Below are positions 1 through 64,000 of a DNA stretch of 64,000 bases, piece after piece. Numbering within the stretch: the stretch's first letter is position 1; each line of letters opens with the position of its first letter. This stretch comes from Nocardioides kongjuensis. GTDB lineage: Bacteria; Actinomycetota; Actinomycetes; Propionibacteriales; Nocardioidaceae. The notes under the pieces are model-generated. The model worked only from the letters and a program-made list of their open reading frames with translations, searched no databases and was not told where the DNA came from. The stretch spans positions 4,157,001-4,221,000 of the forward strand of contig NZ_JACCBF010000001.1 of NCBI RefSeq assembly GCF_013409625.1, given 5' to 3'. A program made the position numbers and the translations under genes.

Positions 1-586
1 CGCCGAGGTCGAGGGTCCGGTGCAGCGTGCCGTCGTACCCGATCACCTGCGCCGTGCTGTCGCCGGCAGCAATGGTGATCTCGCCCGCTTCCGGCCCGAG
101 GGTGGCTCGAGGCTTGCCCGTCGCGGGGCAGGGCACGACCTCGCCACAGGTGAGCGTCGCGACAGGACCGGCCCGGCCCACGACGGCGAGACCTTCCGCT
201 GGGCTCGAGGGGTCGTCGCCGCCGAAGCGGATGACAGAGAGCCCGGTCGCCGAGACGGCGTCGAAGGAGAGCCAGTCGTAGCCGACCTCATCGCCCCCGA
301 GGTAGTGCTCGGCGCTGGTGACCCGACCGTTGAGCGGCAAGGGATCGATCGCGGTGTGCTCCTCGCTCGGCGTCGGTCCGACCGGCTGCGGTGAGCCGTT
401 CCCGTCGCGGGAGATCGCGAGCACGCCGGCCACGACGGCGAGGACGGCGGCCGCGGCGGCGAGGCCGGCGACGATGGTGTGGCGGTGGCGCCGGTCCCGC
501 GCGGCTTGCTCGATGGCGCGGTCGATGTCGCCGTACACGGGGACGGCGGGGGTGATCTCGTCGAAGGTGTCGCGCAGCCTGCTCAT
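1..586 (-). CDS. Membrane-anchored protein downstream of ECF sigma factor, partial
   Basis: The frame is open from the ATG at 586 to the left edge, so the C-terminus is missing (about 195 residues visible). A short basic cytoplasmic N-terminus (MSRLRDTFDEITP at its start) leads to one hydrophobic helix at about residues 38-58, rich in Ala and Val, and then to a probable extracellular domain. The ATG overlaps the sigma factor stop in an ATGA, so the two genes are translationally coupled. By position and topology it could be an anti-sigma factor or the signalling partner of the sigma factor. No zinc-binding anti-sigma motif is visible in the part seen, so the role is inferred from context only. 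Confidence 0.75.
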   Translation of the reverse strand, partial: MSRLRDTFDEITPAVPVYGDIDRAIEQAARDRRHRHTIVAGLAAAAAVLAVVAGVLAISRDGNGSPQPVGPTPSEEHTAIDPLPLNGRVTSAEHYLGGDEVGYDWLSFDAVSATGLSVIRFGGDDPSSPAEGLAVVGRAGPVATLTCGEVVPCPATGKPRATLGPEAGEITIAAGDSTAQVIGYDGTLHRTLDLG

Positions 587-1089
587 GACTCCGCTCCCTC
601 GAACTCGGCCACCACGTCCGGAACCAGCTCGCGCAGCCGCTGCAGTGCGACCCGGGTCTGCGACTTCACCGTGTTCGGGCTGATGCCGAGCGCGGCGGCG
701 GCCTGGGCCTCGGTGAGGTCCTCGTAGAACCGCAGCACCAGGAGGGCGCGCTGCTTGGGCGTGAGCCGGGCCAGCGCGGCTGCGAAGGTCAGCCGGTCGC
801 CGGCCGCGCCGGCCTCATCGCCGACCGGCGTCTCAGGGGGTGACGCCCAGGGCAGCTCGAGGAGCCGCCGTCGTCTCCAGCCGTCGACGAACCGGCTGTA
901 GAGGATCCTGCGGACGTAGGCCTCCGGATCCACGGTGCCGGACTTCTGCCAGCGCCGGACCAGCACCACGTAGGTGTCCTGGACCAGGTCCTCGGCCGCC
1001 TGGTGGTCACCCGTGAGCAGGTAGGCCGCCCGGGAGAGCGCGGCCCCGCGCGCCGAGACGAACTCCCTGAGCTCGACCTCCCGGTCCAT
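583..1089 (-). CDS. SigE-family ECF RNA polymerase sigma factor
   Basis: 168 aa, the usual length of a two-domain extracytoplasmic-function sigma factor. Region 2 is at the N-terminus (LLTGDHQAAEDLVQDTYV, the core-binding and -10 recognition part) and region 4 at the C-terminus (LTEAQAAAALGISPNTVKSQ, the -35 recognition helix-turn-helix). The ATG at 1089 has a GAGGAGAG ribosome site a few bases upstream. It overlaps the membrane protein gene downstream by 4 bp, the typical sigma plus regulator arrangement. The triggering signal cannot be told from sequence. Confidence 0.93.
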   Translation of the reverse strand: MDREVELREFVSARGAALSRAAYLLTGDHQAAEDLVQDTYVVLVRRWQKSGTVDPEAYVRRILYSRFVDGWRRRRLLELPWASPPETPVGDEAGAAGDRLTFAAALARLTPKQRALLVLRFYEDLTEAQAAAALGISPNTVKSQTRVALQRLRELVPDVVAEFEGAES

Positions 1090-1191
1090 GGGACCACTCT
1101 CCTCGTCCGGATTCCCCTGTCATCCCTTGAACGAGGGAACGGCTCCCCGCGGGTGGGGACGGACCGGGCGTGGGTCGACGCGTCGCCGCGG

Positions 1192-1656
1192 TCAGGGACG
1201 CTGGGTGAGCCAGCCGGGCAGGTCGCCGACCGGGCGGTCGCCGGCGATCGTGGCGAGCGCGTCGACCAGGGCGTCGTACCGGGTCGGGCCGAGCTGGTGG
1301 CGCCAGCGCTCCGCAACGCGCTCGAACCCGGCCTCGCTGGCGACCAGGAGGTCCTCGGCGCGGGGCGTGCGGCGCAGCCGCACGGCCCGCCGGTCGCCGG
1401 GGACCGGCTCCCGGGTGAGGTAGCCGGCCTTCTCCAGCCCGGCGGCCGTCTTCGCTGCGGCCTGCTTCGTGACGCCGAGGCGCTGGCCCAGCTCGTTGAT
1501 CGTGCAGCCGTCGGGGCCGATCGCCTGGAGGGCGAAGCCGTGCAGCGGTCGGGCCTCGGGGTGACCCTGCTCGGCGAGCTCGAGGTGGAGGGCGTCGACG
1601 CCGTCGCGGAAGGCACCGGCGAGCAGCAGGACCACGCGCCACGCGGGCTCGCCCAC
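1192..1656 (-). CDS. MarR-family transcriptional regulator
   Basis: 154 aa with a winged helix-turn-helix typical of MarR (INELGQRLGVTKQAAAKTAA, then the wing with DRRAVRLR). I chose the GTG at 1656 because AGGAGGTGG lies just upstream; a TTG at 1689 is in frame but has no ribosome site and would place the start inside the operator. The gene is divergent from a cupin gene, and the space between holds two palindromes that it probably binds. A further related pair stands in front of the YceI gene. Ligand unknown; MarR proteins often sense phenolics or oxidants, but nothing here proves that. Confidence 0.9.
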   Translation of the reverse strand: MGEPAWRVVLLLAGAFRDGVDALHLELAEQGHPEARPLHGFALQAIGPDGCTINELGQRLGVTKQAAAKTAAGLEKAGYLTREPVPGDRRAVRLRRTPRAEDLLVASEAGFERVAERWRHQLGPTRYDALVDALATIAGDRPVGDLPGWLTQRP

Positions 1657-1686
1657 GACTCCACCTCCTGCTCCAGACCTGATCGA

Positions 1687-1745
1687 CAACCTGGTTGACG
1701 GTAGCGCACCTGAAGCCTACCGTGATGGACAACCACATTGTCTAT
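1687..1745. promoter_or_regulatory. Divergent operator region for MarR and cupin gene
   Basis: Two inverted repeats lie between the divergent genes. CAACC-T-GGTTG occupies 1687-1697. A longer one, ATGGACAA and TTGTCTAT around a 5-base spacer, occupies 1725-1745 with 7 of 8 arm bases paired. Their GTTG/CAAC half sites recur upstream of YceI at 2174-2219, which suggests one regulator, most simply the adjacent MarR protein. Confidence 0.6.
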
Positions 1746-1759
1746 CTCTGAGGAGCACC

Positions 1760-2146
1760 ATGTCCGCTCTCAAGACCGCCCGCGCCGACGCGCGGGTCAC
1801 CACCACGCCGAACGCGACGATGACCACGCTCGCCTCGCCGACCCAGGGTGGCTCTGGCGCGCTGAGCATGTGGCGCGTCGACATGGCGGCCGGCCAGTCG
1901 GGGCCCGAGCACGTCTTCGACGTCGAGCAGGCCTGGCACCTGCTGGACGGGGCGGCCGCGGTCGTCGTCGACGGGCGGACGATCGAGCTGAGTGCCGGCG
2001 ACACCGTCGTCGTCCCCGCCGGCAGTCCTCGGCAGGTCAGTACGACGGCCGGTGCCGCCTTCGTCGTCGCCGGGCCGGCCGGCGGGCTGGCCACCCCGCT
2101 CGGTGGTGGGACGCCCGAGCCGGTCGCGCCCGCCTGGATCCAGTGA
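1760..2146 (+). CDS. Cupin-domain protein
   Basis: 128 aa, one small beta-barrel cupin domain. The second half shows the turn pattern DGAAAVVVDGRTIELSAGDT followed by VVPAG, typical of cupin motif regions, but the usual two-His-one-Glu metal set is incomplete. The ATG has GAGGAG upstream. Divergent from the MarR gene and so probably its target. The function is not assignable; small cupins range from enzymes to sensors. Confidence 0.82.
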   Translation: MSALKTARADARVTTTPNATMTTLASPTQGGSGALSMWRVDMAAGQSGPEHVFDVEQAWHLLDGAAAVVVDGRTIELSAGDTVVVPAGSPRQVSTTAGAAFVVAGPAGGLATPLGGGTPEPVAPAWIQ

Positions 2147-2173
2147 CCCCCGTGAGCGGCGTCACCGGCCAAG

Positions 2174-2219
2174 TAGTTGAAACGGCAACCTATTTGGGAG
2201 ATGGTTGACCCATCAACCA
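2174..2219. promoter_or_regulatory. Operator-like palindromes upstream of YceI
   Basis: GTTG and CAAC separated by 6 bases sit at 2176-2189. A perfect repeat, TGGTTGA and TCAACCA around CCCA, spans 2202-2219, about 28 bp before the YceI start. The half sites match those in the MarR/cupin promoter. I infer a shared MarR regulon. Confidence 0.6.
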
Positions 2220-2247
2220 AAGTCCTACTGCTTCAGGAGCCAGCACC

Positions 2248-2802
2248 ATGAGCGAGTCCACCGCCCTCACCGACATCACCGGCGACTACACCCTCGACGT
2301 CGCGCACAGCCGCCTCGGCTTCGTGGCCCGGCACGCGGTGGTCACCAAGGTCCGCGGCCAGTTCACCGACTGGAACGCGACCGCCCACATCGACACCGCC
2401 AACCCCGCCGCGTCCTCGGTCACCGTGACCATCAACCCGGCCAGCGTCTCGACCGGGTCCGCGGACCGTGACGGCCACCTGACCTCGCCGGACTTCTTCG
2501 ACACCGCCGCGTTCCCGGAGTGGACGTTCGTCTCCACGAACGTCTCGCGTGAGGGTGACGAGTGGACCATCACCGGCGACCTGACGATCAAGGACGTCAC
2601 CAAGCCGGTCACCATCGAGTTCGAGGAGAACGGCTCGGCGAAGGACCCGTTCGGCAACGTCCGCGTCGGGTTCGAGGGTGAGGTGACCGTCAACCGCAAG
2701 GACTGGGGCCTGACCTGGAACGCCGCGCTCGAGACCGGCGGCGTGCTCGTGTCGGAGAAGATCAAGCTCGAGTTCGACATCTCCGCCATCAAGAACGCCT
2801 GA
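2248..2802 (+). CDS. YceI-family lipocalin-like protein
   Basis: 184 aa, full length for YceI. It begins with the family signature (GDYTLDVAHSRLGFVARHAV) and has the VNRKDWGLTWN motif near the C-terminus. YceI proteins form a lipocalin-like barrel that binds isoprenoid or other hydrophobic ligands. There is no signal peptide, so this one is cytoplasmic, unlike E. coli YceI. GGAG precedes the ATG. The MarR-type palindromes upstream tie it to the neighbouring regulator, and a strong hairpin follows it. Confidence 0.93.
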   Translation: MSESTALTDITGDYTLDVAHSRLGFVARHAVVTKVRGQFTDWNATAHIDTANPAASSVTVTINPASVSTGSADRDGHLTSPDFFDTAAFPEWTFVSTNVSREGDEWTITGDLTIKDVTKPVTIEFEENGSAKDPFGNVRVGFEGEVTVNRKDWGLTWNAALETGGVLVSEKIKLEFDISAIKNA

Positions 2803-2817
2803 CCCACGAGGTCATCG

Positions 2818-2850
2818 ACGGCCCGTCGCGCGCAACGCGCGGCGGGCCGT
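2818..2850 (+). terminator. Terminator hairpin after YceI
   Basis: ACGGCCCG (2818-2825) pairs with CGGGCCGT (2843-2850), and CGCGCG pairs internally with CGCGCG around a CAA loop. TGTCGTCG follows rather than a T run, which is common for high-GC actinobacterial terminators. Confidence 0.7.
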
Positions 2851-2966
2851 TGTCGTCGTACGCCGAGATCCCGGCTCCCGGGCCTGTCGCGCCGCTGCGA
2901 GCAGTGCCAGTCTCGAAGGTGCGTCCCGCGACCCGCGCCCGACGCACCTACGTGAGGAGCCCCTCC

Positions 2967-3536
2967 ATGAGCACGTACCAGGTCGGATACTTCGTCGGCA
3001 GCCTCTCCTCGACCTCGATCAACCGGATCCTCAGCCGGGCCCTGATCAACCTGGCGCCGCCGGACCTCGCGTTCACCGAGATCCCGATCGGCAACCTGCC
3101 GCTCTACAGCCCGGACTTCGACGCCGACTACCCGCCCGAGGCGCGGGCTCTCAAGGACGCCATCGCCGCGTCGGACGCCGTCTTGTTCATCACCCCGGAG
3201 TACAACCGGTCGATCCCCGGCGCGCTGAAGAACGCGATCGACTGGGCCTCGCGGCCGTGGGGCCAGAACTCCTTCGACCACGTGCCGGCCGGCGTGATCG
3301 GCGCCTCGATCGGCCAGATCGGGACGGCTGTCGCGCAGCAGAGCCTGCGCGGCGTGCTCAGCTTCTGCAACGCGCGCCAGATGACCGCACCCGAGGCCTA
3401 CATCTACTTCAACCCCGACGTGTACGTCGACGGGCAGGTCACCGACGAGGCGACGGCGGACTTCCTGCGCGGCTACCTCACGGAGTTCCGTGACCACGTC
3501 GAGCGCGTGCTGACCGTGCTGCCCCGCAACACCTAG
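2967..3536 (+). CDS. NADPH-dependent FMN reductase / NAD(P)H:quinone reductase-like flavoprotein
   Basis: 189 aa flavodoxin-fold protein. The FMN-phosphate loop is near the N-terminus (GSLSSTSINR), and the family motif FITPEYNRSIPGALKNAID is at about residues 73-91. Such enzymes reduce FMN, quinones or azo compounds with NADPH. The ATG at 2967 is chosen for its GAGGAG site; an upstream extension lacks one. It follows YceI after a hairpin, so it probably has its own promoter within 2851-2960. Confidence 0.9.
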   Translation: MSTYQVGYFVGSLSSTSINRILSRALINLAPPDLAFTEIPIGNLPLYSPDFDADYPPEARALKDAIAASDAVLFITPEYNRSIPGALKNAIDWASRPWGQNSFDHVPAGVIGASIGQIGTAVAQQSLRGVLSFCNARQMTAPEAYIYFNPDVYVDGQVTDEATADFLRGYLTEFRDHVERVLTVLPRNT

Positions 3537-3539
3537 GAA

Positions 3540-3578
3540 CCGATGACAGGCGCCGATGACAGGCACCGATGCTAGGCA
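3540..3578. repeat. Three tandem 13-bp repeats
   Basis: CCGATGACAGGCG, CCGATGACAGGCA and CCGATGCTAGGCA follow each other directly between the FMN reductase and the transporter. The third copy contains the transporter stop codon (minus-strand TAG at 3572-3574), so slippage here would alter its C-terminal end. Confidence 0.8.
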
Positions 3579-4537
3579 TCGACCGCTGCGGCCACGGGGC
3601 GCAGCTGGACGACGCCGAGGAGGTCAGCCGGCTGCTCGCGGAGCACGGCAGGCCGGACCGGCGCCGGTCGTGGCGCCGCGTTGAAGCCGATCACCCCGGC
3701 GACGACGAGCACCAGCGCCACGGCCAGGCCGGTCCCGATCGCCTCACCGAGCAGGGGTACGGCGGCCACGGCGGTCACGACCGGGCTGAGCGCGCCGCCC
3801 ACGGCGGCGACACCGCCGCCGAGCGCACGGACGGCGTGGGTGTAGCAGAGCGTGGAGAGCAGGCCGGTGCCGATGCCCTGGAGGACGACGAACGACAGCA
3901 GGTCGGTGGGGCGCACCGACCCGGCGAGGAGGTGGGAGGGCGCCAGGCCGCTCCCCACCAGCGCGAGTGCGGCCAGTGTCGAGCCGGCGCACACGGCGAC
4001 GACGATCTCGAGCGGCCTCAACGAGGTGCGCTGCAGGCCCAGCGTGTAGACCGCCCAGACCGCACCTGCCACCAGCAGGACGGTGATCCCGCTCGGTCCC
4101 GCGCCGTCGCCGATCATCGTCGCGCTCGCGACGACGCCGGCCACGATCGCGCCGAGCGAGGCCCAGGCCCGCGGTGACACCCGGCGCTGCCCGAGCAGGA
4201 GCAGGGTGACGAACAGTGGAACCGTGCCCGGGACGAGCAGGCCGGTGAGGCCGGCGCTGGTCAGTTGCGCACCGAGCGCGAACAGCAGGTAGTGCGGCAG
4301 GCCGCCGGCCAGCAGCAGCGCGACGGTCGCGCAGCGCTCGCGGGCGAGCGCCCGCACGGTGCGGGGGAGGAGCGGCGCCAGCACCAGCAGCGGTACGGCG
4401 AAGCGCACCAACGCGGCGTCCTGCTCGGTCAGGGAGGAGCCGCCGATCGCCCGCGAGGACAGGGCGAAGGACGCCCACAGCAGCACGGTCGCCGCCAGCG
4501 CGACGTACCCCGACCTCCTCCTACCGCTCTCGTCCAC
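3572..4537 (-). CDS. EamA/DMT-family exporter
   Basis: 321 aa, about ten hydrophobic helices in two EamA repeats, the usual length for drug/metabolite superfamily permeases. The GTG at 4537 fits the start of the first helix. It has no ribosome site, but a TAATCT -10 box lies exactly 7 bp upstream, which points to a leaderless mRNA. A longer frame exists upstream but would run into the divergent Lrp gene. The Lrp/AsnC regulator next to it suggests export of an amino acid or related metabolite; that is inference. Confidence 0.9.
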   Translation of the reverse strand: MDESGRRRSGYVALAATVLLWASFALSSRAIGGSSLTEQDAALVRFAVPLLVLAPLLPRTVRALARERCATVALLLAGGLPHYLLFALGAQLTSAGLTGLLVPGTVPLFVTLLLLGQRRVSPRAWASLGAIVAGVVASATMIGDGAGPSGITVLLVAGAVWAVYTLGLQRTSLRPLEIVVAVCAGSTLAALALVGSGLAPSHLLAGSVRPTDLLSFVVLQGIGTGLLSTLCYTHAVRALGGGVAAVGGALSPVVTAVAAVPLLGEAIGTGLAVALVLVVAGVIGFNAAPRPAPVRPAVLREQPADLLGVVQLRPVAAAVDA

Positions 4538-4544
4538 GGCGGCA

Positions 4545-4550
4545 AGATTA
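4545..4550 (-). promoter_or_regulatory. -10 box of leaderless DMT exporter gene
   Basis: TAATCT on the minus strand fits the actinobacterial TANNNT pattern and ends 7 bases before the GTG. This is the normal spacing for leaderless transcripts in actinobacteria. Confidence 0.5.
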
Positions 4551-4619
4551 GGGAAATCGACGCGGCATACGATTGCGGAAAATGCCCAACAGTGGCCGAT
4601 CTGTAGCAGGATCTGCCAC

Positions 4620-5084
4620 ATGACGGCCCTCGACGCGATCGACCAGCACATCCTGCTCGAGCTGCAGCTCGACGGCCGTCTCACCAACCAGGAGCTCGCC
4701 GACCGGGTCGGGCTCTCGCCGTCGCCGTGCCTGCGCCGGGTGCGGGCGCTGGAGCAGGCCGGGGTGATCACCGGCTACCGCGCCGTCGTCGCGCCGGAGA
4801 CCGTCGGCCTGGCGATCACCGCCTTCGTCCGGCTGACCCTGTCGTCGCACGCCTCCGAGGTCGTCGACGCGGTCGAGCGCGAACTGCGGGACGTCCCGGA
4901 GATCACCGAGGCCTACCTGCTCGCCGGCGACGCCGACTACCTCGTCAAGGTCGTGGTCGCGTCGTTCCCTGCCTACGAGGCGTTCCTCCGCGACCGGCTC
5001 CGGGGGATCCCGTCGCTCGCCTCGATCGAGACCACCTTCGCCTTCGGCACGACGAAGGACGTCTCGCCGCTCGCGATCAGCTGA
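4620..5084 (+). CDS. Lrp/AsnC-family transcriptional regulator
   Basis: 154 aa: an N-terminal helix-turn-helix (LTNQELADRVGLSPSPCLRR, residues about 20-39) and a C-terminal RAM domain that binds amino acids and drives oligomers. The start is set by the family-typical opening MTALDAIDQHILLELQLDGR. Divergent from the DMT exporter by 82 bp, the classic layout of an Lrp regulator and its amino-acid exporter. It overlaps the LysR gene tail to tail by 8 bp. Confidence 0.93.
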   Translation: MTALDAIDQHILLELQLDGRLTNQELADRVGLSPSPCLRRVRALEQAGVITGYRAVVAPETVGLAITAFVRLTLSSHASEVVDAVERELRDVPEITEAYLLAGDADYLVKVVVASFPAYEAFLRDRLRGIPSLASIETTFAFGTTKDVSPLAIS

Positions 5085-6003
5085 GCGGCAGCCGGTCGGG
5101 CCCGGTCGCGAACGCGGCAGCGAAGTCGAGCACGGCGGCGGTCCGGAAGCAGTTGTCGACGAGCGGGGCCTGGCGCCGGTCCTCCGAGGCGATCATGGAC
5201 ACCACCGAGTAGGCGTCCTTGTCGGTCAGCGCGAGATAGCGGATCCCCGGCAGGTGGAGCGCCCGGAGCGAGTCGGGGACGATCGCGACGCCCTGCTGCG
5301 CGGCGACCAGACCGAGGATGGTCGGGAACTGGACGGCCTCCTGGGCCACCTCGAGCTCGACCCCGGCGCGCCGGCACAGGGCGGCGATGTGGTCGTAGAG
5401 CCGCGAGACCTGTCGCCGGGGGAAGACCACGAAACGCTCGCCGGCGAGGTCGGCGATCCGGATCCGGCCCTGCTCGGACAGCCGGTGGTTGACCGGGACG
5501 GCGGCGACGAGCGGCTCCTTGGCGAGCGGCTGGCTCACGAAGCCCTCCAGCGGCGCCATCTCCCGGGCGACGCCGATGTCGATGCGGCCCTCGCGGATGT
5601 CCTCGATCTGGCGATCGGTGGTGCCCTCCTCGAGGGTGAGGTGCAGTCGCGGCCAGCGCTCCTGGAGTGCCAGGACCAGGGTGGGCAGCACCTGCAGGGC
5701 CGCCGAGCTCACGAAGCCCAGGCGCAGCAGGCCGGTCTCGCCGTCGGCGGCGTGCCGGACGGCGGCCAGCGTGTAGTCGACGTCCGCGAGCACCCGCCGC
5801 GCCTCGGCCAGGAGCACCCTGCCGGTGTCGGTGAGCTCCACGGACCGGGTGGTGCGGTGGAAGAGGGTCGTCTTCAGCTCGTGCTCCAGCCGGCGGATCT
5901 GCTGGCTCAGTGCCGGCTGCGCGATGTGGAGACGTTCGGCGGCACGGTTGAAGTGCATGTCCTCGGCCACGGCGACGAAGTAGCGAAGCTGACGGAGTTC
6001 CAC
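5077..6003 (-). CDS. LysR-family transcriptional regulator
   Basis: 308 aa, full length. The N-terminal winged helix is textbook (MELRQLRYFVAVAEDMHFNR, then AQPALSQQIRRLE), and a periplasmic-binding-like effector domain follows. The residue pattern is close to the CatM/BenM type. It is divergent from the aldehyde dehydrogenase operon by 111 bp and is the likely activator of that cluster. Its effector is probably the substrate or an intermediate of the pathway, unknown. Confidence 0.93.
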   Translation of the reverse strand: MELRQLRYFVAVAEDMHFNRAAERLHIAQPALSQQIRRLEHELKTTLFHRTTRSVELTDTGRVLLAEARRVLADVDYTLAAVRHAADGETGLLRLGFVSSAALQVLPTLVLALQERWPRLHLTLEEGTTDRQIEDIREGRIDIGVAREMAPLEGFVSQPLAKEPLVAAVPVNHRLSEQGRIRIADLAGERFVVFPRRQVSRLYDHIAALCRRAGVELEVAQEAVQFPTILGLVAAQQGVAIVPDSLRALHLPGIRYLALTDKDAYSVVSMIASEDRRQAPLVDNCFRTAAVLDFAAAFATGPDRLPLS

Positions 6004-6012
6004 GGGATTAAG

Positions 6013-6040
6013 AATGATTCATTACCAATGTAGTGGCAAT
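6013..6040. promoter_or_regulatory. Candidate LysR binding region
   Basis: AATGA-T-TCATT (6013-6023) overlaps a second inverted repeat, ATTACCA and TGGCAAT around 6 bases (6021-6040, 6 of 7 arm pairs). Both lie in the LysR/aldehyde dehydrogenase intergenic region, where LysR proteins normally bind. Confidence 0.45.
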
Positions 6041-6114
6041 AGATACTTCCGATCGATCCCCCACGCTCCTACCGTCGGAGGTCAGGACACACCGGCCGAG
6101 CACGAGGAGCACCG

Positions 6115-7587
6115 ATGGCATCGCCCACCCCACTGACCCTCCGTCACCTCATCGACGGAGCCTGGATCGAGGGAGACGGCCCCAGCGCGGCCAGCACCGA
6201 TCCGGCGAGCGGCGGCGTCGTCGCGACCTACCGCGAGGCGGGGGTGGACCTGGTGGCCAAGGCCGTCGCGGCCGCCGGCCACGCCACCTCCGACTGGGAC
6301 CGTCGCGGCGTCCTCGCCCGCGGCCAGGTCCTGCGTCGCGCCGCCCTGCTCCTGGCCGAGCGCGCCGAGGACGTCGCCGTGCTGATGACCCGCGAGCAGG
6401 GCAAGACCCTCGCCGAGTCGCGCGGCGAGGTGGGCGCCACGATCGAGACGCTGCACTACCACGCGGAGTCCGCACGCCGTCCCGACGGAGCGACGTACCC
6501 CTCCTCGCACCCGGACGAGGTCGTGCGCACCGTGCGACGGCCGGTGGGGCCGGTCGCGGTCATCACGCCGTGGAACTTCCCGTTGCAGATCCCGGCCTGG
6601 AAGATCGCGCCGGCGCTGGTGCACGGCAACCCCGTGGTCTGGAAGCCCGCGAGCGACACCCCGGCCGTCGCCGTTGTGTTCGCCGAGGTCCTCGCCGAGG
6701 CCGGTGTGCCCGCGGGTGTGCTCAACCTGGTGCTCGGCCCCGGCGCGATCGGCGCGGTGCTCGTCGACAGTCCCGAGATCGCCGCCGTCACCTTCACCGG
6801 CTCGGTGCCCGTCGGCCACGCCATCCGCGACCGGGTGGTGCCGCGGGGCGCGAAGCTGCAGATGGAGCTGGGCGGTCACAACGCCGCGATCGTCCTCCCT
6901 GACGCCGACATCGCCTCGGCGGCCGACGCGATCGTCTCCGCGTCGATGGCGAGCACCGGCCAGAAGTGCACGGCGACCCGGCGCGTGATCGCCGTGGGAG
7001 ACGTGTACGACGACCTGCGGGCCGCGCTCGTCGAGCGGGTCGCGGCGCTCCGGGTCGGCCCGGGCCTCGACCCCGGGAGCCAGATCGGCCCGCTGGTCTC
7101 CGAGCGGGCGCGCAGCGAGGTCGCCGCGGCCGTCGAGCAGGCGATCACCGAGGGAGCCGAGGTCGCCGCCCGCGCGGCGGAGCCGGACTCGACCGGGCAC
7201 TACCTCGCGCCCACCCTGCTCGTGGGACGACCCGCGCTGACGATCTGTCGTGAGGAGGTCTTCGGGCCGGTCACCACGCTGCTGCGCGCCGAGGACCTCG
7301 ACGCGGCCATCGCGCTGGCCAACGGCACGGCGTTCGGCCTGACCGCCTCGGTGTTCACCCGCGACGAGCGGGCCGCGCGTCGCTGCGTCGACGAGCTCGT
7401 CGCCGGCCTGGTCAAGGTGAACGCCCCCTCGACCGGATCCGAGATCCACGCACCCTTCGGGGGTCTGCGCGACTCGTCGTACCACGCACCGCGCGAGCAG
7501 AGCAGCGACGCCGCGGCCGAGTTCTTCACCATCACCAAGACCGCCTACCTGAGGCTGGCACCCGACGCGGTGGGGGGACGGTCGTGA
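6115..7587 (+). CDS. NAD(P)-dependent aldehyde dehydrogenase
   Basis: 490 aa, full-length ALDH. The catalytic Cys is residue 285 (GQKCTATRR) and the general-base Glu is residue 251 (LQMELGGHN); the PWNFP motif is also present. The sequence is closest in feel to the semialdehyde dehydrogenase branch (succinate or alpha-ketoglutarate semialdehyde type), which oxidises a carboxylated aldehyde. It leads an operon and overlaps the next gene in GTGA. GAGGAG precedes the ATG. The exact substrate is not readable. Confidence 0.92.
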   Translation: MASPTPLTLRHLIDGAWIEGDGPSAASTDPASGGVVATYREAGVDLVAKAVAAAGHATSDWDRRGVLARGQVLRRAALLLAERAEDVAVLMTREQGKTLAESRGEVGATIETLHYHAESARRPDGATYPSSHPDEVVRTVRRPVGPVAVITPWNFPLQIPAWKIAPALVHGNPVVWKPASDTPAVAVVFAEVLAEAGVPAGVLNLVLGPGAIGAVLVDSPEIAAVTFTGSVPVGHAIRDRVVPRGAKLQMELGGHNAAIVLPDADIASAADAIVSASMASTGQKCTATRRVIAVGDVYDDLRAALVERVAALRVGPGLDPGSQIGPLVSERARSEVAAAVEQAITEGAEVAARAAEPDSTGHYLAPTLLVGRPALTICREEVFGPVTTLLRAEDLDAAIALANGTAFGLTASVFTRDERAARRCVDELVAGLVKVNAPSTGSEIHAPFGGLRDSSYHAPREQSSDAAAEFFTITKTAYLRLAPDAVGGRS

Positions 7588-9314
7588 GCACCCCCACCCT
7601 GGCGATGCGCCCGGCGGACCGGGTGCTCGACCCGGCCGACCTCGGCGGTGCCCGGTGCACCAGGCACAGCTTCGCCCGCACGCTCCTGCGCCGGGCGGCC
7701 GAGCGCGGCTGGCGGGTCGGGACCGAGCGGTTCGACGTCGACGACCACGGCCGCGGCACGGTCGTCTACCGGGTCGAGGCGGAGGGCCACGTGTGGCGCT
7801 TCGTCGCCTTCAGCAACGAGATCCCGGAGGCCGCCCGCACGGACCGGGTCGTCGCGGAGGCCTGGGACATCACCGGTGCTCTCGTCGAGGGCGGCCTCGA
7901 CGAGGCGAGGATCGAGCGTCTCCGGGCGGAGGTGCCGCGCCAGGAGGCGGGACGCGCCGACGCCGGGACGATCATCTGGACCCGCGCCAACCGCAGCGCC
8001 CGGTTCTTCGACTACGTCGTCGACCGCCTCGCCGCAGGTCGGCAGCCCGACGCCGGCGTGCTCGGATCGGCGCCGTACGTGCTGCGGTCGACCGCGTTCT
8101 ACAGCAACGGCAAGTTCGGCCTCGCCGACTTCGAGCGCTTCGACGCCGAGCACCCGCTCGGCGTGCCCTACCGGGCGCACATGCTGACCGCCTGGCTGCT
8201 GCGCGAGCTCGCCTACGACCTCGTCGAGCACTGCGCGCGTCGCCGCGATCCGGACGCCGCGCGGCTGACCGGCGCCTGGCGCCGCCACCTCGGACTCGGC
8301 AACGCGACGGGCCTCGGCATGGTGCCCTACGTCGTCAACCACCCCGCGGTGCTCGACGCCTGGGTGCAGCTGCGGGAGCGAGCGCTCGCGAGCGTCCTCG
8401 CCCGTGAGGTGCCGGCAGGCCACCCGGACGTGGCGCGCGTCGTGGCCCTGCTGGGGCGAGCACGCGACCACCTCGCGGCGCAGGTCGACCTCGCCACCGC
8501 GCCGTACCCGACCGGGCCCGAGGTCGCCGCGACGATCAGCGAGGTGCTCGCCCTGGCCGAGGAGCTTGCCGCGTGCGGGACGGTGGCGGGCATCTCGGCC
8601 ACCCAGCCGTGGCGTGCGTTGCACGAGGCCGCGGAGCGGCGTGGCCCGGAGTGCCGGGGCATCGTCGCGTCGGTGCTGAGCGAGCTGTGCGACCCCGCGG
8701 TCGACTCCGCCATCGAGGCGGCGCTGCGGGTCGACGAGACCAGCCGGGTCCGGCCGTCGATGTCCTGCGGCGAGGTGGCCCGGCTGCTCGACGAGCACTA
8801 CGCATGGTGCGACGACCTGGGGGCCGACGCGCCCGACGCCGAGCACCACTTCTGGTTCTCCTCGGCCAACAACGAGGAGCCGCGCCGCGCGGTGAGCACC
8901 GTCGACCCGGGCGAGCCCGTGCAGCACCGGGTCGACGTCGTGCGTCAGGTGCGAGCGCTGCGCCGTGCCCTCGCCGCCCCGGACGCTGACGCCGAGCAGC
9001 CGGTCGCCGTGCTGCTCGCCCGCGCACCGTCGCTGCGCCAGGTCGTCGCACGGGTCCAGCGCGCCGCCTCGCTCACCTACCCCGAGGTGCACGACAACCT
9101 GCTGGCGCGCGACTTCCTCCCCCTCAACGTCCAGCGGTTCCAGCTCGCCGTCTACGGCATGGAGAACTTCAGCCCGCAGTCGACCGACTGGCTGCGCGTC
9201 ACGCTCTTCTCCGGAGCACCGCGCGTCGGCGAGCTCGCCGACGGAACCGTCGACGACGACTGGATCTTCGTTCCCCGACCCACCGAGAGGAGCGACGATG
9301 TCGCGCCTGCATGA
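7584..9314 (+). CDS. Uncharacterised 576-aa protein of catabolic cluster
   Basis: I do not recognise this family. The protein has no signal peptide or membrane segment and is rich in Arg, Ala and Asp, with conserved-looking aromatic stretches (FSNEIPEAARTDRVVAEAWD and AEHHFWFSSANNEEPRRAV). The GTG start overlaps the ALDH stop, and its own end overlaps the M19 gene by 17 bp, so it is made with the pathway. The Asn/Glu-rich motif after the central helices could be an active site. A cytoplasmic enzyme or enzyme subunit of the pathway is the likeliest role, by inference from context. Confidence 0.85.
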   Translation: MSTPTLAMRPADRVLDPADLGGARCTRHSFARTLLRRAAERGWRVGTERFDVDDHGRGTVVYRVEAEGHVWRFVAFSNEIPEAARTDRVVAEAWDITGALVEGGLDEARIERLRAEVPRQEAGRADAGTIIWTRANRSARFFDYVVDRLAAGRQPDAGVLGSAPYVLRSTAFYSNGKFGLADFERFDAEHPLGVPYRAHMLTAWLLRELAYDLVEHCARRRDPDAARLTGAWRRHLGLGNATGLGMVPYVVNHPAVLDAWVQLRERALASVLAREVPAGHPDVARVVALLGRARDHLAAQVDLATAPYPTGPEVAATISEVLALAEELAACGTVAGISATQPWRALHEAAERRGPECRGIVASVLSELCDPAVDSAIEAALRVDETSRVRPSMSCGEVARLLDEHYAWCDDLGADAPDAEHHFWFSSANNEEPRRAVSTVDPGEPVQHRVDVVRQVRALRRALAAPDADAEQPVAVLLARAPSLRQVVARVQRAASLTYPEVHDNLLARDFLPLNVQRFQLAVYGMENFSPQSTDWLRVTLFSGAPRVGELADGTVDDDWIFVPRPTERSDDVAPA

Positions 9315-10281
9315 GGAGTCCGTCGTCGTCGACGGGCTGCAGATCAACAACTGGTCACGTGAGGTGCTCGAGGAGCTCCGCTCCGGCGGCATCAGCGGCG
9401 TCAACGCGACCTGCGCCGTCTGGGAGGGGCCCGACGAGACCCTCCGCTCCGTGGCGGACTGGTACCGGCTGGCCCGTGAGCACGCCGACCTCGTCACCCT
9501 CGGCACCACTGCCGACGACATCCGCAAGGCGAAGGAGGAGGGGCGCGTCGCGGTCCTGCTGGGCTTCCAGAACACCAGCCCGTTCGGTGACGACTTCCGC
9601 CTGGTCGAGGTCTTCGCGCGGCTCGGCGTGCGGATCGCGCAGCTGACCTACAACATCCAGAACCTCGTGGGCGGGTCCTGCTACGAGCCCGAGGACTCGG
9701 GCCTGACCCGCTTCGGGCGCACGATCGTCGCGGAGATGAACCGGGTCGGCATGCTCGTCGACCTCTCCCACGTCGGCAACCGCACCTCGCGCGACGCCAT
9801 CGACGCGTCCTCGAGGCCGGTGGCGATCACGCACTCGAACCCGACCTGGTTCTACGACAGCCCACGCAACAAGCCGGACGAGGTGATCCGGGCCCTCGCG
9901 GCGCGCGGTGGCGTGATCGGATGCTGCCTCTACCCCAACGTGATCGGCGGCGAGCGCGCGACCCTCGAGGAGTTCTGCGGGATGGTCGCGCGGCTGGTCG
10001 AGCAGATCGGTGCCGAGCACGTCGCCATCGGCAGCGACTGCACCCGCAACTGGGACGACGACTTCGTCGGCTGGCTGCGCAACGGCCGCTGGCAGGCACC
10101 GAGCGACCCGGCCCCCACCTGGCCCGCGTGGCCGGGGTGGTTCGACGGGCCCGAGCACTTCCCGCGCCTGACCGAGGGGCTGGCGGCGACCGGACTCGAC
10201 GAGGACGCCATCCGCGGTGTCCTCGGCGAGAACTGGCTGCGGCTCTTCGACGACGTCCTCGTGGGGGAGCCGGTGCGATGA
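9298..10281 (+). CDS. Atypical M19 membrane-dipeptidase-like protein
   Basis: 327 aa TIM-barrel protein of the M19 (renal dipeptidase) family. His158 (DLSH) and His179 (ITHS) and a GSDC motif are kept. However, the N-terminal HxD metal pair is replaced (DGLQINN, residues 12-18), and the bridging Glu region reads GFQN at 89-92. Three of the usual zinc ligands are therefore absent. Similar atypical M19 proteins occur in glycine betaine/dimethylglycine catabolic clusters, such as that of Pseudomonas, so it may act on a small amine or amidine rather than a dipeptide. The ATG has GAGGAG upstream. Confidence 0.88.
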   Translation: MSRLHEESVVVDGLQINNWSREVLEELRSGGISGVNATCAVWEGPDETLRSVADWYRLAREHADLVTLGTTADDIRKAKEEGRVAVLLGFQNTSPFGDDFRLVEVFARLGVRIAQLTYNIQNLVGGSCYEPEDSGLTRFGRTIVAEMNRVGMLVDLSHVGNRTSRDAIDASSRPVAITHSNPTWFYDSPRNKPDEVIRALAARGGVIGCCLYPNVIGGERATLEEFCGMVARLVEQIGAEHVAIGSDCTRNWDDDFVGWLRNGRWQAPSDPAPTWPAWPGWFDGPEHFPRLTEGLAATGLDEDAIRGVLGENWLRLFDDVLVGEPVR

Positions 10282-10991
10282 CGACGACCCTGCACGAGAT
10301 GGACGACATGCGCACCAGCACCGGACCCGTGTCCCCCTCCCGGGTGCGGGTCAGCCTCCGCGAGGTCCGCGAGGTGGCCTACCGCGCGCTGGTCGCGCAC
10401 GGCGCCTGCCCCGGTCGAGCGCCCGCGGCGGCGGAGCAGGTGCTCGAGGCCGAGCTGCACCACGGCGCCGGCCTGACCGGGTTGCTCGCCGACCTGGCCC
10501 GCGGCCCCTGGGACGGCGGCGGTCTCGACCTGCGGGCCGACGAGCGCGGCGGGCGGACGCTGCTCCGGGTGGACTCGCCCGACGCGGCCGCCCCGCTCCG
10601 CGTCGGCCAGCTCGTGGCCGACCTCGCCAGCGCCGCCGGGACCGTTCACGTCCCGGCACTGCGCGACGACGGCCCGCTCGCGGCAGCGGCCCTGATCGGC
10701 GCCGCCGCGGCCGGCGGTCACGCGCTCGCCCTGGTCGGGTCCCTCGCCGAGGCCTGGATCGCGACACCGGACGGTGCCCTCCTCCGGCTGGACCGGATGT
10801 CCGTGCTGGGCGACTGGGAGCCACCGCCCGACGGCTCGGTCGTGCTGGTCGTGGATCCACCGCCGGATCTCGATCCGCACCCGCGTGCGGCGCGCCGGCG
10901 TAGCGCTGCACGGGAGGGGCTCCTCGTCGACGCGGCGGCCTTCGCCCGTGCGTACGACGCCGCCCGCGCCTACCTGGTGCCCGAGCGATGA
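10278..10991 (+). CDS. DUF3726-family protein
   Basis: 237 aa. After a short tail the sequence VSLREVREVAYRALVAHGA matches the opening of DUF3726 proteins, which are mostly annotated only by that name and sit in catabolic operons. It starts in an ATGA overlap with the M19 gene and ends in one with the RidA gene. There are no membrane segments. The alanine-rich middle and the block SVVLVVDPPPDL resemble the ends of an alpha/beta fold. The biochemical role is unknown; the assignment to DUF3726 is from memory of the family. Confidence 0.75.
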   Translation: MTTTLHEMDDMRTSTGPVSPSRVRVSLREVREVAYRALVAHGACPGRAPAAAEQVLEAELHHGAGLTGLLADLARGPWDGGGLDLRADERGGRTLLRVDSPDAAAPLRVGQLVADLASAAGTVHVPALRDDGPLAAAALIGAAAAGGHALALVGSLAEAWIATPDGALLRLDRMSVLGDWEPPPDGSVVLVVDPPPDLDPHPRAARRRSAAREGLLVDAAAFARAYDAARAYLVPER

Positions 10992-11374
10992 GCGGCCTCA
11001 CTCGCCGGTCCCACCCTGACGGCAAGGCCCGCTCCTACTCCGCGAGCACGACCGTCAACGGCGTGGTGTGGGCCTGCGGCCAGGTCCCGACGGATCCGGA
11101 CGGCGCGACGCCGGCCGCGATCGGAGACCAGGTGCGCCTGGCCCTCGACAACCTCGCGGTGGTGCTCGCCGACGCGGGCGCGTCCCTCGACACGCTGCTC
11201 AAGACCACCGTCTTCCTGGCCGATCTCGACGAGTTCGACGCCTATGACCGGGCGTGGGTCGACCGGCTCTCGCCCCATGGCCTGCCCCCGCGCACGACCG
11301 TGCAGGTGGTCCGTTTCCGGGGCGCCAAGCGGGTCGAGATCGATGCGGTGGCAGCCGTCCGAATAGATAAGTGA
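10988..11374 (+). CDS. RidA-family (YjgF/UK114) protein
   Basis: 128 aa, the size of a RidA monomer, which forms trimers. The pattern VWACGQVPTD and the end block with FRGAKRVEIDAVAAV fit the family. RidA proteins hydrolyse reactive enamine/imine intermediates to ketones plus ammonia. Their presence suggests the pathway breaks a C-N bond by a dehydratase or an amine oxidation. It is the last gene of the five-gene coupled run and is followed by the MFS gene after 110 bp. Confidence 0.92.
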   Translation: MSGLTRRSHPDGKARSYSASTTVNGVVWACGQVPTDPDGATPAAIGDQVRLALDNLAVVLADAGASLDTLLKTTVFLADLDEFDAYDRAWVDRLSPHGLPPRTTVQVVRFRGAKRVEIDAVAAVRIDK

Positions 11375-11401
11375 TCGCGATCAATGAAGACCGTATTGAT
11401 C
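11372..11401. promoter_or_regulatory. Palindromes upstream of MFS transporter
   Basis: TGATCGCGATCA (11372-11383) is a perfect 12-bp palindrome that includes the RidA stop codon. It overlaps GATCAAT and ATTGATC (11379-11401), 7-bp arms around 9 bases. This is a candidate operator, perhaps for the cluster LysR, placed about 84 bp before the transporter start. Confidence 0.45.
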
Positions 11402-11484
11402 CTTCACAGCGCAGCTCCAACCGGCCTAGCGTCCTCGCCAACGCCGGCCCGTTGTGAGGCCGCACACACCCGGAGGTGACCTCC

Positions 11485-12828
11485 ATGCAGATCACGGCCA
11501 GCGCCCGCCACGGGGCGCGCAACACCCTCGACGACGCGCCGCTGAGCACGTTCCACAAGAAGCTGACGCTGTTCAGCTCGGGTGGACCGTTCCTCGACGG
11601 CTACATCCTCAGCATCATCGGCATCGCCCTGGTCCAGATCAACGAGGCCTGGGACATGGGCACGCTGTGGAACGGCCTGATCGGCGCCTCGGCGCTGATC
11701 GGCGTGTTCATCGGCGGCCTGGTCTTCGGCAACGTGACCGACCGGATCGGCCGCAAGCTGATGTACACGATCGACCTGATCGCGATCATCGTGTGCTCGG
11801 TCGCCCAGTTCTTCGTCGCCGAGGCGTGGCAGCTGTTCGCGCTGCGCCTGGTCATCGGCGTCGCGGTCGGTGCCGACTACCCCATCGCCACCGCGCTCGT
11901 CGCCGAGTTCGCTCCGTCCACCTGGCGGGCCCGCCTGCTCGGGGGCCTCAACGCGATGTGGTTCGTCGGCGCCACGGTCGCCGCCTTCGTCGGCTACTGG
12001 CTGCTGCAGTTCGAGGACGGGTGGCGCTGGATGCTGCTGTCGTCGGCGCTGCCCGCGCTCGTCATCGTCGTCGCCCGGACCACCATCCCCGAGTCACCGC
12101 GCTGGCTGGCCAGCAAGGGACGCTCGGAGGAGGCGCTCGCCGTGCTGCACGCGACCCTCGGCCCGGACGCCACGCTCGACGACCTGCCCGAGGAGCCCGC
12201 GCCGACGACCTTCGGTGCGGTCGTGAGCTCCGGCTACCTCTCGCGGGTGGTCTTCATCTCGATCTTCTGGACGGCCACCATCGTCACCCTGTTCGCGATC
12301 TACGCCTTCGGCCCCCAGATGCTCTCCCTGTTCGGGCTGGACTCGGGTGACGAGGCGAACCTCGGCTACGGCCTGATCAACCTGTTCTTCTTCGTCGGCA
12401 ACGTCGTCGCGCTGCTCTTCGTCGACAGGCTGGGCCGCCGCCCTGTGCTCATCGGCGGCTTCCTGGTCTCCGGCCTGGGCCTGGTCTACCTGGCGATCAA
12501 CCCGGATGCGTCGCTCGGCATGGTGGCCCTCGCGTTCGCCGTCTACGCGATCTTCAACGGTGGCCCGTCGATCCTCGAGTGGATCTACCCCAACGAGCTG
12601 TTCCCGACGGAGATCCGTGCGACCGCGGTCGGGCTGTGCACCGGGACCAGCCGGGTGGGCGCCGCGGTCGGCACCTTCGCCACGCCGTGGGCCCTGGACA
12701 ACATCGGCATCTCCGGGACGATGTGGATCGCAGCCGGGATCGCCGGCGTCGGTGCGCTGGTCAGCTACCTGATGGCTCCCGAGACGGCCGGCAAGTCGCT
12801 GCACGAGGCGGCCTCGCTCAGCCGCTGA
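11485..12828 (+). CDS. MFS transporter, sugar-porter/AAHS-like
   Basis: 447 aa with 12 predicted membrane helices. Both MFS loop signatures are present: DRIGRKL between helices 2 and 3, and DRLGRRP between 8 and 9. PESPRWL at about residues 207-213 is a hallmark of the sugar and aromatic-acid/H+ symporters. I chose the ATG at 11485 because GGAGG lies 8 bases upstream; the earlier in-frame GTG overlaps that site. As the transporter of the catabolic cluster it most probably imports the substrate. Confidence 0.92.
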   Translation: MQITASARHGARNTLDDAPLSTFHKKLTLFSSGGPFLDGYILSIIGIALVQINEAWDMGTLWNGLIGASALIGVFIGGLVFGNVTDRIGRKLMYTIDLIAIIVCSVAQFFVAEAWQLFALRLVIGVAVGADYPIATALVAEFAPSTWRARLLGGLNAMWFVGATVAAFVGYWLLQFEDGWRWMLLSSALPALVIVVARTTIPESPRWLASKGRSEEALAVLHATLGPDATLDDLPEEPAPTTFGAVVSSGYLSRVVFISIFWTATIVTLFAIYAFGPQMLSLFGLDSGDEANLGYGLINLFFFVGNVVALLFVDRLGRRPVLIGGFLVSGLGLVYLAINPDASLGMVALAFAVYAIFNGGPSILEWIYPNELFPTEIRATAVGLCTGTSRVGAAVGTFATPWALDNIGISGTMWIAAGIAGVGALVSYLMAPETAGKSLHEAASLSR

Positions 12829-12836
12829 ACGATCGC

Positions 12837-12869
12837 TCGCGGGCCGGCCGGACCCCGGCCGGCCCGCGA
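12837..12869. terminator. Bidirectional terminator, 15-bp perfect stem
   Basis: TCGCGGGCCGGCCGG pairs perfectly with CCGGCCGGCCCGCGA around an ACC loop. It lies between the convergent MFS and MMPL genes and can serve both. Confidence 0.8.
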
Positions 12870-12872
12870 CGC

Positions 12873-15038
12873 TCAGCGCAGGGGAGCGAGCACCGGCGCG
12901 GCCGGCTCCTCCGCGACCGGCCGGTGAACCGGGCGTGCCCGGCGCGGCCACGCCCGCTCGCCGAGCAGCACCAGCACCGCCGGCAGCACGACCAGCCGGA
13001 TGACGGTGGCGTCGATGAGGATCGCGGCGGACAGCCCCACGCCCATCATCTTCATCTCCATCATCGACAGCGTCGCGAAGATGGCGAACACCGAGACCAT
13101 CACGGCCGCGGCGCTGGTGATCACACCGGCGGTGTCCGCGATGCCGCGGTGCACGGCCTCCCGCGCCGGCAGGCCACGGTCGACGAGCTCGCGGATCCGG
13201 CTCAGCACGAACACGTGGTAGTCCATCGACAGGCCCACGAGCACGACCAGCACGAAGATCGGGATCCACTCGATCACGAAGCCGGGGCTGGTGAAGTCGA
13301 GCAGGTCCGCGCCGACGCCGTGCTGGAAGACGATCGACAGCAGCCCGAACGCGACGCCGACCGACGCCAGGTTCAGCACCGTCGAGACCAGGCCGAGCAG
13401 CACGCTGCGGAAGGCCAGGACCATCATCACCATCGTCAGCACGAGCACGAACCCCAGCAGCCACGGCATCCGCTGGTCGCGCTGCTGGTCGTGGTCGAGC
13501 GACTCCGCGGCGCCACCGCCGACCGCCCACGAGCTGTCGGGGCCGAGCCGGTCGAGCGCGGCCGGGGCCAGCGCGGACCGGAGCCGCTCGATCGCCGCGG
13601 TGGCCCGGTCGTCGGACTCCTCGTAGGGCATCGGCAGGTCGACGACCGACGTACCGCCGTCGCTGGAGGTGCGCACCTGTACGCCGTCGGTGGCGAAGCC
13701 GTCCGTGCCGGCACGATCGGCGAGCCGCTCCAGCGCCGCCCGGGCGTCGGCGGGAGCAGCGCCCGTGACGACGACCTGCGCGGCCGTCCCCTCGGCGGGG
13801 AACGCCTCGGTGATCGACCGCAGCGTCTGCACGGCGGGGATGTCGGCGGGCAGGGTCTCGAGGCTGGCCTGGTGGGTCCGCATCCCGAGGGCGGGTACGG
13901 CGAGCGCGACGATCCCGACCGAGGACACGACGAGCGCGGCGACAGGTTGCCGGACCACCGGACCGAGGATCCGGCCGCTGATCGTGCCGGTGGGGACGCG
14001 ACGGGTGAGCCGCCACAGCAGCGGGAGTCGCGGGCGGTCGACCCAGCGGCCGAGCTTGACCAGCAGGGCGGGCAGCACGGTGATCGAGCCGAGGACGGCG
14101 ACAGCGACGACCAGGATCGCGCCGGTGGCCAGTGAGTTGAAGGTGACGTCGGAGAGGACGAACAGGCCCGCCAGTGCGGCGATCACGGCGCCGCCGGAGA
14201 CCAGGATCGCGTGGCCGGAGGTCTCGGCGGCGATGGCGACCGCGTCGAGCGTCGTGCGTCCGGCGGCCCGCTCCTGCCGCTCCCGCTTGAGGTAGAACAG
14301 CGAGTAGTCGACGCCGACGGCCATGCCGATCAGCACGATCATGCTGAGCACGGTCGACTCGGCCGGGACCAGCCACGAGATGGGCGCGCTGATGCCGATG
14401 GTCGCGGCGACACTGGTGGCGGCCAGCAGGACCGGCAGCCCGGCCGCGATGAGCGCACCGAACGCCAGCAGCATCAGCACCAGCGTGATCGGCAGGCTGA
14501 TGAACTCCGCGGAGTGCAGGTCCCCGCCGACCCGGTCGTCGATCGCCTCGTCGATGCTGACGTCGCCGGCCTGCGCGACCAGGAGGTCCGGGTGCGCCGC
14601 CTGCACGGCGGCGGTGACCGCGAGCAGGGGAGCGGCGTCGACCTCGTCGGAGCTCAGCTCGACGGGGACGAGGAGGGCCGCCCCGTCCGCACTCGGTACG
14701 ACGCCGCCGACACCCGCCACGCCGGGCGCCGTCCGCATCCGCTCGGCGACCTCGGCGGCCGCCGCCCGACCGTCGGCGGCGTCCAGCGTGCCGGACCGGG
14801 CCCGGACCAGGACGCTCTCGGACGGGGGCTGGTCGAGGCCGGCCCGCTCGATCGACGCCTCGGCCCGGCCTGACTCGCCGACCCGGTAGTCGGCGTCCAA
14901 CACGTCGTTGGTGGAGACGGTCGCCGCGAGACCCACGGCGACGAGGACGAACGCCAGCCAGGCGCCGATCGCACGCCACGGGTGGGTGGCGCTCCAGCGG
15001 GCGGCCCGGGTGGGCAACGCACTCGGGGAGAGGGACAT
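12873..15038 (-). CDS. MMPL-family transporter (RND superfamily)
   Basis: 721 aa with the RND layout: one N-terminal helix, a large external loop, a helix bundle, a second loop and a second bundle. The signature GVDYSLFYLKRERQE marks helix 4, and SMDYHVFVLSR marks helix 10, where the Asp-Tyr pair carries protons. MMPL proteins export lipids or drugs. It is divergent from a histidine kinase/response regulator pair, which probably controls it. Confidence 0.93.
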   Translation of the reverse strand: MSLSPSALPTRAARWSATHPWRAIGAWLAFVLVAVGLAATVSTNDVLDADYRVGESGRAEASIERAGLDQPPSESVLVRARSGTLDAADGRAAAAEVAERMRTAPGVAGVGGVVPSADGAALLVPVELSSDEVDAAPLLAVTAAVQAAHPDLLVAQAGDVSIDEAIDDRVGGDLHSAEFISLPITLVLMLLAFGALIAAGLPVLLAATSVAATIGISAPISWLVPAESTVLSMIVLIGMAVGVDYSLFYLKRERQERAAGRTTLDAVAIAAETSGHAILVSGGAVIAALAGLFVLSDVTFNSLATGAILVVAVAVLGSITVLPALLVKLGRWVDRPRLPLLWRLTRRVPTGTISGRILGPVVRQPVAALVVSSVGIVALAVPALGMRTHQASLETLPADIPAVQTLRSITEAFPAEGTAAQVVVTGAAPADARAALERLADRAGTDGFATDGVQVRTSSDGGTSVVDLPMPYEESDDRATAAIERLRSALAPAALDRLGPDSSWAVGGGAAESLDHDQQRDQRMPWLLGFVLVLTMVMMVLAFRSVLLGLVSTVLNLASVGVAFGLLSIVFQHGVGADLLDFTSPGFVIEWIPIFVLVVLVGLSMDYHVFVLSRIRELVDRGLPAREAVHRGIADTAGVITSAAAVMVSVFAIFATLSMMEMKMMGVGLSAAILIDATVIRLVVLPAVLVLLGERAWPRRARPVHRPVAEEPAAPVLAPLR

Positions 15039-15127
15039 GACGAGCTCCTGGTGAGAGGACGACAGGGAGTGGTCCCACCCTCCCGACGGAGCACCCCGCG
15101 GTCAGGGGTGGAGCGTCCCGAGCGGTG

Positions 15128-15143
15128 GTGGTGCCTGCACCAC
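15128..15143. promoter_or_regulatory. Short palindrome in MMPL/kinase intergenic region
   Basis: GTGGTGC and GCACCAC face each other across CT, within the 139 bp between the divergent MMPL and kinase genes. It could be a site for the response regulator. The evidence is weak, since the region has other G+C-rich repeats. Confidence 0.3.
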
Positions 15144-15177
15144 TGCACGTTCCCCTCCGGTCGGTGAGGATGGAGCC

Positions 15178-16305
15178 GTGCAGCCCGTCCCCATCCGTCG
15201 CGTCGGCCCCCTCAAGGTCAGCGGCGTCGCGACCGCGCAGGTGCTGCTGCTCGTGCCCGTGGTCGTGGTCCTCGTCCTCGTCGTGGTGTCCAGCGTGCTC
15301 ACCGTGGTGTGGGTCGGCATCCTGCTGCTGCTCGCCGTGCTGCCGCTCGGCCGGCTGATCGCGAACGCCCACCGGCGGATGGCGGCCACGGTGCTGGGCG
15401 AGCCGGTGCCGGCGCCGTACCTCCCGGTGCCTCCCGGTCCCCTCCTCGGCCTGCGCGCGCGGGCGCTGGACCCGGCGACCTGGCGTGACCTGCTCTGGAT
15501 GCTCTGGGCGATGACGGGGGGCTTCGTCCTCTCGTTCCTGGTGTTCCTGCTGATGGTCGCGGTCGTGACCCTGCCGCTGTGGTGGTACGCCGCGGTGCCG
15601 CTGATGCGGGCCCGCTCCTGGGTGGATCGTGCGATCCTCTCGCCGGGCCGCACCGAGGCGCTCGAGCGGCGGGTCCACGACCTCACCGCGTCCCGTGCCG
15701 TCGTCGTCGACCACTCCGCCGCCGAGCTGCGCCGCATCGAGCGCGACCTGCACGACGGCCCGCAGGCCCGGCTCGCGGCGGTGTCGCTGAGCCTGGGCCT
15801 GGCCGACGACCTCTTCGATTCGGACCCGGATGCCGCGCGGAAGCTGATCAACGAGGCCCGCGGGACGTCGTCCACCGCGCTCGGCGAGCTGCGCGACGTG
15901 GTGCGCGGCATCCACCCGCCGGTGCTCGCGGACCGCGGCCTGACCGGAGCCGTGTCCGCCCTGGCGCTGGACATGGCGGTGCCGGTGGAGCTGGCGCTCG
16001 ACGTCCCCGACCGGTTGCCGGCGCCCGTCGAGTCGGCCGTCTACTTCGCGGTCGCCGAGTGCCTGGCCAACACGGCGAAGCACGCCCGCGCCAACCAGTC
16101 CTGGGTGACGCTGCACCACGACGGGCGGGTGCTGCGGGCCGAGGTCGGCGACGACGGACACGGCGGTGCCGACCTGCGCGGCGGGTCCGGTCTGCCGGGG
16201 GTGGCTGCGCGGCTCGCGGCCTTCGACGGCATCCTGTCGGTGTCAAGTCCCGTGGGCGGTCCGACCGTCGTGAGCTGGGAGGTCCCGTGCGCCCCCTCCG
16301 CGTAG
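15178..16305 (+). CDS. Sensor histidine kinase, DesK/LiaS type
   Basis: 375 aa. Two N-terminal membrane regions (residues about 20-58 and 105-140) are followed by a HisKA_3 dimerisation box with the phospho-His (RIERDLHDGPQARLAAVSLS) and a HATPase domain ending GGSGLPGVAARLAAFDG. Starts at a GTG. It overlaps the response regulator by 19 bp. The sensory part is only membrane-embedded, as in kinases that sense envelope stress, consistent with control of the divergent MMPL exporter. Confidence 0.92.
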   Translation: MQPVPIRRVGPLKVSGVATAQVLLLVPVVVVLVLVVVSSVLTVVWVGILLLLAVLPLGRLIANAHRRMAATVLGEPVPAPYLPVPPGPLLGLRARALDPATWRDLLWMLWAMTGGFVLSFLVFLLMVAVVTLPLWWYAAVPLMRARSWVDRAILSPGRTEALERRVHDLTASRAVVVDHSAAELRRIERDLHDGPQARLAAVSLSLGLADDLFDSDPDAARKLINEARGTSSTALGELRDVVRGIHPPVLADRGLTGAVSALALDMAVPVELALDVPDRLPAPVESAVYFAVAECLANTAKHARANQSWVTLHHDGRVLRAEVGDDGHGGADLRGGSGLPGVAARLAAFDGILSVSSPVGGPTVVSWEVPCAPSA

Positions 16306-16937
16306 TCCTCGCCGAGGACCACGCGCTCCTGCGGGCCGGCCTCACCCAGCTGCTCGAGGCCAAGGGCTTCGAGGTGGTGGCCGCCGTCGACAACCTCACC
16401 GAGCTCGAGCGCGCGCTCGACGACCCGAGCGCCGAGGCGGCCGTGGTCGACGTACGCATGCCGCCGACGTTCACCGACGAGGGCCTCCGCGCCGCCATCG
16501 CCGTCCGCACGCGCCGGCCCGGCTTCCCGGTGCTGGTGCTGTCGCAGTACGTCGAGCAGCTCTACGCCCGTGAGCTCCTGGCCAGCGGCGAGGGCGCGGT
16601 CGGGTACCTGCTCAAGGACCGGGTCTCCGACGTCGCCGAGTTCGTCGACGCCCTGCGTCGGGTCGCCGGCGGCGGCACGGTGCTGGACCCGTCGGTGGTC
16701 GCCGCCGTCCTCGACCGGCGCAAGGACACCCCCGTCGACCGGCTGACCGAGCGCGAGCGGGAGGTGCTCGCGCTGATGGCCGAGGGCCGCGCCAACGCGG
16801 GGATCGCGCAGGCGCTGGTCGTCACCGAGAAGGCCGTGGCCAAGCACATCAACAGCATCTTCGCCAAGCTCGACCTCCCGGCCGACACCGACGACCACCG
16901 ACGGGTGCGGGCCGTCCTGGAGTGGCTGCGGTTCTGA
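16287..16937 (+). CDS. LuxR-type (NarL) response regulator
   Basis: 216 aa: a receiver domain with the acidic pocket (VLAEDHALLRAG) and phospho-acceptor Asp in AAVVDVRMPP, then a LuxR helix-turn-helix (LTEREREVLALMAEGRANAG). The GTG at 16287 lies after GGGAGG and overlaps the kinase stop region, so the pair is coupled. A tail-to-tail hairpin separates it from the TetR gene. Confidence 0.93.
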   Translation: MRPLRVVLAEDHALLRAGLTQLLEAKGFEVVAAVDNLTELERALDDPSAEAAVVDVRMPPTFTDEGLRAAIAVRTRRPGFPVLVLSQYVEQLYARELLASGEGAVGYLLKDRVSDVAEFVDALRRVAGGGTVLDPSVVAAVLDRRKDTPVDRLTEREREVLALMAEGRANAGIAQALVVTEKAVAKHINSIFAKLDLPADTDDHRRVRAVLEWLRF

Positions 16938-16952
16938 CCCCGCGAGGGGTCA
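16935..16952. terminator. Compact hairpin containing both stop codons
   Basis: TGACCCC and GGGGTCA around GCGA. The TGA of the response regulator and the TGA of the opposing TetR gene are the two ends of the stem, giving a minimal bidirectional terminator. Confidence 0.6.
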
Positions 16953-17612
16953 GCCGGTGAGCTGCTCCAGCTCGCCCGCCCAGGGCCTGCCAGCGTCCTC
17001 GAGCAGGCGGTCCGCCTGACGGCGGATCGCGGGGATCCGGCTCGGGCGGGCGATCACCAGTCGCAGGGCGAGCTCGGCGACGTCGTCGGGAAGTGACGGG
17101 TCGCGCTGGGCGCCCGACCAGCGCACCGCCTGGTTGATGGTGGCGTCGAGGATCTCGATGACGACGTCGGTGCGGGTCCGCACGAAGTCGCCCTCGGCGA
17201 CACCGCGCTCGATCAGTCTGCGGAGGCTGTCCAGCGCGGCGTGGTAGATCGCGTGCCACTCGGCGAACTCAGGTTCGTCGATGAGCGCGCTGAGGTACAG
17301 GCCGCGCAGGTCGTACGCGCTGGTCATCTCCACGAGGATCTCCCGGCGCACACCGTGGTAGAGCTCGACTGCCGCCGGCGCGCCGTCCGGGACCTCACGC
17401 TCGCCGCGTAGCCCGGGAGAGCGTTCGTAGTCGTAGGCGTAGAGGGCCTTGGCGATGTCGTGCTTCGACGCGAAGTGGTGGAAGAGCGACGGCTGACGCA
17501 CGCCGACGACGTCGGCGATCTCCCGGGTGGACGTGCCGTGGAAGCCCTTGGTCGCGAACAGCCGCGCGGCCTCGCGCAGGATCTGCTCGGGCGTGACCTT
17601 CGACCTGGCCAT
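16950..17612 (-). CDS. TetR-family transcriptional regulator of amide operon
   Basis: 220 aa. The N-terminal helix-turn-helix (ILREAARLFATKGFHGTSTR, then EIADVVGVRQPSLFHHFASK) is typical TetR; the C-terminal ligand domain is unassigned. I use the ATG at 17612 since GGAGGAGG lies at the right distance; the ATG at 17618 sits on the ribosome site itself. It faces the permease/dimethylformamidase-like operon across two palindromes that are almost certainly its operators, so it should repress both itself and the operon until a substrate binds. Confidence 0.92.
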   Translation of the reverse strand: MARSKVTPEQILREAARLFATKGFHGTSTREIADVVGVRQPSLFHHFASKHDIAKALYAYDYERSPGLRGEREVPDGAPAAVELYHGVRREILVEMTSAYDLRGLYLSALIDEPEFAEWHAIYHAALDSLRRLIERGVAEGDFVRTRTDVVIEILDATINQAVRWSGAQRDPSLPDDVAELALRLVIARPSRIPAIRRQADRLLEDAGRPWAGELEQLTG

Positions 17613-17646
17613 GGGCATCCTCCTCCGAGCTCGGTCGGGACGAAGT

Positions 17647-17660
17647 CTATCGATCGATAG
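17647..17660. promoter_or_regulatory. TetR operator 1
   Basis: CTATCGATCGATAG, a perfect 14-bp palindrome 35 bp upstream of the TetR start. It is identical to the core of operator 2; centres are 61 bp apart, so a repressor could cover both divergent promoters. Confidence 0.75.
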
Positions 17661-17704
17661 GGAAACTCTGTACAACCGGCGCCCGCGAACCTACAGTGCT
17701 CCCG

Positions 17705-17724
17705 TGCCTATCGATCGATAGGCA
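17705..17724. promoter_or_regulatory. TetR operator 2
   Basis: TGCCTATCGATCGATAGGCA, a perfect 20-bp palindrome 18 bp before the permease start. Length and symmetry fit a TetR-dimer site. Confidence 0.78.
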
Positions 17725-17742
17725 AATGTGCGAGGAGAGCAG

Positions 17743-19134
17743 ATGCCCCAGACCGACCAGCTGCCGGCCACCGGCGAGCTCCGTAGCGACGCCGTCAGTG
17801 CGCGGCACCTCGTCTTCTTCGTGGTCTCGGCCGCGGCGCCGCTGACCGTGATGGCGGGCTTCGCGCCGCTCGCGTTCCTCGTCGGAGGACAGACCGCGCC
17901 GGTCGGGTACCTGGCGGCCGGACTGGTCTACGCCCTGTTCGCCGTCGGCTTCTGCGCGATGTCGCGTCACGTGCGCAACGCCGGCGCCTTCTACGCCTAC
18001 GTGAGCCGGGGTCTCGGCGCAACCGTCGGCGCGGGCTCCGCGCTCGTCGCTTACGTCGCCTACACCCTCGGCGAGATCGGCTTCTGTGCCGCGGCCGGAC
18101 TGTTCGCCTCGGTCACCCTCGACGACCTGGCCGGCATCCATCTCTCGTGGGGCGTGTGTGCGGTGGTCCTCGGCGTGATCGTCTCGGTCGTCGCCTACTG
18201 CCGCGTCGACGTCGGCGCCCGCGTGCTCGCCCTCCTCCTGGCCGGCGAGCTCGGGCTCCTCGTGGCGCTGTCGGTTGCGGTGCTCGCCAAGGGCACGCCG
18301 GAGGGGCTCACCCTCGCCGGTTTCGGCCCGTCCGGGTGGGACGCCAGCGTGCTCGGCTCGCTGTTCGTGATCACCTTCGTCGTCTACATCGGCTTCGAGC
18401 AGACCGCGGTGTACGCCGAGGAGGCACGCGACCCGCGCCGGACGGTGCCCCGGGCGACGTACATCGCCGTCGCGCTGCTGGCCGTCACCTACACCTTCGT
18501 CTCGTGGGTGCTGCTGATGGCGATCGGTCCCGGCGCGCTCGGCGCCGCGCTCACGGGTGACCCGTCGCAGCTGGTGTTCGCGGTGAACCAGACCTACCTC
18601 GGCGCCTTCATGACCGACGTGATGCAGGTCCTCATCGTCACCAGCTTCGTCGCGGGCGTGCTCGCCCTGCACAACGCAGGCGCGCGCTACCTGTTCGCGC
18701 TCGGCCGCGACCGGCTCCTGCCCGCAGCCCTGGGCACGACCGGCGCCAACAGCAGCCCGTCACGCGCCGTCCTCGTGCAGTCCGTGATCGTGGTGGTGGC
18801 GCTGGCAGGATTCGGGCTCTCCGACCTCGACCCCTACACGCAGGTGGTGATCTGGACCAACACCCCGACCTTGGTCGGCGTGCTCCTCCTGCAGATCCTC
18901 ACCTCGGTGGCGGTGATCCGGTTCTTCGCCCGCAACCAGACCGACGAGAGCCTCTGGCAGCGGCTGGTCGCCCCGGCGCTGGCGACCGTCGCACTCGCCG
19001 TCGTGCTCTACCTCGTCTGCTCCAAGATGGGCCTGCTCACGGGCCTCGGCGCCCGTGACAACCTGCTCATCAACCTGCCGCTCGCCGTGGCGTTCGTCGC
19101 TGGCCTCGCCCGGGGGGCGGTGGCGGCACGATGA
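17743..19134 (+). CDS. APC-family amino acid/amine permease
   Basis: 463 aa, about 12 to 13 hydrophobic segments. The N-terminus opens with the APC pattern (VVSAAAPLTVMAGF at about residues 28-41) and carries a GFEQTAVYAEEARDPRRTVP loop after helix 6. Such carriers import amino acids, amines or amides. First gene of the TetR-controlled operon, coupled to the next gene by ATGA. It is probably the importer of the amide that the next enzyme cleaves. Confidence 0.9.
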   Translation: MPQTDQLPATGELRSDAVSARHLVFFVVSAAAPLTVMAGFAPLAFLVGGQTAPVGYLAAGLVYALFAVGFCAMSRHVRNAGAFYAYVSRGLGATVGAGSALVAYVAYTLGEIGFCAAAGLFASVTLDDLAGIHLSWGVCAVVLGVIVSVVAYCRVDVGARVLALLLAGELGLLVALSVAVLAKGTPEGLTLAGFGPSGWDASVLGSLFVITFVVYIGFEQTAVYAEEARDPRRTVPRATYIAVALLAVTYTFVSWVLLMAIGPGALGAALTGDPSQLVFAVNQTYLGAFMTDVMQVLIVTSFVAGVLALHNAGARYLFALGRDRLLPAALGTTGANSSPSRAVLVQSVIVVVALAGFGLSDLDPYTQVVIWTNTPTLVGVLLLQILTSVAVIRFFARNQTDESLWQRLVAPALATVALAVVLYLVCSKMGLLTGLGARDNLLINLPLAVAFVAGLARGAVAAR

Positions 19135-20726
19135 GTGCTGCGCGCTATGCCTGGTCCATCCCCGGCTTCCCGGTCGAGCGCCCCGGCGCCGACCCGACGA
19201 CACCGGAGATCTGGTGCTACGCCGACCGCTACAGCTACCTGCCCGGCGAGGAGGTGGCGCTGAGCGTCCACACCACCGCGGCGTCGTACGACGTCCGGGT
19301 GGTGCGCGACGGCGCCGACCCGGTCGGCGTGTGGTCGGCCTCCGGACTTCCGGGGGTCGCGCACCGGACGCCGAGGGACGCCTACGCGGTCGGCTGCGAC
19401 TGGCCGGTCTCCGTGCGGATCCCGGTCGATCCGCAGTGGCGGAGCGGCTTCTACCTGGTCGTGGTCGGCATCGACGTCGACGGCCGGCGTCACGAGCGCG
19501 AGGGCTTCTTCGTCGTCCGCGCGTCGCGTCCTGCCTCCGACGTCGCCCTCGTGCTGACCACCGGCACCCTCGCTGCCTACAATGACTGGGGCGGCGCCAA
19601 CCACTACCGCGGGCTCGGCGCCGACCCGTACACCGACATCCCCGCCCCCGTGCTGTCCAGCCGTCGTCCGGTCGCCCGCGGCATGCTGCGACTGCCCGAC
19701 GGCGCCCCCCGCAACGCCAACCCGGAGACGCCGGGTCCGGGCTACCGTCCCCGCCACCCGACGTACGAGTGGGCGATCACCCACGGCTACTCCCGTCACC
19801 ACAGCGATGCCTTCTGGGCGACGTACGAACGCCCGTTCGTGGTGTGGGCCGAGCAGAACGGCTACCAGCTCGACCACCTCACCCAGCAGGACCTGCACGA
19901 CGACCCGTCGGCCCTGGACGGCTACCGGTGCGCGGTGCTCGTCGGTCACGACGAGTACTGGACCTGGGAGATGCGCGACGTGGTCGACCGGTTCACCGAC
20001 CGAGGCGGCAACGTCGCGCGCTTCGCGGGGAACTACATCTGGCAGGTCCGGCTGGACGCCGACGGCCGGCAGACCTGCTACAAGGACCCGAACCTCGACC
20101 CGCTGCTGGCGACCGATCCGACCCGCGTGACGACGACCTGGGACGCGCCGTTCATCGGTCGGCCGGCAACGCACACCATGGGCCTCACCGGTCTCAGCGG
20201 TGCCTATGCGAGGTACGGCTCGACGACACCCCGCGGCAGCGGCGGCTACACCGTGTACCGACCCGAGCACTGGGCACTGGCGGACACCGACCTCTACTAC
20301 GGCGACGTCTTCGGCGCCGCTCCGGTCTGCGTGGCCGCCTTCGAGGTGGACGGCGTCGACTACACCTTCCGGCACGGCCTGCCCTACGCGACCGGCACCG
20401 ACGGTGCCCCGGCCGACCTCGAGATCGTCGCGATGACACCGGCCGTCCTCGGAGAGACCGATCGCTGGGCCGGCGAGGTCCCCATCGGCGCGCCGATCGC
20501 CGAGGTGCAGGACCTCCTCCGCGCGGTCTGGGGTGACGACGTCCCGGAGCGGTTCAGCACCGGGTACGGCGCCGGCATGGTCGCCACCTTCCGCCGCGGC
20601 GCCGGCGAGGTCTTCAACGCCGGGACGACCGAGTGGGTCAGCGGCCTGATCCACCACGACCCCTTCACCGAGCAGATCACCCACAACGTGCTGCGCCGCT
20701 TCACCGGGCAGCAGGAGGACCGATGA
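19131..20726 (+). CDS. N,N-dimethylformamidase beta-subunit-like amidase
   Basis: 531 aa. The C-terminal two thirds match the large-subunit domain of N,N-dimethylformamidase (DMFA2_C): YNDWGGANHYRG, GHDEYWTWEMRD (HDEYW at residues 273-277), GNVARFAGNYIWQVR, and GTTEW at 498-502. The characterised enzyme binds one iron through two Tyr and one Glu; Tyr276 and Glu501 here are plausible ligands, but I have not aligned them. The N-terminal part is a beta-sandwich (SYLPGEEVALSVHTT). No small alpha subunit is encoded next to it, so it may work alone. It would hydrolyse an N-substituted amide to an amine and an acid. Confidence 0.85.
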   Translation: MSAARYAWSIPGFPVERPGADPTTPEIWCYADRYSYLPGEEVALSVHTTAASYDVRVVRDGADPVGVWSASGLPGVAHRTPRDAYAVGCDWPVSVRIPVDPQWRSGFYLVVVGIDVDGRRHEREGFFVVRASRPASDVALVLTTGTLAAYNDWGGANHYRGLGADPYTDIPAPVLSSRRPVARGMLRLPDGAPRNANPETPGPGYRPRHPTYEWAITHGYSRHHSDAFWATYERPFVVWAEQNGYQLDHLTQQDLHDDPSALDGYRCAVLVGHDEYWTWEMRDVVDRFTDRGGNVARFAGNYIWQVRLDADGRQTCYKDPNLDPLLATDPTRVTTTWDAPFIGRPATHTMGLTGLSGAYARYGSTTPRGSGGYTVYRPEHWALADTDLYYGDVFGAAPVCVAAFEVDGVDYTFRHGLPYATGTDGAPADLEIVAMTPAVLGETDRWAGEVPIGAPIAEVQDLLRAVWGDDVPERFSTGYGAGMVATFRRGAGEVFNAGTTEWVSGLIHHDPFTEQITHNVLRRFTGQQEDR

Positions 20727-21088
20727 ACCACCACAAGTCCCTCACCGACGTCCACACGATCGAGGTCGGGACCGGCTCGGCCGTCGTACCGGAGTGGGAC
20801 CCGGGCACCGCGTCACCCGACTGGGAGGAGACCGAGTGGCGCACCTTCGGCACCGACGAGTCGCGAGCCTTCGGCGGCGCCTGGGAGGGACGGCCCGGGA
20901 GCCTGCGGCTCGACGACTACCCGTACGACGAGGTCTGCGTCATGCTCACCGGCGTCGTCGCCCTCGTCGACACGCACGGTGCGCGCCGGGAGTTCCGGGC
21001 GGGGGAGGCGTTCTTCGTGCCCAAGGGGTTCTCGGGCACGTGGGAGACCGTGGAGCCGTCCACCAAGGTGTTCGTGGCGCTGCCGTAG
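20723..21088 (+). CDS. Cupin_3 (ureidoglycine aminohydrolase-like) protein
   Basis: 121 aa with one cupin barrel. The stretch YDEVCVMLTGVVALVDTHG and then FRAGEAFFVPKGFSGTWET is the Cupin_3 pattern. The ATG overlaps the amidase stop (ATGA). Cupin_3 proteins include ureidoglycine aminohydrolase and ethanolamine utilisation proteins. Here it could process an amide-derived product or act as an accessory binder. It is the last gene of the operon. Confidence 0.85.
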   Translation: MNHHKSLTDVHTIEVGTGSAVVPEWDPGTASPDWEETEWRTFGTDESRAFGGAWEGRPGSLRLDDYPYDEVCVMLTGVVALVDTHGARREFRAGEAFFVPKGFSGTWETVEPSTKVFVALP

Positions 21089-21099
21089 ATACTCGTCCC

Positions 21100-21717
21100 A
21101 TGAACCCGGTCGACATCGCCGAGCCGTTGCGGTCCCGCTGGAGCCCGAGCGTCTTCGACGCCGAGCACCGGCTCACCAACGCGGAGACCACCCGGCTGCT
21201 CGAGGCGGCGCAGTGGGCACCGAGCTCGGGCAACCGGCAGCCGTGGCGGTACGTCGTCGCGCCGCGCGGCAGCGTGCAGCACGCCGCGTTCGTGCCGCAC
21301 CTGAGCCGCGGCAACTCCGGCTGGGTGCCGCGGGCCTCGCTCGTGCTGCTGTCCGTGGTCGAGCTGGGACAGGACGGGGTCGAGCTGAGCGACGTCCTGA
21401 TCCCGACCCACGACGTCGGGCAGGCCTCGGCCCACATCACGCTGCAGGCGCAGGCGATGGGGCTCAACGCCCATCAGTTCGGGGGATTCGACCACGACGG
21501 GGCGGCAGCGGCGCTCGGGATCCCCGACACCGCGCGCCTGCTGGCGGGCATCGCGATCGGCGTTCGCGGCAACCCTGCCGAGGTGTCCGAGCGCGACGCG
21601 GAGCGGGACCACCGCGAGAGGCACCGCCGCCCGCTCGCCGAGACGGCGTTCGGCGCCTGGGGTGAGGCCTGGGCCGGTCTGGCCCCCTCCGGCCCGACCG
21701 TCGCCGAGCGCGCCTGA
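21100..21717 (+). CDS. Nitroreductase-family FMN oxidoreductase
   Basis: 205 aa. The N-terminus carries the family FMN-binding pattern (LLEAAQWAPSSGNRQPWRYV, residues about 33-52), and the middle has QASAHITLQAQAMGLNAHQF. These enzymes use NAD(P)H to reduce nitro groups, quinones or flavins. Its ATG lies 11 bp after the cupin stop; no clear own ribosome site is seen, so it may be read through from the amide operon or be independent. Confidence 0.9.
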   Translation: MNPVDIAEPLRSRWSPSVFDAEHRLTNAETTRLLEAAQWAPSSGNRQPWRYVVAPRGSVQHAAFVPHLSRGNSGWVPRASLVLLSVVELGQDGVELSDVLIPTHDVGQASAHITLQAQAMGLNAHQFGGFDHDGAAAALGIPDTARLLAGIAIGVRGNPAEVSERDAERDHRERHRRPLAETAFGAWGEAWAGLAPSGPTVAERA

Positions 21718-21718
21718 C

Positions 21719-22180
21719 GTGACCGACGGGACCGAGGGCGAGGGCCGGCGTGGCGGCGTGCTGGTCGCCCTCGTGGTCGTCGCGCTGCTGGTGAACCTCC
21801 CGCTCGCGCACCTGACCTGGCAGCGCTGGGAGCTGTCGCGCGACGGCGTCGAGGTCACCGGCGACGTCACTGCGACGAACGTGCTGCGGGAGACGACGGA
21901 CCCGCACTACGTCGTACGGTTCCGGCTGCCCGAGGACGTCGACCCGGGGCGTCGTACCTGGCCCGCCGAGGTCGACCACGCCACCTGGCGATCCGCCGAG
22001 GACAGCGGCGAGATCGGCGTGCGGGTGCTGCCGGACGAGCCGTCGGTCCAGCGGGTCGACGGAGCCCGCTCCTCGGCACTGGGCTACGTCGTCATCGGCG
22101 GGGTCGACCTGATCGTGCTCCTGCTGGGGCTGCTGCTGTGGCGCCAGCGTCGCGCCACGCGTGCCACACTGCCTGCATGA
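21719..22180 (+). CDS. DUF3592-like membrane protein
   Basis: 153 aa with two membrane helices (residues about 14-33 and 122-142) around an extracytoplasmic beta-rich domain. The order helix, about 80-residue domain with GDVTATNV and RVLPDEPS, and helix, then a basic tail matches DUF3592 proteins. The GTG is 1 bp after the nitroreductase stop and its own end overlaps the peroxidase ATG. Function unknown. Confidence 0.75.
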   Translation: MTDGTEGEGRRGGVLVALVVVALLVNLPLAHLTWQRWELSRDGVEVTGDVTATNVLRETTDPHYVVRFRLPEDVDPGRRTWPAEVDHATWRSAEDSGEIGVRVLPDEPSVQRVDGARSSALGYVVIGGVDLIVLLLGLLLWRQRRATRATLPA

Positions 22181-22656
22181 CCTCCCTCCACGACTTCAAG
22201 GCCACCGCGATCGACGGCCAGGAGACCGACCTGGCGTCGTACGACGGCACCGTGGTCCTCGTCGTCAACACGGCCTCGAAGTGCGGGCTGACCCCGCAGT
22301 TCCAGGGCCTGCAGGAGCTGTACGACCAGTACGGCGACCGCGGCTTCACGATCCTCGGCTTCCCCTGCGACCAGTTCGCCCACCAGGAGCCCGGTACCGA
22401 GGAGGAGATCGCCGAGTTCTGCCAGCGCAACTACGGCGTCTCGTTCCCGATGTTCGCGAAGATCGACGTGAACGGGAAGGACGCCCACCCGCTCTACCAG
22501 TGGCTGAAGAAGGAGCAGGGCGGCCTGATCGGCGGTGCCATCAAGTGGAACTTCACGAAGTTCCTCGTCGGCCGCGACGGTGCGGTCCTCGAGCGCTACG
22601 CGCCGACCACCGAGCCGGCCAAGCTCGCCGACGACATCGAGAAGGCGCTCGCCTGA
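22177..22656 (+). CDS. Glutathione peroxidase-family thiol peroxidase
   Basis: 159 aa. The peroxidatic Cys is residue 36 (NTASKCGLTPQF), with the FPCDQFAHQEPG motif and WNFTKFLV near the end. It uses Cys, not selenocysteine; bacterial members usually take electrons from thioredoxin or mycothiol systems rather than glutathione. The ATG overlaps the previous gene by 4 bp. A palindromic repeat block follows. Confidence 0.94.
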   Translation: MTSLHDFKATAIDGQETDLASYDGTVVLVVNTASKCGLTPQFQGLQELYDQYGDRGFTILGFPCDQFAHQEPGTEEEIAEFCQRNYGVSFPMFAKIDVNGKDAHPLYQWLKKEQGGLIGGAIKWNFTKFLVGRDGAVLERYAPTTEPAKLADDIEKALA

Positions 22657-22661
22657 TCCCC

Positions 22662-22785
22662 GACCCGGCAGAAACTGGCTCCTGGTTCACGCCGACCCGG
22701 CACGAGCTGGCTGAGAAGAGCAGCTGACCCGGCAGGAACTTCCTGCCGGGTCAGCGCCATTTCCGGGCCATTGCGGGCCGGGTCG
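22662..22785. repeat. Palindromic intergenic repeat block A
   Basis: Between the convergent peroxidase and MMPL genes stand two partial copies of GACCCGGCAGGAACTGGCT (22662-22680 and 22694-22712) and then a perfect 33-bp palindrome at 22723-22755: GCTGACCCGGCAGGAA, a central C, and the reverse complement. A further inverted half follows near 22775. The palindrome can fold into a strong hairpin. The same family recurs at 27919-28031 and 42005-42097. Confidence 0.85.
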
Positions 22786-22786
22786 A

Positions 22787-25066
22787 TCAGACCCCTGCCA
22801 GCTCCTTGTCCGTGACGTGCACCGGGGCGGAGTCGCGCTCGAGGGACTCGCCCTCGACGTCGACGTTCGGCAGGACCCGGTCGAGCCACGTCGGCAGCCA
22901 CCAGGCCTTCTCGCCGAGGAGGTAGAGCACCGACGGGATCAGGACCATCCGGACCACGAAGGCGTCGAACACGATCGAGACGGCCAGGGCGAAGCCCATC
23001 GACTTCACGACGGCGGTGTCCTCGAGGATGAAGCCGGAGAACACGGCGATCATGATCGTCGCGGCGGCGGTGACCACCCGGGCGCTGTTGCGGAAGCCGT
23101 CGACGACGGCCTCGTGGGTCGGCAGCCCGTGGACGTGGGCCTCCCGCATCCGGGTGACCAGGAAGACCTGGTAGTCCATCGCGAGTCCGAACACCACGCC
23201 GATCAGGAAAATCGGCATGAAGCTCACGATCGGCTGGCCCTCGAACAGGCCGAACGCGCCCTCCTGGAACACCGCGACCGTCGCACCCAGCGTGGCCAGC
23301 ACCGAGAGCAGGAAGCCCAGGGTCGCGGTCAGCGGGATCAGGATCGAGCGGAACACCAGCACCAGCAGCACGAACGCCAGGCCGATGACGACGGCGAGGT
23401 AGATCGGCAGCGCGCTGTTGAGGCGGTCCGACACGTCGGTGGTGATCGCGGTGAGGCCGGTGACGCCGACGACGGTGTCGGTCTGCGCCTCGATCCCGGC
23501 CTGCCCGTCGCGCAGGGCCTCCAGCAGGTCCAGCGTCTCCGGCTCGTCCGGCCCGGAGGACGGGACGATCTGGATCATCGCGCCGGTACCGGTCCCGACC
23601 GGGGCACCGTCCGCGCCACGCTCGGCGTTGGTGGCGACCAGGTCGGCGCTGGCGACGTCGTCCTGGCTCCCGGCCCACTCGACCACCCGGTCGAACGCAG
23701 CCTGGCGCTGGTCGTCGTTCGCGATCTTGCGGCCGTCGACGACGACGAGCAGCGGGCCCTCACGACCGGGGCCGAACGCGTCGGTCATCAGGTCCGACGC
23801 CTTGCGCTGCGTCGTGTCGGTCGGCGAGGTGCTGTCGGTGGGGAACGCGAGGTACATCTGCGAGATCGGCGCGGCCAGCGCACCGAGCAGGACGACGACA
23901 CCGAGGGCCCAGGCGACGGGAGCCTTCGCGAGGACCCGCGCCCAGCGCACGCCGTTGTTGTGGACCCGGCCGTGCTCGTCGCGCTTCGGGTTGTACTTGC
24001 GCACCTGTCCCGCGAAGGACTTCGACTTGGTCAGCCCGAGCAGGGCGGGCAGCAGGGTCAGCGCGACCAGGACCGCGACGAACACGGTGGCGGCCGCGGC
24101 GAGGCCCATGGCGGTCAGGAACGGGATCCGTACGACGGCCAGCGCCGACAGTGCGATGAGCACCGTGAGGCCCGCGAAGACGACCGCGCTGCCCGCCGTA
24201 CCGACGGCGATGCCGGCCGCGTGGGCGCGGTCCTTCGTGTGGTGCAGCTCGGTGCGGTAGCGCGCGAGGATGAACAGCGTGTAGTCGATGCCGACAGCGA
24301 GGCCGATCATCGTGGCCAGCATCGGGGTGCTGGAGCCGATGTCCATCAGGGCGGTCATGGCGGTGATCCCGGTCATGCCGAGGCCCACGCCGAACACCGC
24401 GTTCAGCAGCGGCATCCCGGCGGCCATCAGCGAGCCGAAGGTGAGCACCAGGACGACCAGGGCGATGCCGAGTCCGATCAGCTCGGACGAGCCGCCCGGC
24501 GGCTCCATCACGGCCATGCCGGGACCGTTGGCCTCCGCGACCAGGCCGGTCGCGTCGGTCGTGTCGGCCAGCAGGTCCTCGAGGTCGTCGATCGTGGTGA
24601 CCTTCAAATCAGACGGCGAGTCGACGTCCCACTCGAAGGACATGGTGCCGATCCGGCCGTCCTCGGACAGGGTCGAGAACGCGGCGGGCATGCCCTCGGG
24701 CGCGGGCGCCGGGGCGACCAGGCCGGGGTTCTCGTTGCCGGTCTGCGGCAGGGTCGGTACGCCGTCGATCAGCTGCTGGATCGCGGCCTGGTACTCCGGC
24801 TCGGCCAGGGTGTGGCCCTTCGGTGCGGCCACGACGAGGTTGACCGACGCGTCGTCGAAGGCGTCGCCGGACTCGGGGAACAGCTCCTGCTGGATGTCGG
24901 CGGCCTTCTCCGAGGGGATCCCCGGGATGGAGAAGGCATCGGTCATCGGCTTGGAGAAGGCAGCGGCGAGGCTGCCGAGGACGACGGCGACGAGCAGCCA
25001 TCCGGCGATGAAGAACGGCCACCGCCGGTAGGCGGTCGAGCCGAGGCGGTAGAGCAGGCGGGCCAT
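22787..25066 (-). CDS. MMPL-family transporter (RND superfamily)
   Basis: 759 aa with the same two-bundle RND architecture as the 12873 gene but clearly a different subgroup. Proton-relay signatures are GIDYTLFILARYRTEL and AMDYQVFLVTRMREA. The conserved GVVFGLAMDYQ marks helix 10. Likely a lipid or drug exporter. A TetR gene lies upstream on the same strand, 44 bp away, and probably represses it. The end of the gene lies against repeat block A. Confidence 0.93.
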   Translation of the reverse strand: MARLLYRLGSTAYRRWPFFIAGWLLVAVVLGSLAAAFSKPMTDAFSIPGIPSEKAADIQQELFPESGDAFDDASVNLVVAAPKGHTLAEPEYQAAIQQLIDGVPTLPQTGNENPGLVAPAPAPEGMPAAFSTLSEDGRIGTMSFEWDVDSPSDLKVTTIDDLEDLLADTTDATGLVAEANGPGMAVMEPPGGSSELIGLGIALVVLVLTFGSLMAAGMPLLNAVFGVGLGMTGITAMTALMDIGSSTPMLATMIGLAVGIDYTLFILARYRTELHHTKDRAHAAGIAVGTAGSAVVFAGLTVLIALSALAVVRIPFLTAMGLAAAATVFVAVLVALTLLPALLGLTKSKSFAGQVRKYNPKRDEHGRVHNNGVRWARVLAKAPVAWALGVVVLLGALAAPISQMYLAFPTDSTSPTDTTQRKASDLMTDAFGPGREGPLLVVVDGRKIANDDQRQAAFDRVVEWAGSQDDVASADLVATNAERGADGAPVGTGTGAMIQIVPSSGPDEPETLDLLEALRDGQAGIEAQTDTVVGVTGLTAITTDVSDRLNSALPIYLAVVIGLAFVLLVLVFRSILIPLTATLGFLLSVLATLGATVAVFQEGAFGLFEGQPIVSFMPIFLIGVVFGLAMDYQVFLVTRMREAHVHGLPTHEAVVDGFRNSARVVTAAATIMIAVFSGFILEDTAVVKSMGFALAVSIVFDAFVVRMVLIPSVLYLLGEKAWWLPTWLDRVLPNVDVEGESLERDSAPVHVTDKELAGV

Positions 25067-25110
25067 GTGGGGTCTCCTGTGGGCCTGGTTGGGCGTGCTG
25101 GGGAAGGTGA

Positions 25111-25698
25111 TCAGCCGAGCGCCGCGCGGGCGTCGGCCACGGAGTTGTCGAAGTGCTGGGCGAAGGTGAGGCTGGCGTCGGCGGCGGTGCGTTCGAGGGC
25201 GTCGTCGAAGAACGTGATGAGCAGGCGCAGGATCACGCGCACCTTCTCGCTCGCGAAGTCCGCGCCCTCGCGCTGGCGGATGCAGTCACCCAGCAGCGCC
25301 GCCGCGGACTCGAACCGCTGGTGCACGAGCTGGATCAGCCGCGGGTCGTTCATCACGGCGTCGCGCACCGCGGCCATGTGCTGGTCGGAGTCGGCCTTCT
25401 CGCGGGTGGCCTCGTGAGCCATCACGATCAGGTCGTCGAACAGCCGTCCGGTCGGGCCGCCCCCGACGAACGTCGCGACGAGCTCCTCGTCGACGTCCGG
25501 CTCGGGGCCGAGCACGACCTCGGCCTTGCCGTCGAAGTAGTTGAAGACCGTCCGTCGCGACACGTCGGCCGCGGCCGCCAGGTCGTCGATGGTCCAGCCG
25601 TCGAAGCCGTGGTCGAGCGTCAGCCGTACGGCGCACTGCTGCAGGCGCAGCGCGGTCTGGTACCGCTTCGCCTCGCGTCTGTTGCACAGTTCGGTCAT
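25111..25698 (-). CDS. TetR-family regulator of MMPL exporter
   Basis: 195 aa. The helix-turn-helix is in residues about 15-55 (LTLDHGFDGWTIDDLAAAAD and VSRRTVFNYFDGKAE). I choose the ATG at 25698; an open frame goes on upstream but would cross the operator and the divergent NfeD gene. Same-strand placement before an exporter is the usual repressor arrangement. Confidence 0.92.
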   Translation of the reverse strand: MTELCNRREAKRYQTALRLQQCAVRLTLDHGFDGWTIDDLAAAADVSRRTVFNYFDGKAEVVLGPEPDVDEELVATFVGGGPTGRLFDDLIVMAHEATREKADSDQHMAAVRDAVMNDPRLIQLVHQRFESAAALLGDCIRQREGADFASEKVRVILRLLITFFDDALERTAADASLTFAQHFDNSVADARAALG

Positions 25699-25699
25699 G

Positions 25700-25737
25700 A
25701 GTGCATCTTTGCACTTAAGTTGAGAAGAGTGCAACTT
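25700..25737. promoter_or_regulatory. Operator region of TetR/MMPL
   Basis: AGTGCA and TGCACT around TCTT (25700-25715) adjoin AAGTTG and CAACTT around 9 bases (25717-25737). The AT-rich patch starts 2 bp upstream of the TetR ATG, suggesting autorepression. Confidence 0.6.
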
Positions 25738-25827
25738 TGTGACGGTGGTCACTCGTCCCGAAGCCGAGTTTCCGGGCCCTCCCCGTGGATACGATCCAGA
25801 GCCCGTCCCCCGTTCCCGGAGCACTCG

Positions 25828-26325
25828 TTGACCGTCTTCCTCGTCCTCGGCATCGCCGGGCTCGTCCTGCTCGCGCTGTCCCTGGTCGTCGGCGACCTGC
25901 TCGACGGTGCCTTCAACGCACTCGAGGCCGACTGGATCTCCTCCGCGGTGATCGGCGGCTTCGTGTCCGCCTTCGGCTTCGGCGGCGCGGCGAGTGACGG
26001 CGCCGGCCTCCCGGTCGTCGCGTCGCTGGCCATCGGTGGCGGTTGCGGTGTGGTGGTCGGCTGGTTCGCGTGGTGGCTGACCCGCCTGCTCAAGGACAGT
26101 CCCAGCGACGGCACGGTCTCGATCGGCGACAGCGTCGGCCTGGTCGCGAAGGTCGTCACCGACATCCCCGGTGACGGGTACGGCGTCGTGCGGGTCGTCG
26201 TCGGCGGCCACCCGATGCGCCTCAACGCCAGCGCCCACCGGCCCATCGAGGCAGGAGCCGAGGTCAACGTGACCGCCGTGCTCTCGCCCACCGCGGTCAG
26301 CGTCACCGAGGTCTGGCCGTCCTGA
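25828..26325 (+). CDS. NfeD-like membrane protein
   Basis: 165 aa. Two to three membrane helices (residues about 1-22, 35-75) precede a C-terminal OB-fold-like domain (SIGDSVGLVAKVVTDIPG, GYGVVRVVVGG). TTG start, supported by GGAG 6 bases before. NfeD proteins pair with flotillins in membrane microdomains, and the next gene is such a protein, 64 bp downstream. Confidence 0.85.
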   Translation: MTVFLVLGIAGLVLLALSLVVGDLLDGAFNALEADWISSAVIGGFVSAFGFGGAASDGAGLPVVASLAIGGGCGVVVGWFAWWLTRLLKDSPSDGTVSIGDSVGLVAKVVTDIPGDGYGVVRVVVGGHPMRLNASAHRPIEAGAEVNVTAVLSPTAVSVTEVWPS

Positions 26326-26389
26326 CCGGGCGCCGACCTCCTCTCCCCAGGCTTCCTCTGCTCACAACCCTCGGAAAGAACGGAATGCG

Positions 26390-27916
26390 ATGAACACCGC
26401 CGTCCTGGTGCCGATCGCCGGCATCGTCGTCCTGCTGGTCCTCCTGGTGCTGCTGGTCACCAGCCGCTACAAGGTGGCCGGTCCCAACCAGGCCTTCATC
26501 ATCACCGGCCGCAAGGGCAAGGCGGTGATCAACCCGGAGACCGGTGAGCTGACCACCGACCTGTCCGGCCAGAAGGTCGTGCTCGGCGGCGGCGTCTTCG
26601 TGATCCCGTTCGTGCAGAAGCAGGCCACCATGGACCTGTCGAGCCGCCGGATCTCGGTGCAGATCCGCGGTGCCGTCTCCGGCCAGGGCATCAAGCTCAA
26701 CCTCGACGGCGTCGCGATCGTCAAGGTCGGCGGCAACGCCGACCAGATCCGGCTCGCCGCGCAGCGCTTCCTCTCGCAGCAGGCCGACATCGAGCCGTTC
26801 ACCCAGGAGGTGCTCGCCGGTGCGCTGCGCTCGATCGTCGGTGGTCTGACCGTCGAGCAGATCATCCGCGACCGGGCGGCGTTCGCCCAGCGTGTCGCCG
26901 ACGAGTCCGAGGCCTCGCTGACCGGCCAGGGCCTGATCCTCGACGCCTTCCAGATCCAGGACGTCACCGACGACGGCACCTACCTGGCCGACCTCGGTCG
27001 GCCCGAGGCCGCCCGGATCCAGCAGGCCGCGGCCATCGCCGAGGCCAACGCCCGCCAGGCCGCCGAGCAGGCGCAGATCGCCGCGGAGCAGGAGATCGCG
27101 ATCGCCCAGCGCACGCTGGCGCTCAAGCAGGCCGAGATCAAGGCCGAGACGGACGCCGCGTCCGCCCAGGCCGCCGCGTCCGGTCCGCTCGCCCAGGCCG
27201 AGCGCGACCAGGCGATCTTGTCCGAGCAGGAGAAGGTCGCCGTGCAGCAGGCGGCGCTGACCGAGCGCCAGCTCGAGACCCAGGTCCGCAAGCCGGCCGA
27301 CGCCGAGCGGTACCGCGTCGAGCAGGAGGCCGAGGGTCGGCGCAACGCCGAGATCGCGGCGGCCGACGCCCGCAAGGCGGCGACCATCGCGGCCGCCCAG
27401 GCCAAGGCCGAGGAGACCAAGCTCAGCGGTGAGGCCGAGAAGGCCCGCCGTGCCGCGCTCGCCGAGGCCGAGGCGATCGAGGGTGCCAAGCGCGGTGAGG
27501 CCGAGAAGGCCCGTCGTGTCGCGGAGGCCGAGGCGACCCGGGCCGAGGGTGAGGCGCAGGCCGCCGCGACCCTGGCCGTGGGTCAGGCCGAGGCGGAGGC
27601 GATGGACAAGCGCGCCGAGGCGTTCGCGCACTACAACGACGCCGCGGTGCTGCAGATGCTGATCGAGGTGCTCCCGCAGATCGCCAAGGAGGTCGCGTCC
27701 CCGATCGCCGCGATCGACCAGCTGACCGTGCTCTCGACCGACGGGGCAGGTGCGCTTCCCAAGCAGGTCACCGACAACGTCGCGCAGACCCTGCAGATGC
27801 TCAAGACCTCGACCGGTCTCGACCTCGACGCGCTGATCAAGAAGTCGGTCACCAAGGTCGCCGGCGGGACCGACGCCGTCGTCCCGGGCGAGCTGGACGC
27901 GACGCCCTCCGCCTGA
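26390..27916 (+). CDS. Flotillin-like SPFH-domain protein
   Basis: 508 aa. One N-terminal helix (residues about 4-24), an SPFH domain (roughly 30-210), and a long Ala/Glu/Lys coiled coil with EAEKARR-type repeats (about 210-430), then a flotillin-type C-terminus. Flotillins organise lipid microdomains and hold signalling and transport proteins. The NfeD-like partner upstream supports this. The coiled-coil DNA repeats (GAGGCCGAGAAGGCCCG-like) are internally similar and give long false open frames. Confidence 0.92.
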   Translation: MNTAVLVPIAGIVVLLVLLVLLVTSRYKVAGPNQAFIITGRKGKAVINPETGELTTDLSGQKVVLGGGVFVIPFVQKQATMDLSSRRISVQIRGAVSGQGIKLNLDGVAIVKVGGNADQIRLAAQRFLSQQADIEPFTQEVLAGALRSIVGGLTVEQIIRDRAAFAQRVADESEASLTGQGLILDAFQIQDVTDDGTYLADLGRPEAARIQQAAAIAEANARQAAEQAQIAAEQEIAIAQRTLALKQAEIKAETDAASAQAAASGPLAQAERDQAILSEQEKVAVQQAALTERQLETQVRKPADAERYRVEQEAEGRRNAEIAAADARKAATIAAAQAKAEETKLSGEAEKARRAALAEAEAIEGAKRGEAEKARRVAEAEATRAEGEAQAAATLAVGQAEAEAMDKRAEAFAHYNDAAVLQMLIEVLPQIAKEVASPIAAIDQLTVLSTDGAGALPKQVTDNVAQTLQMLKTSTGLDLDALIKKSVTKVAGGTDAVVPGELDATPSA

Positions 27917-27918
27917 CC

Positions 27919-28031
27919 GTCGACCCGGCAGGAACTGGCTCGTCGATGCTGTCGACCCGGCAGGAACTGGCCCGCAACAGGCCACTTTCTGCCGGGTCGG
28001 CGCGTTCTCCCAGCTAGTTGCTGCCGGGTCG
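27919..28031. repeat. Palindromic intergenic repeat block B
   Basis: Two direct copies of GTCGACCCGGCAGGAACTGG (27919-27938, 27951-27970) are followed by an inverted copy (about 27982-27998) that can pair with the second, 17 of 19 bases, around a short loop. A last inverted copy at 28014-28031 lies inside the 3' end of the response regulator gene and encodes its final residues RPGSN and stop. Confidence 0.82.
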
Positions 28032-28703
28032 CAGGGGTGAGACCAGGCCGTGGTCGTAGGCGTAGACGATCGCGGCCGGGCGGTCCCGCAGGCCGAGCTT
28101 GGTGAAGATCCGCCCGACGTGGCTCTTCACCGTCAGCTCGGAGATGACCAGCTCGGCCGCGATCTCGCCGTTGCTGCGGCCGACCGCCATGGCTCGGAGC
28201 ACCTCGAGCTCGCGGGCGGTCAGCGGGTCCACGCCGTCGGAGGCCCGGCCCACCGGGACGGGCGCGAAGGTCCGGAACCGGTCGAGGACCCGCCCGGTGA
28301 CGGCCGGGTCCAGCCAGCTGCCGCCCTCGGCGACCGTGCGGACCGCACGGATCAGGTCGTCGGCCGAGGAGTCCTTGAGCAGGAAGCCGGCGGCGCCGGC
28401 GCGCAGCGCGCCGGACAGCATCTCGTCGTCGTCGAAGGTCGTCAGCACCAGCACGGGCGGGCCGTCGGCCGCGACCACCGCGCGGGTCGCGGTGATCCCG
28501 TCGACGGCGCGCATCCGCAGGTCCATCACGAGCACGTCGACCCCGTCCGCGCCGAGGCTCGACAAGGTGGCAGGCACGTCGCCCCCGTCGGCGCACTCGG
28601 CGACGATCTCGAAGCCGTCGCGCCGGCGCAGGATCCGGCGCAGGCCGGAGCGCACCAGCTCCTGGTCGTCGACCAGGACGACCTTCACCGCCGCTTCGCT
28701 CAC
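28014..28703 (-). CDS. LuxR-type (NarL) response regulator
   Basis: 229 aa: a receiver domain (VVLVDDQELVRSGLRRILRR, phospho-Asp in VLVMDLRMRAVDG) and a LuxR helix-turn-helix (LTARELEVLRAMAVGRSNGE). GTG start in GTGA overlap with the kinase. Its last codons are formed by a copy of the intergenic repeat, so the C-terminal tail (LRPGSN) probably arose by repeat insertion or extension. Confidence 0.92.
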   Translation of the reverse strand: MSEAAVKVVLVDDQELVRSGLRRILRRRDGFEIVAECADGGDVPATLSSLGADGVDVLVMDLRMRAVDGITATRAVVAADGPPVLVLTTFDDDEMLSGALRAGAAGFLLKDSSADDLIRAVRTVAEGGSWLDPAVTGRVLDRFRTFAPVPVGRASDGVDPLTARELEVLRAMAVGRSNGEIAAELVISELTVKSHVGRIFTKLGLRDRPAAIVYAYDHGLVSPLRPGSN

Positions 28704-29941
28704 GCTGTCTCCATCCTTCCGAGGGTCCGCCCGCAGGGCAGCTCGAGGCCGGGTCGCCCCGACCCCAGCCGTACGTCGACCACCCAGTCGCCGCCCGCCG
28801 GACCGGCGTCGAGCCGGGCACCGAGCTGGGCTGCGCGGGCCTGCATCCCGGCCAGCCCCGAGCCGAGTCCGTCGGGCCGCGGCCGGCCGGTGGGCAGCGG
28901 GTTCGAGACCTGCAGTCGTGCGCGGGCGCCGGTCACGGAGAGCCGCACCCGCACCGGGGCCTCGCCGCCGGCGTGCTTGACGACGTTGGCCAGCGACTCC
29001 TGGGCGATCCGGTACAGGCCCAGCCCGGCGGCGTCCGGCAGCGTCGAGGGGTCGCCCTGCTCGTCGTACTCCACCGCGAGGCCGGCGTCGGCCATCTCCC
29101 GCACCAGGGCGGCGATGTCAGCGGCGCCGGGGAGGGCGTGGCGCTCGGAGGTGCCGTCGGCCAGCGCGCTCACCGCACGGCGGATGTCGGCCATCGCCCG
29201 CCGCCCGACCTGCTCCGCGTCGGCGAGTGCGGCGTCCACCTCGGCGACGGCATCGGCGGTCTCGTCCGCGCTGGCGGCCTCGCCGACGTCGCGGAGCGCG
29301 CGGCGGGCGCCGGTGACCTGCAGCAGCGAGATGCTCAGCGAGTGCGCGACCAGGTCGTGGATCTCGCGGGCGATGCGCTCGCGCTCGGCCGTGGTCGCAC
29401 GGTCCCATGCCTGCTCACGGGCCTTGCGCTCGGCGATCAGCGCGCGCATCTGCCACAGCAGCATGGCGCCGATGACGAAGCCCAGCAACAGCTCGAAGGT
29501 GTAGAGTGGCGCGCCCACGAGTCCGGGGCGGATCGCGGCTCCGACCAGCACGAGCTGACCGATCGCCGCGACCGACAGGCCCTCGCGCAGCCCGTCGCGG
29601 GCGGTGATCTCGGCCGTCGCGAGACCCAGCAGGACGGGGGCCAGGTCGAGGACGCCGTCGGGGGGACGGGACAGCAGCAGCGCGGCCGCGAGCACGCTGC
29701 CGGCGCTGTCGGCCCACCACGGCAGCCATCGGTGGGTGGTGAACTGCAGCAGCGGGGAGATCATCACCAGTGGCACGCAGACCAGCAACGGGTCGAGCGG
29801 CCAGAGCGCGTCACGCAGCACGAGGGCGACCAGCACCGAGAGCACCTGGCCCAGGTGGGAGGCCAGCGGCACCCACCAGGGGTAGAGGATCTGGTGCCGT
29901 TCGAGGTTCGACTCGATCCCGGCGCGCAACCAGCGCAGCAT
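28700..29941 (-). CDS. Sensor histidine kinase, DesK type
   Basis: 413 aa. Six hydrophobic helices fill residues about 20-165, then HisKA_3 (ERERIAREIHDLVAHSLSIS, phospho-His in REIHD) and a HATPase domain (GLGLYRIAQESLANVVKHAG, GLGSGLAGMQARA). All sensing is in or near the membrane. Pairs with the response regulator downstream; target genes are not evident. Confidence 0.92.
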   Translation of the reverse strand: MLRWLRAGIESNLERHQILYPWWVPLASHLGQVLSVLVALVLRDALWPLDPLLVCVPLVMISPLLQFTTHRWLPWWADSAGSVLAAALLLSRPPDGVLDLAPVLLGLATAEITARDGLREGLSVAAIGQLVLVGAAIRPGLVGAPLYTFELLLGFVIGAMLLWQMRALIAERKAREQAWDRATTAERERIAREIHDLVAHSLSISLLQVTGARRALRDVGEAASADETADAVAEVDAALADAEQVGRRAMADIRRAVSALADGTSERHALPGAADIAALVREMADAGLAVEYDEQGDPSTLPDAAGLGLYRIAQESLANVVKHAGGEAPVRVRLSVTGARARLQVSNPLPTGRPRPDGLGSGLAGMQARAAQLGARLDAGPAGGDWVVDVRLGSGRPGLELPCGRTLGRMETA

Positions 29942-30118
29942 GACAACAGCCTAGGGAGGGCGGCGACCGCGGTCATCCGGCCGCGGGAGGTCGGATGCCT
30001 CCTCCCCTGGTAGGACGCCAGGTGCCTGCCGTCGTCCGATGTCCGAGCACCCGTCCCACGCCTACCGTCGAGTCATCCCTCCGAAGACATCCACCCGACA
30101 GAGAGGTCGGTGAGGACC

Positions 30119-30427
30119 ATGACCTGGACCCAGACGCACCGTCGCTGGCAGGCACTGCGCGCGATCGAGCAGGACCTGTGGTCCGCCGAGCGGCCCGAGC
30201 TCCCCTGGAACGACGAGCTCGCGCAGGTCTTCGGCGACCGCGACGGCCTGCGCGCCGCGCTGCGCTACCGCTGGAGGCTCGCGGTGAGCACCCAGCTCGA
30301 CACGCACCTGCCCGAGCGCGTCCTCGAGGAGCAGCGCCGGGCCCTCACCGAGCGGGCCCGCGGCGTGCTCGCCGTGCTGGACAACGGCACCGACGAGGAG
30401 TTGGGTACGACGCATGCGGTCGCCTGA
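30119..30427 (+). CDS. Small conserved actinobacterial protein
   Basis: 102 aa, soluble, highly charged, largely helical (WTQTHRRWQALRAIEQDLWS at its start). It resembles a conserved hypothetical family common in Nocardioides and relatives, which begins MTW and has LPW then RYRW motifs. Function unknown. I use the ATG at 30119; a GTG at 30110 is possible. It overlaps the P450 gene by 14 bp, so it may be co-translated. Confidence 0.75.
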   Translation: MTWTQTHRRWQALRAIEQDLWSAERPELPWNDELAQVFGDRDGLRAALRYRWRLAVSTQLDTHLPERVLEEQRRALTERARGVLAVLDNGTDEELGTTHAVA

Positions 30428-31745
30428 CCTGGCCCGTGCGGTCGACCTCCCGCGCTCCTTCACCGCGTGGGCGCTGGCCCACGGGCTGCAGCGCTCCCTC
30501 ATCCAGCGCGGCGCCCGCAAGGGCGACCTGATCAGCCGGATGGTGATGGACCCGGCCCTGCGGCTGGACCCCTTCCCGGCGTACGAGGAGCTCCGCGGCC
30601 GTGGCGTGATCAGCGCCAACGACCTGATCTCGGCGAGCGTCGACCACGCGGTGTGCAACGAGGTCCTGCGCAGCGACGCGTTCGGCACCGCGGGCGGCCA
30701 GGGCGAGCTGCCCAAGCCGCTGCAGTGGCTGCACCACAAGGTGATCGACCCCGACACCCTCGGCCCGGTCGACCCGCCGTCCATGCTGGCGGTCGACCCG
30801 CCGCTGCACACCCGCTACCGCAAGCAGGTCGCCCGTGCCTTCACCGCCCGCAAGGTCGGCCGGATGGGCGACCGGGTGAGCGACGTCGCCGGCGACCTGC
30901 TCGACGACCTGGCCGGGGTCGAGGACTTCGACCTCGTCGAGCGCTACGCCTCCCAGCTGCCGGTCACCGTGATCGCCGACCTCCTGGGCGTTCCCGAGCA
31001 CGACCGCGGCCGCCTCCTCGCGCTCGGCAACGAGGCAGCAGTGACCCTCGACCCCGGCCTGTCCTGGCGCCAGTTCCGCCGCGCAGAGGTGGCGCTGCGC
31101 GAGATGCACACGTGGTTCCGCGGCCACGTCGAGCGCCTCCGCGAGGACCCCGGCGACGACCTGATCAGCCAGCTGATCCTGCTCGACGGCCCGGACCGCC
31201 TCGACCCGGTCGAGCTGCACCAGGTCGGCCTGCTCGTGCTCGCCGCCGGCTTCGAGACGACCGTCAACCTGATCGGCAACGCGGTGGCCATGCTCGACGG
31301 GCACCCCGACCAGCTGCGCTTCCTGCAGGAGAACCCCGACGGCTGGGGCAACGCGGTCGACGAGGTGCTGCGCCACCAGTCGCCGGTCCAGCTGACCCTG
31401 CGGATCGCGCTGCGGCGCACCGAGGTGGCCGGCAAGGTCTTCGAGCCGGGTCACGGGATCCTGCTCTACCTCGGCGGCGCCAACCGCGACCCCGCGGTGT
31501 TCGCCAACCCCGCCGCCTTCGACGTCACCCGGGCCAACGCCGACCAGCACCTCGCGTTCTCGGCCGGCGTGCACTTCTGCCTCGGCGCCAGCCTGGCCCG
31601 GCTGGAGGCCGCGGTCGCCCTGAGGGCGCTGTACGAGCGCCACCCCGACCTGCACGTCGCCGGCCGTGCCGAGCGGCGCGGCACCCGGGTGCTGCGCGGC
31701 TTCGAGCGGCTGCCGGTGCGGACCACGGCCCGCGTCCCCGGCTAG
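30414..31745 (+). CDS. Cytochrome P450
   Basis: 443 aa, full length. The I-helix oxygen motif is VLAAGFETTVN; the K-helix ExxR is in DEVLRHQSP; the heme loop is FSAGVHFCLGAS with the thiolate ligand Cys389. A soluble bacterial class I monooxygenase that needs ferredoxin and reductase; a 3Fe-4S ferredoxin is encoded 5 kb on. The substrate is unknown. Its TAG stop is part of the target duplication of the IS element and is still intact. Confidence 0.95.
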   Translation: MRSPDLARAVDLPRSFTAWALAHGLQRSLIQRGARKGDLISRMVMDPALRLDPFPAYEELRGRGVISANDLISASVDHAVCNEVLRSDAFGTAGGQGELPKPLQWLHHKVIDPDTLGPVDPPSMLAVDPPLHTRYRKQVARAFTARKVGRMGDRVSDVAGDLLDDLAGVEDFDLVERYASQLPVTVIADLLGVPEHDRGRLLALGNEAAVTLDPGLSWRQFRRAEVALREMHTWFRGHVERLREDPGDDLISQLILLDGPDRLDPVELHQVGLLVLAAGFETTVNLIGNAVAMLDGHPDQLRFLQENPDGWGNAVDEVLRHQSPVQLTLRIALRRTEVAGKVFEPGHGILLYLGGANRDPAVFANPAAFDVTRANADQHLAFSAGVHFCLGASLARLEAAVALRALYERHPDLHVAGRAERRGTRVLRGFERLPVRTTARVPG

Positions 31746-31746
31746 T
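31741..31746. repeat. Target-site duplication, left (GCTAGT)
   Basis: GCTAGT directly before the left terminal repeat, matched by GCTAGT at 32856-32861. The NCTAGN six-base duplication is what IS481 of Bordetella is known to make. Confidence 0.9.
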
Positions 31747-32855
31747 TGTGATGTCCAGGGAGGTTGTACCGCCCGGCACCGGTGAGCCTGTCTGACAGAC
31801 GAAGGCCTCCGGTTGTGAAGTGGAGCTGTCTAGTTCAACGCTTCACTGACCGGAGGCCCTCGTGTCCCACGCTAACGCTGCCCTGACCCCGCGCGCCCGT
31901 TTGCGGCTCGCCCAGCTCGTCGTCGACCGCGGCTGGACCTACGCTGCAGCGGCCAAGATGTTCATGGTCGCCCCACGCACCGCGAAGAAGTGGGCCGACC
32001 GCTACCGCATCGAAGGCCCGGGCGGGATGGTCGACCGCAGTTCACGACCGAAGACGTGTCCGAACAGGACCAGGCCGGAGGTGGTGCGCCAGATCGTGCG
32101 ACTGCGATGGCGCCAGCGACTCGGTCCGGTCCAGATCGCCGGCCAGCTCGGCATGCAGGCCTCGACCGTGCACGCCGTGCTCGTCCGCTGCCGGATCAAC
32201 CGGCTCTCCCACATCGACCGCGTTACCGGGGAGCCGCTGCGACGCTACGAGCATCCGCACCCCGGCTCGCTGATCCACGTCGACGTCACCAAGTTCGGCA
32301 ACATCCCCGACGGCGGCGGGCACAAGTTCCTCAGCCGCCAACAGAGTCGAGCCAACGGCATCGCGACAGCACTCCGCACAGGCGAACGCGGGAAGCACTA
32401 TCGACCATTGATCGGGACCGCGTTCGTGCACACCGTCATCGACGACCACTCACGCATCGCCTACGCCGAGATCTGTACCGACGAGAAGGCCGCCACCGCG
32501 ATCGGCGTCCTACAGCGTGCGGTGGCCTGGTTCGCCGATCACGGCGTCACCATCGAACGAGTCCTATCAGACAACGGCTCGGCCTACCGGTCCTACGCCT
32601 GGCGCGACGCGTGCGCTGAGCTCGCCATCAGCCACAAGCGGACCCGGCCCTACCGGCCCCAGACCAACGGGAAGATCGAGCGCTTCCACCGAACCCTCGC
32701 CGACGGATGGGCCTACGCCCGGCTCTATGAGTCAACCGAGCAACGCAACGCCGCGCTGCCCGCCTGGCTCCACTTCTACAATCACCACCGCGCCCACTCC
32801 GCCATTGGAGGCCGCCCACCGGTCACCCGGCTGACCAACCTCCCCGGACATCACA
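31747..32855 (+). mobile_element. IS481-family insertion sequence, intact (1109 bp)
   Basis: The terminal repeats are TGTGATGTCCAGGGAGGTTG (31747-31766) and the inverted form at 32836-32855, 19 of 20 identical. They start with TGTGA as in IS481. One transposase gene fills the element. Flanking GCTAGT copies are identical, so the insertion looks recent. It sits exactly where the stop codons of two convergent genes overlapped, and neither gene is broken. Confidence 0.93.
31804..31858 (+). promoter_or_regulatory. Hairpin masking transposase ribosome site
   Basis: GGCCTCCGGT (31804-31813) pairs perfectly with ACCGGAGGCC (31849-31858), and GTGAAG (31815-31820) with CTTCAC (31841-31846). The GGAGG ribosome site at 31852-31856 is inside the stem, 5 bases before the GTG. 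Readthrough mRNA from the P450 gene would fold and be poorly translated. This anti-translation device is known for other IS families; here it is inferred. Confidence 0.65.
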
Positions 32856-32860
32856 GCTAG
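31862..32860 (+). CDS. IS481-family DDE transposase
   Basis: 332 aa, full length. The N-terminal helix-turn-helix is in LTPRARLRLAQLVVDRGWTY onward. The DDE catalytic triad is Asp in HVDVTKFG, Asp in LSDNGSAY, and Glu in GKIERFHRTLADG. GTG start with GGAGG upstream. Its TAG stop (32858-32860) lies in the target duplication, outside the element proper, so the exact C-terminus depends on the insertion site. No frameshift is seen, so it is probably active. Confidence 0.95.
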   Translation: MSHANAALTPRARLRLAQLVVDRGWTYAAAAKMFMVAPRTAKKWADRYRIEGPGGMVDRSSRPKTCPNRTRPEVVRQIVRLRWRQRLGPVQIAGQLGMQASTVHAVLVRCRINRLSHIDRVTGEPLRRYEHPHPGSLIHVDVTKFGNIPDGGGHKFLSRQQSRANGIATALRTGERGKHYRPLIGTAFVHTVIDDHSRIAYAEICTDEKAATAIGVLQRAVAWFADHGVTIERVLSDNGSAYRSYAWRDACAELAISHKRTRPYRPQTNGKIERFHRTLADGWAYARLYESTEQRNAALPAWLHFYNHHRAHSAIGGRPPVTRLTNLPGHHS

Positions 32861-32861
32861 T
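32856..32861. repeat. Target-site duplication, right (GCTAGT)
   Basis: Matches 31741-31746 exactly. CTA at 32857-32859 is the stop codon of the M15 peptidase gene on the minus strand, and TAG at 32858-32860 ends the transposase. Confidence 0.9.
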
Positions 32862-33582
32862 CCGGCATCGCCGAGAAGTGCTGGTGGTCGACCGGGTCGT
32901 GCCACCGCCCGCCCCAGTGCCAGCCGATCGCGTCGAACGCCGCCACCACCGGGTCGCCCTCGCGAACCACACCGGGACGTGCCGTGCTCCGGTCCAGGTA
33001 GCGCACCGAGCCGTCGTGGGTGGTGCGCCCGTGCAGCACGTACGGGTTCTCCAGCGGGTCCAGGTCGATCGCCCGGCCGTAGGCGTGGTGCGACCAGATA
33101 GAGCTCGACCCGGTCTTCGGCCGGCAGTTGAACGCCGAGGTGTTGTCGGCCTCGATCGAGGCGAAGTCGTCGCCGCCGTACGCCTCGATCGGGCGCATCC
33201 GCCGGATCGGGAACCCGAGGTCCCACAGCCGAGCGAAGACCCGGCGTACGTCGGCGACGACGTCGTGGTGCACCACGAGCCGCCCGGTGCGACGTCGCCC
33301 CGCGAAGTCGTGGAACGCCAGCCGCACCAGCCGCAGGTCGCTGAGCGGGACCGGGCAGCCGGGGTGCCAGGTGACCCCGCGCATCGCCGCCTGCTCTGCG
33401 TCGGTGAGCCGGCGGCTGCTCGAGGTGAAGCCCGTCGGTGCCGGTGTCGCGGTCGGAGCCGGCGTGGCCGGTACGGTCGCGGTGGTGGTCGGAGCAGCCG
33501 GCGCGGGCGTGGTGTCGCCCGAACTGGCGGCGCAGCCCGCCGCGAGGAGCGCGGTCGCCGCCAGCAGTGCGCGGCTCAGCAC
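32857..33582 (-). CDS. M15-family D,D-/L,D-peptidase lipoprotein
   Basis: 241 aa. Lipoprotein signal with lipobox LLAAGC at about residues 12-17, then a Pro/Thr/Ala linker and an M15C-type peptidase domain. Zinc motif: SHHAYGRAIDLDP (SxHxxGxxxD), and WGGRWHDPVDHQHFSA at the end holds the last His. It would trim peptidoglycan at the cell surface. The GTG at 33582 overlaps the kinase end by 7 bp, so the two are coupled. Confidence 0.9.
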   Translation of the reverse strand: MLSRALLAATALLAAGCAASSGDTTPAPAAPTTTATVPATPAPTATPAPTGFTSSSRRLTDAEQAAMRGVTWHPGCPVPLSDLRLVRLAFHDFAGRRRTGRLVVHHDVVADVRRVFARLWDLGFPIRRMRPIEAYGGDDFASIEADNTSAFNCRPKTGSSSIWSHHAYGRAIDLDPLENPYVLHGRTTHDGSVRYLDRSTARPGVVREGDPVVAAFDAIGWHWGGRWHDPVDHQHFSAMPD

Positions 33583-35099
33583 GGTGGCACGGCGGGGTCG
33601 TCGGCCGTGGTCCCGGAGAGGTGGAGCATCGCGACCCAGGTGTCGTCGACGGTCCGGGCCCAGCGGTCCGAGCTGCCGCCCAGGGTCTGCGAGGAGACGG
33701 TGCCGCCGTGCACCCAGCAGACCACCTGGTGCACCGAGCCGTTCCTCCAGCGCTGGCTCTGCCCCCGGGCGTCGCGCGCCTCGGCGTCGTCGGTGGACGG
33801 CCCGGTGCGGACCTGGAGGTAGCAGCTGCCGTCGCCGCAGGTGCCGGCCACCCGGACGTCGACCGCGGCCGGCGCCTCGTCCGCGGTCGGGTCGGACCGG
33901 GTCGTCGAGACCCCGCCGACCTCGCCGGTGTCGGCGGTGGTGGCGTGCGACGACGGCGTGGTCGCGGGGTCGGCGCGCGGCTCGTCCCCGCTCGCCCACG
34001 GCCGGAGCACGGCCGCTGTCGCGCCCACCACCAGGAGCGCCGCGACGCCCGCGGCGAGGGTGATCAGGCTGGCCCGACGGGCCGGTGCGGGGGCCGGAGC
34101 GGGCACGGGAGCAGATGCCGGAACAGGAGGGGGTGGGGTGTCGACCCGGACGGGCAGGGGCGGCGTGGGCGCCGGCAGCTGGGTCGGGAACCCCGCCGGC
34201 GGCGCAGGCGGCGCCGTCACCGTCTCGCCGGCGGGGCGGACCGCGAGGCGGCGCACCTGCATCGGCACCTCGGCCAGCACGTGGTCGAGCGCGACTCGCA
34301 TCGCGTCCACGGACGCGAACCGGTCGGCCGGGTCCTTGGCCATCGCCTGGAGCAGCACCCCGTTGAGGTCCTCGACCCACGGCGCGTCGGCGGCCAGCTG
34401 GCGCACCGGTGCCTCGAGGTGCTCGCGGGCGAGGGCGAACTTGGTGCCGGCGTACGGCGTCGCGCCGGTCAGCATCGTCCAGAGCAGGCAACCGAGGGCG
34501 TAGACGTCGGTGGTCCGGGTCGCGGGGGCGCCACCGAAGCGCTCCGGGGCCAGGTAGGGGAAGGTGCCGATCACCGCGCCGGTCGCGGTCAGGCCCTGGT
34601 CGGGCTCGGTGTCGCGGGCGATGCCGAAGTCGCACAGGTAGGCGAACGGCGCGTCCGCGCTGCCCGTGACGAGCACGTTGCTGGGCTTGATGTCGCGGTG
34701 CAGGACGCCCGCGCGGTGGGCGTCGGCGACCCCGGCGGAGATCTGCACGGCGAGCGTCAGCGCGGTGCCGACGGGGAGCGGCCCGTCCTCGAGCCTGCGG
34801 GCGAGGTCGGCGCCGGTGACCAGCTGGGTCGCGATGAACAGCGAGCCGTCGACCTCGCCGTGGTCGAGGACCTGGATGATGTGCGGGCTGTCCAGGCGGA
34901 CCAGCGTGGCGGTCTCGTGGAGGAACCGGGTGCGGTACTCGTCGTTGCCGGCCAGCTCGGGAGCCATCACCTTGAGCGCGACCCGGCGCCCGATCCGGGT
35001 GTGCGTGGCGGCGTACACGACGCCCATGCCGCCCCGGCCGAGGACGCCGTCGACCTGGTAGTCGCCGAAGGTCTCGCCCTCGCGCGGGTAGCCCGTCAT
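33576..35099 (-). CDS. Ser/Thr protein kinase with C-terminal extracellular domain
   Basis: 507 aa. The Hanks-type kinase domain fills residues 15-275: GRGGMG loop, Lys43, HRDIKPSN (134-141), DFG (157-159), APE (184-186). A Pro-rich juxtamembrane stretch (about 295-340) leads to one membrane helix (345-365) and an outer domain of about 140 residues with four Cys, no PASTA repeats. The outer part may sense a ligand or fold by disulfides. It is co-transcribed with the M15 peptidase, so wall metabolism is a likely output. The ATG follows AAGGGGG. Confidence 0.93.
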   Translation of the reverse strand: MTGYPREGETFGDYQVDGVLGRGGMGVVYAATHTRIGRRVALKVMAPELAGNDEYRTRFLHETATLVRLDSPHIIQVLDHGEVDGSLFIATQLVTGADLARRLEDGPLPVGTALTLAVQISAGVADAHRAGVLHRDIKPSNVLVTGSADAPFAYLCDFGIARDTEPDQGLTATGAVIGTFPYLAPERFGGAPATRTTDVYALGCLLWTMLTGATPYAGTKFALAREHLEAPVRQLAADAPWVEDLNGVLLQAMAKDPADRFASVDAMRVALDHVLAEVPMQVRRLAVRPAGETVTAPPAPPAGFPTQLPAPTPPLPVRVDTPPPPVPASAPVPAPAPAPARRASLITLAAGVAALLVVGATAAVLRPWASGDEPRADPATTPSSHATTADTGEVGGVSTTRSDPTADEAPAAVDVRVAGTCGDGSCYLQVRTGPSTDDAEARDARGQSQRWRNGSVHQVVCWVHGGTVSSQTLGGSSDRWARTVDDTWVAMLHLSGTTADDPAVPPC

Positions 35100-35172
35100 C
35101 ACGACCCCCTTCTGCCCGCTCGTCCGGAGCCCCATTCTCCCGCCTGAGTGCCGATCCGGGTGTGACGACCGG

Positions 35173-35232
35173 CACTTTACAGATCCAGCCCTCTTGTCAA
35201 ACCACTTTACAAGTCCTACCGTTCTGTCAAAC
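35173..35232. promoter_or_regulatory. Tandem 30-bp repeat, candidate alkB operator
   Basis: Two adjacent 30-bp units (35173-35202 and 35203-35232, 23 of 30 identical) each start CACTTTACA and end TGTCAAAC. TTTACA and TGTCAAA are nearly reverse complements, so each unit is a loose palindrome, and CTTGT/ACAAG (35193-35213) spans the junction. It is AT-rich and 34 bp before the alkB start. The downstream TetR protein is the likely binder. Confidence 0.65.
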
Positions 35233-35265
35233 GGCAGAGCTGCCGCAGTGCGAGGAGGCCAGACG

Positions 35266-36771
35266 ATGACCGGACCGACCATCGGTGCGACCGTTCCCGA
35301 CGGATCCACGGTGCAGTGGAAGGACAAGAAGCGCTACCTGTGGCTGTGGGGCCTGATGGTCCCGGGCTTCGGCGTGCTGTTCGCGCTGGCCTACATCGCG
35401 ACGGGCGGCTGGTGGGGCTTCACCCTGGTCGCGCCCTTCCTGGTCAACTTCCTGATCCCGATCCTCGACCTGCTGATGGGCACCGACCAGAGCAACCCGC
35501 CGGACGAGGTCATCGAGGAGCTCGAGAACGACAAGTACTACCGCTGGGTGGTCTTCGCCTACGTGCCGATGATGTTCGCGCTCGTCTTCGCGGGCTACTA
35601 CATCATCGGCGAGGGCAACCCGGTCGCCTGGCTGCTCAACCACGTCGGCCTCGGTGACTGGGGCGATGCGCACCTCAGCGCCAACCTGATGGCCGACCAC
35701 CTCGAGCTGCCGTGGTGGGAGAAGGCGCTGTGGGCCCTGTCGATCGCCGGTGTCGTCGGCATCGGCATCAACACGGCCCACGAGCTCGGCCACAAGAAGG
35801 AGTCGCACGAGCGCTGGCTCGCCAAGATCACCCTCGCGCCGACCTTCTACGGCCACTTCTACATCGAGCACAACCGGGGTCACCACGTGCGCGTGGCCAC
35901 GCCCGAGGACCCGGCGTCCTCCCGCCTCGGCGAGAGCCTGTACCGGTTCTGGCCGCGCACCGTCTGGGGCTCGCTGAAGAGCTCGTGGGAGGTCGAGGCC
36001 AAGCGCTACCGCCGCAAGGGCACGCACCCGTTCCACCTCGGCAACGACGTGCTCAACGCCTGGGCCATGTCGGTCGCGCTCTGGGCCGCGGTCATCGCGC
36101 TCAACGGCTGGGGCGTCGCGGTCTACATCCCGATCACCGTCGTGTTCGGCTTCTCGCTCCTCGAGGTCGTCAACTACCTCGAGCACTACGGCCTCAAGCG
36201 CCAGCGGGTCGGCGAGAAGCAGCGCTACGAGCGGGTGCTGCCGATGCACAGCTGGAACAGCAACAACATCGTCACGAACATCTTCCTCTACCACCTCCAG
36301 CGGCACAGCGACCACCACGCCAACCCCACCCGCCGCTACCAGGCGCTGCGCGACTTCAAGGAGTCCCCGGCCCTGCCGACCGGGTACGCCGGCATGATCA
36401 ACCTCGCGCTGATCCCGCCGCTGTGGCGCAAGGTGATGGACCACCGCGTGGTCGAGCACCTCGACGGCGACGTCACCCTCGCCAACATCGCTCCGGGCAA
36501 GGAGGCGAAGTACCTCGCCAAGTTCCCGCCGCCTGCCCTGCACGCGGTCAAGACCGAGGACCTGTTCGCGCAGAGGTTCGTCGGTGAGGTGCTCGCCGCG
36601 AAGTGCCCCGGCTGCTCCTACGTCTACGAGGTCGCCGCGGGCGACGAGCACGAGGGCTTCGCCGCCGGCACCGCCTGGTCCGACATCCCGGACGACTGGT
36701 GCTGCCCGGACTGCGGTGTCCGCGAGAAGATCGACTTCATCCCGTTCGATCCCGAGAAGGTGCAGGCCTGA
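35266..36771 (+). CDS. alkB: Alkane 1-monooxygenase fused to rubredoxin (AlkB-Rub)
   Basis: 501 aa. The membrane di-iron hydroxylase has several helices (about residues 25-150 and 250-300) and the family His motifs HELGHK (172-177), EHNRGHH (201-207), NYLEHYGL (303-310) and LQRHSDHH (344-351). A rubredoxin domain is fused at the C-terminus with its two CxxC pairs, Cys447/450 and Cys480/483. It hydroxylates medium to long n-alkanes at the terminal carbon; electrons pass through the fused rubredoxin, which needs an outside reductase not seen here. Such fusions are typical of actinobacteria like Nocardioides and Dietzia. GAGGAGG precedes the ATG. Confidence 0.97.
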   Translation: MTGPTIGATVPDGSTVQWKDKKRYLWLWGLMVPGFGVLFALAYIATGGWWGFTLVAPFLVNFLIPILDLLMGTDQSNPPDEVIEELENDKYYRWVVFAYVPMMFALVFAGYYIIGEGNPVAWLLNHVGLGDWGDAHLSANLMADHLELPWWEKALWALSIAGVVGIGINTAHELGHKKESHERWLAKITLAPTFYGHFYIEHNRGHHVRVATPEDPASSRLGESLYRFWPRTVWGSLKSSWEVEAKRYRRKGTHPFHLGNDVLNAWAMSVALWAAVIALNGWGVAVYIPITVVFGFSLLEVVNYLEHYGLKRQRVGEKQRYERVLPMHSWNSNNIVTNIFLYHLQRHSDHHANPTRRYQALRDFKESPALPTGYAGMINLALIPPLWRKVMDHRVVEHLDGDVTLANIAPGKEAKYLAKFPPPALHAVKTEDLFAQRFVGEVLAAKCPGCSYVYEVAAGDEHEGFAAGTAWSDIPDDWCCPDCGVREKIDFIPFDPEKVQA

Positions 36772-36772
36772 G

Positions 36773-36967
36773 ATGAAGATCGTTGCTGACCTCGACAAGT
36801 GTGAGGGCCTCGGCATGTGCGAGGCCATGGCCAACGACTACTTCGAGGTGGACGAGGACGAGGACAAGGTCAACGTCCTCGACGACGCCCCGCCGGAGGG
36901 CGACCGGGCCCACGTGTACGCCGCGGTGCAGGCGTGCCCGGTGCTCGCCTTGACCCTCGAAGGCTGA
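36773..36967 (+). CDS. 3Fe-4S ferredoxin of the P450 type
   Basis: 64 aa. Cys pattern C-x5-C early (DKCEGLGMCEAM) and CP late (QACPVLAL); Ala stands where a fourth Cys would be, which gives a 3Fe-4S cluster. Such ferredoxins serve P450s and Rieske-type enzymes. It starts 1 bp after the alkB stop, so it may act with AlkB or with the P450 at 30414. Confidence 0.92.
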   Translation: MKIVADLDKCEGLGMCEAMANDYFEVDEDEDKVNVLDDAPPEGDRAHVYAAVQACPVLALTLEG

Positions 36968-36977
36968 GCGAGGGCGC

Positions 36978-37601
36978 ATGTCCCTCCTCGCCGACCGGAC
37001 CCGCGCGCTGGTCGACCGGGTGGCTACCCTCACGGGGGTGGCCACCCTGACCCTGCGCGACCGTCTGCTCGAGGCGGCCGTCGAGCTCACCACCACCGCC
37101 GGCTGGGCGAAGGTGACGATGGCCCGGCTGGCCGACGAGGTCGGAGTCAGCCGGCAGACCGTCTACAACGAGATCGGCACCAAGAACGACCTCGCCGAGG
37201 CGATGGTCCTGCGCGAGCTCGACCGCTTCCTGGCCGGGGTGACCCGCTCCTTCGACGAGAACCCCGACGACCTGGTCGCCGCGATCCGCGACTCCGCGCG
37301 CCGGGTGCTCAAGTACGCCCAGGACAACGCCCTCCTGCACGCCGTGGTCTCCGCGACCCACGGCGCGGACACCGAGCTGCTGCCGCTGCTGACCACCCAC
37401 TCGGAGTACCTGCTCGAGGGTGCCAAGCTCGTGGTCGCCGACCGCGTCGCGGCGTACGACGTCGACCTCCCGCCGGACCGTCTGGCCGCCAGCATCGACA
37501 TGGTCGTGCGCCTGGTCCTCAGCCACGTCATGCAGCCCTCGGCCGATCCCACCCGCACCGGCGACGACATCGCGTGGATCGCCGAACGCGTCCTGCGCTG
37601 A
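36978..37601 (+). CDS. TetR-family regulator, AlkX-like
   Basis: 207 aa. Its helix-turn-helix is [20 protein letters not shown] (residues about 42-61). Third gene of the alkB-ferredoxin run, 10 bp after the ferredoxin. TetR proteins in this position (AlkU1/AlkX) repress alkB-rubredoxin operons and are released by fatty acids; that role here is by analogy. The tandem 30-bp repeat before alkB is the presumed site. Confidence 0.9.
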
Positions 37602-37663
37602 ACCCGACGTACTACCCTTCGCCTCGGGAGATGCCGGGAGCACCCGGCGGAGGGAAGTGGTCC

Positions 37664-38914
37664 ATGGGGTTGGTGCGACGCGCCCTGACGAGCCGGCCGG
37701 TGGTCGGGCTCGCGGGTGGTGCTGCCCTCCTCGCCCTCAGCGCCTGCGGCACGCCGCAGGGTGCGGACAAGGACCCGAAGGCCGACCCGAGCGAGGCCGC
37801 GGCCAGCACGTCCGCCACCGCGAAGGCCGACCCGACCACCCCGGTGGCCGACCCGGCGCACGCGGTGGCGCCGCCCGGGCCCTTCGACGGCAAGCAGTAC
37901 GGCGACGACCTGCTGCTGGTCTCGCAGGACTCGCTCTCCGAGGACGACCTGGCCACCATCACCGGCGTGACGGTGCGCGGCAAGAAGGGCGTCGCGGCCT
38001 ACACCCAGCTCTCCTACGGCCAGTTCTCGGTGGAGAACAAGCTCTTCAACATCGCGGCCGTCGACCCGGGTGACTACCGACGTTTCACGGGGAACGGCTC
38101 GGCGACCTTCCAGGAGCAGTGGGACCGGATCGCCGGCGGCGAGGTCGCGATCCCCAAGACCCTCGAGAAGGACCTGGTCCCCGACAGCGAGGGCTACCTC
38201 GCGGTCGACGAGGAGAAGATTCACATCGGCGCGCTGTTCCCGGGCGGGGTCGACGGCGTCGACGCGGTCGTCAACACCAAGTGGGGCCAGGCGCTCGGCC
38301 TGCCCGAGGACAACGCGGTGCTGATCAACACCGGCCTCTCCTCGCCGCAGGTGGTGCGCAAGAAGATCGAGAACGCCTTCGGCAAGGACCGGTTCTCGAT
38401 CAGCGCGCTCGACATCGTCGCCCAGAGCGGCATCGACCCCGGGACCTACCAGCAGGCGATCCCGGTCGGCGCGTTCAGCGACGCGGTCGGCGTCTTCCGC
38501 TACACGCCGATCGGTGGCGGCCGGATCGCGCCCGACCCCGCCTGGGTGAAGGCGCACATCGTGACCGAGGTGGTCCCGATCCTCGGGTCGGTGACCTGCA
38601 ACAAGTACCTGATGCCCCAGCTCAAGGCGGCGCTCGCGGAGATCGTCACCAGCAAGCTGGCCGACAAGATCCACCCCGGCGAGTACGCCGGCTGCTACTA
38701 CCCGCGCTTCATCGCCGGCTCCACCCAGCTCTCCAACCACTCCTTCGGCCTGGCGCTCGACCTCAACGTGCCGGGCAACCAGCGCGGCACCGTCGGCCAG
38801 ATGGACCGGGTCGTCGTCGCGATCTTCAAGAAGTGGGGCTTCGCGTGGGGCGGCGACTGGGCCTACACCGACCCCATGCACTTCGAGCTGGCGCGGATCG
38901 TCAACCCCGGCTGA
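37664..38914 (+). CDS. Lipoprotein with C-terminal M15 peptidase domain
   Basis: 416 aa. Signal peptide with lipobox LLALSAC (Cys at about residue 28), a Lys/Asp/Thr-rich linker, then a middle domain of unknown fold (residues about 75-300), and an M15_4 peptidase end with [14 protein letters not shown] and [17 protein letters not shown]. Metal residues His, Asp and His are present. It should cut cell-wall peptides. I chose the ATG at 37664 because of GGAGGG 9 bases before; an ATG at 37631 is in frame too. Second M15 lipoprotein in 5 kb. Confidence 0.88.
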
Positions 38915-38933
38915 CGGCTACTGGACGATAGCC

Positions 38934-38960
38934 GATCGTGACACCACTGCTGTCACGATC
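38934..38960. promoter_or_regulatory. MerR-type operator upstream of CoA-transferase
   Basis: Perfect 10-bp arms GATCGTGACA and TGTCACGATC around 7 bases, 18 bp before the start. The same motif with the same 7-base spacer stands in the MerR/thiolase promoter (42851-42877). Confidence 0.7.
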
Positions 38961-38977
38961 CGTGCCATGATGCGCGC

Positions 38978-40141
38978 ATGACGTTCGCGCTGGGTCAGGG
39001 AACCGGTCCGCTCAAGGGCCTCAAGGTCGTCGAGATCGCCGGCATCGGGCCGAGTCCGCACGCCTGCATGATCCTGGCCGACCTGGGCGCCGACGTGATC
39101 CGGGTGGAGCGCCCGGGCGGGCAGATGCTGACCGGCGGCTCGCACGACCTGCTCAACCGCGGCCGCCCGAGCGTCGCGCTGAACCTCAAGGACCCCGAGG
39201 CGGTCGCGACCGTGCTCGACCTGGTCGAGCAGGCCGACGTGCTCGTCGAGGGCATGCGCCCGGGCGTCGCCGAGCGGCTCGGCTTCGGGCCCGAGGAGTG
39301 TCACGCCCGCAACCCGCGGCTGGTCTACGGCCGGATGACCGGCTGGGGCCAGGACGGTCCGTGGTCGCAGGCGGCCGGGCACGACATGAACTACATCGCC
39401 ATCACCGGCACCCTCCACGGCCTCGGCCAGGTCAAGGACAAGCCCCAGTTCCCCACCAACCTCGTCGGCGACTTCGGCGGCGGGTCGACGTACCTGGTCA
39501 TCGGCATCCTCGCTGCGGTCCTCGAGGCGAAGGCCTCGGGGCAGGGCCAGGTCGTCGACGCCGCGATCGTCGACGGTACGGCGAACCTCAACGCGATGAC
39601 CTCCGCCTTCCTCGCCGGTGGCGGCTTCAAGGAGGAGCGGGCGGCCAACCTGCTCGACGGCGGCGCGCCGTACTACGACATCTACGAGACCGCCGACGGC
39701 GAGCACATGTCGGTGGGCGCGCTGGAGCCGCAGTTCTACGACCTGTTCGTCGAGCTGCTCGGCATCAAGGACACCGCGCCGGACCGCTGGGACGTCACCA
39801 GGACCGACGAGCTGCGCGAGCTGATCACCTCGACCTTCAAGCAGAGGACCCGCGACGAGTGGTGCGCGATCTTCGACGGCACCGACGCCTGCGTGGCGCC
39901 GATCCTGCGGATGAGCGAGGCGAAGGACCACCCGCACGTCAAGGGCCGCGAGATCTTCGTCGAGCACGAGGGCATCGTGCAGCCCCAGCCTGCGCCGCGG
40001 TTCTCCCGCACGAAGGCGACGCTGTCGCAACCGCCGGCCCCCGGCGCCGGCGCCCACACCCGCGAGGCGCTCGAGGCCTGGGGCGTCAAGGACGTCGACG
40101 GGCTGATCGAGCGCGGCGCCGCGGTGCAGATCGAGGGCTGA
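38978..40141 (+). CDS. CaiB/BaiF family CoA-transferase / alpha-methylacyl-CoA racemase
   Basis: 387 aa. The start, LKGLKVVEIAGIGPSPHACM, then LADLGADVIRVERPGG, is diagnostic of class III CoA-transferases; the motif GHDMNYIAITGTLHGLG and a catalytic Asp in the family position favour the racemase branch (Amacr/Mcr), which epimerises 2-methylacyl-CoA so that beta-oxidation can go on. It shares an operator motif with the thiolase/trifunctional enzyme genes, which supports a role in branched-chain acid or sterol side-chain oxidation. Confidence 0.9.
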   Translation: MTFALGQGTGPLKGLKVVEIAGIGPSPHACMILADLGADVIRVERPGGQMLTGGSHDLLNRGRPSVALNLKDPEAVATVLDLVEQADVLVEGMRPGVAERLGFGPEECHARNPRLVYGRMTGWGQDGPWSQAAGHDMNYIAITGTLHGLGQVKDKPQFPTNLVGDFGGGSTYLVIGILAAVLEAKASGQGQVVDAAIVDGTANLNAMTSAFLAGGGFKEERAANLLDGGAPYYDIYETADGEHMSVGALEPQFYDLFVELLGIKDTAPDRWDVTRTDELRELITSTFKQRTRDEWCAIFDGTDACVAPILRMSEAKDHPHVKGREIFVEHEGIVQPQPAPRFSRTKATLSQPPAPGAGAHTREALEAWGVKDVDGLIERGAAVQIEG

Positions 40142-40519
40142 GCCGGGAGGCCGGCCGGGCGGCGCGACCCCGACGCTGCAACACGTGGTCCGCCCCTCCA
40201 CCCGCCCGGTGACCACCGCGCAACAGCCCTGCACGGGGCTGCCACAGGGGACATGGGGCGGGTGGAGCAGCGATCAACGTGTCACAGCCCACACCGCCGC
40301 CCCGGTCACGGATTCACCCTCCCGGCACCTGCGCACCTAGGGTGGAGGCACCGATCCGGCCAGTCTTGCCCCGGATCCCGGCGCACCGCTCGGCACGACC
40401 TCGCGGACCGCGCCCCTCACCAGAGGCACCGCTTCACCGCCTGTCACCGGACAGGCAGCACGGCGAGACGCCCAGCTGAGGGGATCGCTGTGTCCTGCGG
40501 TCTCCGGAGAGATACACCC
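40142..40519 (+). promoter_or_regulatory. Long leader upstream of DEAD-box helicase
   Basis: 378 bp with no credible gene. A TAGGGT -10-like box at 40338-40343 with TTCACC at 40313-40318 (19-bp spacer) could be a promoter, giving a leader of about 170 bases. Long 5' leaders are usual for cold-inducible RNA helicase genes. No riboswitch fold was recognised. Confidence 0.35.
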
Positions 40520-42007
40520 GTGACCACCACCTTCGCCGACCTCGGCGTGCCCGCTGCCCTGCTCGACGTCCTGACCGCGGACGGGATCACGATCCCCACG
40601 CCGATCCAGGCCGCGACCCTGCCCGACTCGCTCCAGGGTCGCGACGTGCTCGGCCGCGGCCGCACCGGCTCCGGCAAGACCTACGCCTTCGGCATCCCGC
40701 TGGTGGCTCGCCTCGTCGCCGAGGGCGACCGCCGCCGTCCCGCGCCGAAGCGCCCCCGCGCCCTCGTCCTGGCGCCCACCCGTGAGCTGGCGAGCCAGAT
40801 CGCGGCCACCGTCGCCCCGCTCGCCAAGGCCGTCGGCCTGCGCACCACCACCGTCTTCGGTGGCGTCGGCCAGGGACCGCAGGTCAACGCGCTGCGCGAC
40901 GGCGTCGACATCCTCATCGCCTGCCCCGGCCGGCTCGAGGACCTGATCGGCCAGGGCCACTGCAGCCTCGCCGACGTCAGGGTCACCGTGCTCGACGAGG
41001 CCGACCACATGGCCGACCTCGGCTTCCTGCCCGCCGTACGCCGCCTGCTCGACCAGACGCCCAAGGGCGGTCAGCGGATGCTGTTCTCCGCGACGCTCGA
41101 CAACGCGATCGACGTCCTGGTCAAGCGCTTCCTCGTCGACCCGGCCGTGCACCAGGCCGACTCGGCGCAGTCGCCGGTCGCGAAGATGGACCACCACGTG
41201 CTCCACGTCGAGCGCGAGCAGCGGCTGCCCGTCCTGCTCGACCTGGTCAGCGCGCCGGGTCGCACGGTCGTCTTCACCCGCACCAAGCACGGCGCCAAGG
41301 CGCTGGCCCGTCAGCTCAACAAGAACGGCGTGCCCGCCGTCGACCTCCACGGCAACCTCAGCCAGGGCGCGCGCACGCGCAACATGGAGGCCTTCCACAG
41401 CGGCACGGCCACCACCCTCGTCGCCACCGACATCGCCGCTCGCGGCATCCACGTCGACGACGTCTCGCTCGTCGTCCACGCCGACCCGCCGGCCGAGCAC
41501 AAGGCGTACCTGCACCGCTCCGGTCGTACGGCGCGCGCCGGCGCCGCGGGCACCGTGATCACGCTGATGACCAGCGAGCAGCGCGGCGACGTCCGGGCGC
41601 TGACCCGGGCGGCCGGCATCACGCCCACCACCACCCGGATCCAGGGCCCCGACCACCCGGTGCTCCAGGACCTCGCCCCCGGCGAGCGCTCCCGTCCGGG
41701 CGGGATCGACCTCACCCCCGCCACCCCGCAGGGCGGCGGCAACGGCGGCAACGCCAACGGTGGTGGCGGTCGTCGTCGCTCCGGCGCCAAGAAGCCCGCG
41801 GCGAAGAAGCCGGGCGCGCCGAAGGCGGGCGGCCAGGGCCAGCAGCGCTCCGGCGGTCAGGGCGGCCAGGGCCGCTCGGGCCAGGGTGCCGCGAAGCCGG
41901 CCGGTCAGCGCTCCGGTGGCAACCGCGGCCGCTCGCGCTCGCGCGGTGCCGGTGCCGCCTCGGGCGGCGGCCACAGCGCGGCCGGCTTCAGCTCCGGTCG
42001 TCGCTGA
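40520..42007 (+). CDS. DEAD-box RNA helicase
   Basis: 495 aa. Motifs in order: Q motif (FADLGVPAALLDVLTADGIT region), GRTGSGKT, APTRELA, VLDEADHMADLGF, FSATL, and HRSGRTARAG. The last 100 residues are a Gly/Arg/Lys/Gln-rich tail that binds RNA. It unwinds RNA duplexes, in bacteria usually for ribosome assembly, mRNA decay or cold growth. The GTG at 40520 has GGAGAG 8 bases before. Its stop codon TGA is the first three bases of repeat block C. Confidence 0.95.
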   Translation: MTTTFADLGVPAALLDVLTADGITIPTPIQAATLPDSLQGRDVLGRGRTGSGKTYAFGIPLVARLVAEGDRRRPAPKRPRALVLAPTRELASQIAATVAPLAKAVGLRTTTVFGGVGQGPQVNALRDGVDILIACPGRLEDLIGQGHCSLADVRVTVLDEADHMADLGFLPAVRRLLDQTPKGGQRMLFSATLDNAIDVLVKRFLVDPAVHQADSAQSPVAKMDHHVLHVEREQRLPVLLDLVSAPGRTVVFTRTKHGAKALARQLNKNGVPAVDLHGNLSQGARTRNMEAFHSGTATTLVATDIAARGIHVDDVSLVVHADPPAEHKAYLHRSGRTARAGAAGTVITLMTSEQRGDVRALTRAAGITPTTTRIQGPDHPVLQDLAPGERSRPGGIDLTPATPQGGGNGGNANGGGGRRRSGAKKPAAKKPGAPKAGGQGQQRSGGQGGQGRSGQGAAKPAGQRSGGNRGRSRSRGAGAASGGGHSAAGFSSGRR

Positions 42008-42097
42008 CCCGGCACGAACTGGCTTCGAACCCGCGTCGACCCGGCAGGAACTTCCTGCCGGGTCGAGGCAATTCCGGGGCCGGTTCGAGCCGGGTCA
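42005..42097. repeat. Palindromic intergenic repeat block C
   Basis: A copy TGACCCGGCACGAACTGGCT (42005-42024) is followed by a perfect 31-bp palindrome at 42036-42066 (TCGACCCGGCAGGAA, C, reverse complement) and an inverted half, GAGCCGGGTCA, ending at 42097. The outer TGA triplets at 42005 and 42097 (minus) are the stop codons of the helicase and of the MerR gene. Confidence 0.85.
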
Positions 42098-42856
42098 GCG
42101 GCGGCGCGGGGTGCGGGCAGCGCGGGCGACCGCCGACTCGTACGCCGACACCAGGCCGCCGACGGAGAGCGGCTTGAGCCGCTCCATGATCTCGCGGAAG
42201 TGCTCGGAGGTGGTCGCGTCGCCGTACAGCGGCGCGAGCTTGTCGTTGATCACCTCGTAGAGCTCCTTGGCCATCTGCTCGCCGTGCTCCTGGTAGACCG
42301 CCGCGGCGGCGACGGCGACCTCGCGCGGGAACCCGAGCTCCAGCAACCGCATGCCGATCGAGAGCTGGTTGCTGGCGACGAGGTACGACGTCCCGCGGAT
42401 CCGCAGCACGCCGAGGGCCTGCAGCGTGGCGATGTCCTCGGCCGAGAGCGCGCGCCCGGCCTTCTTCTCCAGCTGCTCGCGGTCCATCTCGACGGGCAGG
42501 TCGGACTGCCAGGGCGCCAGCATGGTGCGGGCCAGCGTGATGTCCTCCGGGGTGGCGTCCTCGGGGATGCCGGCGACGTACCGCTCGATCGCGGAGAGCG
42601 TGAACCCGTGGCTCTGCAGCTCCAGCACCAGCTCGATCCGCGCCAGGTGGGCGGCGGAGTAGTAGCCCGACCGCCCGCGCCGGATCGGCGGCGGGACCAG
42701 GCCCCGGGACGTGTAGAAGCGCACCGTGCGCACGGTCAGCCCGACCCGCGCGGTGAGCTCCTCGAGGGTGAGCAGCTCCTCCTGCGGATCGCCGTCCGAT
42801 GCGTTGTCCGATGCGTCGTGCGTCACACCGTCCGCGGGCCCCTCGCTCTTGACCAT
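42095..42856 (-). CDS. MerR-family transcriptional regulator
   Basis: 253 aa. The MerR helix-turn-helix is in LTLEELTARVGLTVRTVRFY (residues about 29-48), then RGRSGYYSAAHLARIELVLE. The C-terminal half is long and may bind an acyl-CoA or other ligand. The ATG at 42856 lies within the operator palindrome; a GTG at 42826 is the alternative, with GAGGGG nearby. Divergent from the thiolase gene by 62 bp. As the matching operator before the CoA-transferase suggests, it likely controls both loci. Confidence 0.88.
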   Translation of the reverse strand: MVKSEGPADGVTHDASDNASDGDPQEELLTLEELTARVGLTVRTVRFYTSRGLVPPPIRRGRSGYYSAAHLARIELVLELQSHGFTLSAIERYVAGIPEDATPEDITLARTMLAPWQSDLPVEMDREQLEKKAGRALSAEDIATLQALGVLRIRGTSYLVASNQLSIGMRLLELGFPREVAVAAAAVYQEHGEQMAKELYEVINDKLAPLYGDATTSEHFREIMERLKPLSVGGLVSAYESAVARAARTPRRR

Positions 42857-42877
42857 GACAGTAATAGTGTCACAATC
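42851..42877. promoter_or_regulatory. MerR-type operator at MerR/thiolase promoter
   Basis: GACCATGACA and TGTCACAATC around 7 bases. It matches the CoA-transferase operator at 17 of 20 arm bases. TTGACC at 42849-42854 and CACAAT at 42871-42876 could be -35 and -10 of the thiolase promoter; they overlap the palindrome, as in MerR-activated promoters. Confidence 0.65.
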
Positions 42878-42918
42878 GACCCCAGAGACACCTCTCCCGT
42901 ACAGAAACAAGGACGGTC

Positions 42919-44130
42919 ATGGCAGAAGCATTCGTGTACGACCACCTCCGCACGCCGCGCGGCCGGGGCAAGGCCAACGGCTCCCTCCACGAGGTGAAGC
43001 CGGTCGACCTCGCCGTCGGCCTCGTCGACGCCGTGCAGGAGCGCAACCCGGGCCTCGACCCGAACCGGATCGACGACATCGTGCTCGGCGTCGTCTCCCC
43101 GATCGGCGACCAGGGTGGCGACATCGCGAAGACCGTGGCCATCGCCGCCGGTCTCCCGGACACCGTCGCCGGCGTCCAGCTCAACCGCTTCTGCGCCTCG
43201 GGCCTCGAGGCCGTCAACCAGGCCGCCGGCCGCGTCCGCGGCGGGTTCGAGGACCTGATCATCGCCGGTGGCGTCGAGTCGATGAGCCGCGTGCCCATGG
43301 GCTCCGACGGCGGCGCCTGGGCGTCCGACCCGGCCACCGCCTTCAAGGCGGGCTTCGTGCCCCAGGGCATCGGCGCCGACCTGATCGCCACCATCGAGGG
43401 CTGGAACCGCGAGGACGTCGACGCGTACGCCGCCGAGTCGCACCACCGCGCCGCCAAGGCCCAGGCCAACGGCTACTTCGACGGCGCGATCGTGCCGGTC
43501 AAGGACATCAACGGCCTGACGATCCTCGACCGCGACGAGACCGTCCGCCCCGACACCTCCGTCGAGGGCCTCGCCGGCCTCAAGCCGTCCTTCGCCCAGC
43601 TCGGCGCCGACGCCGGCTTCGACGACGTGGCGCTCGAGAAGTACCACTGGCTCGAGAAGATCAACCACGTCCACCACGCCGGCAACAGCTCGGGCATCGT
43701 CGACGGCTCCGCGCTCACCCTGATCGGCAACGAGCAGGTCGGCAAGGACCTCGGCCTGACGCCGCGCGCCCGCATCATCGCCACCGCGGTCTCCGGTGCG
43801 GACCCGATCATCATGCTGACCGGCCCCGCCCCGGCCGCCCGCAAGGCGCTGGCCAAGGCCGGCCTCGAGGTGGGTGACATCGACCTGTTCGAGATCAACG
43901 AGGCGTTCGCCGCCGTCGCCATGCGGTTCATGCGCGACATGGGCATCAGCCACGACATCACCAACGTCAACGGCGGTGCGATCGCCATGGGCCACCCGCT
44001 CGGTGCCACCGGCGCGATGATCCTCGGCACCCTGATCGACGAGCTCGAGCGGCGCGACCTGCGCCGCGGCCTCGCCACGCTCTGCGTCGGCGGCGGCATG
44101 GGCATCGCGACCATCGTCGAGCGCGTCTGA
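42919..44130 (+). CDS. fadA: Acetyl-CoA C-acyltransferase (thiolase)
   Basis: 403 aa, full-length thiolase. Active-site Cys is in [17 protein letters not shown], the His in [19 protein letters not shown], and the second Cys in [15 protein letters not shown]. It catalyses thiolytic release of acetyl-CoA in beta-oxidation. Pairs with the trifunctional enzyme downstream (43 bp). AAGGACGG precedes the ATG. The family and partner gene fit FadA. Confidence 0.93.
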
Positions 44131-44173
44131 GCGCCGTACTCCCTCGAACCTCTCGAACTCTCAAGGAACGACA

Positions 44174-46363
44174 TTGAGCACCGAAACCCAGACGTCCGTG
44201 CGCTACGAGCGCGACGCCGACGGCATCGTCACCCTGACCCTCGACGACCCCAACCAGAGCGCGAACACGATGAACGAGCTCTACCGGGAGTCGATGGCGG
44301 CCGCCGTCGAGCGCCTGTACGCCGAGCAGGACGACATCACCGGCGTGGTCATCACCTCCGCGAAGAAGACCTTCTTCGCCGGCGGTGACCTCAAGCTGAT
44401 GGTCCAGACCACCAAGGAGAACGCGGGCGACGTCTTCGCCCAGTGCGAGGGCATCAAGGCGTCGCTGCGCCGCCTCGAGCTGTTCCCGAAGCCGGTCGTG
44501 GCCGCGATCAACGGCGCCGCCCTCGGCGGTGGCTACGAGATCACCCTCGCCACCCAGCACCGGATCCTCGTCAACGACCCGAAGATCAAGGTCGGCCTCC
44601 CCGAGGCGACCCTCGGCCTGCTCCCCGGCGGTGGCGGCGTCACCCGCGCCGTGCGCAAGTGGGGCCTGCAGACCGCGCTGATGGACGTGCTCCTCCAGGG
44701 CACCCAGTTCAACCCGGAGACGGCGCTCAAGAAGGGCGTCGTCGACGAGCTCGTCGCCACCCAGGAGGAGCTGGTCCCCGCCGCGAAGGCGTGGATCAAG
44801 GCCAACCCCGAGGCCGCGCTGTCCCCGTGGGACGCCCCCGGCTACAAGATGCCCGGCGGTACGCCGAAGTCGCCCGCGCTGGCCGGCTTCCTGCCCGCCT
44901 TCCCGGCCCTGCTGCGCAAGCAGCTCAAGGGTGCCGACTACCCGGCGCCGCGCGCGATCCTCTCGGCCGCGGTCGAGGGTGCGCAGGTCGACTTCGACAC
45001 CGCCTCGCGGATCGAGTCGCGCTACCTGGCCAACCTGGTCGTCAACCAGGGCTCGAAGAACATGATCCAGGCGTTCTTCTTCGACCTGCAGGCGATCAAC
45101 TCCGGCTCCCTGCGCCCGCAGGGCATCGAGCCCTACAAGGCCAAGAAGGCCGTGGTCCTGGGCGCCGGCATGATGGGTGCGGGCATCGCCTACGTGCTGG
45201 CCAAGGTCGGCGTCGAGGTCGTCCTCAAGGACGTCTCGGTCGAGGCGGCCGAGAAGGGCAAGGCGTACTCCGAGGGCCTGCTCGACAAGGCGATCAGCCG
45301 GGGCAGGTCGACCGAGGAGAAGAAGGCCGAGCTGCTCGGCCGGATCACCGCGACCGACGACCCGGCCGCCGCTGCCGGTGCCGACCTCGTGGTCGAGGCC
45401 GTCTTCGAGGACCCCTCGCTCAAGGCCAAGGTGTTCGCCGAGATCCTGCCGCACCTCGCGCCCGACGCGCTGCTGTGCTCCAACACCTCGACGCTCCCGA
45501 TCACCGAGCTGGCCGCCGGCCTGGAGAACGAGGCCGACCGTCCGCGGTTCATCGGCCTGCACTTCTTCTCGCCCGTCGACAAGATGCCGCTGGTCGAGAT
45601 CATCGCCGGCAAGGAGACCTCGGACGAGGCGCTCGCCAAGGCGTACGACGTCGTCCTGCAGATCCGCAAGACGCCGATCGTGGTCAACGACAGCCGCGGC
45701 TTCTACACCTCGCGCGTCATCGGCTACATGGTCAACGAGGGCATGGCCATGCTCGCCGAGGGCGTGGCGCCGTACTCCATCGAGCGCGCCACCACCTCGG
45801 CCGGCTACCCGGCCCCGGTGCTCCAGCTCTCCGACGAGCTGAACCTCGAGCTGATGGCCAAGATCGCGAAGGCCACCGCCGACGCCAACCCCGACCTGCC
45901 GGTGCACCCGGGTCAGGCCGTGGTCGGCAAGATGCTCGAGGCCGGTCGGGCCGGTCGCCTGCGCGGCGCCGGCTTCTACGACTACGTCGACGGCAAGCGC
46001 GGCTCGATCTGGGCCGGCCTCGGCGACCTGTTCCCGCTCGCCGAGGAGCAGCCGCCGATCGAGGACATCCGCGACCGGATGCTCTTCGCCGAGGCGCTCG
46101 AGACCGCGAAGACCTTCGAGGAGGGCGTGATCACCTCGGCGGCCGCAGCCAACATCGGCTCGATCATGGGCATCGGCTTCCCGCCCAACACCGGTGGTGC
46201 CGCCCAGTTCATGACCGGCTACGAGGACAAGGCCACCGGCGAGATCGGTCTCGGCGCCTTCCTCAAGCGCGCTGACGAGCTGGCCGAGAAGTACGGCGAC
46301 CGGTTCCGGGCCACCCCGTGGCTGCGCGAGCTGGCCGCCTCGGGCAAGGGCTTCCCGGCCTGA
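44174..46363 (+). CDS. Trifunctional beta-oxidation enzyme (enoyl-CoA hydratase/3-hydroxyacyl-CoA dehydrogenase)
   Basis: 729 aa. The N-terminal crotonase domain (residues about 10-300) has the oxyanion-hole patterns [10 protein letters not shown] and [13 protein letters not shown] with the hydratase acids in [14 protein letters not shown]. The NAD-binding dehydrogenase domain starts at about 318 ([20 protein letters not shown]), with [15 protein letters not shown]. Substrate is 2-enoyl-CoA, product 3-ketoacyl-CoA, which goes to the thiolase next door. TTG start, with AAGGAACG before. A FadB/FadJ-type alpha subunit. Confidence 0.94.
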
Positions 46364-46382
46364 TCGGGTAGCGAACGGCACG

Positions 46383-46424
46383 CCGGGCCGGGCTGGACGG
46401 AGCACTCCGTTCGGTCCGGCCCGG
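46383..46424 (+). terminator. Terminator hairpin after beta-oxidation operon
   Basis: CCGGGCC (46383-46389) pairs with GGCCCGG (46418-46424); ACGGAG and CTCCGT pair inside. TACGTTT follows. It separates the fatty acid genes from the LCP gene. Confidence 0.6.
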
Positions 46425-46437
46425 TACGTTTCCGGGC

Positions 46438-47658
46438 ATGGGTGGCCGGCGACGGGTGGCGCGGCCCGGGCGGACCGTTCTCCGGGTGATCGTCTCGAGC
46501 CTGCTCGCGCTCGGCCTGCTGACCGGGGTCGGAGTGGTGCTCGCCTACCAGAGCTGGAACGGCAACCTCGAGCACCCGTTGGTGATCGGCAAGAACCGCC
46601 CGAGGAACAAGACCAAGGCCATCAACATCCTCGTGATGGGCACCGACACCCGCGACTGCGCCGGGTGCAGGCTCGACAGCGAGGCCGGCGGTGGCCTGTC
46701 CGACACCACGATCCTGTTCCACCTCTCGGCCGACCGGACGTTCGCCTACGGCATCTCCATCCCGCGGGACACCGCGGTGATGCGGCCGGCCTGCTACCGC
46801 GCCGACGGCAGCGAGATCCCGGCCGCGACGACGTACCAGAAGTGGAACGAGGCGTACCAGGTCGGCGGTCCCGGCTGCACGCGCCAGCAGCTCGAGCAGC
46901 TCACCGGGGTCCCGGTCGACAGGTTCGTGGTCGTCGACTTCGGCCAGTTCAAGGACATGGTCAACGCTCTCGACGGCGTCGAGATCTGCGTCCCGCAGGA
47001 CATCGACGACACGATCGGCAACATCCACCTCGAGGCCGGCACCCGCGAGGTCGACGGCGCCGAGGCGCTGGCCTACGCGCGGGTGCGCCACGGCATCAGC
47101 GGCGGCATCGACCCGTACCGCACCCGCCGCCAGCAGGCCCTGATCGGCGCGATGATCGACAAGGCGCTCACCGCCGGCATGCTGGCCCGGCCGGACAAGC
47201 TGGCGGGCTTCATCAGCGCCGCGACCACCAAGCTGCAGACCGACTTCACCTCCGTCGCCGCGATGGCCAAGGTCGCCGCCAGCCTGCAGGGCATCGACTC
47301 CAACGACATCAAGTTCATCACCACGCCGTGGACGCTCGACACCGACAAGGTCAGCGGTGGCGTCGAGTGGCTGCCCTCGGTCGAGCGGCTCTGGCAGCTG
47401 GTCATCGACGACAAGCCGCTGACCAAGGAGTTCCTCGACCAGTCGCTGAGTGCGGGGGAGCCGCCGTCCGGTACGTCGGGCCCGGCCTCGGGCTCCGGGT
47501 CCGAGACGCCGTCCGGCAAGCCGTCGAGCACCTCGTCGAGCACGCCGTCGAGCACGCCCTCCGGGTCGGCGTCAGCGTCGCCGGGCGGCACGGCCACCCC
47601 CGGGTCCCCGGGCGGCCTGTCCGACGACGATCGCGCTGCGGCCGGCCTGTGCAGCTGA
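46438..47658 (+). CDS. LCP-family (LytR-CpsA-Psr) cell-wall glycopolymer ligase
   Basis: 406 aa. One N-terminal membrane helix (residues about 14-36) and an extracellular LCP domain (about 60-320) with MGTDTRDCAGCRL, the conserved SIPRDT (108-113) and the arginine-rich PYRTRRQQALI. LCP enzymes attach teichoic acid-like or arabinogalactan polymers to peptidoglycan. The C-terminal 60 residues are a Ser/Thr/Gly/Pro tail. Possible start at ATG 46438; no strong ribosome site is seen. Confidence 0.93.
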   Translation: MGGRRRVARPGRTVLRVIVSSLLALGLLTGVGVVLAYQSWNGNLEHPLVIGKNRPRNKTKAINILVMGTDTRDCAGCRLDSEAGGGLSDTTILFHLSADRTFAYGISIPRDTAVMRPACYRADGSEIPAATTYQKWNEAYQVGGPGCTRQQLEQLTGVPVDRFVVVDFGQFKDMVNALDGVEICVPQDIDDTIGNIHLEAGTREVDGAEALAYARVRHGISGGIDPYRTRRQQALIGAMIDKALTAGMLARPDKLAGFISAATTKLQTDFTSVAAMAKVAASLQGIDSNDIKFITTPWTLDTDKVSGGVEWLPSVERLWQLVIDDKPLTKEFLDQSLSAGEPPSGTSGPASGSGSETPSGKPSSTSSSTPSSTPSGSASASPGGTATPGSPGGLSDDDRAAAGLCS

Positions 47659-47686
47659 GCCCCTCAGGGCGCCGCGGAGGCTGCCG

Positions 47687-48403
47687 ATGGGCTCCCGTGT
47701 GGGAGCCGTGATCGACGTGGCCGGGCTGCAGGTGCGCTTCGGCACGGTCGACGCCGTGGCCTGCGTGGACCTGCAGGTCGAGGCCGGGCAGGCCCTGGCG
47801 CTGCTGGGGCGCAACGGCGCCGGGAAGTCGACGACCATGCGGGTGCTCGCGGGCGTCGTGCCGCCGACGTCGGGACGCGCCGTGGTCGCCGGGCACGACG
47901 TGCGCACCGAGCCGCTCCTGGCGAAGCGGTCCGTCGGGTACTGCCCCGACGTCGGCGGCCTGGTGCCGCGCGCAACTCCCTGGGAGCACCTCCAGCTGAG
48001 CGCCCGGCTGCGCCGGCTCGAGGGCTGGGAGCCACGGGCGCGGGGGCTGCTGGAGCAGTTCGACCTCGGCGACGTCGCGCACCGGGTGACCGCCGGGTTC
48101 AGCCACGGCATGGGCCGCCGGCTCAGCGTCGTGCTCGCCGCGCTGCACGAGCCGGAGGTGCTGCTGCTCGACGAGCCGTTCGACGGTGTCGACCCGCTCG
48201 GGGTCGAGGCCACCTTCGCGGTCGTCGAGGACGCCCGTGCCCGCGGTGCCGCGGTCCTCGTCTCCACCCACCTGCGCGACCTCGCGGTCCAGGTCTGCAG
48301 CGAGGTGGCCGTGCTGCGCGGCGGGGTCCGGGTCGCCACCGTCAGCGCCGACCACATGGCCGGGGACGAGGGAGCCCGTGCCTACCGCGCGCTCCTGGCC
48401 TGA
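47687..48403 (+). CDS. ABC transporter ATP-binding protein
   Basis: 238 aa. Walker A is LLGRNGAGKSTT, the signature is atypical (FSHGMGRRL in place of LSGGQ), Walker B is LLLDEPFDGVDP, and the switch His is in VLVSTHLRD. This modified signature is seen in two-component exporters. GGAGG precedes the ATG. Its end overlaps the membrane partner by 26 bp. Probably exports or inserts something in the envelope; substrate unknown. Confidence 0.92.
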   Translation: MGSRVGAVIDVAGLQVRFGTVDAVACVDLQVEAGQALALLGRNGAGKSTTMRVLAGVVPPTSGRAVVAGHDVRTEPLLAKRSVGYCPDVGGLVPRATPWEHLQLSARLRRLEGWEPRARGLLEQFDLGDVAHRVTAGFSHGMGRRLSVVLAALHEPEVLLLDEPFDGVDPLGVEATFAVVEDARARGAAVLVSTHLRDLAVQVCSEVAVLRGGVRVATVSADHMAGDEGARAYRALLA

Positions 48404-49811
48404 GACCTCCCGGGCGCTGGCCGACGTCCGGCACCTGCTCTGGTTCCGCCGCGCGACGGTACGACGCCGGCGGGCCGCCGCGTTCGCCCTCGCCGCGCTC
48501 GGCCTGGTCACCGTGGCCGCCGCGGTGCTGCCGCCGCTCCTCGTCGCGACCGACGAGCTCGACCGGTTCGTGAGGCCGGCCCTGGTCGCGGTCGTGCTGG
48601 TCGCCGTGACCGGTGCGATCGCCGGCGGGGGCGGTCGCGAGCTGCTCGCCCGGGACCCGGCCGCCGTGCACCCGATCAGCCCGGTGAGCGACCACCTCGG
48701 CGCGCTGCTGCTCGCCCCGCTCAGCGCGGGCTGGCTGATCCAGGCGTGGGGCCTACTGGGGCTGGCCTCCGCGGTCGCGGGACCCGGCGGGCCCCCGGTC
48801 GCCGTCGCCTGGCTGGTCGCGGCGACCGCGCTGGCGCAGGCTGTCGGCTGGGCCGGGGATTACCTCCGCCGGCGCGGGGTTCTCGCCTGGTTCGCGGCGC
48901 CGCTCGCCGGTCTCGGTGTCCTTCCGGCGCCGCTCGTCGCGGAGGCGATCGGTGACGGCCCGGCCGCGCAGTCGCTGGCCGCCTTGGCCCTGCTCGCGGC
49001 CACCGTGCCGCTGGTCGCCGCGGGTGCGGTCCTCGCCGTGGTGACCGCCCGCCTGGTGCCGCGCGACGAGGCGCGCCGCGAGACGGCCGACCACGCTCCG
49101 CGGTCGCTGCCGCGCTCCGACCTCGCCCTGCTGCGGCGTACCGACCGGGCGTCGGTGTGGCGCAGCGTCCCGTTGCGCCGGGGCACCTACCTGCTCGCCC
49201 TCGCCCCGGGTGCGGTGGCCCTCGCGGGCGGTCTCGCGTGGTCGAACCTGGTGCTGCTCCCGGGGCTGGTGGCCTCCGGCTGCGTGCTGCTGTTCGGCGT
49301 GAACCTGTGGTGCCTCGACGGTCGCGGGATGCTGTGGCGCGAGTCGTTGCCGGTCGCGCCGCGCACGGTGCTGCTCGCCCGGGCGCTCGTGCTGACCGAG
49401 GTGCTCGCCGGCGCCGGGACGGCGACGCTGCTGCTCGGTGCGCTCCGGGCCGGCCGGCCCACGACCGCCGAGCTGCTGGCCGTCGTCCTGGCCCTGCTCG
49501 TGGTCGTCGCCCAGTCCCTCTCGGCCGCGCTGCGTTGGTCGCTGGCCCACCCGTACGCCGTCGACCTCCGCTCTGCCCGCGCCACCCCCGCACCGCCGCT
49601 GGCGATGGTCGGCTACTCGTTGCGTCTCGCCGTCACCACGACGCTGTCGGGCCTGCTGCTCGCGGGGTTCGCGGGCGTCGGCCGAACCGACCTGCTTGCC
49701 CTCTCTGCGGTCGTCCTGCTCGCAGTCGCGGCTGTCCGGATCCGGCGCGCCGCCCGCCGCTGGTCGGACCCGGTCCGGCGAGCGGCGGTCGTCGCCGTCG
49801 TCGCGGCGTAG
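48378..49811 (+). CDS. ABC transporter membrane subunit
   Basis: 477 aa and highly hydrophobic: about 12 helices with long Ala/Leu/Val runs. The GTG at 48378 lies in the end of the ATPase gene. It forms the membrane half of the transporter. Similar actinobacterial proteins are unnamed (DUF6297-like); I make that match tentatively. The ATPase and permease face outwards as an exporter. Confidence 0.8.
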   Translation: MPTARSWPETSRALADVRHLLWFRRATVRRRRAAAFALAALGLVTVAAAVLPPLLVATDELDRFVRPALVAVVLVAVTGAIAGGGGRELLARDPAAVHPISPVSDHLGALLLAPLSAGWLIQAWGLLGLASAVAGPGGPPVAVAWLVAATALAQAVGWAGDYLRRRGVLAWFAAPLAGLGVLPAPLVAEAIGDGPAAQSLAALALLAATVPLVAAGAVLAVVTARLVPRDEARRETADHAPRSLPRSDLALLRRTDRASVWRSVPLRRGTYLLALAPGAVALAGGLAWSNLVLLPGLVASGCVLLFGVNLWCLDGRGMLWRESLPVAPRTVLLARALVLTEVLAGAGTATLLLGALRAGRPTTAELLAVVLALLVVVAQSLSAALRWSLAHPYAVDLRSARATPAPPLAMVGYSLRLAVTTTLSGLLLAGFAGVGRTDLLALSAVVLLAVAAVRIRRAARRWSDPVRRAAVVAVVAA

Positions 49812-49823
49812 CCGCTCGAGCGT

Positions 49824-50315
49824 TCATTCCTGGCGTCGCCGCTCACGGAAGGCGGCGACGGCATGCCGGTTTCCGCACGCCGTTGAACAGAACCGCCGTG
49901 AGCGGTTGCGGCTGGCGTCGAACACGATGCTGTCGCAGGTCGTGTCCGCGCAGTTGGTGAGTCGGTCCTGGTCACCGGCCGCGACGATCAGCAGCAGGGA
50001 CAGCGCGAACTGGCTGATCGCGTCCGAGGTGCGGCCCCTTCGCCGACTGGTCGCGTGCAGGTGCCAGGAGAGCATGTCGTGCCGGACCAAGGCGACCTGG
50101 GCGTCGTGCTCCGCGAGGAGGGCATTGGCCCTCCGGGTCAGATCCACCTCGGAGAGGCTCGCCAGCGCATCCTGCACTGCTGTCCGAAGGGCCGGCGCAT
50201 CCTCCGCCGTGAGGCCCGCCGGCCCGCCGGCGAGGATCCGACGACGGTCCGTCCGGGGATAGGCGAGCGCGAGTGCCGTCTGCAGGGTCCCGACAGAGCA
50301 GCGTGCCTCCCTCAT
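49824..50315 (-). CDS. CGNR zinc-finger protein (ABATE-type regulator)
   Basis: 163 aa. The N-terminal part is a helical ABATE-like domain; the C-terminus is a CGNR finger (NCADTTCDSIVFDASRNRSR, then RFCSTACGNRHAVAA) with four Cys for zinc. These are thought to be DNA-binding stress or catabolic regulators. It is divergent from the ABC importer operon and could co-control it. The ATG at 50315 is the only plausible start. Confidence 0.88.
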   Translation of the reverse strand: MREARCSVGTLQTALALAYPRTDRRRILAGGPAGLTAEDAPALRTAVQDALASLSEVDLTRRANALLAEHDAQVALVRHDMLSWHLHATSRRRGRTSDAISQFALSLLLIVAAGDQDRLTNCADTTCDSIVFDASRNRSRRFCSTACGNRHAVAAFRERRRQE

Positions 50316-50361
50316 CGGTCAGCACTCCTGGTCTCGGGCGAGGCACCTCATGAACGAGACA

Positions 50362-50404
50362 TTACAGAATGATCTCTTGACATGGAACCTGAAACGCATC
50401 TTAC
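50362..50404 (+). promoter_or_regulatory. Promoter motif of ABC operon, shared with 58941-58982
   Basis: TTACAGA (50362-50368), TTGACA (50377-50382), CTGAAAC (50389-50395) and CTTAC (50400-50404). The same words in the same order and spacing (within 1 bp) stand before the amidohydrolase operon. TTGACA looks like a -35 box; the outer words are probably a regulator site, most simply for the RpiR protein. Confidence 0.55.
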
Positions 50405-50436
50405 TTGTCTCCAACACCGACCACTTTGGAGATGTG

Positions 50437-51720
50437 ATGTCCATCAAGTCCCCGTCGGCCCGCGTAGTCGCGACCGTCACCGCCGCAGTGGCCGCCCTCT
50501 CACTCGCGGCCTGTTCGCTCCCGTCCTCGAGCAACGGGGGATCGACGAGCGATGGCTCGGTGAAGCTGGGTCTCCTGGCGCCGCTCACCGGCGCTTCCGC
50601 TGCCGACGGCAAGGCGATGCGGCAGGGCGCCGAGCTCGCGGTGAAGGAGCTCAACGCCGGCGGTGGGGTCAATGGCCATGAGATCAGCCTGGAGTCCGCC
50701 GACGTCAAGGATCTCAAGGCCGACGCCGTCGCTTCCGCAGTCTCGCGGCTGACCGCTGACCCCGAGGTCGCTGCGGTCATCACGGGCTACGCCAGCACGA
50801 CGAACTTCGAGATCGACCAGCTCGCCGAGGCGACCATGCCGTACCTGATCGGAGGCGGCAGTGCGCAGACCGCCGAGATCATCGAGAAGGACCCCGAGAA
50901 GTACCCGGGCATCTGGTCGACCGCACCGAGCTACGACGCCTACAAGACCGACCTGCCGAACCGGCTCGAGCAGTGGGACGCCGATGGCACCTTCCCGCTG
51001 CGCAACAGGACCGTCTACATCGTGTCGAGTGACAACCCCTACTCCAACGACATCGCCGGCGGCCTTGCCACGAACTTCGAGGCCGGGGGCTGGCAGGTCG
51101 AGGGGCCCGATGTCGTGCCCTTCGGAGAGGTCAACGACTGGACCCCGCAGATCTCCAAGATCCATGCTGCTGATCCGTCGGTGATCGTCAACCTCGACTA
51201 CCTGACGGCGAACGCGGTCAAGTTCTTGACCCAGTTCCGGGACAACCCCACCAACGCCCTCCTGTTCTCGCAGTACGCGCCCAGCGTGCCGGAGTACAAG
51301 AAGCTTGCGGGGGACGCGGCCGACGGGGTCATGTACAACCTCCCGGCAGGCGCGATCCTGTCCAGCAAGTACGCCCCGGCGCAGGACTTCTTGAAGGAGT
51401 TCCGGGACGCCTATGGCACCGACCCTGGCCTCTACGGAGTCATGAGCTACGAGCAGGTCATGCTCTGGGCCAAGGCTGTCGAGAGCAGCGGTGGCGATCC
51501 GCTCGACAAGGAGGCGGTCGGCGAGGCGATCGGCACCACGGTGATGTCCGGAACCGCGATGGGGACGATCAGGTTCGACCAGCAGACCCACCTCGCCGTC
51601 GCCGACGACGAGGACGGCATGCCGCTGCAGTTCTTCGAGATCCAGGACGGCCGTGACACGCTCCTCGGCCCTGCGCAGTGGGCCGACGGCGAGTTCCAGC
51701 AGCCCACCTGGTTCAAGTGA
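50437..51720 (+). CDS. Branched-chain amino acid-type ABC substrate-binding lipoprotein
   Basis: 427 aa. Lipoprotein signal with lipobox LSLAAC at about residues 22-27, then a type I periplasmic binding fold (VKLGLLAPLTGASAADGKAM, residues about 44-63). Members of this family bind amino acids, urea, amides or aromatics. I use the ATG at 50437 since it gives a correct signal peptide and has GGAG 5 bases before. First gene of the importer operon. Confidence 0.93.
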   Translation: MSIKSPSARVVATVTAAVAALSLAACSLPSSSNGGSTSDGSVKLGLLAPLTGASAADGKAMRQGAELAVKELNAGGGVNGHEISLESADVKDLKADAVASAVSRLTADPEVAAVITGYASTTNFEIDQLAEATMPYLIGGGSAQTAEIIEKDPEKYPGIWSTAPSYDAYKTDLPNRLEQWDADGTFPLRNRTVYIVSSDNPYSNDIAGGLATNFEAGGWQVEGPDVVPFGEVNDWTPQISKIHAADPSVIVNLDYLTANAVKFLTQFRDNPTNALLFSQYAPSVPEYKKLAGDAADGVMYNLPAGAILSSKYAPAQDFLKEFRDAYGTDPGLYGVMSYEQVMLWAKAVESSGGDPLDKEAVGEAIGTTVMSGTAMGTIRFDQQTHLAVADDEDGMPLQFFEIQDGRDTLLGPAQWADGEFQQPTWFK

Positions 51721-51730
51721 GGCACTCGCC

Positions 51731-52471
51731 GTGACCATGACCATGCATGACCGAGTGCTCCTGAGCGTTCGCGAGGTGAGCCGCTCGTTCGACAGCTACC
51801 AGGCAGTCCGCCAGGTCACCTTCGACGTCCACGAGGCCGAGGTGCTGGGGATCGCCGGCCCGAACGGCGCCGGCAAGAGCACGTTGTTCAATCTGCTGAG
51901 CGGAGTCCCGTTCAGCGCCAGCGGAGGGCAGATCGAGCTTGACGGCCGGCGCATCGAACGCTTGGCCGGCCACCGGATCTGCCGTCTCGGCCTCCGTCGC
52001 ACCTTCCAGGCGGATCAGGTCTTCCCCGAGCTCACCGTCTACGAGAACGCGCGCCTCGCGGCCGCGTACCTCCGGGGCGGTCGCGGGGTTCGCCGGGAGG
52101 CCATGAAGGTCCTCGAACGCACCGGCCTGCTGGCGCTCGCCGATGCCCGTGCCGGCGACATCAGCGTTCTCGCGAAGAAGAAGCTGATGATCGCGGGCGC
52201 GCTGGTGGGCGACGTCCAGGTGCTGTTGCTGGACGAACCGGCCGGCGGCCTCGATGCCCACGACCAGGACGAACTCGCGTCCTTGATCGAGACCCTCAGC
52301 TCGACCGGCCTGACCATCGTCGTCATCGAGCACGTCCTGAGCCTGCTGCGACGTGTCGCTGACCGGATGATCGTCATGGTCGCCGGTGAGGTTCTCGTCA
52401 CCGGGCGCCCCGAGGACGTCCTGGCTGATTCCCGCGTCGTCGAGGCCTATCTCGGAGAGGCAAGCCCATGA
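51731..52471 (+). CDS. ABC importer ATPase, LivG type
   Basis: 246 aa. Walker A GPNGAGKST; signature degenerate (ISVLAKKKLMIAGAL rather than LSGGQ); Walker B LLLDEPAGGLD; LivG-like loop FQADQVFPELTVYEN. The GTG at 51731 is 8 bases after GAGG; two in-frame ATGs follow at once. Pairs with the LivF-type ATPase. Confidence 0.92.
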   Translation: MTMTMHDRVLLSVREVSRSFDSYQAVRQVTFDVHEAEVLGIAGPNGAGKSTLFNLLSGVPFSASGGQIELDGRRIERLAGHRICRLGLRRTFQADQVFPELTVYENARLAAAYLRGGRGVRREAMKVLERTGLLALADARAGDISVLAKKKLMIAGALVGDVQVLLLDEPAGGLDAHDQDELASLIETLSSTGLTIVVIEHVLSLLRRVADRMIVMVAGEVLVTGRPEDVLADSRVVEAYLGEASP

Positions 52472-53241
52472 GAGCCGGTGCAGGCACTCTCACGATCGAC
52501 CGGCTCGCCGCCGGCTACGGGAGGCTCCAGGTCGTCAAGGGCATCTCGCTCGAGCTCGGCGCCGGCCGGGCGCTCGCTCTCCTCGGGCCCAACGGTCACG
52601 GGAAGACCACGCTCCTGCGCGCGATCACGGGCCTCGGGCCGATCACGTCGGGCACGGTCGAGCTCGACGGGGAGCGCATCGAGAAGCTCACGACTCCCGA
52701 GATCGTCGAACGCGGCCTGATGCACGTGCCGCAGGGGGACATGCTCTTCCCCCGGCTGACGGTGAACGAGAGCCTCACCCTGGCCGGCCGGCTCCGCCGG
52801 GCACGCGGGCAGCGTGCGACCAATCTCAGCCTCGTGCTGGATCTCTTCCCCCGCGTCGCGGAGCGACGTCACCAGCTCGTAGGAACGATGTCGGGCGGGG
52901 AGCGACAGATGCTCGCCATCGGCATGGGCATCATGGCGAACCCCAGCGTCCTCATCCTCGACGAGCCGACGCTCGGTCTCGCCCCGAAGGTCCGCCACGA
53001 GATCCTCACCAGACTGCTCGACGTCCGGCAGGCCGGACTCTCCCTGCTCGTCGCCGACGGCGACGTCGACTTCCTGTTCGGGCTCGCAGACGAGTGGCAC
53101 GTGATCGAGCTCGGGCGCATCGTCGGGAGCGGGACGACGGAGAACAGGCCGACACACGAACAGATGATGGCCATGTACGTCGGAGCGTCGAGCACTCCGT
53201 CCGGCGGCCCCGATACGACGACGGAGGTGTCGCATGTCTGA
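52468..53241 (+). CDS. ABC importer ATPase, LivF type
   Basis: 257 aa. Walker A GPNGHGKTT, signature MSGGERQMLAIGMGI, Walker B LILDEPTLGLAPKV. This is the LivF pattern. ATGA overlap with the previous gene and 8-bp overlap with the permease gene. It drives import together with the LivG-type subunit. Confidence 0.93.
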   Translation: MRAGAGTLTIDRLAAGYGRLQVVKGISLELGAGRALALLGPNGHGKTTLLRAITGLGPITSGTVELDGERIEKLTTPEIVERGLMHVPQGDMLFPRLTVNESLTLAGRLRRARGQRATNLSLVLDLFPRVAERRHQLVGTMSGGERQMLAIGMGIMANPSVLILDEPTLGLAPKVRHEILTRLLDVRQAGLSLLVADGDVDFLFGLADEWHVIELGRIVGSGTTENRPTHEQMMAMYVGASSTPSGGPDTTTEVSHV

Positions 53242-54103
53242 GGGTCTCGTCTCGATCCTGGCGTCGGCTTTGCTTCTCGGCTCGATGTACGCACTCCTCA
53301 CCGCGGGAATGTCGCTCATCTGGTCCACGCTCCAGGTCTTCAACTACGCCCACGGCGCGACCCTGGTCATCGGTGGGTACCTGATCTGGAGCCTCACCGA
53401 GCATGGCGTTCCGGTCCTGCTCGCGACGGTCCTCGCAACGATCGCCATGGCCGGGGCGGGTGCGCTCGTGGAGCTGGTCGCCGTACGGCCGCTCGCATCC
53501 CGCCCGGACGGGACCCTGATGGTCATGGTGGCCACGCTCGCGCTGGCGAGTGCGTCCGAAGGGATCGCGCAGATCATGTGGGGCCCTCAGAACAAGCAGC
53601 TGCCCGCCCTCACGACCGCGACCTTCGACGTCGCCGGTGTCGCCGTCCGGTGGACCACGGTCGTGGCCCTCCTCATGGCCGTCGGCCTGGTCGGCACGCT
53701 GATCGCCGTCGTCAACCGGACCGGATGGGGGGCGGGCATTCGGGCGGTCGCCCAGAACCGCGACATGGCGATGCTCCTCGGGATCAGGCCCGGTCGCATC
53801 TACATGTCGGTCTTCGCCGTGGCAGCCGGGCTCGCGACGGCCGGTGCCCTCGTCTTCGCGACCACCACGACACTCACCCCGACGAAGGGAAGCGGCCCCC
53901 TGCTGACCGCGTTCGTCGTGCTGGTCTTCGGAGGCACCGCGTCCTTGGTCGGAACCCTGGTCGGCGCCTACGTGATCGGCCTCCTCGAGGCGTCGACCAG
54001 CTACTGGATCGGCCTGCAGTGGAGCCCGGTCGCCGTGTTCGCCCTGCTCGTGGTCGTCATGCTGGTACGTCCCGAGGGACTCGTGAGGAGGCGCGCGTCA
54101 TGA
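53234..54103 (+). CDS. ABC importer permease, LivH type
   Basis: 289 aa, about eight helices, starting with the LivH pattern LLLGSMYALLTAGMSLIWST and then NYAHGATLVIGGYL. One of two membrane subunits. Overlaps with both neighbours show tight coupling. Confidence 0.93.
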   Translation: MSEGLVSILASALLLGSMYALLTAGMSLIWSTLQVFNYAHGATLVIGGYLIWSLTEHGVPVLLATVLATIAMAGAGALVELVAVRPLASRPDGTLMVMVATLALASASEGIAQIMWGPQNKQLPALTTATFDVAGVAVRWTTVVALLMAVGLVGTLIAVVNRTGWGAGIRAVAQNRDMAMLLGIRPGRIYMSVFAVAAGLATAGALVFATTTTLTPTKGSGPLLTAFVVLVFGGTASLVGTLVGAYVIGLLEASTSYWIGLQWSPVAVFALLVVVMLVRPEGLVRRRAS

Positions 54104-55128
54104 CCAACCTCCGACTCCTCCTGAGGTGGGGCGGCTATGTCGCCCTCGCCCTCGCCGTGCCGTACGTCGTCCTCGCGCCGACCAGCCGGCTGGTCGTCTC
54201 CACCGCCCTCATCTACGCACTGCTCGCCGCGAGCTGGAACCTCACCCTGGGGTTCGGCGGGATCTTCAACTTCGCCCACGTCGGCATGTTCGGGGTCGGG
54301 GGCTACGCGATGGCCATCGCGTCCCTCAAGTGGGAGTGGACCACCGTGCCGGCCGTCGGGTTCGCCGTCCTGTGCGGGGCGGCCATCGGTGCCCTGGCCT
54401 ATCTGCCCGTGGTCAGGATGCGAGGGATCTACATCGCGCTGATCACCTTCGTGCTCGTCCAGATCTGCTACCACCTGGTTCTCGCCCTGCCCGACCTCAC
54501 CGGAGGATCGAACGGGCTGCCCGGAGTGCCGGCGATGACGCTGGTCGGCCACAACCTGGCGATGAACGACGGTCTGGGCTACCTGTGGTTGCTCGGGCTC
54601 TCCGTCGCAGTGATGCTGATCATCCTCGAGCTGATCATGTCGAGCCCGTTCGGGCAGAGCCTCGTCGCACTGCGCGACAACGAGCAGCTGGCCTGCAGCC
54701 GCGGCGTCAACCGCATCCGGCAGCAGCTCATCGCGTTCGTCATCTCCGGCGCGATGGCAGGCTTCACGGGTGCGATGTACGTCAGCTACTACCGGGTCGC
54801 CGACGTGAGCCTGTTCAGCTTCACCTTCGTCACCCTCGGCCTGAGCATGATCTTCCTCGGCGGGACCAAGCAGACCTGGGGCCCGGTCGTCGGGGCGGTC
54901 GTCGTGACCCTGGTCGACAACCAGCTCGCGGCCCTCGACGCATGGCGGCCGGTCATCTTCGCCCTGGCCACGATAGCCGTCCTCGTGTTCGCGCCCGGCG
55001 GGATCAGCGCGACCCTGGTGCGCGTCACCGAGGCTGCTCGTCGCCTGAGCAAGACCGCCGTCGCACCCGGTCGGCGGCAGTCCACCAACGAGACCAGCAC
55101 GTCGCGAAGGAGTATCGAGAATGTCTGA
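54100..55128 (+). CDS. ABC importer permease, LivM type
   Basis: 342 aa, about nine to ten helices, with FGGIFNFAHVGMFGVGGYAM typical of LivM and RDNEQLACSRGVNRIRQQLI in the cytoplasmic loop. Starts at ATGA 54100. Its end overlaps the M20 hydrolase gene by 8 bp. Confidence 0.93.
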   Translation: MTNLRLLLRWGGYVALALAVPYVVLAPTSRLVVSTALIYALLAASWNLTLGFGGIFNFAHVGMFGVGGYAMAIASLKWEWTTVPAVGFAVLCGAAIGALAYLPVVRMRGIYIALITFVLVQICYHLVLALPDLTGGSNGLPGVPAMTLVGHNLAMNDGLGYLWLLGLSVAVMLIILELIMSSPFGQSLVALRDNEQLACSRGVNRIRQQLIAFVISGAMAGFTGAMYVSYYRVADVSLFSFTFVTLGLSMIFLGGTKQTWGPVVGAVVVTLVDNQLAALDAWRPVIFALATIAVLVFAPGGISATLVRVTEAARRLSKTAVAPGRRQSTNETSTSRRSIENV

Positions 55129-56476
55129 CGACCAGCTCAAGAAGGCGGTGCTCGACGCCGTCGACGCGCTTACGCCCAGGCTCGTCCAGTCGGTTTCGGA
55201 CGCGGTGAGGATCCCGTCGGTGAACCCCAAGTACCCCGGCCAGGACTACGACCGGCTGGTCGGCGCCGAGTCCGACGTCAGCGCGTTGGTCGCCGATCTC
55301 TACCGTGAGGCCGGCGCCGAGACCGAGATGGTGACCGCCGAACGGCGGCGCGACAATGCCTGCGGCCGGATCCGGGGTACGGGTGGTGGACGGACTCTCG
55401 TCCTCAACGGGCACGTCGACGTCGTCCCCGCTCTCCAGCCCGACCTGTGGACGGGGCCCACGTTCTCGGGACAGATCACCGACGACGCCGTTCTCGGGCG
55501 TGGAGCGACGGACATGAAGGGGGGCACCGTCGCGGCTGCCTACGCTGCCTTGGCCCTGGCCAAGGCAGACGTCAGGCTCCGGGGTGACCTGATCCTGCAG
55601 GCCGTCGTCGGCGAGGAGGTCGGTGACCACGAGGCGGGGACCAGCGCCGTGCTGGATGCCGGCTACGGCGGGGACGCCGTCCTCGTGTGCGAGCCCACCA
55701 ACGCGACCGACGGACCACCCCATCTGAGCACCAGCGCTCCGGGTCTGCTCTGGTTCTCCCTGACCCTCAAGGGCAGGACCGCTCACGTCGGGTGGCGGGG
55801 GCGGACCATTCATCCGACCCTCGACGGAGCAGCGCTCGGCGTCAACACCATCGACAAGTACTGGGTCATCTATCAGGCCCTGCGCGATCTGGAGAACATG
55901 TGGGCGGAGCGGGATCGCCATCCCCTGTTCGCCCCGGGACACTTCTGCATCATGCCGGGGGTCCTGAACGCGAACCCGAAGGGAATCGACGTCCCCTTCT
56001 TCCTGGCCGACACGCTGACGGTCGACTACTGCGTCCTGCATCACCCGGATCGCAGCAATGGCGAGGTACGCGCGGAGATCGAGGAAACGGTTCGTCAGGC
56101 ATGTCGCCGCGACGTGTGGCTGCGCGAGAACGAACCGGAGTTCGACTGGAAGCTCGACTGGCCGGCGTACACGACACCATCGGGCCACGGCCTCGAGGCA
56201 TCCGTCTCCTCCGCGCACGCCGAGATCCTCGGGGGCGTGGAAGTCGGAGCGGGACCGACGAAGTCAGGAATGTTCGGGGTCTGCGACATCACCTGGACCG
56301 CGGCCCAGGGAATCGATGGCGTGATCTACGGACCCGGCGTGGGGAAGACCGCTCACGCCGAGGACGAGTACGTGCCGATCCACCAGCTCGTCACCGCGGT
56401 GAAGACCTATGCGCTCACCGCACTCGACTACTGCGGGGTCGCCGAATCCGCCGAATCCGCCGACGCTCCGCAGTAG
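55121..56476 (+). CDS. M20-family deacylase/peptidase (ArgE/DapE-like)
   Basis: 451 aa, cytoplasmic. Metal and catalytic residues: LNGHVDVVPAL (His and Asp), GRGATDMKGG (bridging Asp) and VVGEEVGDHEAG (Glu pair). The last His lies in GVGKTAHAEDEYV. Removes an acyl or peptidyl group from an amino compound. Since it is coupled to the ABC importer, it probably acts on the imported substrate. Confidence 0.92.
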   Translation: MSDDQLKKAVLDAVDALTPRLVQSVSDAVRIPSVNPKYPGQDYDRLVGAESDVSALVADLYREAGAETEMVTAERRRDNACGRIRGTGGGRTLVLNGHVDVVPALQPDLWTGPTFSGQITDDAVLGRGATDMKGGTVAAAYAALALAKADVRLRGDLILQAVVGEEVGDHEAGTSAVLDAGYGGDAVLVCEPTNATDGPPHLSTSAPGLLWFSLTLKGRTAHVGWRGRTIHPTLDGAALGVNTIDKYWVIYQALRDLENMWAERDRHPLFAPGHFCIMPGVLNANPKGIDVPFFLADTLTVDYCVLHHPDRSNGEVRAEIEETVRQACRRDVWLRENEPEFDWKLDWPAYTTPSGHGLEASVSSAHAEILGGVEVGAGPTKSGMFGVCDITWTAAQGIDGVIYGPGVGKTAHAEDEYVPIHQLVTAVKTYALTALDYCGVAESAESADAPQ

Positions 56477-56528
56477 CCGGAGCCGGGCAGCGACACGCCC
56501 CGGTCCGCCAGTCCCTCCACCGCTCCAG

Positions 56529-56563
56529 CGTTCCGTCCGCGACGACTCGTCGCGGACGGAACG
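56529..56563. terminator. Perfect 17-bp-arm hairpin
   Basis: CGTTCCGTCCGCGACGA and its reverse complement face each other around one C. The hairpin lies 27 bp before the permease start and ends the ABC/M20 operon, or attenuates the permease. A GGGGGCG run follows, no T run. Confidence 0.65.
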
Positions 56564-56589
56564 GGGGCGCCCGAAACAGGAGCATCGCC

Positions 56590-58035
56590 ATGACGAAGCC
56601 GTCTGCCGCCGGGAACGACAACGCCGTGCGATCCGGGCTCCACCGCAACCTGTCCGTGTGGGCCGCGCTGGGGCTCTCCGTGGCGCTCCTCGGACCAAGC
56701 ATGGCCGTGAACATCAACCCCCAAGCGCCCGCCGGCCTCGTCGGATCGGCAGTCCCGCTCGTCTTCGTGTTCGCGATGGTCGGGGTCCTCGTCGTCGCGC
56801 ACTCCTTCGCGCGGCTCTCCCAGTACATCTCGAGCGCCGGCTCCGTCTACGGGTTCATCGGCGCCACGGTCGGCCCGCGAACCGGGTTCGTGGGAGGTTG
56901 GCTCCTGCTCGGAACCTACATCGCCTTCGCGGCATGCACGGCCGCCGGAGCCGCGCTGTTCCTCGGAGGCCTCGTCGACTCGCTCATCGATCCGGTCCTT
57001 CCCTGGGAGGTCGTCGGCGGGGTCGTCGTGACCGCGGTGGGCTTCCTCGCGACTCGTCCGGCGAAGGCAGCGACCACGGTCCTTCTGGTCGTCGAGCTCG
57101 TCACCATCGCCCTGATGCTCGTCGTCGCAGTCGTCGTCCTGGTCAGGGTCAGCGGCGGAGGCGGGCCGGTCGGCGGGTCCAGCTTCTCTCAGCTCCTCAC
57201 GCTTCCCGACGGCGTCGGGGGCTCTGCGCTCTTCGCCGCGATGACGTTCGGGTTCCTCTCGTTCGCGGGTTTCGAAGCGGCCTCGACGCTCGGCGAGGAG
57301 ACCGAGGACCCGCGCCGCTCGATTCCGATCGCGTTGGTCGGGTCGGTGCTCCTTGCGGGAGCCTTCTTCGTGACCGTCACCAGCGCGGAGGTGCTCGGCT
57401 TCGGAACCAGCGCAGCCGGCACCGAGGCGCTCGTCTCGTCGTCGTCACTGGTCGGCGACCTGGCGCGCGACTACATCGGTGGCCCCATCGGAGACCTGGT
57501 CACGCTCGGCGCGGGTCTCAGCGCCTTCGGCTCGTGCCTCGCCTGCACGGTCGGCGCATCACGGCTGCTCCTCGCGATGGGCCGTGACGGCTTCATCAGC
57601 ACCAGGCTCGGTGACACGGACAGCAACGGGGTACCCCGACCTTCCGTGCTGGCCACCGTCGCTGTGCTCCTGGTGCTGGCCGTCCTGATGCGCACGTTCG
57701 CCACCGACGACGTGGTCGACATCTTCTTCTGGACCGCGACCGTCGGCTCGCTGTTCCTCCTGGTCGCGTACCTGTTGTCGCTGGTCGGTGCCGCGCGCTT
57801 CATCGTCACCAGTCGAGCGCACACCATCCCCGCGATCGAAGGTCTCCTTCCCTTCGGGGGCATCGCGATGATCGGCTACGTGCTGTACCGGAACGTCTGG
57901 CCGATCCCGGCCCGCCCCTACGACCTCTTCCCCTACATCGTCGCGGTCTGGGCGTTCGTCGGCCTCATGGTCGCGTCCGCCACTCCGGGCCTTGCCCGTC
58001 GAATCGGAGAACGTCTCGTGCTCGAGGACCACTGA
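56590..58035 (+). CDS. APC-superfamily amino acid/amine permease
   Basis: 481 aa, 12 to 14 helices; begins MTKPSAAGNDNAVRSGLHRN and has GFEAASTLGEETEDPRRSIP after helix 6. APC carriers import amino acids, polyamines or amines. The substrate fits the amine-handling genes downstream. AGGAG precedes the ATG. Tail to tail with RpiR. Confidence 0.92.
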   Translation: MTKPSAAGNDNAVRSGLHRNLSVWAALGLSVALLGPSMAVNINPQAPAGLVGSAVPLVFVFAMVGVLVVAHSFARLSQYISSAGSVYGFIGATVGPRTGFVGGWLLLGTYIAFAACTAAGAALFLGGLVDSLIDPVLPWEVVGGVVVTAVGFLATRPAKAATTVLLVVELVTIALMLVVAVVVLVRVSGGGGPVGGSSFSQLLTLPDGVGGSALFAAMTFGFLSFAGFEAASTLGEETEDPRRSIPIALVGSVLLAGAFFVTVTSAEVLGFGTSAAGTEALVSSSSLVGDLARDYIGGPIGDLVTLGAGLSAFGSCLACTVGASRLLLAMGRDGFISTRLGDTDSNGVPRPSVLATVAVLLVLAVLMRTFATDDVVDIFFWTATVGSLFLLVAYLLSLVGAARFIVTSRAHTIPAIEGLLPFGGIAMIGYVLYRNVWPIPARPYDLFPYIVAVWAFVGLMVASATPGLARRIGERLVLEDH

Positions 58036-58051
58036 TGCAAGGAGCCGCACC

Positions 58052-58897
58052 CTAGTGGTCGCCCTCCAGGTCCTGGAGACGCTTGAGGCCGGTCTCGCCG
58101 AGTCTCTCGGTCACGCCGGTGATGACGCTCTCGGTGAGGGCCATCGCCGCGACGAGGGAGTCGAAGGGCGAGGCGGACTCGACTCGGCACGGGAGGACGA
58201 CCTTCGCCGACTGCGCGGCCGGGGACAGCCAGTTGTCGGTCATCAGGCAGACGGTCGCGCCGCGCTCGGCCGCGGCCTCGGCGAAGGCGGCGAGACTCTC
58301 GTCGTAGCGCCGGTAGTCGAAGATCACCACCACGCTCGAGCTCGTGAGGTCCGCAAGGGTGGTCCTGTGCCCCATGGCGTCGGGGAGGGTCATGTTGACC
58401 CGTGGCCGCAGGAGCCGGAGATGCAGGACCAGGTACTCGGCCAGGAGCCGGCTGAAGCGACCGCCGACGACCCAGACCTCGGCGGCGCTCTTGCTCAACA
58501 GCTCGACCACGCGGTCGAACTCGGACTGGGGGACCTCGTCGTACGTCAGCTCGATCATGTCGGCGAAAGCGTGCTGGGTGCGCGTCAGTGCGCCCGACGT
58601 CGGCTCCATCGCCTTGGTCGAGAACTGGCGCACGGGCGAGCCCATCTCGGCATTCACCTCGTGGATGAGCGCCCGTTGGAACGCCGGGTAGCCGGCATAG
58701 CCCAGCTTCGCGACGAACCGGACGACGGTGGGAGCGCTGACGCCGGCCGCTTCGGCCAGGGAGGCCACCGTGTTCAGTCCGGCGGCCGGGTACTGCGCCA
58801 GCAGGGAGCGCGCGACCTTCTTCTCGCTGTTCGAGAGGTCGTCCATCGAGTCCATCAGCGACTTGCGCACGGACCTGTAGTCATCCACCTGAATCAC
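58052..58897 (-). CDS. MurR/RpiR-family transcriptional regulator
   Basis: 281 aa. The N-terminal RpiR helix-turn-helix (LSNSEKKVARSLLAQYPAAG, then VASLAEAAGVSAPTVVRFVA) and a C-terminal SIS domain (VWVVGGRFSRLLAEYLVLHL) that usually senses phosphosugars. I favour the GTG at 58897 with AAGG nearby; an ATG at 58939 would run into the operator. It is divergent from the amidohydrolase operon and is the best candidate regulator of the island. In such catabolic loci the SIS domain may bind an amine or amide intermediate. Confidence 0.9.
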   Translation of the reverse strand: MIQVDDYRSVRKSLMDSMDDLSNSEKKVARSLLAQYPAAGLNTVASLAEAAGVSAPTVVRFVAKLGYAGYPAFQRALIHEVNAEMGSPVRQFSTKAMEPTSGALTRTQHAFADMIELTYDEVPQSEFDRVVELLSKSAAEVWVVGGRFSRLLAEYLVLHLRLLRPRVNMTLPDAMGHRTTLADLTSSSVVVIFDYRRYDESLAAFAEAAAERGATVCLMTDNWLSPAAQSAKVVLPCRVESASPFDSLVAAMALTESVITGVTERLGETGLKRLQDLEGDH

Positions 58898-58940
58898 GCC
58901 GCCTTCGGGAGTTCTTGCCGGGGGCCTTGCGAACCACATG

Positions 58941-58982
58941 TTACAGAGTTACGCTTCTGACAAGAACTGAAACAAACATTAC
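58941..58982 (+). promoter_or_regulatory. Promoter motif of amidohydrolase operon
   Basis: TTACAGA (58941-58947), CTGACA (58957-58962), CTGAAAC (58967-58973) and ATTAC (58978-58982), as at 50362-50404. The motif is between the RpiR gene and the operon. Confidence 0.55.
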
Positions 58983-59028
58983 AGTCCGGCCCGAGGTCCT
59001 CTTCGGCCATCCAACGCAAGGTAGCGCA

Positions 59029-60159
59029 GTGACCATTCAGCTCGCCGAGTACGTGAGCCACCTCGGGCTCATCGATCACCACTGTCACGGGGTGACGTCC
59101 GCCAACCTCTCCTCGGGGCAGTTCGAGGCGCTCGCCACGGAGTCGTCCTGGCGCTCTCCCTTCGGCGGGTCGAACTTCGACACCCCCTTCGGCGTCGCTG
59201 TGCGTGCGCTCTGCGCGCCGGAGCTCGGACTCGAGGCCCACTGCACGGGCGAGCAGTACATGGAGCGTCGCATCGCCCTCGGCCCGGATGCGGTCAACCA
59301 GACGCTCCTGCGCGGGACCGGCATCGAGCGCTACGTCGTGGAGACCGGGGTGGGCGCGCACATGCTCGGACCGAAGGAGGTCGCCGATGCCGCCGGTGCC
59401 GAGTTCGGTGAGATCGACCGGCTCGAGGCTCTCGCCGAAGATGAGCTTGCCCTGGCCGAGAACGGCGAGGACTTCGTCGCTCGCGTGGTGGAGCGGATCG
59501 GCGCCAGCGCGGCGCGATCACTCGGCTTCAAGTCCATCGTCGCGTACCGCTGCGGGCTCGACTTCGACCCCGACCAGCCCACCCGCGACGAGGTGAGGGA
59601 CGCAGCCGACCGCCTCCTGCGTGCCAGGACGTCCGAGGAGCCGGTCCGGCTCGAGGATCCGGTCGTCATCCGGTTCCTGATCTGGGAGGCGGTGCGCCAC
59701 GGGTGTCCTCTCCAGTTCCATGTCGGCTACGGCGACTCGGACATCGACCTGCACCGGTGCGACCCGAGCAAGATGACCGAGTTCATCCGCAGGACGGTCG
59801 ACACCGGAGCCAGCATCATGCTGCTGCACTGCTACCCGTTCCAGCGGGAGGCGGCCTTCCTCGCCCAGGTCTACCCGCACGTCTACCTCGACACCGGTGC
59901 GGCCGTGAACTACACCGGGTTCGGCTCCCACGCGATCATCCGCGAGTCCCTGGAGCTGGCCCCGTTCAACAAGGTGATGTTCTCCACGGACGCGTACGGG
60001 CTGCCCGAGCTCTACTACTGCGGGAGTCACCTGTGGCGACGCGGCGTCGCAAGGGTGTTCGGCGACTGGGTGGCCGACGACGAGATGAGCCTCGACGACG
60101 CAAAGCGATATCTGGACATGATCGCCGTCGGCAACGCCGCGAAGGTGTACGGCAGGTGA
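59029..60159 (+). CDS. Amidohydrolase, FluG N-domain-like
   Basis: 376 aa TIM-barrel hydrolase. The metal HxH motif is LIDHHCHGV near the N-terminus; further His are in QFHVGYGDSD and LLHCYPFQRE, and the last Asp is in FSTDAYGLPE. It matches the N-terminal half of FluG-type proteins, in which an amidohydrolase is fused to a glutamine synthetase; here the synthetase is a separate gene two genes on. The GTG has AAGG 7 bases before. It probably cuts a gamma-glutamyl amide or related bond. Confidence 0.88.
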   Translation: MTIQLAEYVSHLGLIDHHCHGVTSANLSSGQFEALATESSWRSPFGGSNFDTPFGVAVRALCAPELGLEAHCTGEQYMERRIALGPDAVNQTLLRGTGIERYVVETGVGAHMLGPKEVADAAGAEFGEIDRLEALAEDELALAENGEDFVARVVERIGASAARSLGFKSIVAYRCGLDFDPDQPTRDEVRDAADRLLRARTSEEPVRLEDPVVIRFLIWEAVRHGCPLQFHVGYGDSDIDLHRCDPSKMTEFIRRTVDTGASIMLLHCYPFQREAAFLAQVYPHVYLDTGAAVNYTGFGSHAIIRESLELAPFNKVMFSTDAYGLPELYYCGSHLWRRGVARVFGDWVADDEMSLDDAKRYLDMIAVGNAAKVYGR

Positions 60160-61373
60160 TCACGCCAGTGGCGGCCGGTCGCCGTCCCTTCGACCACGAG
60201 ATCCGGGCGGGTCTCGGCGATGCCCAAGCCCTACGCCGAGAGCTTCACCGGACCCCGCGGACCGGAGGGGACGAGGAGCCGGTCGCCCGGCTGCTCGCGA
60301 CCCGGCTCGGACGCGCCGAGGCGCCGAGCATCGCGGGTGGACGGATCCTTCGCTTCGGGCCGGCGGACGGTCCTGCCGTCGCGCTGCGCGCGGAGCTCGA
60401 CGCACTCCCGATCGATGAGGAGACCGGCGTGCGCTGGGCCTCTCGCAACGGAGCCATGCACGCGTGCGGGCACGACGTACACATGGCGGCTCTCGCCCTG
60501 GCCGTCGGCTGCCTGCGCAAGACGATGCCCGACGTACCGGTGGTCGCCCTTCTCCAGCCTCGCGAGGAGACCTATCCGTGCGGCGCGCCCGATCTCCTGG
60601 GCTCGGACGAGTGGGCGGGCGCGAACATCGGCGCCGTCGTCGGGGGACACCTCCAGCCCCGACTCCCGGCCGGCGTCGTCTCGGCCGCACCGGGCGCGGT
60701 GAACGCGGCGTCCGACGAGTTCGAGCTGACCGTCCACGGAGTCGGTGGGCACGCCGCCTATCCGCACACGGTCGAGGACCCGGTGGTCGCGGCAGCGGCG
60801 ATCGTCGGCGCGATGCAGCACATCGTGTCTCGGCGGACGGACCCGATGCAGCCGGCGGTGGTCAGCATCGGCTCCGTTCGAGGTGGTCAGGCGGCCAACA
60901 TCATCCCCAACGACGTTCGGATCCTCGGCACTGTCCGCACCTTCGACTCTGCGCAGCGCGAGGACGTGAAGTCGCACCTCGAGGCGATCGGTCGCAACGT
61001 GGCCGCTGGCTACGGATGCACGACGACGCTGCGCATCGTCTCCGGAGAGCCGGTGCTGACCAACTCGCCGGACATCGTGCATCGTCTGCGACCCAACATC
61101 CGCGAGCAGGGGATGAGCCTCGGAGAGGACCTCAGGTCGTGCGGTGCCGATGACTTCGCCTACTACAGCGACGCCGTCGCTTCCGTGATGGTCTTCGTGG
61201 GGACCGGCGACGGAACGTCGAGCTCCCCCGGCCTGCACAGCCCCAGGTTCCTGCCGCCCGAGAGTGCCGTCGAAGACGTCGCCCGGGTGCTTCTCGCCGG
61301 ATTCTCGGCGGCGAACGACCACCTGAGAGCAGACATGAGTTCGAGATCACTTTCCGAAGGGAGTGTCACATGA
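60156..61373 (+). CDS. M20-family amidohydrolase (hippurate hydrolase-like)
   Basis: 405 aa. Metal residues: HACGHDVHMAAL; QPREETYPCGAPDLL; and GVGGHAAYPH of the dimerisation domain. The pattern is that of N-acyl-amino acid/hippurate hydrolases (M20D). GTGA overlap with the amidohydrolase and ATGA overlap with the synthetase show tight coupling. Confidence 0.92.
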   Translation: MITPVAAGRRPFDHEIRAGLGDAQALRRELHRTPRTGGDEEPVARLLATRLGRAEAPSIAGGRILRFGPADGPAVALRAELDALPIDEETGVRWASRNGAMHACGHDVHMAALALAVGCLRKTMPDVPVVALLQPREETYPCGAPDLLGSDEWAGANIGAVVGGHLQPRLPAGVVSAAPGAVNAASDEFELTVHGVGGHAAYPHTVEDPVVAAAAIVGAMQHIVSRRTDPMQPAVVSIGSVRGGQAANIIPNDVRILGTVRTFDSAQREDVKSHLEAIGRNVAAGYGCTTTLRIVSGEPVLTNSPDIVHRLRPNIREQGMSLGEDLRSCGADDFAYYSDAVASVMVFVGTGDGTSSSPGLHSPRFLPPESAVEDVARVLLAGFSAANDHLRADMSSRSLSEGSVT

Positions 61374-62698
61374 GCGACCACCAGGCCACCGGTGACGGAC
61401 AGAGCCTCCTGCTCAACCTCGTCGACAACTCAGGGGTGACTCGCGCGAAGCTGCTTCCGGCGTCGCGCATCGCCGCGGTGAGCGAGAGGGGAGTCGGCCT
61501 GTCGACCGCCTTCGCATACATGTGCGTCGACGACCACCTCGCTCCCATCCCAGGTGGAGTCGCGGTCGGGGACATGCGACTCGTACCTGCGGCTGATGCT
61601 CGACGGATGCTCGCCGCAGGTCTCGACTGGGCCCCGGTCGATCAGCTCGACCAGGAGACGCTCGACCCGGTGCCGACCTGCGCCCGATCGGCGGCGAAGC
61701 GTCTCGTCGCCGCCGCGAAGGACGCCGGGTACGTGTACCGGATGGCGTTCGAGTTCGAGTTCACGCTCTACAAGGAGAACGCCGACGGCTCACTCGAACT
61801 CGCCCACACCGGACCAGGCTACGGCGTGGGTCCCTTCCTCCGCCTGGAGCCGATGATCCGCGACCTCGAACAGAGCCTGATCATCGCGGGGATCGAGGTG
61901 GAGCAGATCCACCCCGAGTACGGCAACGGGCAGATCGAGGTCTCCATAGCGCCGGCGGACCCGGTTCGAGCGGCCGACAACGCCGTCCTGTGTCGCGTCA
62001 TCGTCGCCCGGACCGCACTCGCGCACGGCTATCGAGCCTCGTTCGCGCCGATCACCAGCGTCGAGGGCATCGGCAACGGGGCCCACCTCCATGCGTCCGC
62101 CTTCAAGGACGGTCGCAACGTCTTCAGCGGCGGCGACCGGGAGTGCGGCATGACCGATGACGGTCTCGCCATGGTGTCGCGCCTCGCCCAGCTCCTCCCG
62201 GACACCATCGGTCTCTACGCTCCGAGCGTCCTCAGCAACGAGCGACTTCGGCCCGGCATGTGGAGTGGTGCCTGGGTGTGCTGGGGTCACGAGAACCGCG
62301 AGGCCGGAGTCCGGTTCGTGCAGGGAACCGGGGGTCACGGCCAGTCATCGGCGAATTGCGAGGTCAAGGTGATCGACCCGGCGGCCAACCCCTACCTCGT
62401 GGTCGCCGCCGTCGTGGCGATCACGCAGGACGCCCTTGCCCATCCGTACGACATCCTGCCCGAGATCCATGTCGATCCGGCCGTCATGACCGACGACGAG
62501 CGAGCCCGGAACAAGGTCGGCAGGCTCCCGGGCAGTCTCGCCGACGCGCTCGACCTTCTCGAGAAGAACCAGACTCTGCGCGCCGCGCTGGGAGCCGAGC
62601 TGCTCGACTCGTTCGTTGCCGTGCACAGGCACGAGGACGAGGAACACGGCTCGAAGGACCTGGAAGCACGCATCGACCTCCTCCGCTGGAAGTACTGA
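61370..62698 (+). CDS. Glutamine synthetase-like gamma-glutamyl ligase
   Basis: 442 aa. GS folds: FEFEFTLYKENADGSLEL (catalytic Glu), GNGAHLHASAFKDG (metal/ATP His), and NCEVKVIDPAANPYLVVAAV. Shorter motif set than housekeeping GlnA and no adenylylation loop seen. It belongs with the PuuA/GlnA3/FluG-type ligases, which couple glutamate to an amine. Sits between an M20 hydrolase and an amine oxidase. Confidence 0.92.
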   Translation: MSDHQATGDGQSLLLNLVDNSGVTRAKLLPASRIAAVSERGVGLSTAFAYMCVDDHLAPIPGGVAVGDMRLVPAADARRMLAAGLDWAPVDQLDQETLDPVPTCARSAAKRLVAAAKDAGYVYRMAFEFEFTLYKENADGSLELAHTGPGYGVGPFLRLEPMIRDLEQSLIIAGIEVEQIHPEYGNGQIEVSIAPADPVRAADNAVLCRVIVARTALAHGYRASFAPITSVEGIGNGAHLHASAFKDGRNVFSGGDRECGMTDDGLAMVSRLAQLLPDTIGLYAPSVLSNERLRPGMWSGAWVCWGHENREAGVRFVQGTGGHGQSSANCEVKVIDPAANPYLVVAAVVAITQDALAHPYDILPEIHVDPAVMTDDERARNKVGRLPGSLADALDLLEKNQTLRAALGAELLDSFVAVHRHEDEEHGSKDLEARIDLLRWKY

Positions 62699-62699
62699 C

Positions 62700-64000
62700 A
62701 TGACGAACCTGACCAAGCACCGCTCGTTCTGGCTCCAAGAGGCTGGCGTCGACGACGTCTGCCCACCGCTGACCGGGAACAGGAAGACCGACGTCGCCAT
62801 CGTCGGCGGGGGCTACGTGGGTCTGTGGACGGCGCTTCGCATCAAGGAGCTCGACCCCGCCGTCGACGTCACCATCGTCGAAGCCGACGTGTGCGGCGGG
62901 GGCGCCAGTGGTCGCAATGGCGGCTTCGTCCTGTCCTGGTGGCCCAAGTTCGCGTCCTTGACCGCGTTGTGCGGAGAGCAGGAGGCGCTCCGCCTGGCAC
63001 TCGCCTCGGAGGACGCGATCACCGAGATCGGTGAGTTCTGCGCGGCACACTCTCCCGAGGCCGAGTTCCGCCGCTCCGGATGGCTGTGGACCGCCACGTC
63101 CCCCGCACACGACAGGTCCTGGGACGACGTCGTCACGCTGGCCGACCGGGCCAAGGAAGGGACGTTCGAGCATCTCGCGCCCCGAGAGGTCGCTCGACTG
63201 GCCGGCAGCCCGACCCATCTCGCCGGAGTGCTGGAGCACTCGGCTGCGATCGTCCACCCCGGCCACCTGGTCCGCGCCCTGCGCCGGCGAGCACTCGAGC
63301 TGGGTGTCAACATCTACGAGAACACAAAGGTCAAGCGCCTGAACCGTCGAGGCGCTCCCCGCCTGGCCACCGCGGCCGGCACGATCTGCGCCGACCGTGT
63401 CGTCGTCGCCACCAACGCCTGGGCTGCCGGGCTGAAGGAGCTGCACACCCGCCTCTTCGTGATCTCGAGCGACATCGTCGCGACCGAGGAGATCCCGAAT
63501 GAGCTCGATGAGATCGGATGGCGCGAGGGTCCGGCCATCACCGACTCGCAGACGCTCGTCTGCTACTACCGGACGACGGACTCCGGACGTGTCGTCTTCG
63601 GCAAGGGCGGCTGGTCGATCGGGATCGGTGGCCACATGACCAAGGCGATGGAACGCAGCGCCGGTCGTGCGGAGATGGTCACGCGCGACTTCCAGCGCTA
63701 CTACCCGATGTTGCGTCAGGCCAGGATCACGCACGACTGGGCCGGTCCGATCGACCGCACCCACAACAGCCTCCCCATCATCGACTGGCTCAACCGGGAG
63801 AAGACGATCGCGGTCGGGGTGGGCTGGTCCGGGAACGGTGTCGGTCCCAGCGTCGTCGGAGGCAAGATGCTCGCCTCCATGGTCCTGGGCCGGCAGGACG
63901 AATGGAGCTCCGCAGGGCTGGTGTCCGCACGTGCGAAGCACTTTCCACCGGACCCGGTCCGCTACGTCGGTGCCCACCTGGTACGCGAGGCGATCGTCCG
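62700..64000 (+). CDS. FAD-dependent amine oxidoreductase (PuuB/DAO type), partial
   Basis: 433 residues up to the right edge; the stop is beyond the window. FAD dinucleotide fold at VAIVGGGYVGLWTALRI; DAO-type second FAD contact near ATNAWAAGLKE and GVGWSGNGVGPSV at the end. Resembles gamma-glutamyl-putrescine oxidase and similar amine oxidases. It starts 1 bp after the ligase stop, so it is read with it and probably oxidises the gamma-glutamylated amine. Confidence 0.93.
   Translation, partial: MTNLTKHRSFWLQEAGVDDVCPPLTGNRKTDVAIVGGGYVGLWTALRIKELDPAVDVTIVEADVCGGGASGRNGGFVLSWWPKFASLTALCGEQEALRLALASEDAITEIGEFCAAHSPEAEFRRSGWLWTATSPAHDRSWDDVVTLADRAKEGTFEHLAPREVARLAGSPTHLAGVLEHSAAIVHPGHLVRALRRRALELGVNIYENTKVKRLNRRGAPRLATAAGTICADRVVVATNAWAAGLKELHTRLFVISSDIVATEEIPNELDEIGWREGPAITDSQTLVCYYRTTDSGRVVFGKGGWSIGIGGHMTKAMERSAGRAEMVTRDFQRYYPMLRQARITHDWAGPIDRTHNSLPIIDWLNREKTIAVGVGWSGNGVGPSVVGGKMLASMVLGRQDEWSSAGLVSARAKHFPPDPVRYVGAHLVREAIV

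Follow-up and report, generated by a model that had tools for sequence, protein, structure and literature searches.

A putatively acquired catabolic island in Nocardioides kongjuensis with a FluG-type enzyme pair and a predicted RpiR operator

The window analysed here is a stretch of 64,000 nucleotides from Nocardioides kongjuensis (contig NZ_JACCBF010000001.1), at the right end of which lies a discrete island of ~14.4 kb, with a putative permease gene on one side and rocD on the other. The reading that we tentatively favour, at a little under an even chance, is that this is a horizontally acquired catabolic island under a single RpiR regulon, which would take an amide or amine in five steps into the ornithine/P5C/glutamate branch. 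What is new here is a predicted palindromic operator, trained on relatives alone, that ties both halves of the island together. No description of this gene set was found in the titles and abstract openings searched.

Borders and gene content of the island

The island is flanked by an imperfect direct repeat:

49752..49807, + strand: left copy of the 56-bp imperfect direct repeat, 3' end of the putative ABC-permease gene
64147-64202 (L005:7147-7202), beyond the window: right copy of the 56-bp direct repeat, a remnant of the permease-gene 3' end

The copies are identical at 49 of 56 positions and are the only two strong ones genome-wide. The ending of the right copy resembles the permease 3' ends of three relatives, and the end of the left copy is recoded, with a different stop codon. 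The site is empty in G139, G034, and G083, the closest three of the relatives examined, where the putative permease gene and rocD are 21 bp apart, so that island membership is marked both by the flanking repeats and by an empty site in relatives. No relative of the amidohydrolase AHY (see below) above 45% identity was present in the 146 other genomes of a genus sample, and at the limits used the FAD oxidoreductase was found in one other of 391 genomes of the order and one other of 394 genomes of the class. An integrase or transposase domain was not found among the 13 island proteins (Pfam; ORFs of at least 150 aa). Judged from its sequence, the island seems to have been acquired horizontally and as one block.

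All genes named in an earlier sequence-only reading of the window are present according to profile matches, and the island is laid out as follows:

49824..50315, - strand: CGNR zinc-finger regulator, first island gene (PF11706, 54.5 bits, cut-off 24)
50437..51720, + strand: Liv-type substrate-binding protein (SBP) with a lipoprotein-like start (PF13458, 153 bits)
51737..52471, + strand: LivG-type ATPase (PF00005, PF12399)
52468..53241, + strand: LivF-type ATPase (PF00005)
53234..54103, + strand: LivH-type permease (PF02653)
54100..55128, + strand: LivM-type permease (PF02653)
55121..56476, + strand: M20a, ArgE/DapE-family deacylase (PF01546; TIGR01910 passed by a narrow margin, 218.7 bits, cut-off 217.6)
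56590..58035, + strand: APC amino acid permease (PF00324, 124 bits)
58052..58939, - strand: RpiR regulator, HTH_6 and SIS (PF01418, PF01380)
59029..60159, + strand: AHY, Amidohydro_2 hydrolase of FluG-N/2QPX type (PF04909)
60156..61373, + strand: M20b, M20D-type amidohydrolase/aminoacylase with a GTG start (TIGR01891, 229.8 bits, cut-off 153.75)
61370..62698, + strand: GS-like gamma-glutamyl ligase (PF00120, 237.6 bits)
62700..64094 (the window ends at 64000), + strand: FAD amine oxidoreductase, DAO family (PF01266, 201.7 bits)

AHY and M20b as well as M20b and GS overlap by 4 bp, and GS and FAD are separated by 1 bp; because of this spacing the four genes look like one operon. The region to the right of position 64000, which the earlier reading had proposed to inspect, contains the end of FAD at 64094, the permease-gene remnant and then native rocD (ornithine aminotransferase). 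The remark that PuuC and PuuD are missing from the window holds, and neither was found by Pfam among the nine to ten proteins of the right flank.

The enzymes

The best PDB relative of the GS-like protein is 4hpp, which we take to be PA5508. In alignment the D50 loop is absent and E327 is replaced by W, leaving no acidic ammonium-site residues, while the metal ligands and R321/R339/R344 are kept. Since the acidic ammonium-site residues are missing the protein is likely a gamma-glutamyl ligase, in line with the ligase role proposed earlier, and a true glutamine synthetase was rejected. The alignment also shows R359K in the window-type GS, which could indicate a donor other than glutamate.

The assignment of AHY to the FluG N-domain type is borne out by its relationship to 2QPX and by its metal ligands. 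Among PDB sequences 2qpx was the sole match at E<=1 (E=1.6e-36), and AHY has the binuclear metal ligands of this type (H, H, Lys, H, H, D) along with the Tyr, the residue list being taken from the available part of PMC6478659. H18, H20, K168, Y173, H231, H267, and D321 are invariant across 20 homologues, and in the predicted structure (mean pLDDT 89.8) eight strands alternate with helices. For M20b the PDB ranking is led by YxeP, followed by IAA-amino-acid hydrolase, with N-acyl-glutamine aminoacylase fourth. Profile matches likewise agree with the view of FAD as a DAO-type amine oxidoreductase; its best NCBIfam match is TIGR03329 at 460.6 bits, below the cut-off of 632.8.

A predicted operator shared by both halves

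The operator motif (PWM) was trained on 63 intergenic regions drawn from 35 loci, taking the best site per region and leaving out the window and locus L058, and sites were ranked over the window and its 13-kb right flank. The four top-scoring sites are all inside the island's two divergent promoters:

50348..50367, - strand: predicted RpiR operator, CGNR/SBP promoter (score 16.5, rank 2)
50389..50408, + strand: second, weaker predicted operator, CGNR/SBP promoter (score 10.3, rank 4)
58927..58946, - strand: predicted RpiR operator 2 (score 16.3, rank 3)
58965..58984, - strand: predicted RpiR operator 1, RpiR/AHY promoter (score 24.8, rank 1)

When the regions were shuffled, the observed score was reached 13 times in 5000 for CGNR/SBP and 0 times in 5000 for operator 1 of RpiR/AHY; 4 of 100 block shuffles of the whole stretch reached the CGNR/SBP score. 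The site at 58965..58984 is the one exact match to TGWAAYN4RTTWCA in the whole 5.67-Mb genome, and no operator was found at M20a/APC (best score -2.2).

The held-out L058 scores 27.8 at SBP/AHY, and in L058 and L060 (Pseudonocardia kujensis) the operator is seen at SBP/AHY and ahead of M20a. P. kujensis also has sites of 20.6 and 14.9 upstream of FAD, and L153 has no site scoring at least 12. With one locus left out at a time, sites of at least 14 were found in 33/63 target intergenics vs 6/156 others, a comparison in which relatives are not independent and only six genus relatives were dropped jointly; the best site fell outside the named target regions in 13 of the 35 loci. The exact palindrome is found in five of nine genomes searched and absent from the other four, including N. 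soli and G134 where weaker sites are seen. Beyond the cluster sites there is a single occurrence in Paenarthrobacter aurescens TC1, another in P. kujensis and a further three in a Mycolicibacterium MAG; a quick look at ORFs near these five extra sites gave no clear new regulon member, and no ORF was returned at the TC1 site.

As the operator is shared by both divergent promoters, the two island halves look like one RpiR regulon, with operators that are predicted.

Recurrence of the gene set

In 80 named loci chosen by AHY, a match within 5 kb (tblastn) was found for the GS family in 60, for APC in 41, for M20b in 37 and for RpiR in 32, and the grouping of the gene set is far from chance. One locus, that of P. 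kujensis, has all parts but the CGNR regulator, with the gene order shuffled. The nine-gene order that the sequence-only reading had suggested searching for was not seen in the 80 loci, 47 of which are long enough to show it; a conserved gene order is rejected, the set recurring in other orders. Neither the named loci nor the genus loci searched gave a tblastn match to the CGNR regulator (E 1e-8, 35% coverage). Of 53 AHY contigs of at least 10 kb, 11 equal a FAD contig in exact size, that of P. kujensis among them. Mirror trees against AHY gave r=0.88 for M20b, 0.60 for APC and 0.53 for both GS and RpiR, correlations that are weak evidence because they also reflect shared species history.

The scarcity of M20a (3/80) and LivH (4/80) within 5 kb of AHY in the same loci would fit an island made of two unrelated neighbouring modules, i.e., Liv and M20a for scavenging of peptides or N-acyl amino acids next to GS-AHY-M20b-FAD. 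This is very improbable, as the halves share their island borders, have the operator in both promoters, and occur together in L058 and L060 with the same operator; it was rejected on the shared borders and operators. The earlier claim that the halves form one unit finds agreement in these same three observations, which at the sequence level argue against the independent expression that would have spoken against it.

The link to ornithine and P5C

In Nocardioides soli, FAD is operonic with P5C dehydrogenase, which comes next (741.5 bits, cut-off 613.6); a second copy of the dehydrogenase lies elsewhere (779 bits). Six genus relatives have predicted operators at rocD|P5CDH, an intergenic region that was excluded from training. 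Operators are also predicted at the Orn/Lys/Arg (OKR) decarboxylase of P. aurescens TC1, which together with a flavin amine oxidase adjoins the cluster. Because of these sister operators and the N. soli operon, ornithine or glutamate-semialdehyde is suggested as a candidate end product. The link comes from the sister clusters, which differ in their downstream gene sets, not from the island itself, and no operator was found at the window's own rocD (best score -4.1). L153 is the one other genome of the class sample in which FAD was found; its gene order is AHY-M20b-AT3-FAD.

In the tentatively favoured pathway, an amide or an amine-containing amino-acid derivative would enter the cell through the Liv-type ABC importer and the APC permease. 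M20a, M20b, and AHY, whose families are established, would cut the amide bonds of the substrate and later of a gamma-glutamyl intermediate. Going by its active-site residues, the GS-like enzyme would use ATP to attach glutamate to the freed amine, and FAD would then convert the amine to a semialdehyde, replacing the class-III aminotransferase of sister clusters, as gene swapping suggests. The semialdehyde would feed into the ornithine/P5C/glutamate branch by way of enzymes whose genes lie outside the island, a step based on what sister clusters or regulons contain, namely P5C dehydrogenase, rocD, glutamate dehydrogenase, and Orn/Lys/Arg decarboxylase. RpiR, acting at the two divergent promoters, probably represses the whole island until an inducer is present. 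It is possible, if on balance doubtful, that the island belongs to an as yet undescribed family of RpiR-controlled actinobacterial pathways that degrade an ornithine-yielding amide via gamma-glutamylated intermediates, with AHY and M20b as the constant hydrolases and an interchangeable deaminating step, carried out by a FAD oxidase, by a class-III aminotransferase, or by a decarboxylase together with an amine oxidase.

Comparison with known systems and alternative substrates

The island had been likened to a split FluG. AHY and the ligase are indeed separate and coupled, but the arrangement is not new, because a GS-AHY pairing is known in Streptomyces (glnA3-SCO6961). Fungal FluG resembles it in pairing a gamma-glutamyl ligase functionally with an amidohydrolase of the 2QPX type whose metal ligands agree, and differs in being one polypeptide, whereas the island has separate genes with M20b between them in an apparent catabolic operon. 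Plant NodGS is a pair of the same kind. FluG is described as a developmental regulator with a substrate called unknown, and bacterial GS-amidohydrolase gene neighbours have been noted, in the available text of PMC6478659.

In S. coelicolor, the ligase gene glnA3 (SCO6962) neighbours that of the amidohydrolase-2 protein SCO6961 in a glnA3-SCO6961-SCO6960 polyamine operon, and the two are likely co-transcribed for amine catabolism (PMC5403932, available part). The island similarly has ligase and amidohydrolase on one strand in one predicted operon, with M20b between; as far as the description in that source goes, the S. coelicolor operon serves polyamines and has no M20b, FAD, RpiR, Liv, or M20a alongside. 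The ethanolamine pathway of S. coelicolor (GlnA4, SCO1611, 1612, 1615) shares gamma-glutamylation, oxidation, and hydrolysis by an N-formylglutamate-amidohydrolase-like protein as predicted steps, and differs in its dehydrogenase families, with no AHY named in the part of PMC9397018 available. In Allomeiothermus an N-formylglutamate-amidohydrolase-like gene lies upstream of GS-AHY.

The glnA3 operon is also the model for a rival explanation, in which GS would gamma-glutamylate putrescine or cadaverine, FAD would act like PuuB and AHY or M20b would replace PuuD. The ligase precedes a DAO oxidase, as in the E. coli Puu pathway, glnA3 and SCO6961 (a predicted hydrolase) are polyamine-induced according to the available text of PMC5403932, and the TC1 cluster has as neighbours a flavin amine oxidase and an OKR decarboxylase, the latter with operators. 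A close Puu pathway, to which the earlier reading had compared the gene order, is nevertheless not supported: GS is 26% identical to E. coli PuuA and scores 268.1 bits against the cut-off of 650 for NF045547 (gamma-glutamylputrescine synthetase), FAD belongs to the same Pfam family as PuuB with 26% identity across 419 aa, and PuuC and PuuD were not found in the island or the scanned flank. With no aldehyde dehydrogenase in the island, a Liv-type importer and M20a unexplained, polyamine gamma-glutamylation is unlikely.

We consider it quite improbable that an aromatic or bulky monoamine is degraded, with a PA5508-type GS tagging the amine and M20b cleaving later. The GS does share with 4hpp, its best PDB relative, the W at the E327 position, and PA5508 favours bulky amines (PMC6478659, available part), but no ring dioxygenase or monooxygenase was found among the island proteins and the sister clusters indicate ornithine/P5C enzymes. 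Degradation of an aminophosphonate or N-methyl-aminophosphonate by a PbfD-type FAD oxidase would agree with TIGR03329 as the best match of FAD. PbfD oxidases of phosphonate catabolism are PF01266 amine oxidoreductases, too, some of which can replace a PLP aminotransferase (PMC10590968, available part). This explanation is scarcely credible and was rejected, since FAD misses the curated TIGR03329 cut-off and no PhnW/PhnX/PhnY/PhnA-type gene is present among the island proteins.

Implications

The FluG-type pair is shared by bacteria, fungi, and plants. Here it comes in a compact, mobile form, together with a rare oxidase and a predicted operator, which would make the question of its substrate testable in a soil bacterium. 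A compound that lifts RpiR off the operator would reveal the substrate class, and the predicted operator may serve as a simple handle for finding more members of the pathway. If the proposed family of RpiR-controlled pathways is real, the FluG module would gain its first defined metabolic substrate.

A probably inserted catabolic block

The sequence-only reading had described one amine or amide catabolic island, and every gene claimed is present and intact in what is a real single block of about 14.4 kb. A CGNR regulator is followed by a Liv-type importer with its substrate-binding protein (SBP), an ArgE/DapE-family deacylase (M20a), an APC permease, an RpiR regulator and then AHY (a FluG-N-type amidohydrolase), M20b (an M20D-type amidohydrolase), GS (a GS-like ligase) and FAD (an amine oxidoreductase), with 4-bp overlaps at AHY/M20b and M20b/GS and a single base between GS and FAD. 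Reading to the right of 64000, as had been proposed, showed that FAD, cut by the window, stops at 64094 and is followed by a repeat copy and then by rocD (ornithine aminotransferase).

Borders of the island
49752-49807: left copy of a 56-bp repeat, in the 3'-terminal part of a putative permease gene
49824-50315: CGNR regulator, divergent from the SBP gene, first gene of the block
64147-64202: right copy of the 56-bp repeat, immediately upstream of rocD

The repeat copies are identical at 49 of 56 positions. In a search of the whole genome the only other strong match to the left copy was the right one (72.5 bits), the remaining 44 matches listed reaching at most 42.8 bits. The gene with the left copy (48186-49811), two stretches of which gave no Pfam match, is called a permease from its position after an ABC ATPase gene, whose membrane partner it resembles. 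The three genus relatives whose rocD is most similar (G139, G034 and G083; 92-95%) have no island at this site, and in them 21 bp separate the end of the putative permease gene from rocD. The right copy has the gene end of these relatives (GTTGTGGCGGCCTGA; G034 differs by one change), whereas the left copy has recoded terminal codons and a different stop. Empty sites combined with a native right and a recoded left end argue that the block was probably inserted as a single unit, remaking the end of the permease gene. A scan of 13 island proteins found no integrase. A perfect inverted repeat with 15-bp arms (56531-56561, between M20a and APC) could be a terminator or attenuator separating APC.

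AHY-family matches occur in 18 of 147 genus genomes (own genome counted), none above 45% identity in the others. With a limit of 1e-110, 2 of 391 order genomes gave a FAD match, the own genome and another at 45%; with a limit of 1e-100, 2 of 394 class genomes did so, the own genome and G779, the latter at 73%.

Recurrence of the gene set

Among the 80 named loci fetched with an AHY alignment, the best 80 of 401 relatives found, tblastn matches within 5 kb of AHY were to the GS family (60), APC (41), M20b (37), RpiR (32) and a class-III aminotransferase (16), and M20b lies directly 3' of AHY on the same strand in 27. From the 8 GS-domain stretches in the 5.67 Mb of the own genome, the chance of one lying that near a random gene is estimated at about 2%. 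The order is AHY-M20b-GS-FAD-P5C dehydrogenase (P5CDH) in N. soli; in Paenarthrobacter aurescens TC1 the Liv importer and SBP are divergent from AHY-M20b-GS-M20a, with RpiR after; Pseudonocardia kujensis has every part except CGNR, in a different order, plus glutamate dehydrogenase; and G779 has consecutive RpiR, AHY, M20b, class-III aminotransferase and FAD. AHY was not found in the 20 kb read from G278 (FAD 45%). Eleven exact contig sizes (each at least 10 kb) were common to the AHY and FAD matches listed (53 and 50 sizes, from 120 matches each; P. kujensis was the one checked on the contig), and these coincidences suggest that the two genes are linked.

In six genus relatives (L140 12454-16462, L142, L144 and L146-L148) GS-AHY-M20b adjoins an MftD (pre-mycofactocin synthase) homologue, above the TIGR03966 cut-off in L140, the sole locus scanned, and an MftG-like GMC oxidoreductase; a link to mycofactocin is possible. 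FadH/OYE-type flavoenzymes, nearest to mycofactocin OYE_2 but below cut-off, lie beside the cluster in L057 (4880-6997) and L059 (6987-9113), and no FAD match was found in these two loci.

A shared predicted operator

A palindromic motif of about TGWAAY-N4-RTTWCA, the putative RpiR operator, was built from 63 intergenic regions of 35 loci holding both RpiR and AHY (46 sites); training left out the window, TC1 and any rocD, P5CDH or FAD promoter.

Top four predicted operators in the window and 13 kb of flank (score)
58965 (24.8)
50348 (16.5)
58927 (16.3)
50389 (10.3)

All four fall within the island's two divergent promoters, and the next-best site scores 8.6. When the whole stretch was block-shuffled 100 times, the best score was at least 16.5 in 4 shuffles and at least 16.3 in 5; shuffles of single regions reached the observed score in 0 of 5000 (RpiR|AHY) and 13 of 5000 (CGNR|SBP). 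The scan gave no operator at M20a|APC or FAD|rocD. The exact palindrome matches the genome once, at RpiR|AHY, and is absent from four of nine genomes searched (N. soli, G134 and those of L111 and L124). Held-out TC1 scored 27.8 at SBP|AHY, 24.0 upstream of RpiR and 25.6 upstream of an Orn/Lys/Arg (OKR) decarboxylase. With one locus left out at a time, a site of at least 14 was present in 33 of 63 target intergenics versus 6 of 156 others, and 22 of the 35 loci had their best site within a target intergenic (0.88 expected by area). No site of at least 12 was found in L153 of G779 or in the four AHY-less genus loci (L136-L139). Judged from these motif matches, the island is probably co-regulated.

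Enzymes and pathway

The sole solved relative of AHY by sequence is 2qpx, named as template of the FluG N-domain model in PMC6478659. The ligands listed there are invariant across 20 homologues, and a model from these sequences (mean pLDDT 89.8) has eight strands alternating with helices, a predicted pattern that, as expected, fits a TIM barrel. When GS is aligned with GlnA and PuuA of E. coli, paralogues from the own genome and relatives (60 sequences), its D50 loop is absent and E327 is replaced by W; the metal ligands and R321/R339/R344 are kept. In place of R359 the window protein, its five nearest clusters and one own paralogue have K; the Y179 position holds G with Y adjacent, so that the assignment of this site is unsure. 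The roles of all these positions we take from the GS literature. These residues indicate that GS likely glutamylates an amine; glutamine synthetase activity is unlikely, given the missing D50 loop and the W at E327. FAD belongs to the DAO family, its top model TIGR03329 scoring below cut-off. Enzymes of the PbfC/PbfD group are described as oxidising N-methyl AEP, and certain members act on plain AEP, thus substituting for an aminotransferase (PMC10590968).

In Actinobacteria, M20b fills the hydrolase slot near GS-AHY. On two plasmids (L166 and L167) the slot is filled otherwise: in Allomeiothermus GS-AHY adjoins an N-formylglutamate amidohydrolase, and in Deinococcus aetherius an acetamidase/formamidase lies near it, beyond an APC gene. 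The gamma-glutamyl hydrolase proposed for the ethanolamine pathway is itself of N-formylglutamate amidohydrolase type (PMC9397018). From this variable slot and this hydrolase type we infer by analogy that M20b is the first candidate gamma-glutamyl hydrolase; AHY would then act earlier. For S. coelicolor a different assignment has been proposed, with SCO6961, an amidohydrolase-2 protein, as the predicted hydrolase.

The routes through rocD/P5CDH and through OKR decarboxylase and amine oxidase are alternative exits from ornithine. In six genus relatives (G134, G145, G086, G102, G014 and G144) P5CDH, divergent from rocD, is adjoined by an RpiR 58-60% like that of the window, and predicted operators lie both at rocD|P5CDH (weaker in L147, 14.7) and at the GS-AHY-M20b promoter. 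In TC1 the OKR decarboxylase gene that has the predicted operator upstream precedes one for a flavin amine oxidase, and in N. soli the P5CDH 2 bp after FAD is an extra copy, a 779-bit one being present elsewhere in the genome. These operators and the FAD-P5CDH pair suggest an ornithine-type product, at somewhat less than even chances. Against it, the operator is absent at the window's own rocD, whose position beside the island may therefore be chance, and the housekeeping P5CDH regions of G000 and N. soli are without a site (best 8.1 and 5.3).

The ligase-amidohydrolase pair and its role in amine catabolism are already known. In the open-licence literature no description was found of its combination with M20b, FAD, the Liv importer with M20a and the RpiR operator, or of the mobile form. 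The region is thus best regarded as a real, single and probably co-regulated catabolic island, a variant of the known pairing.
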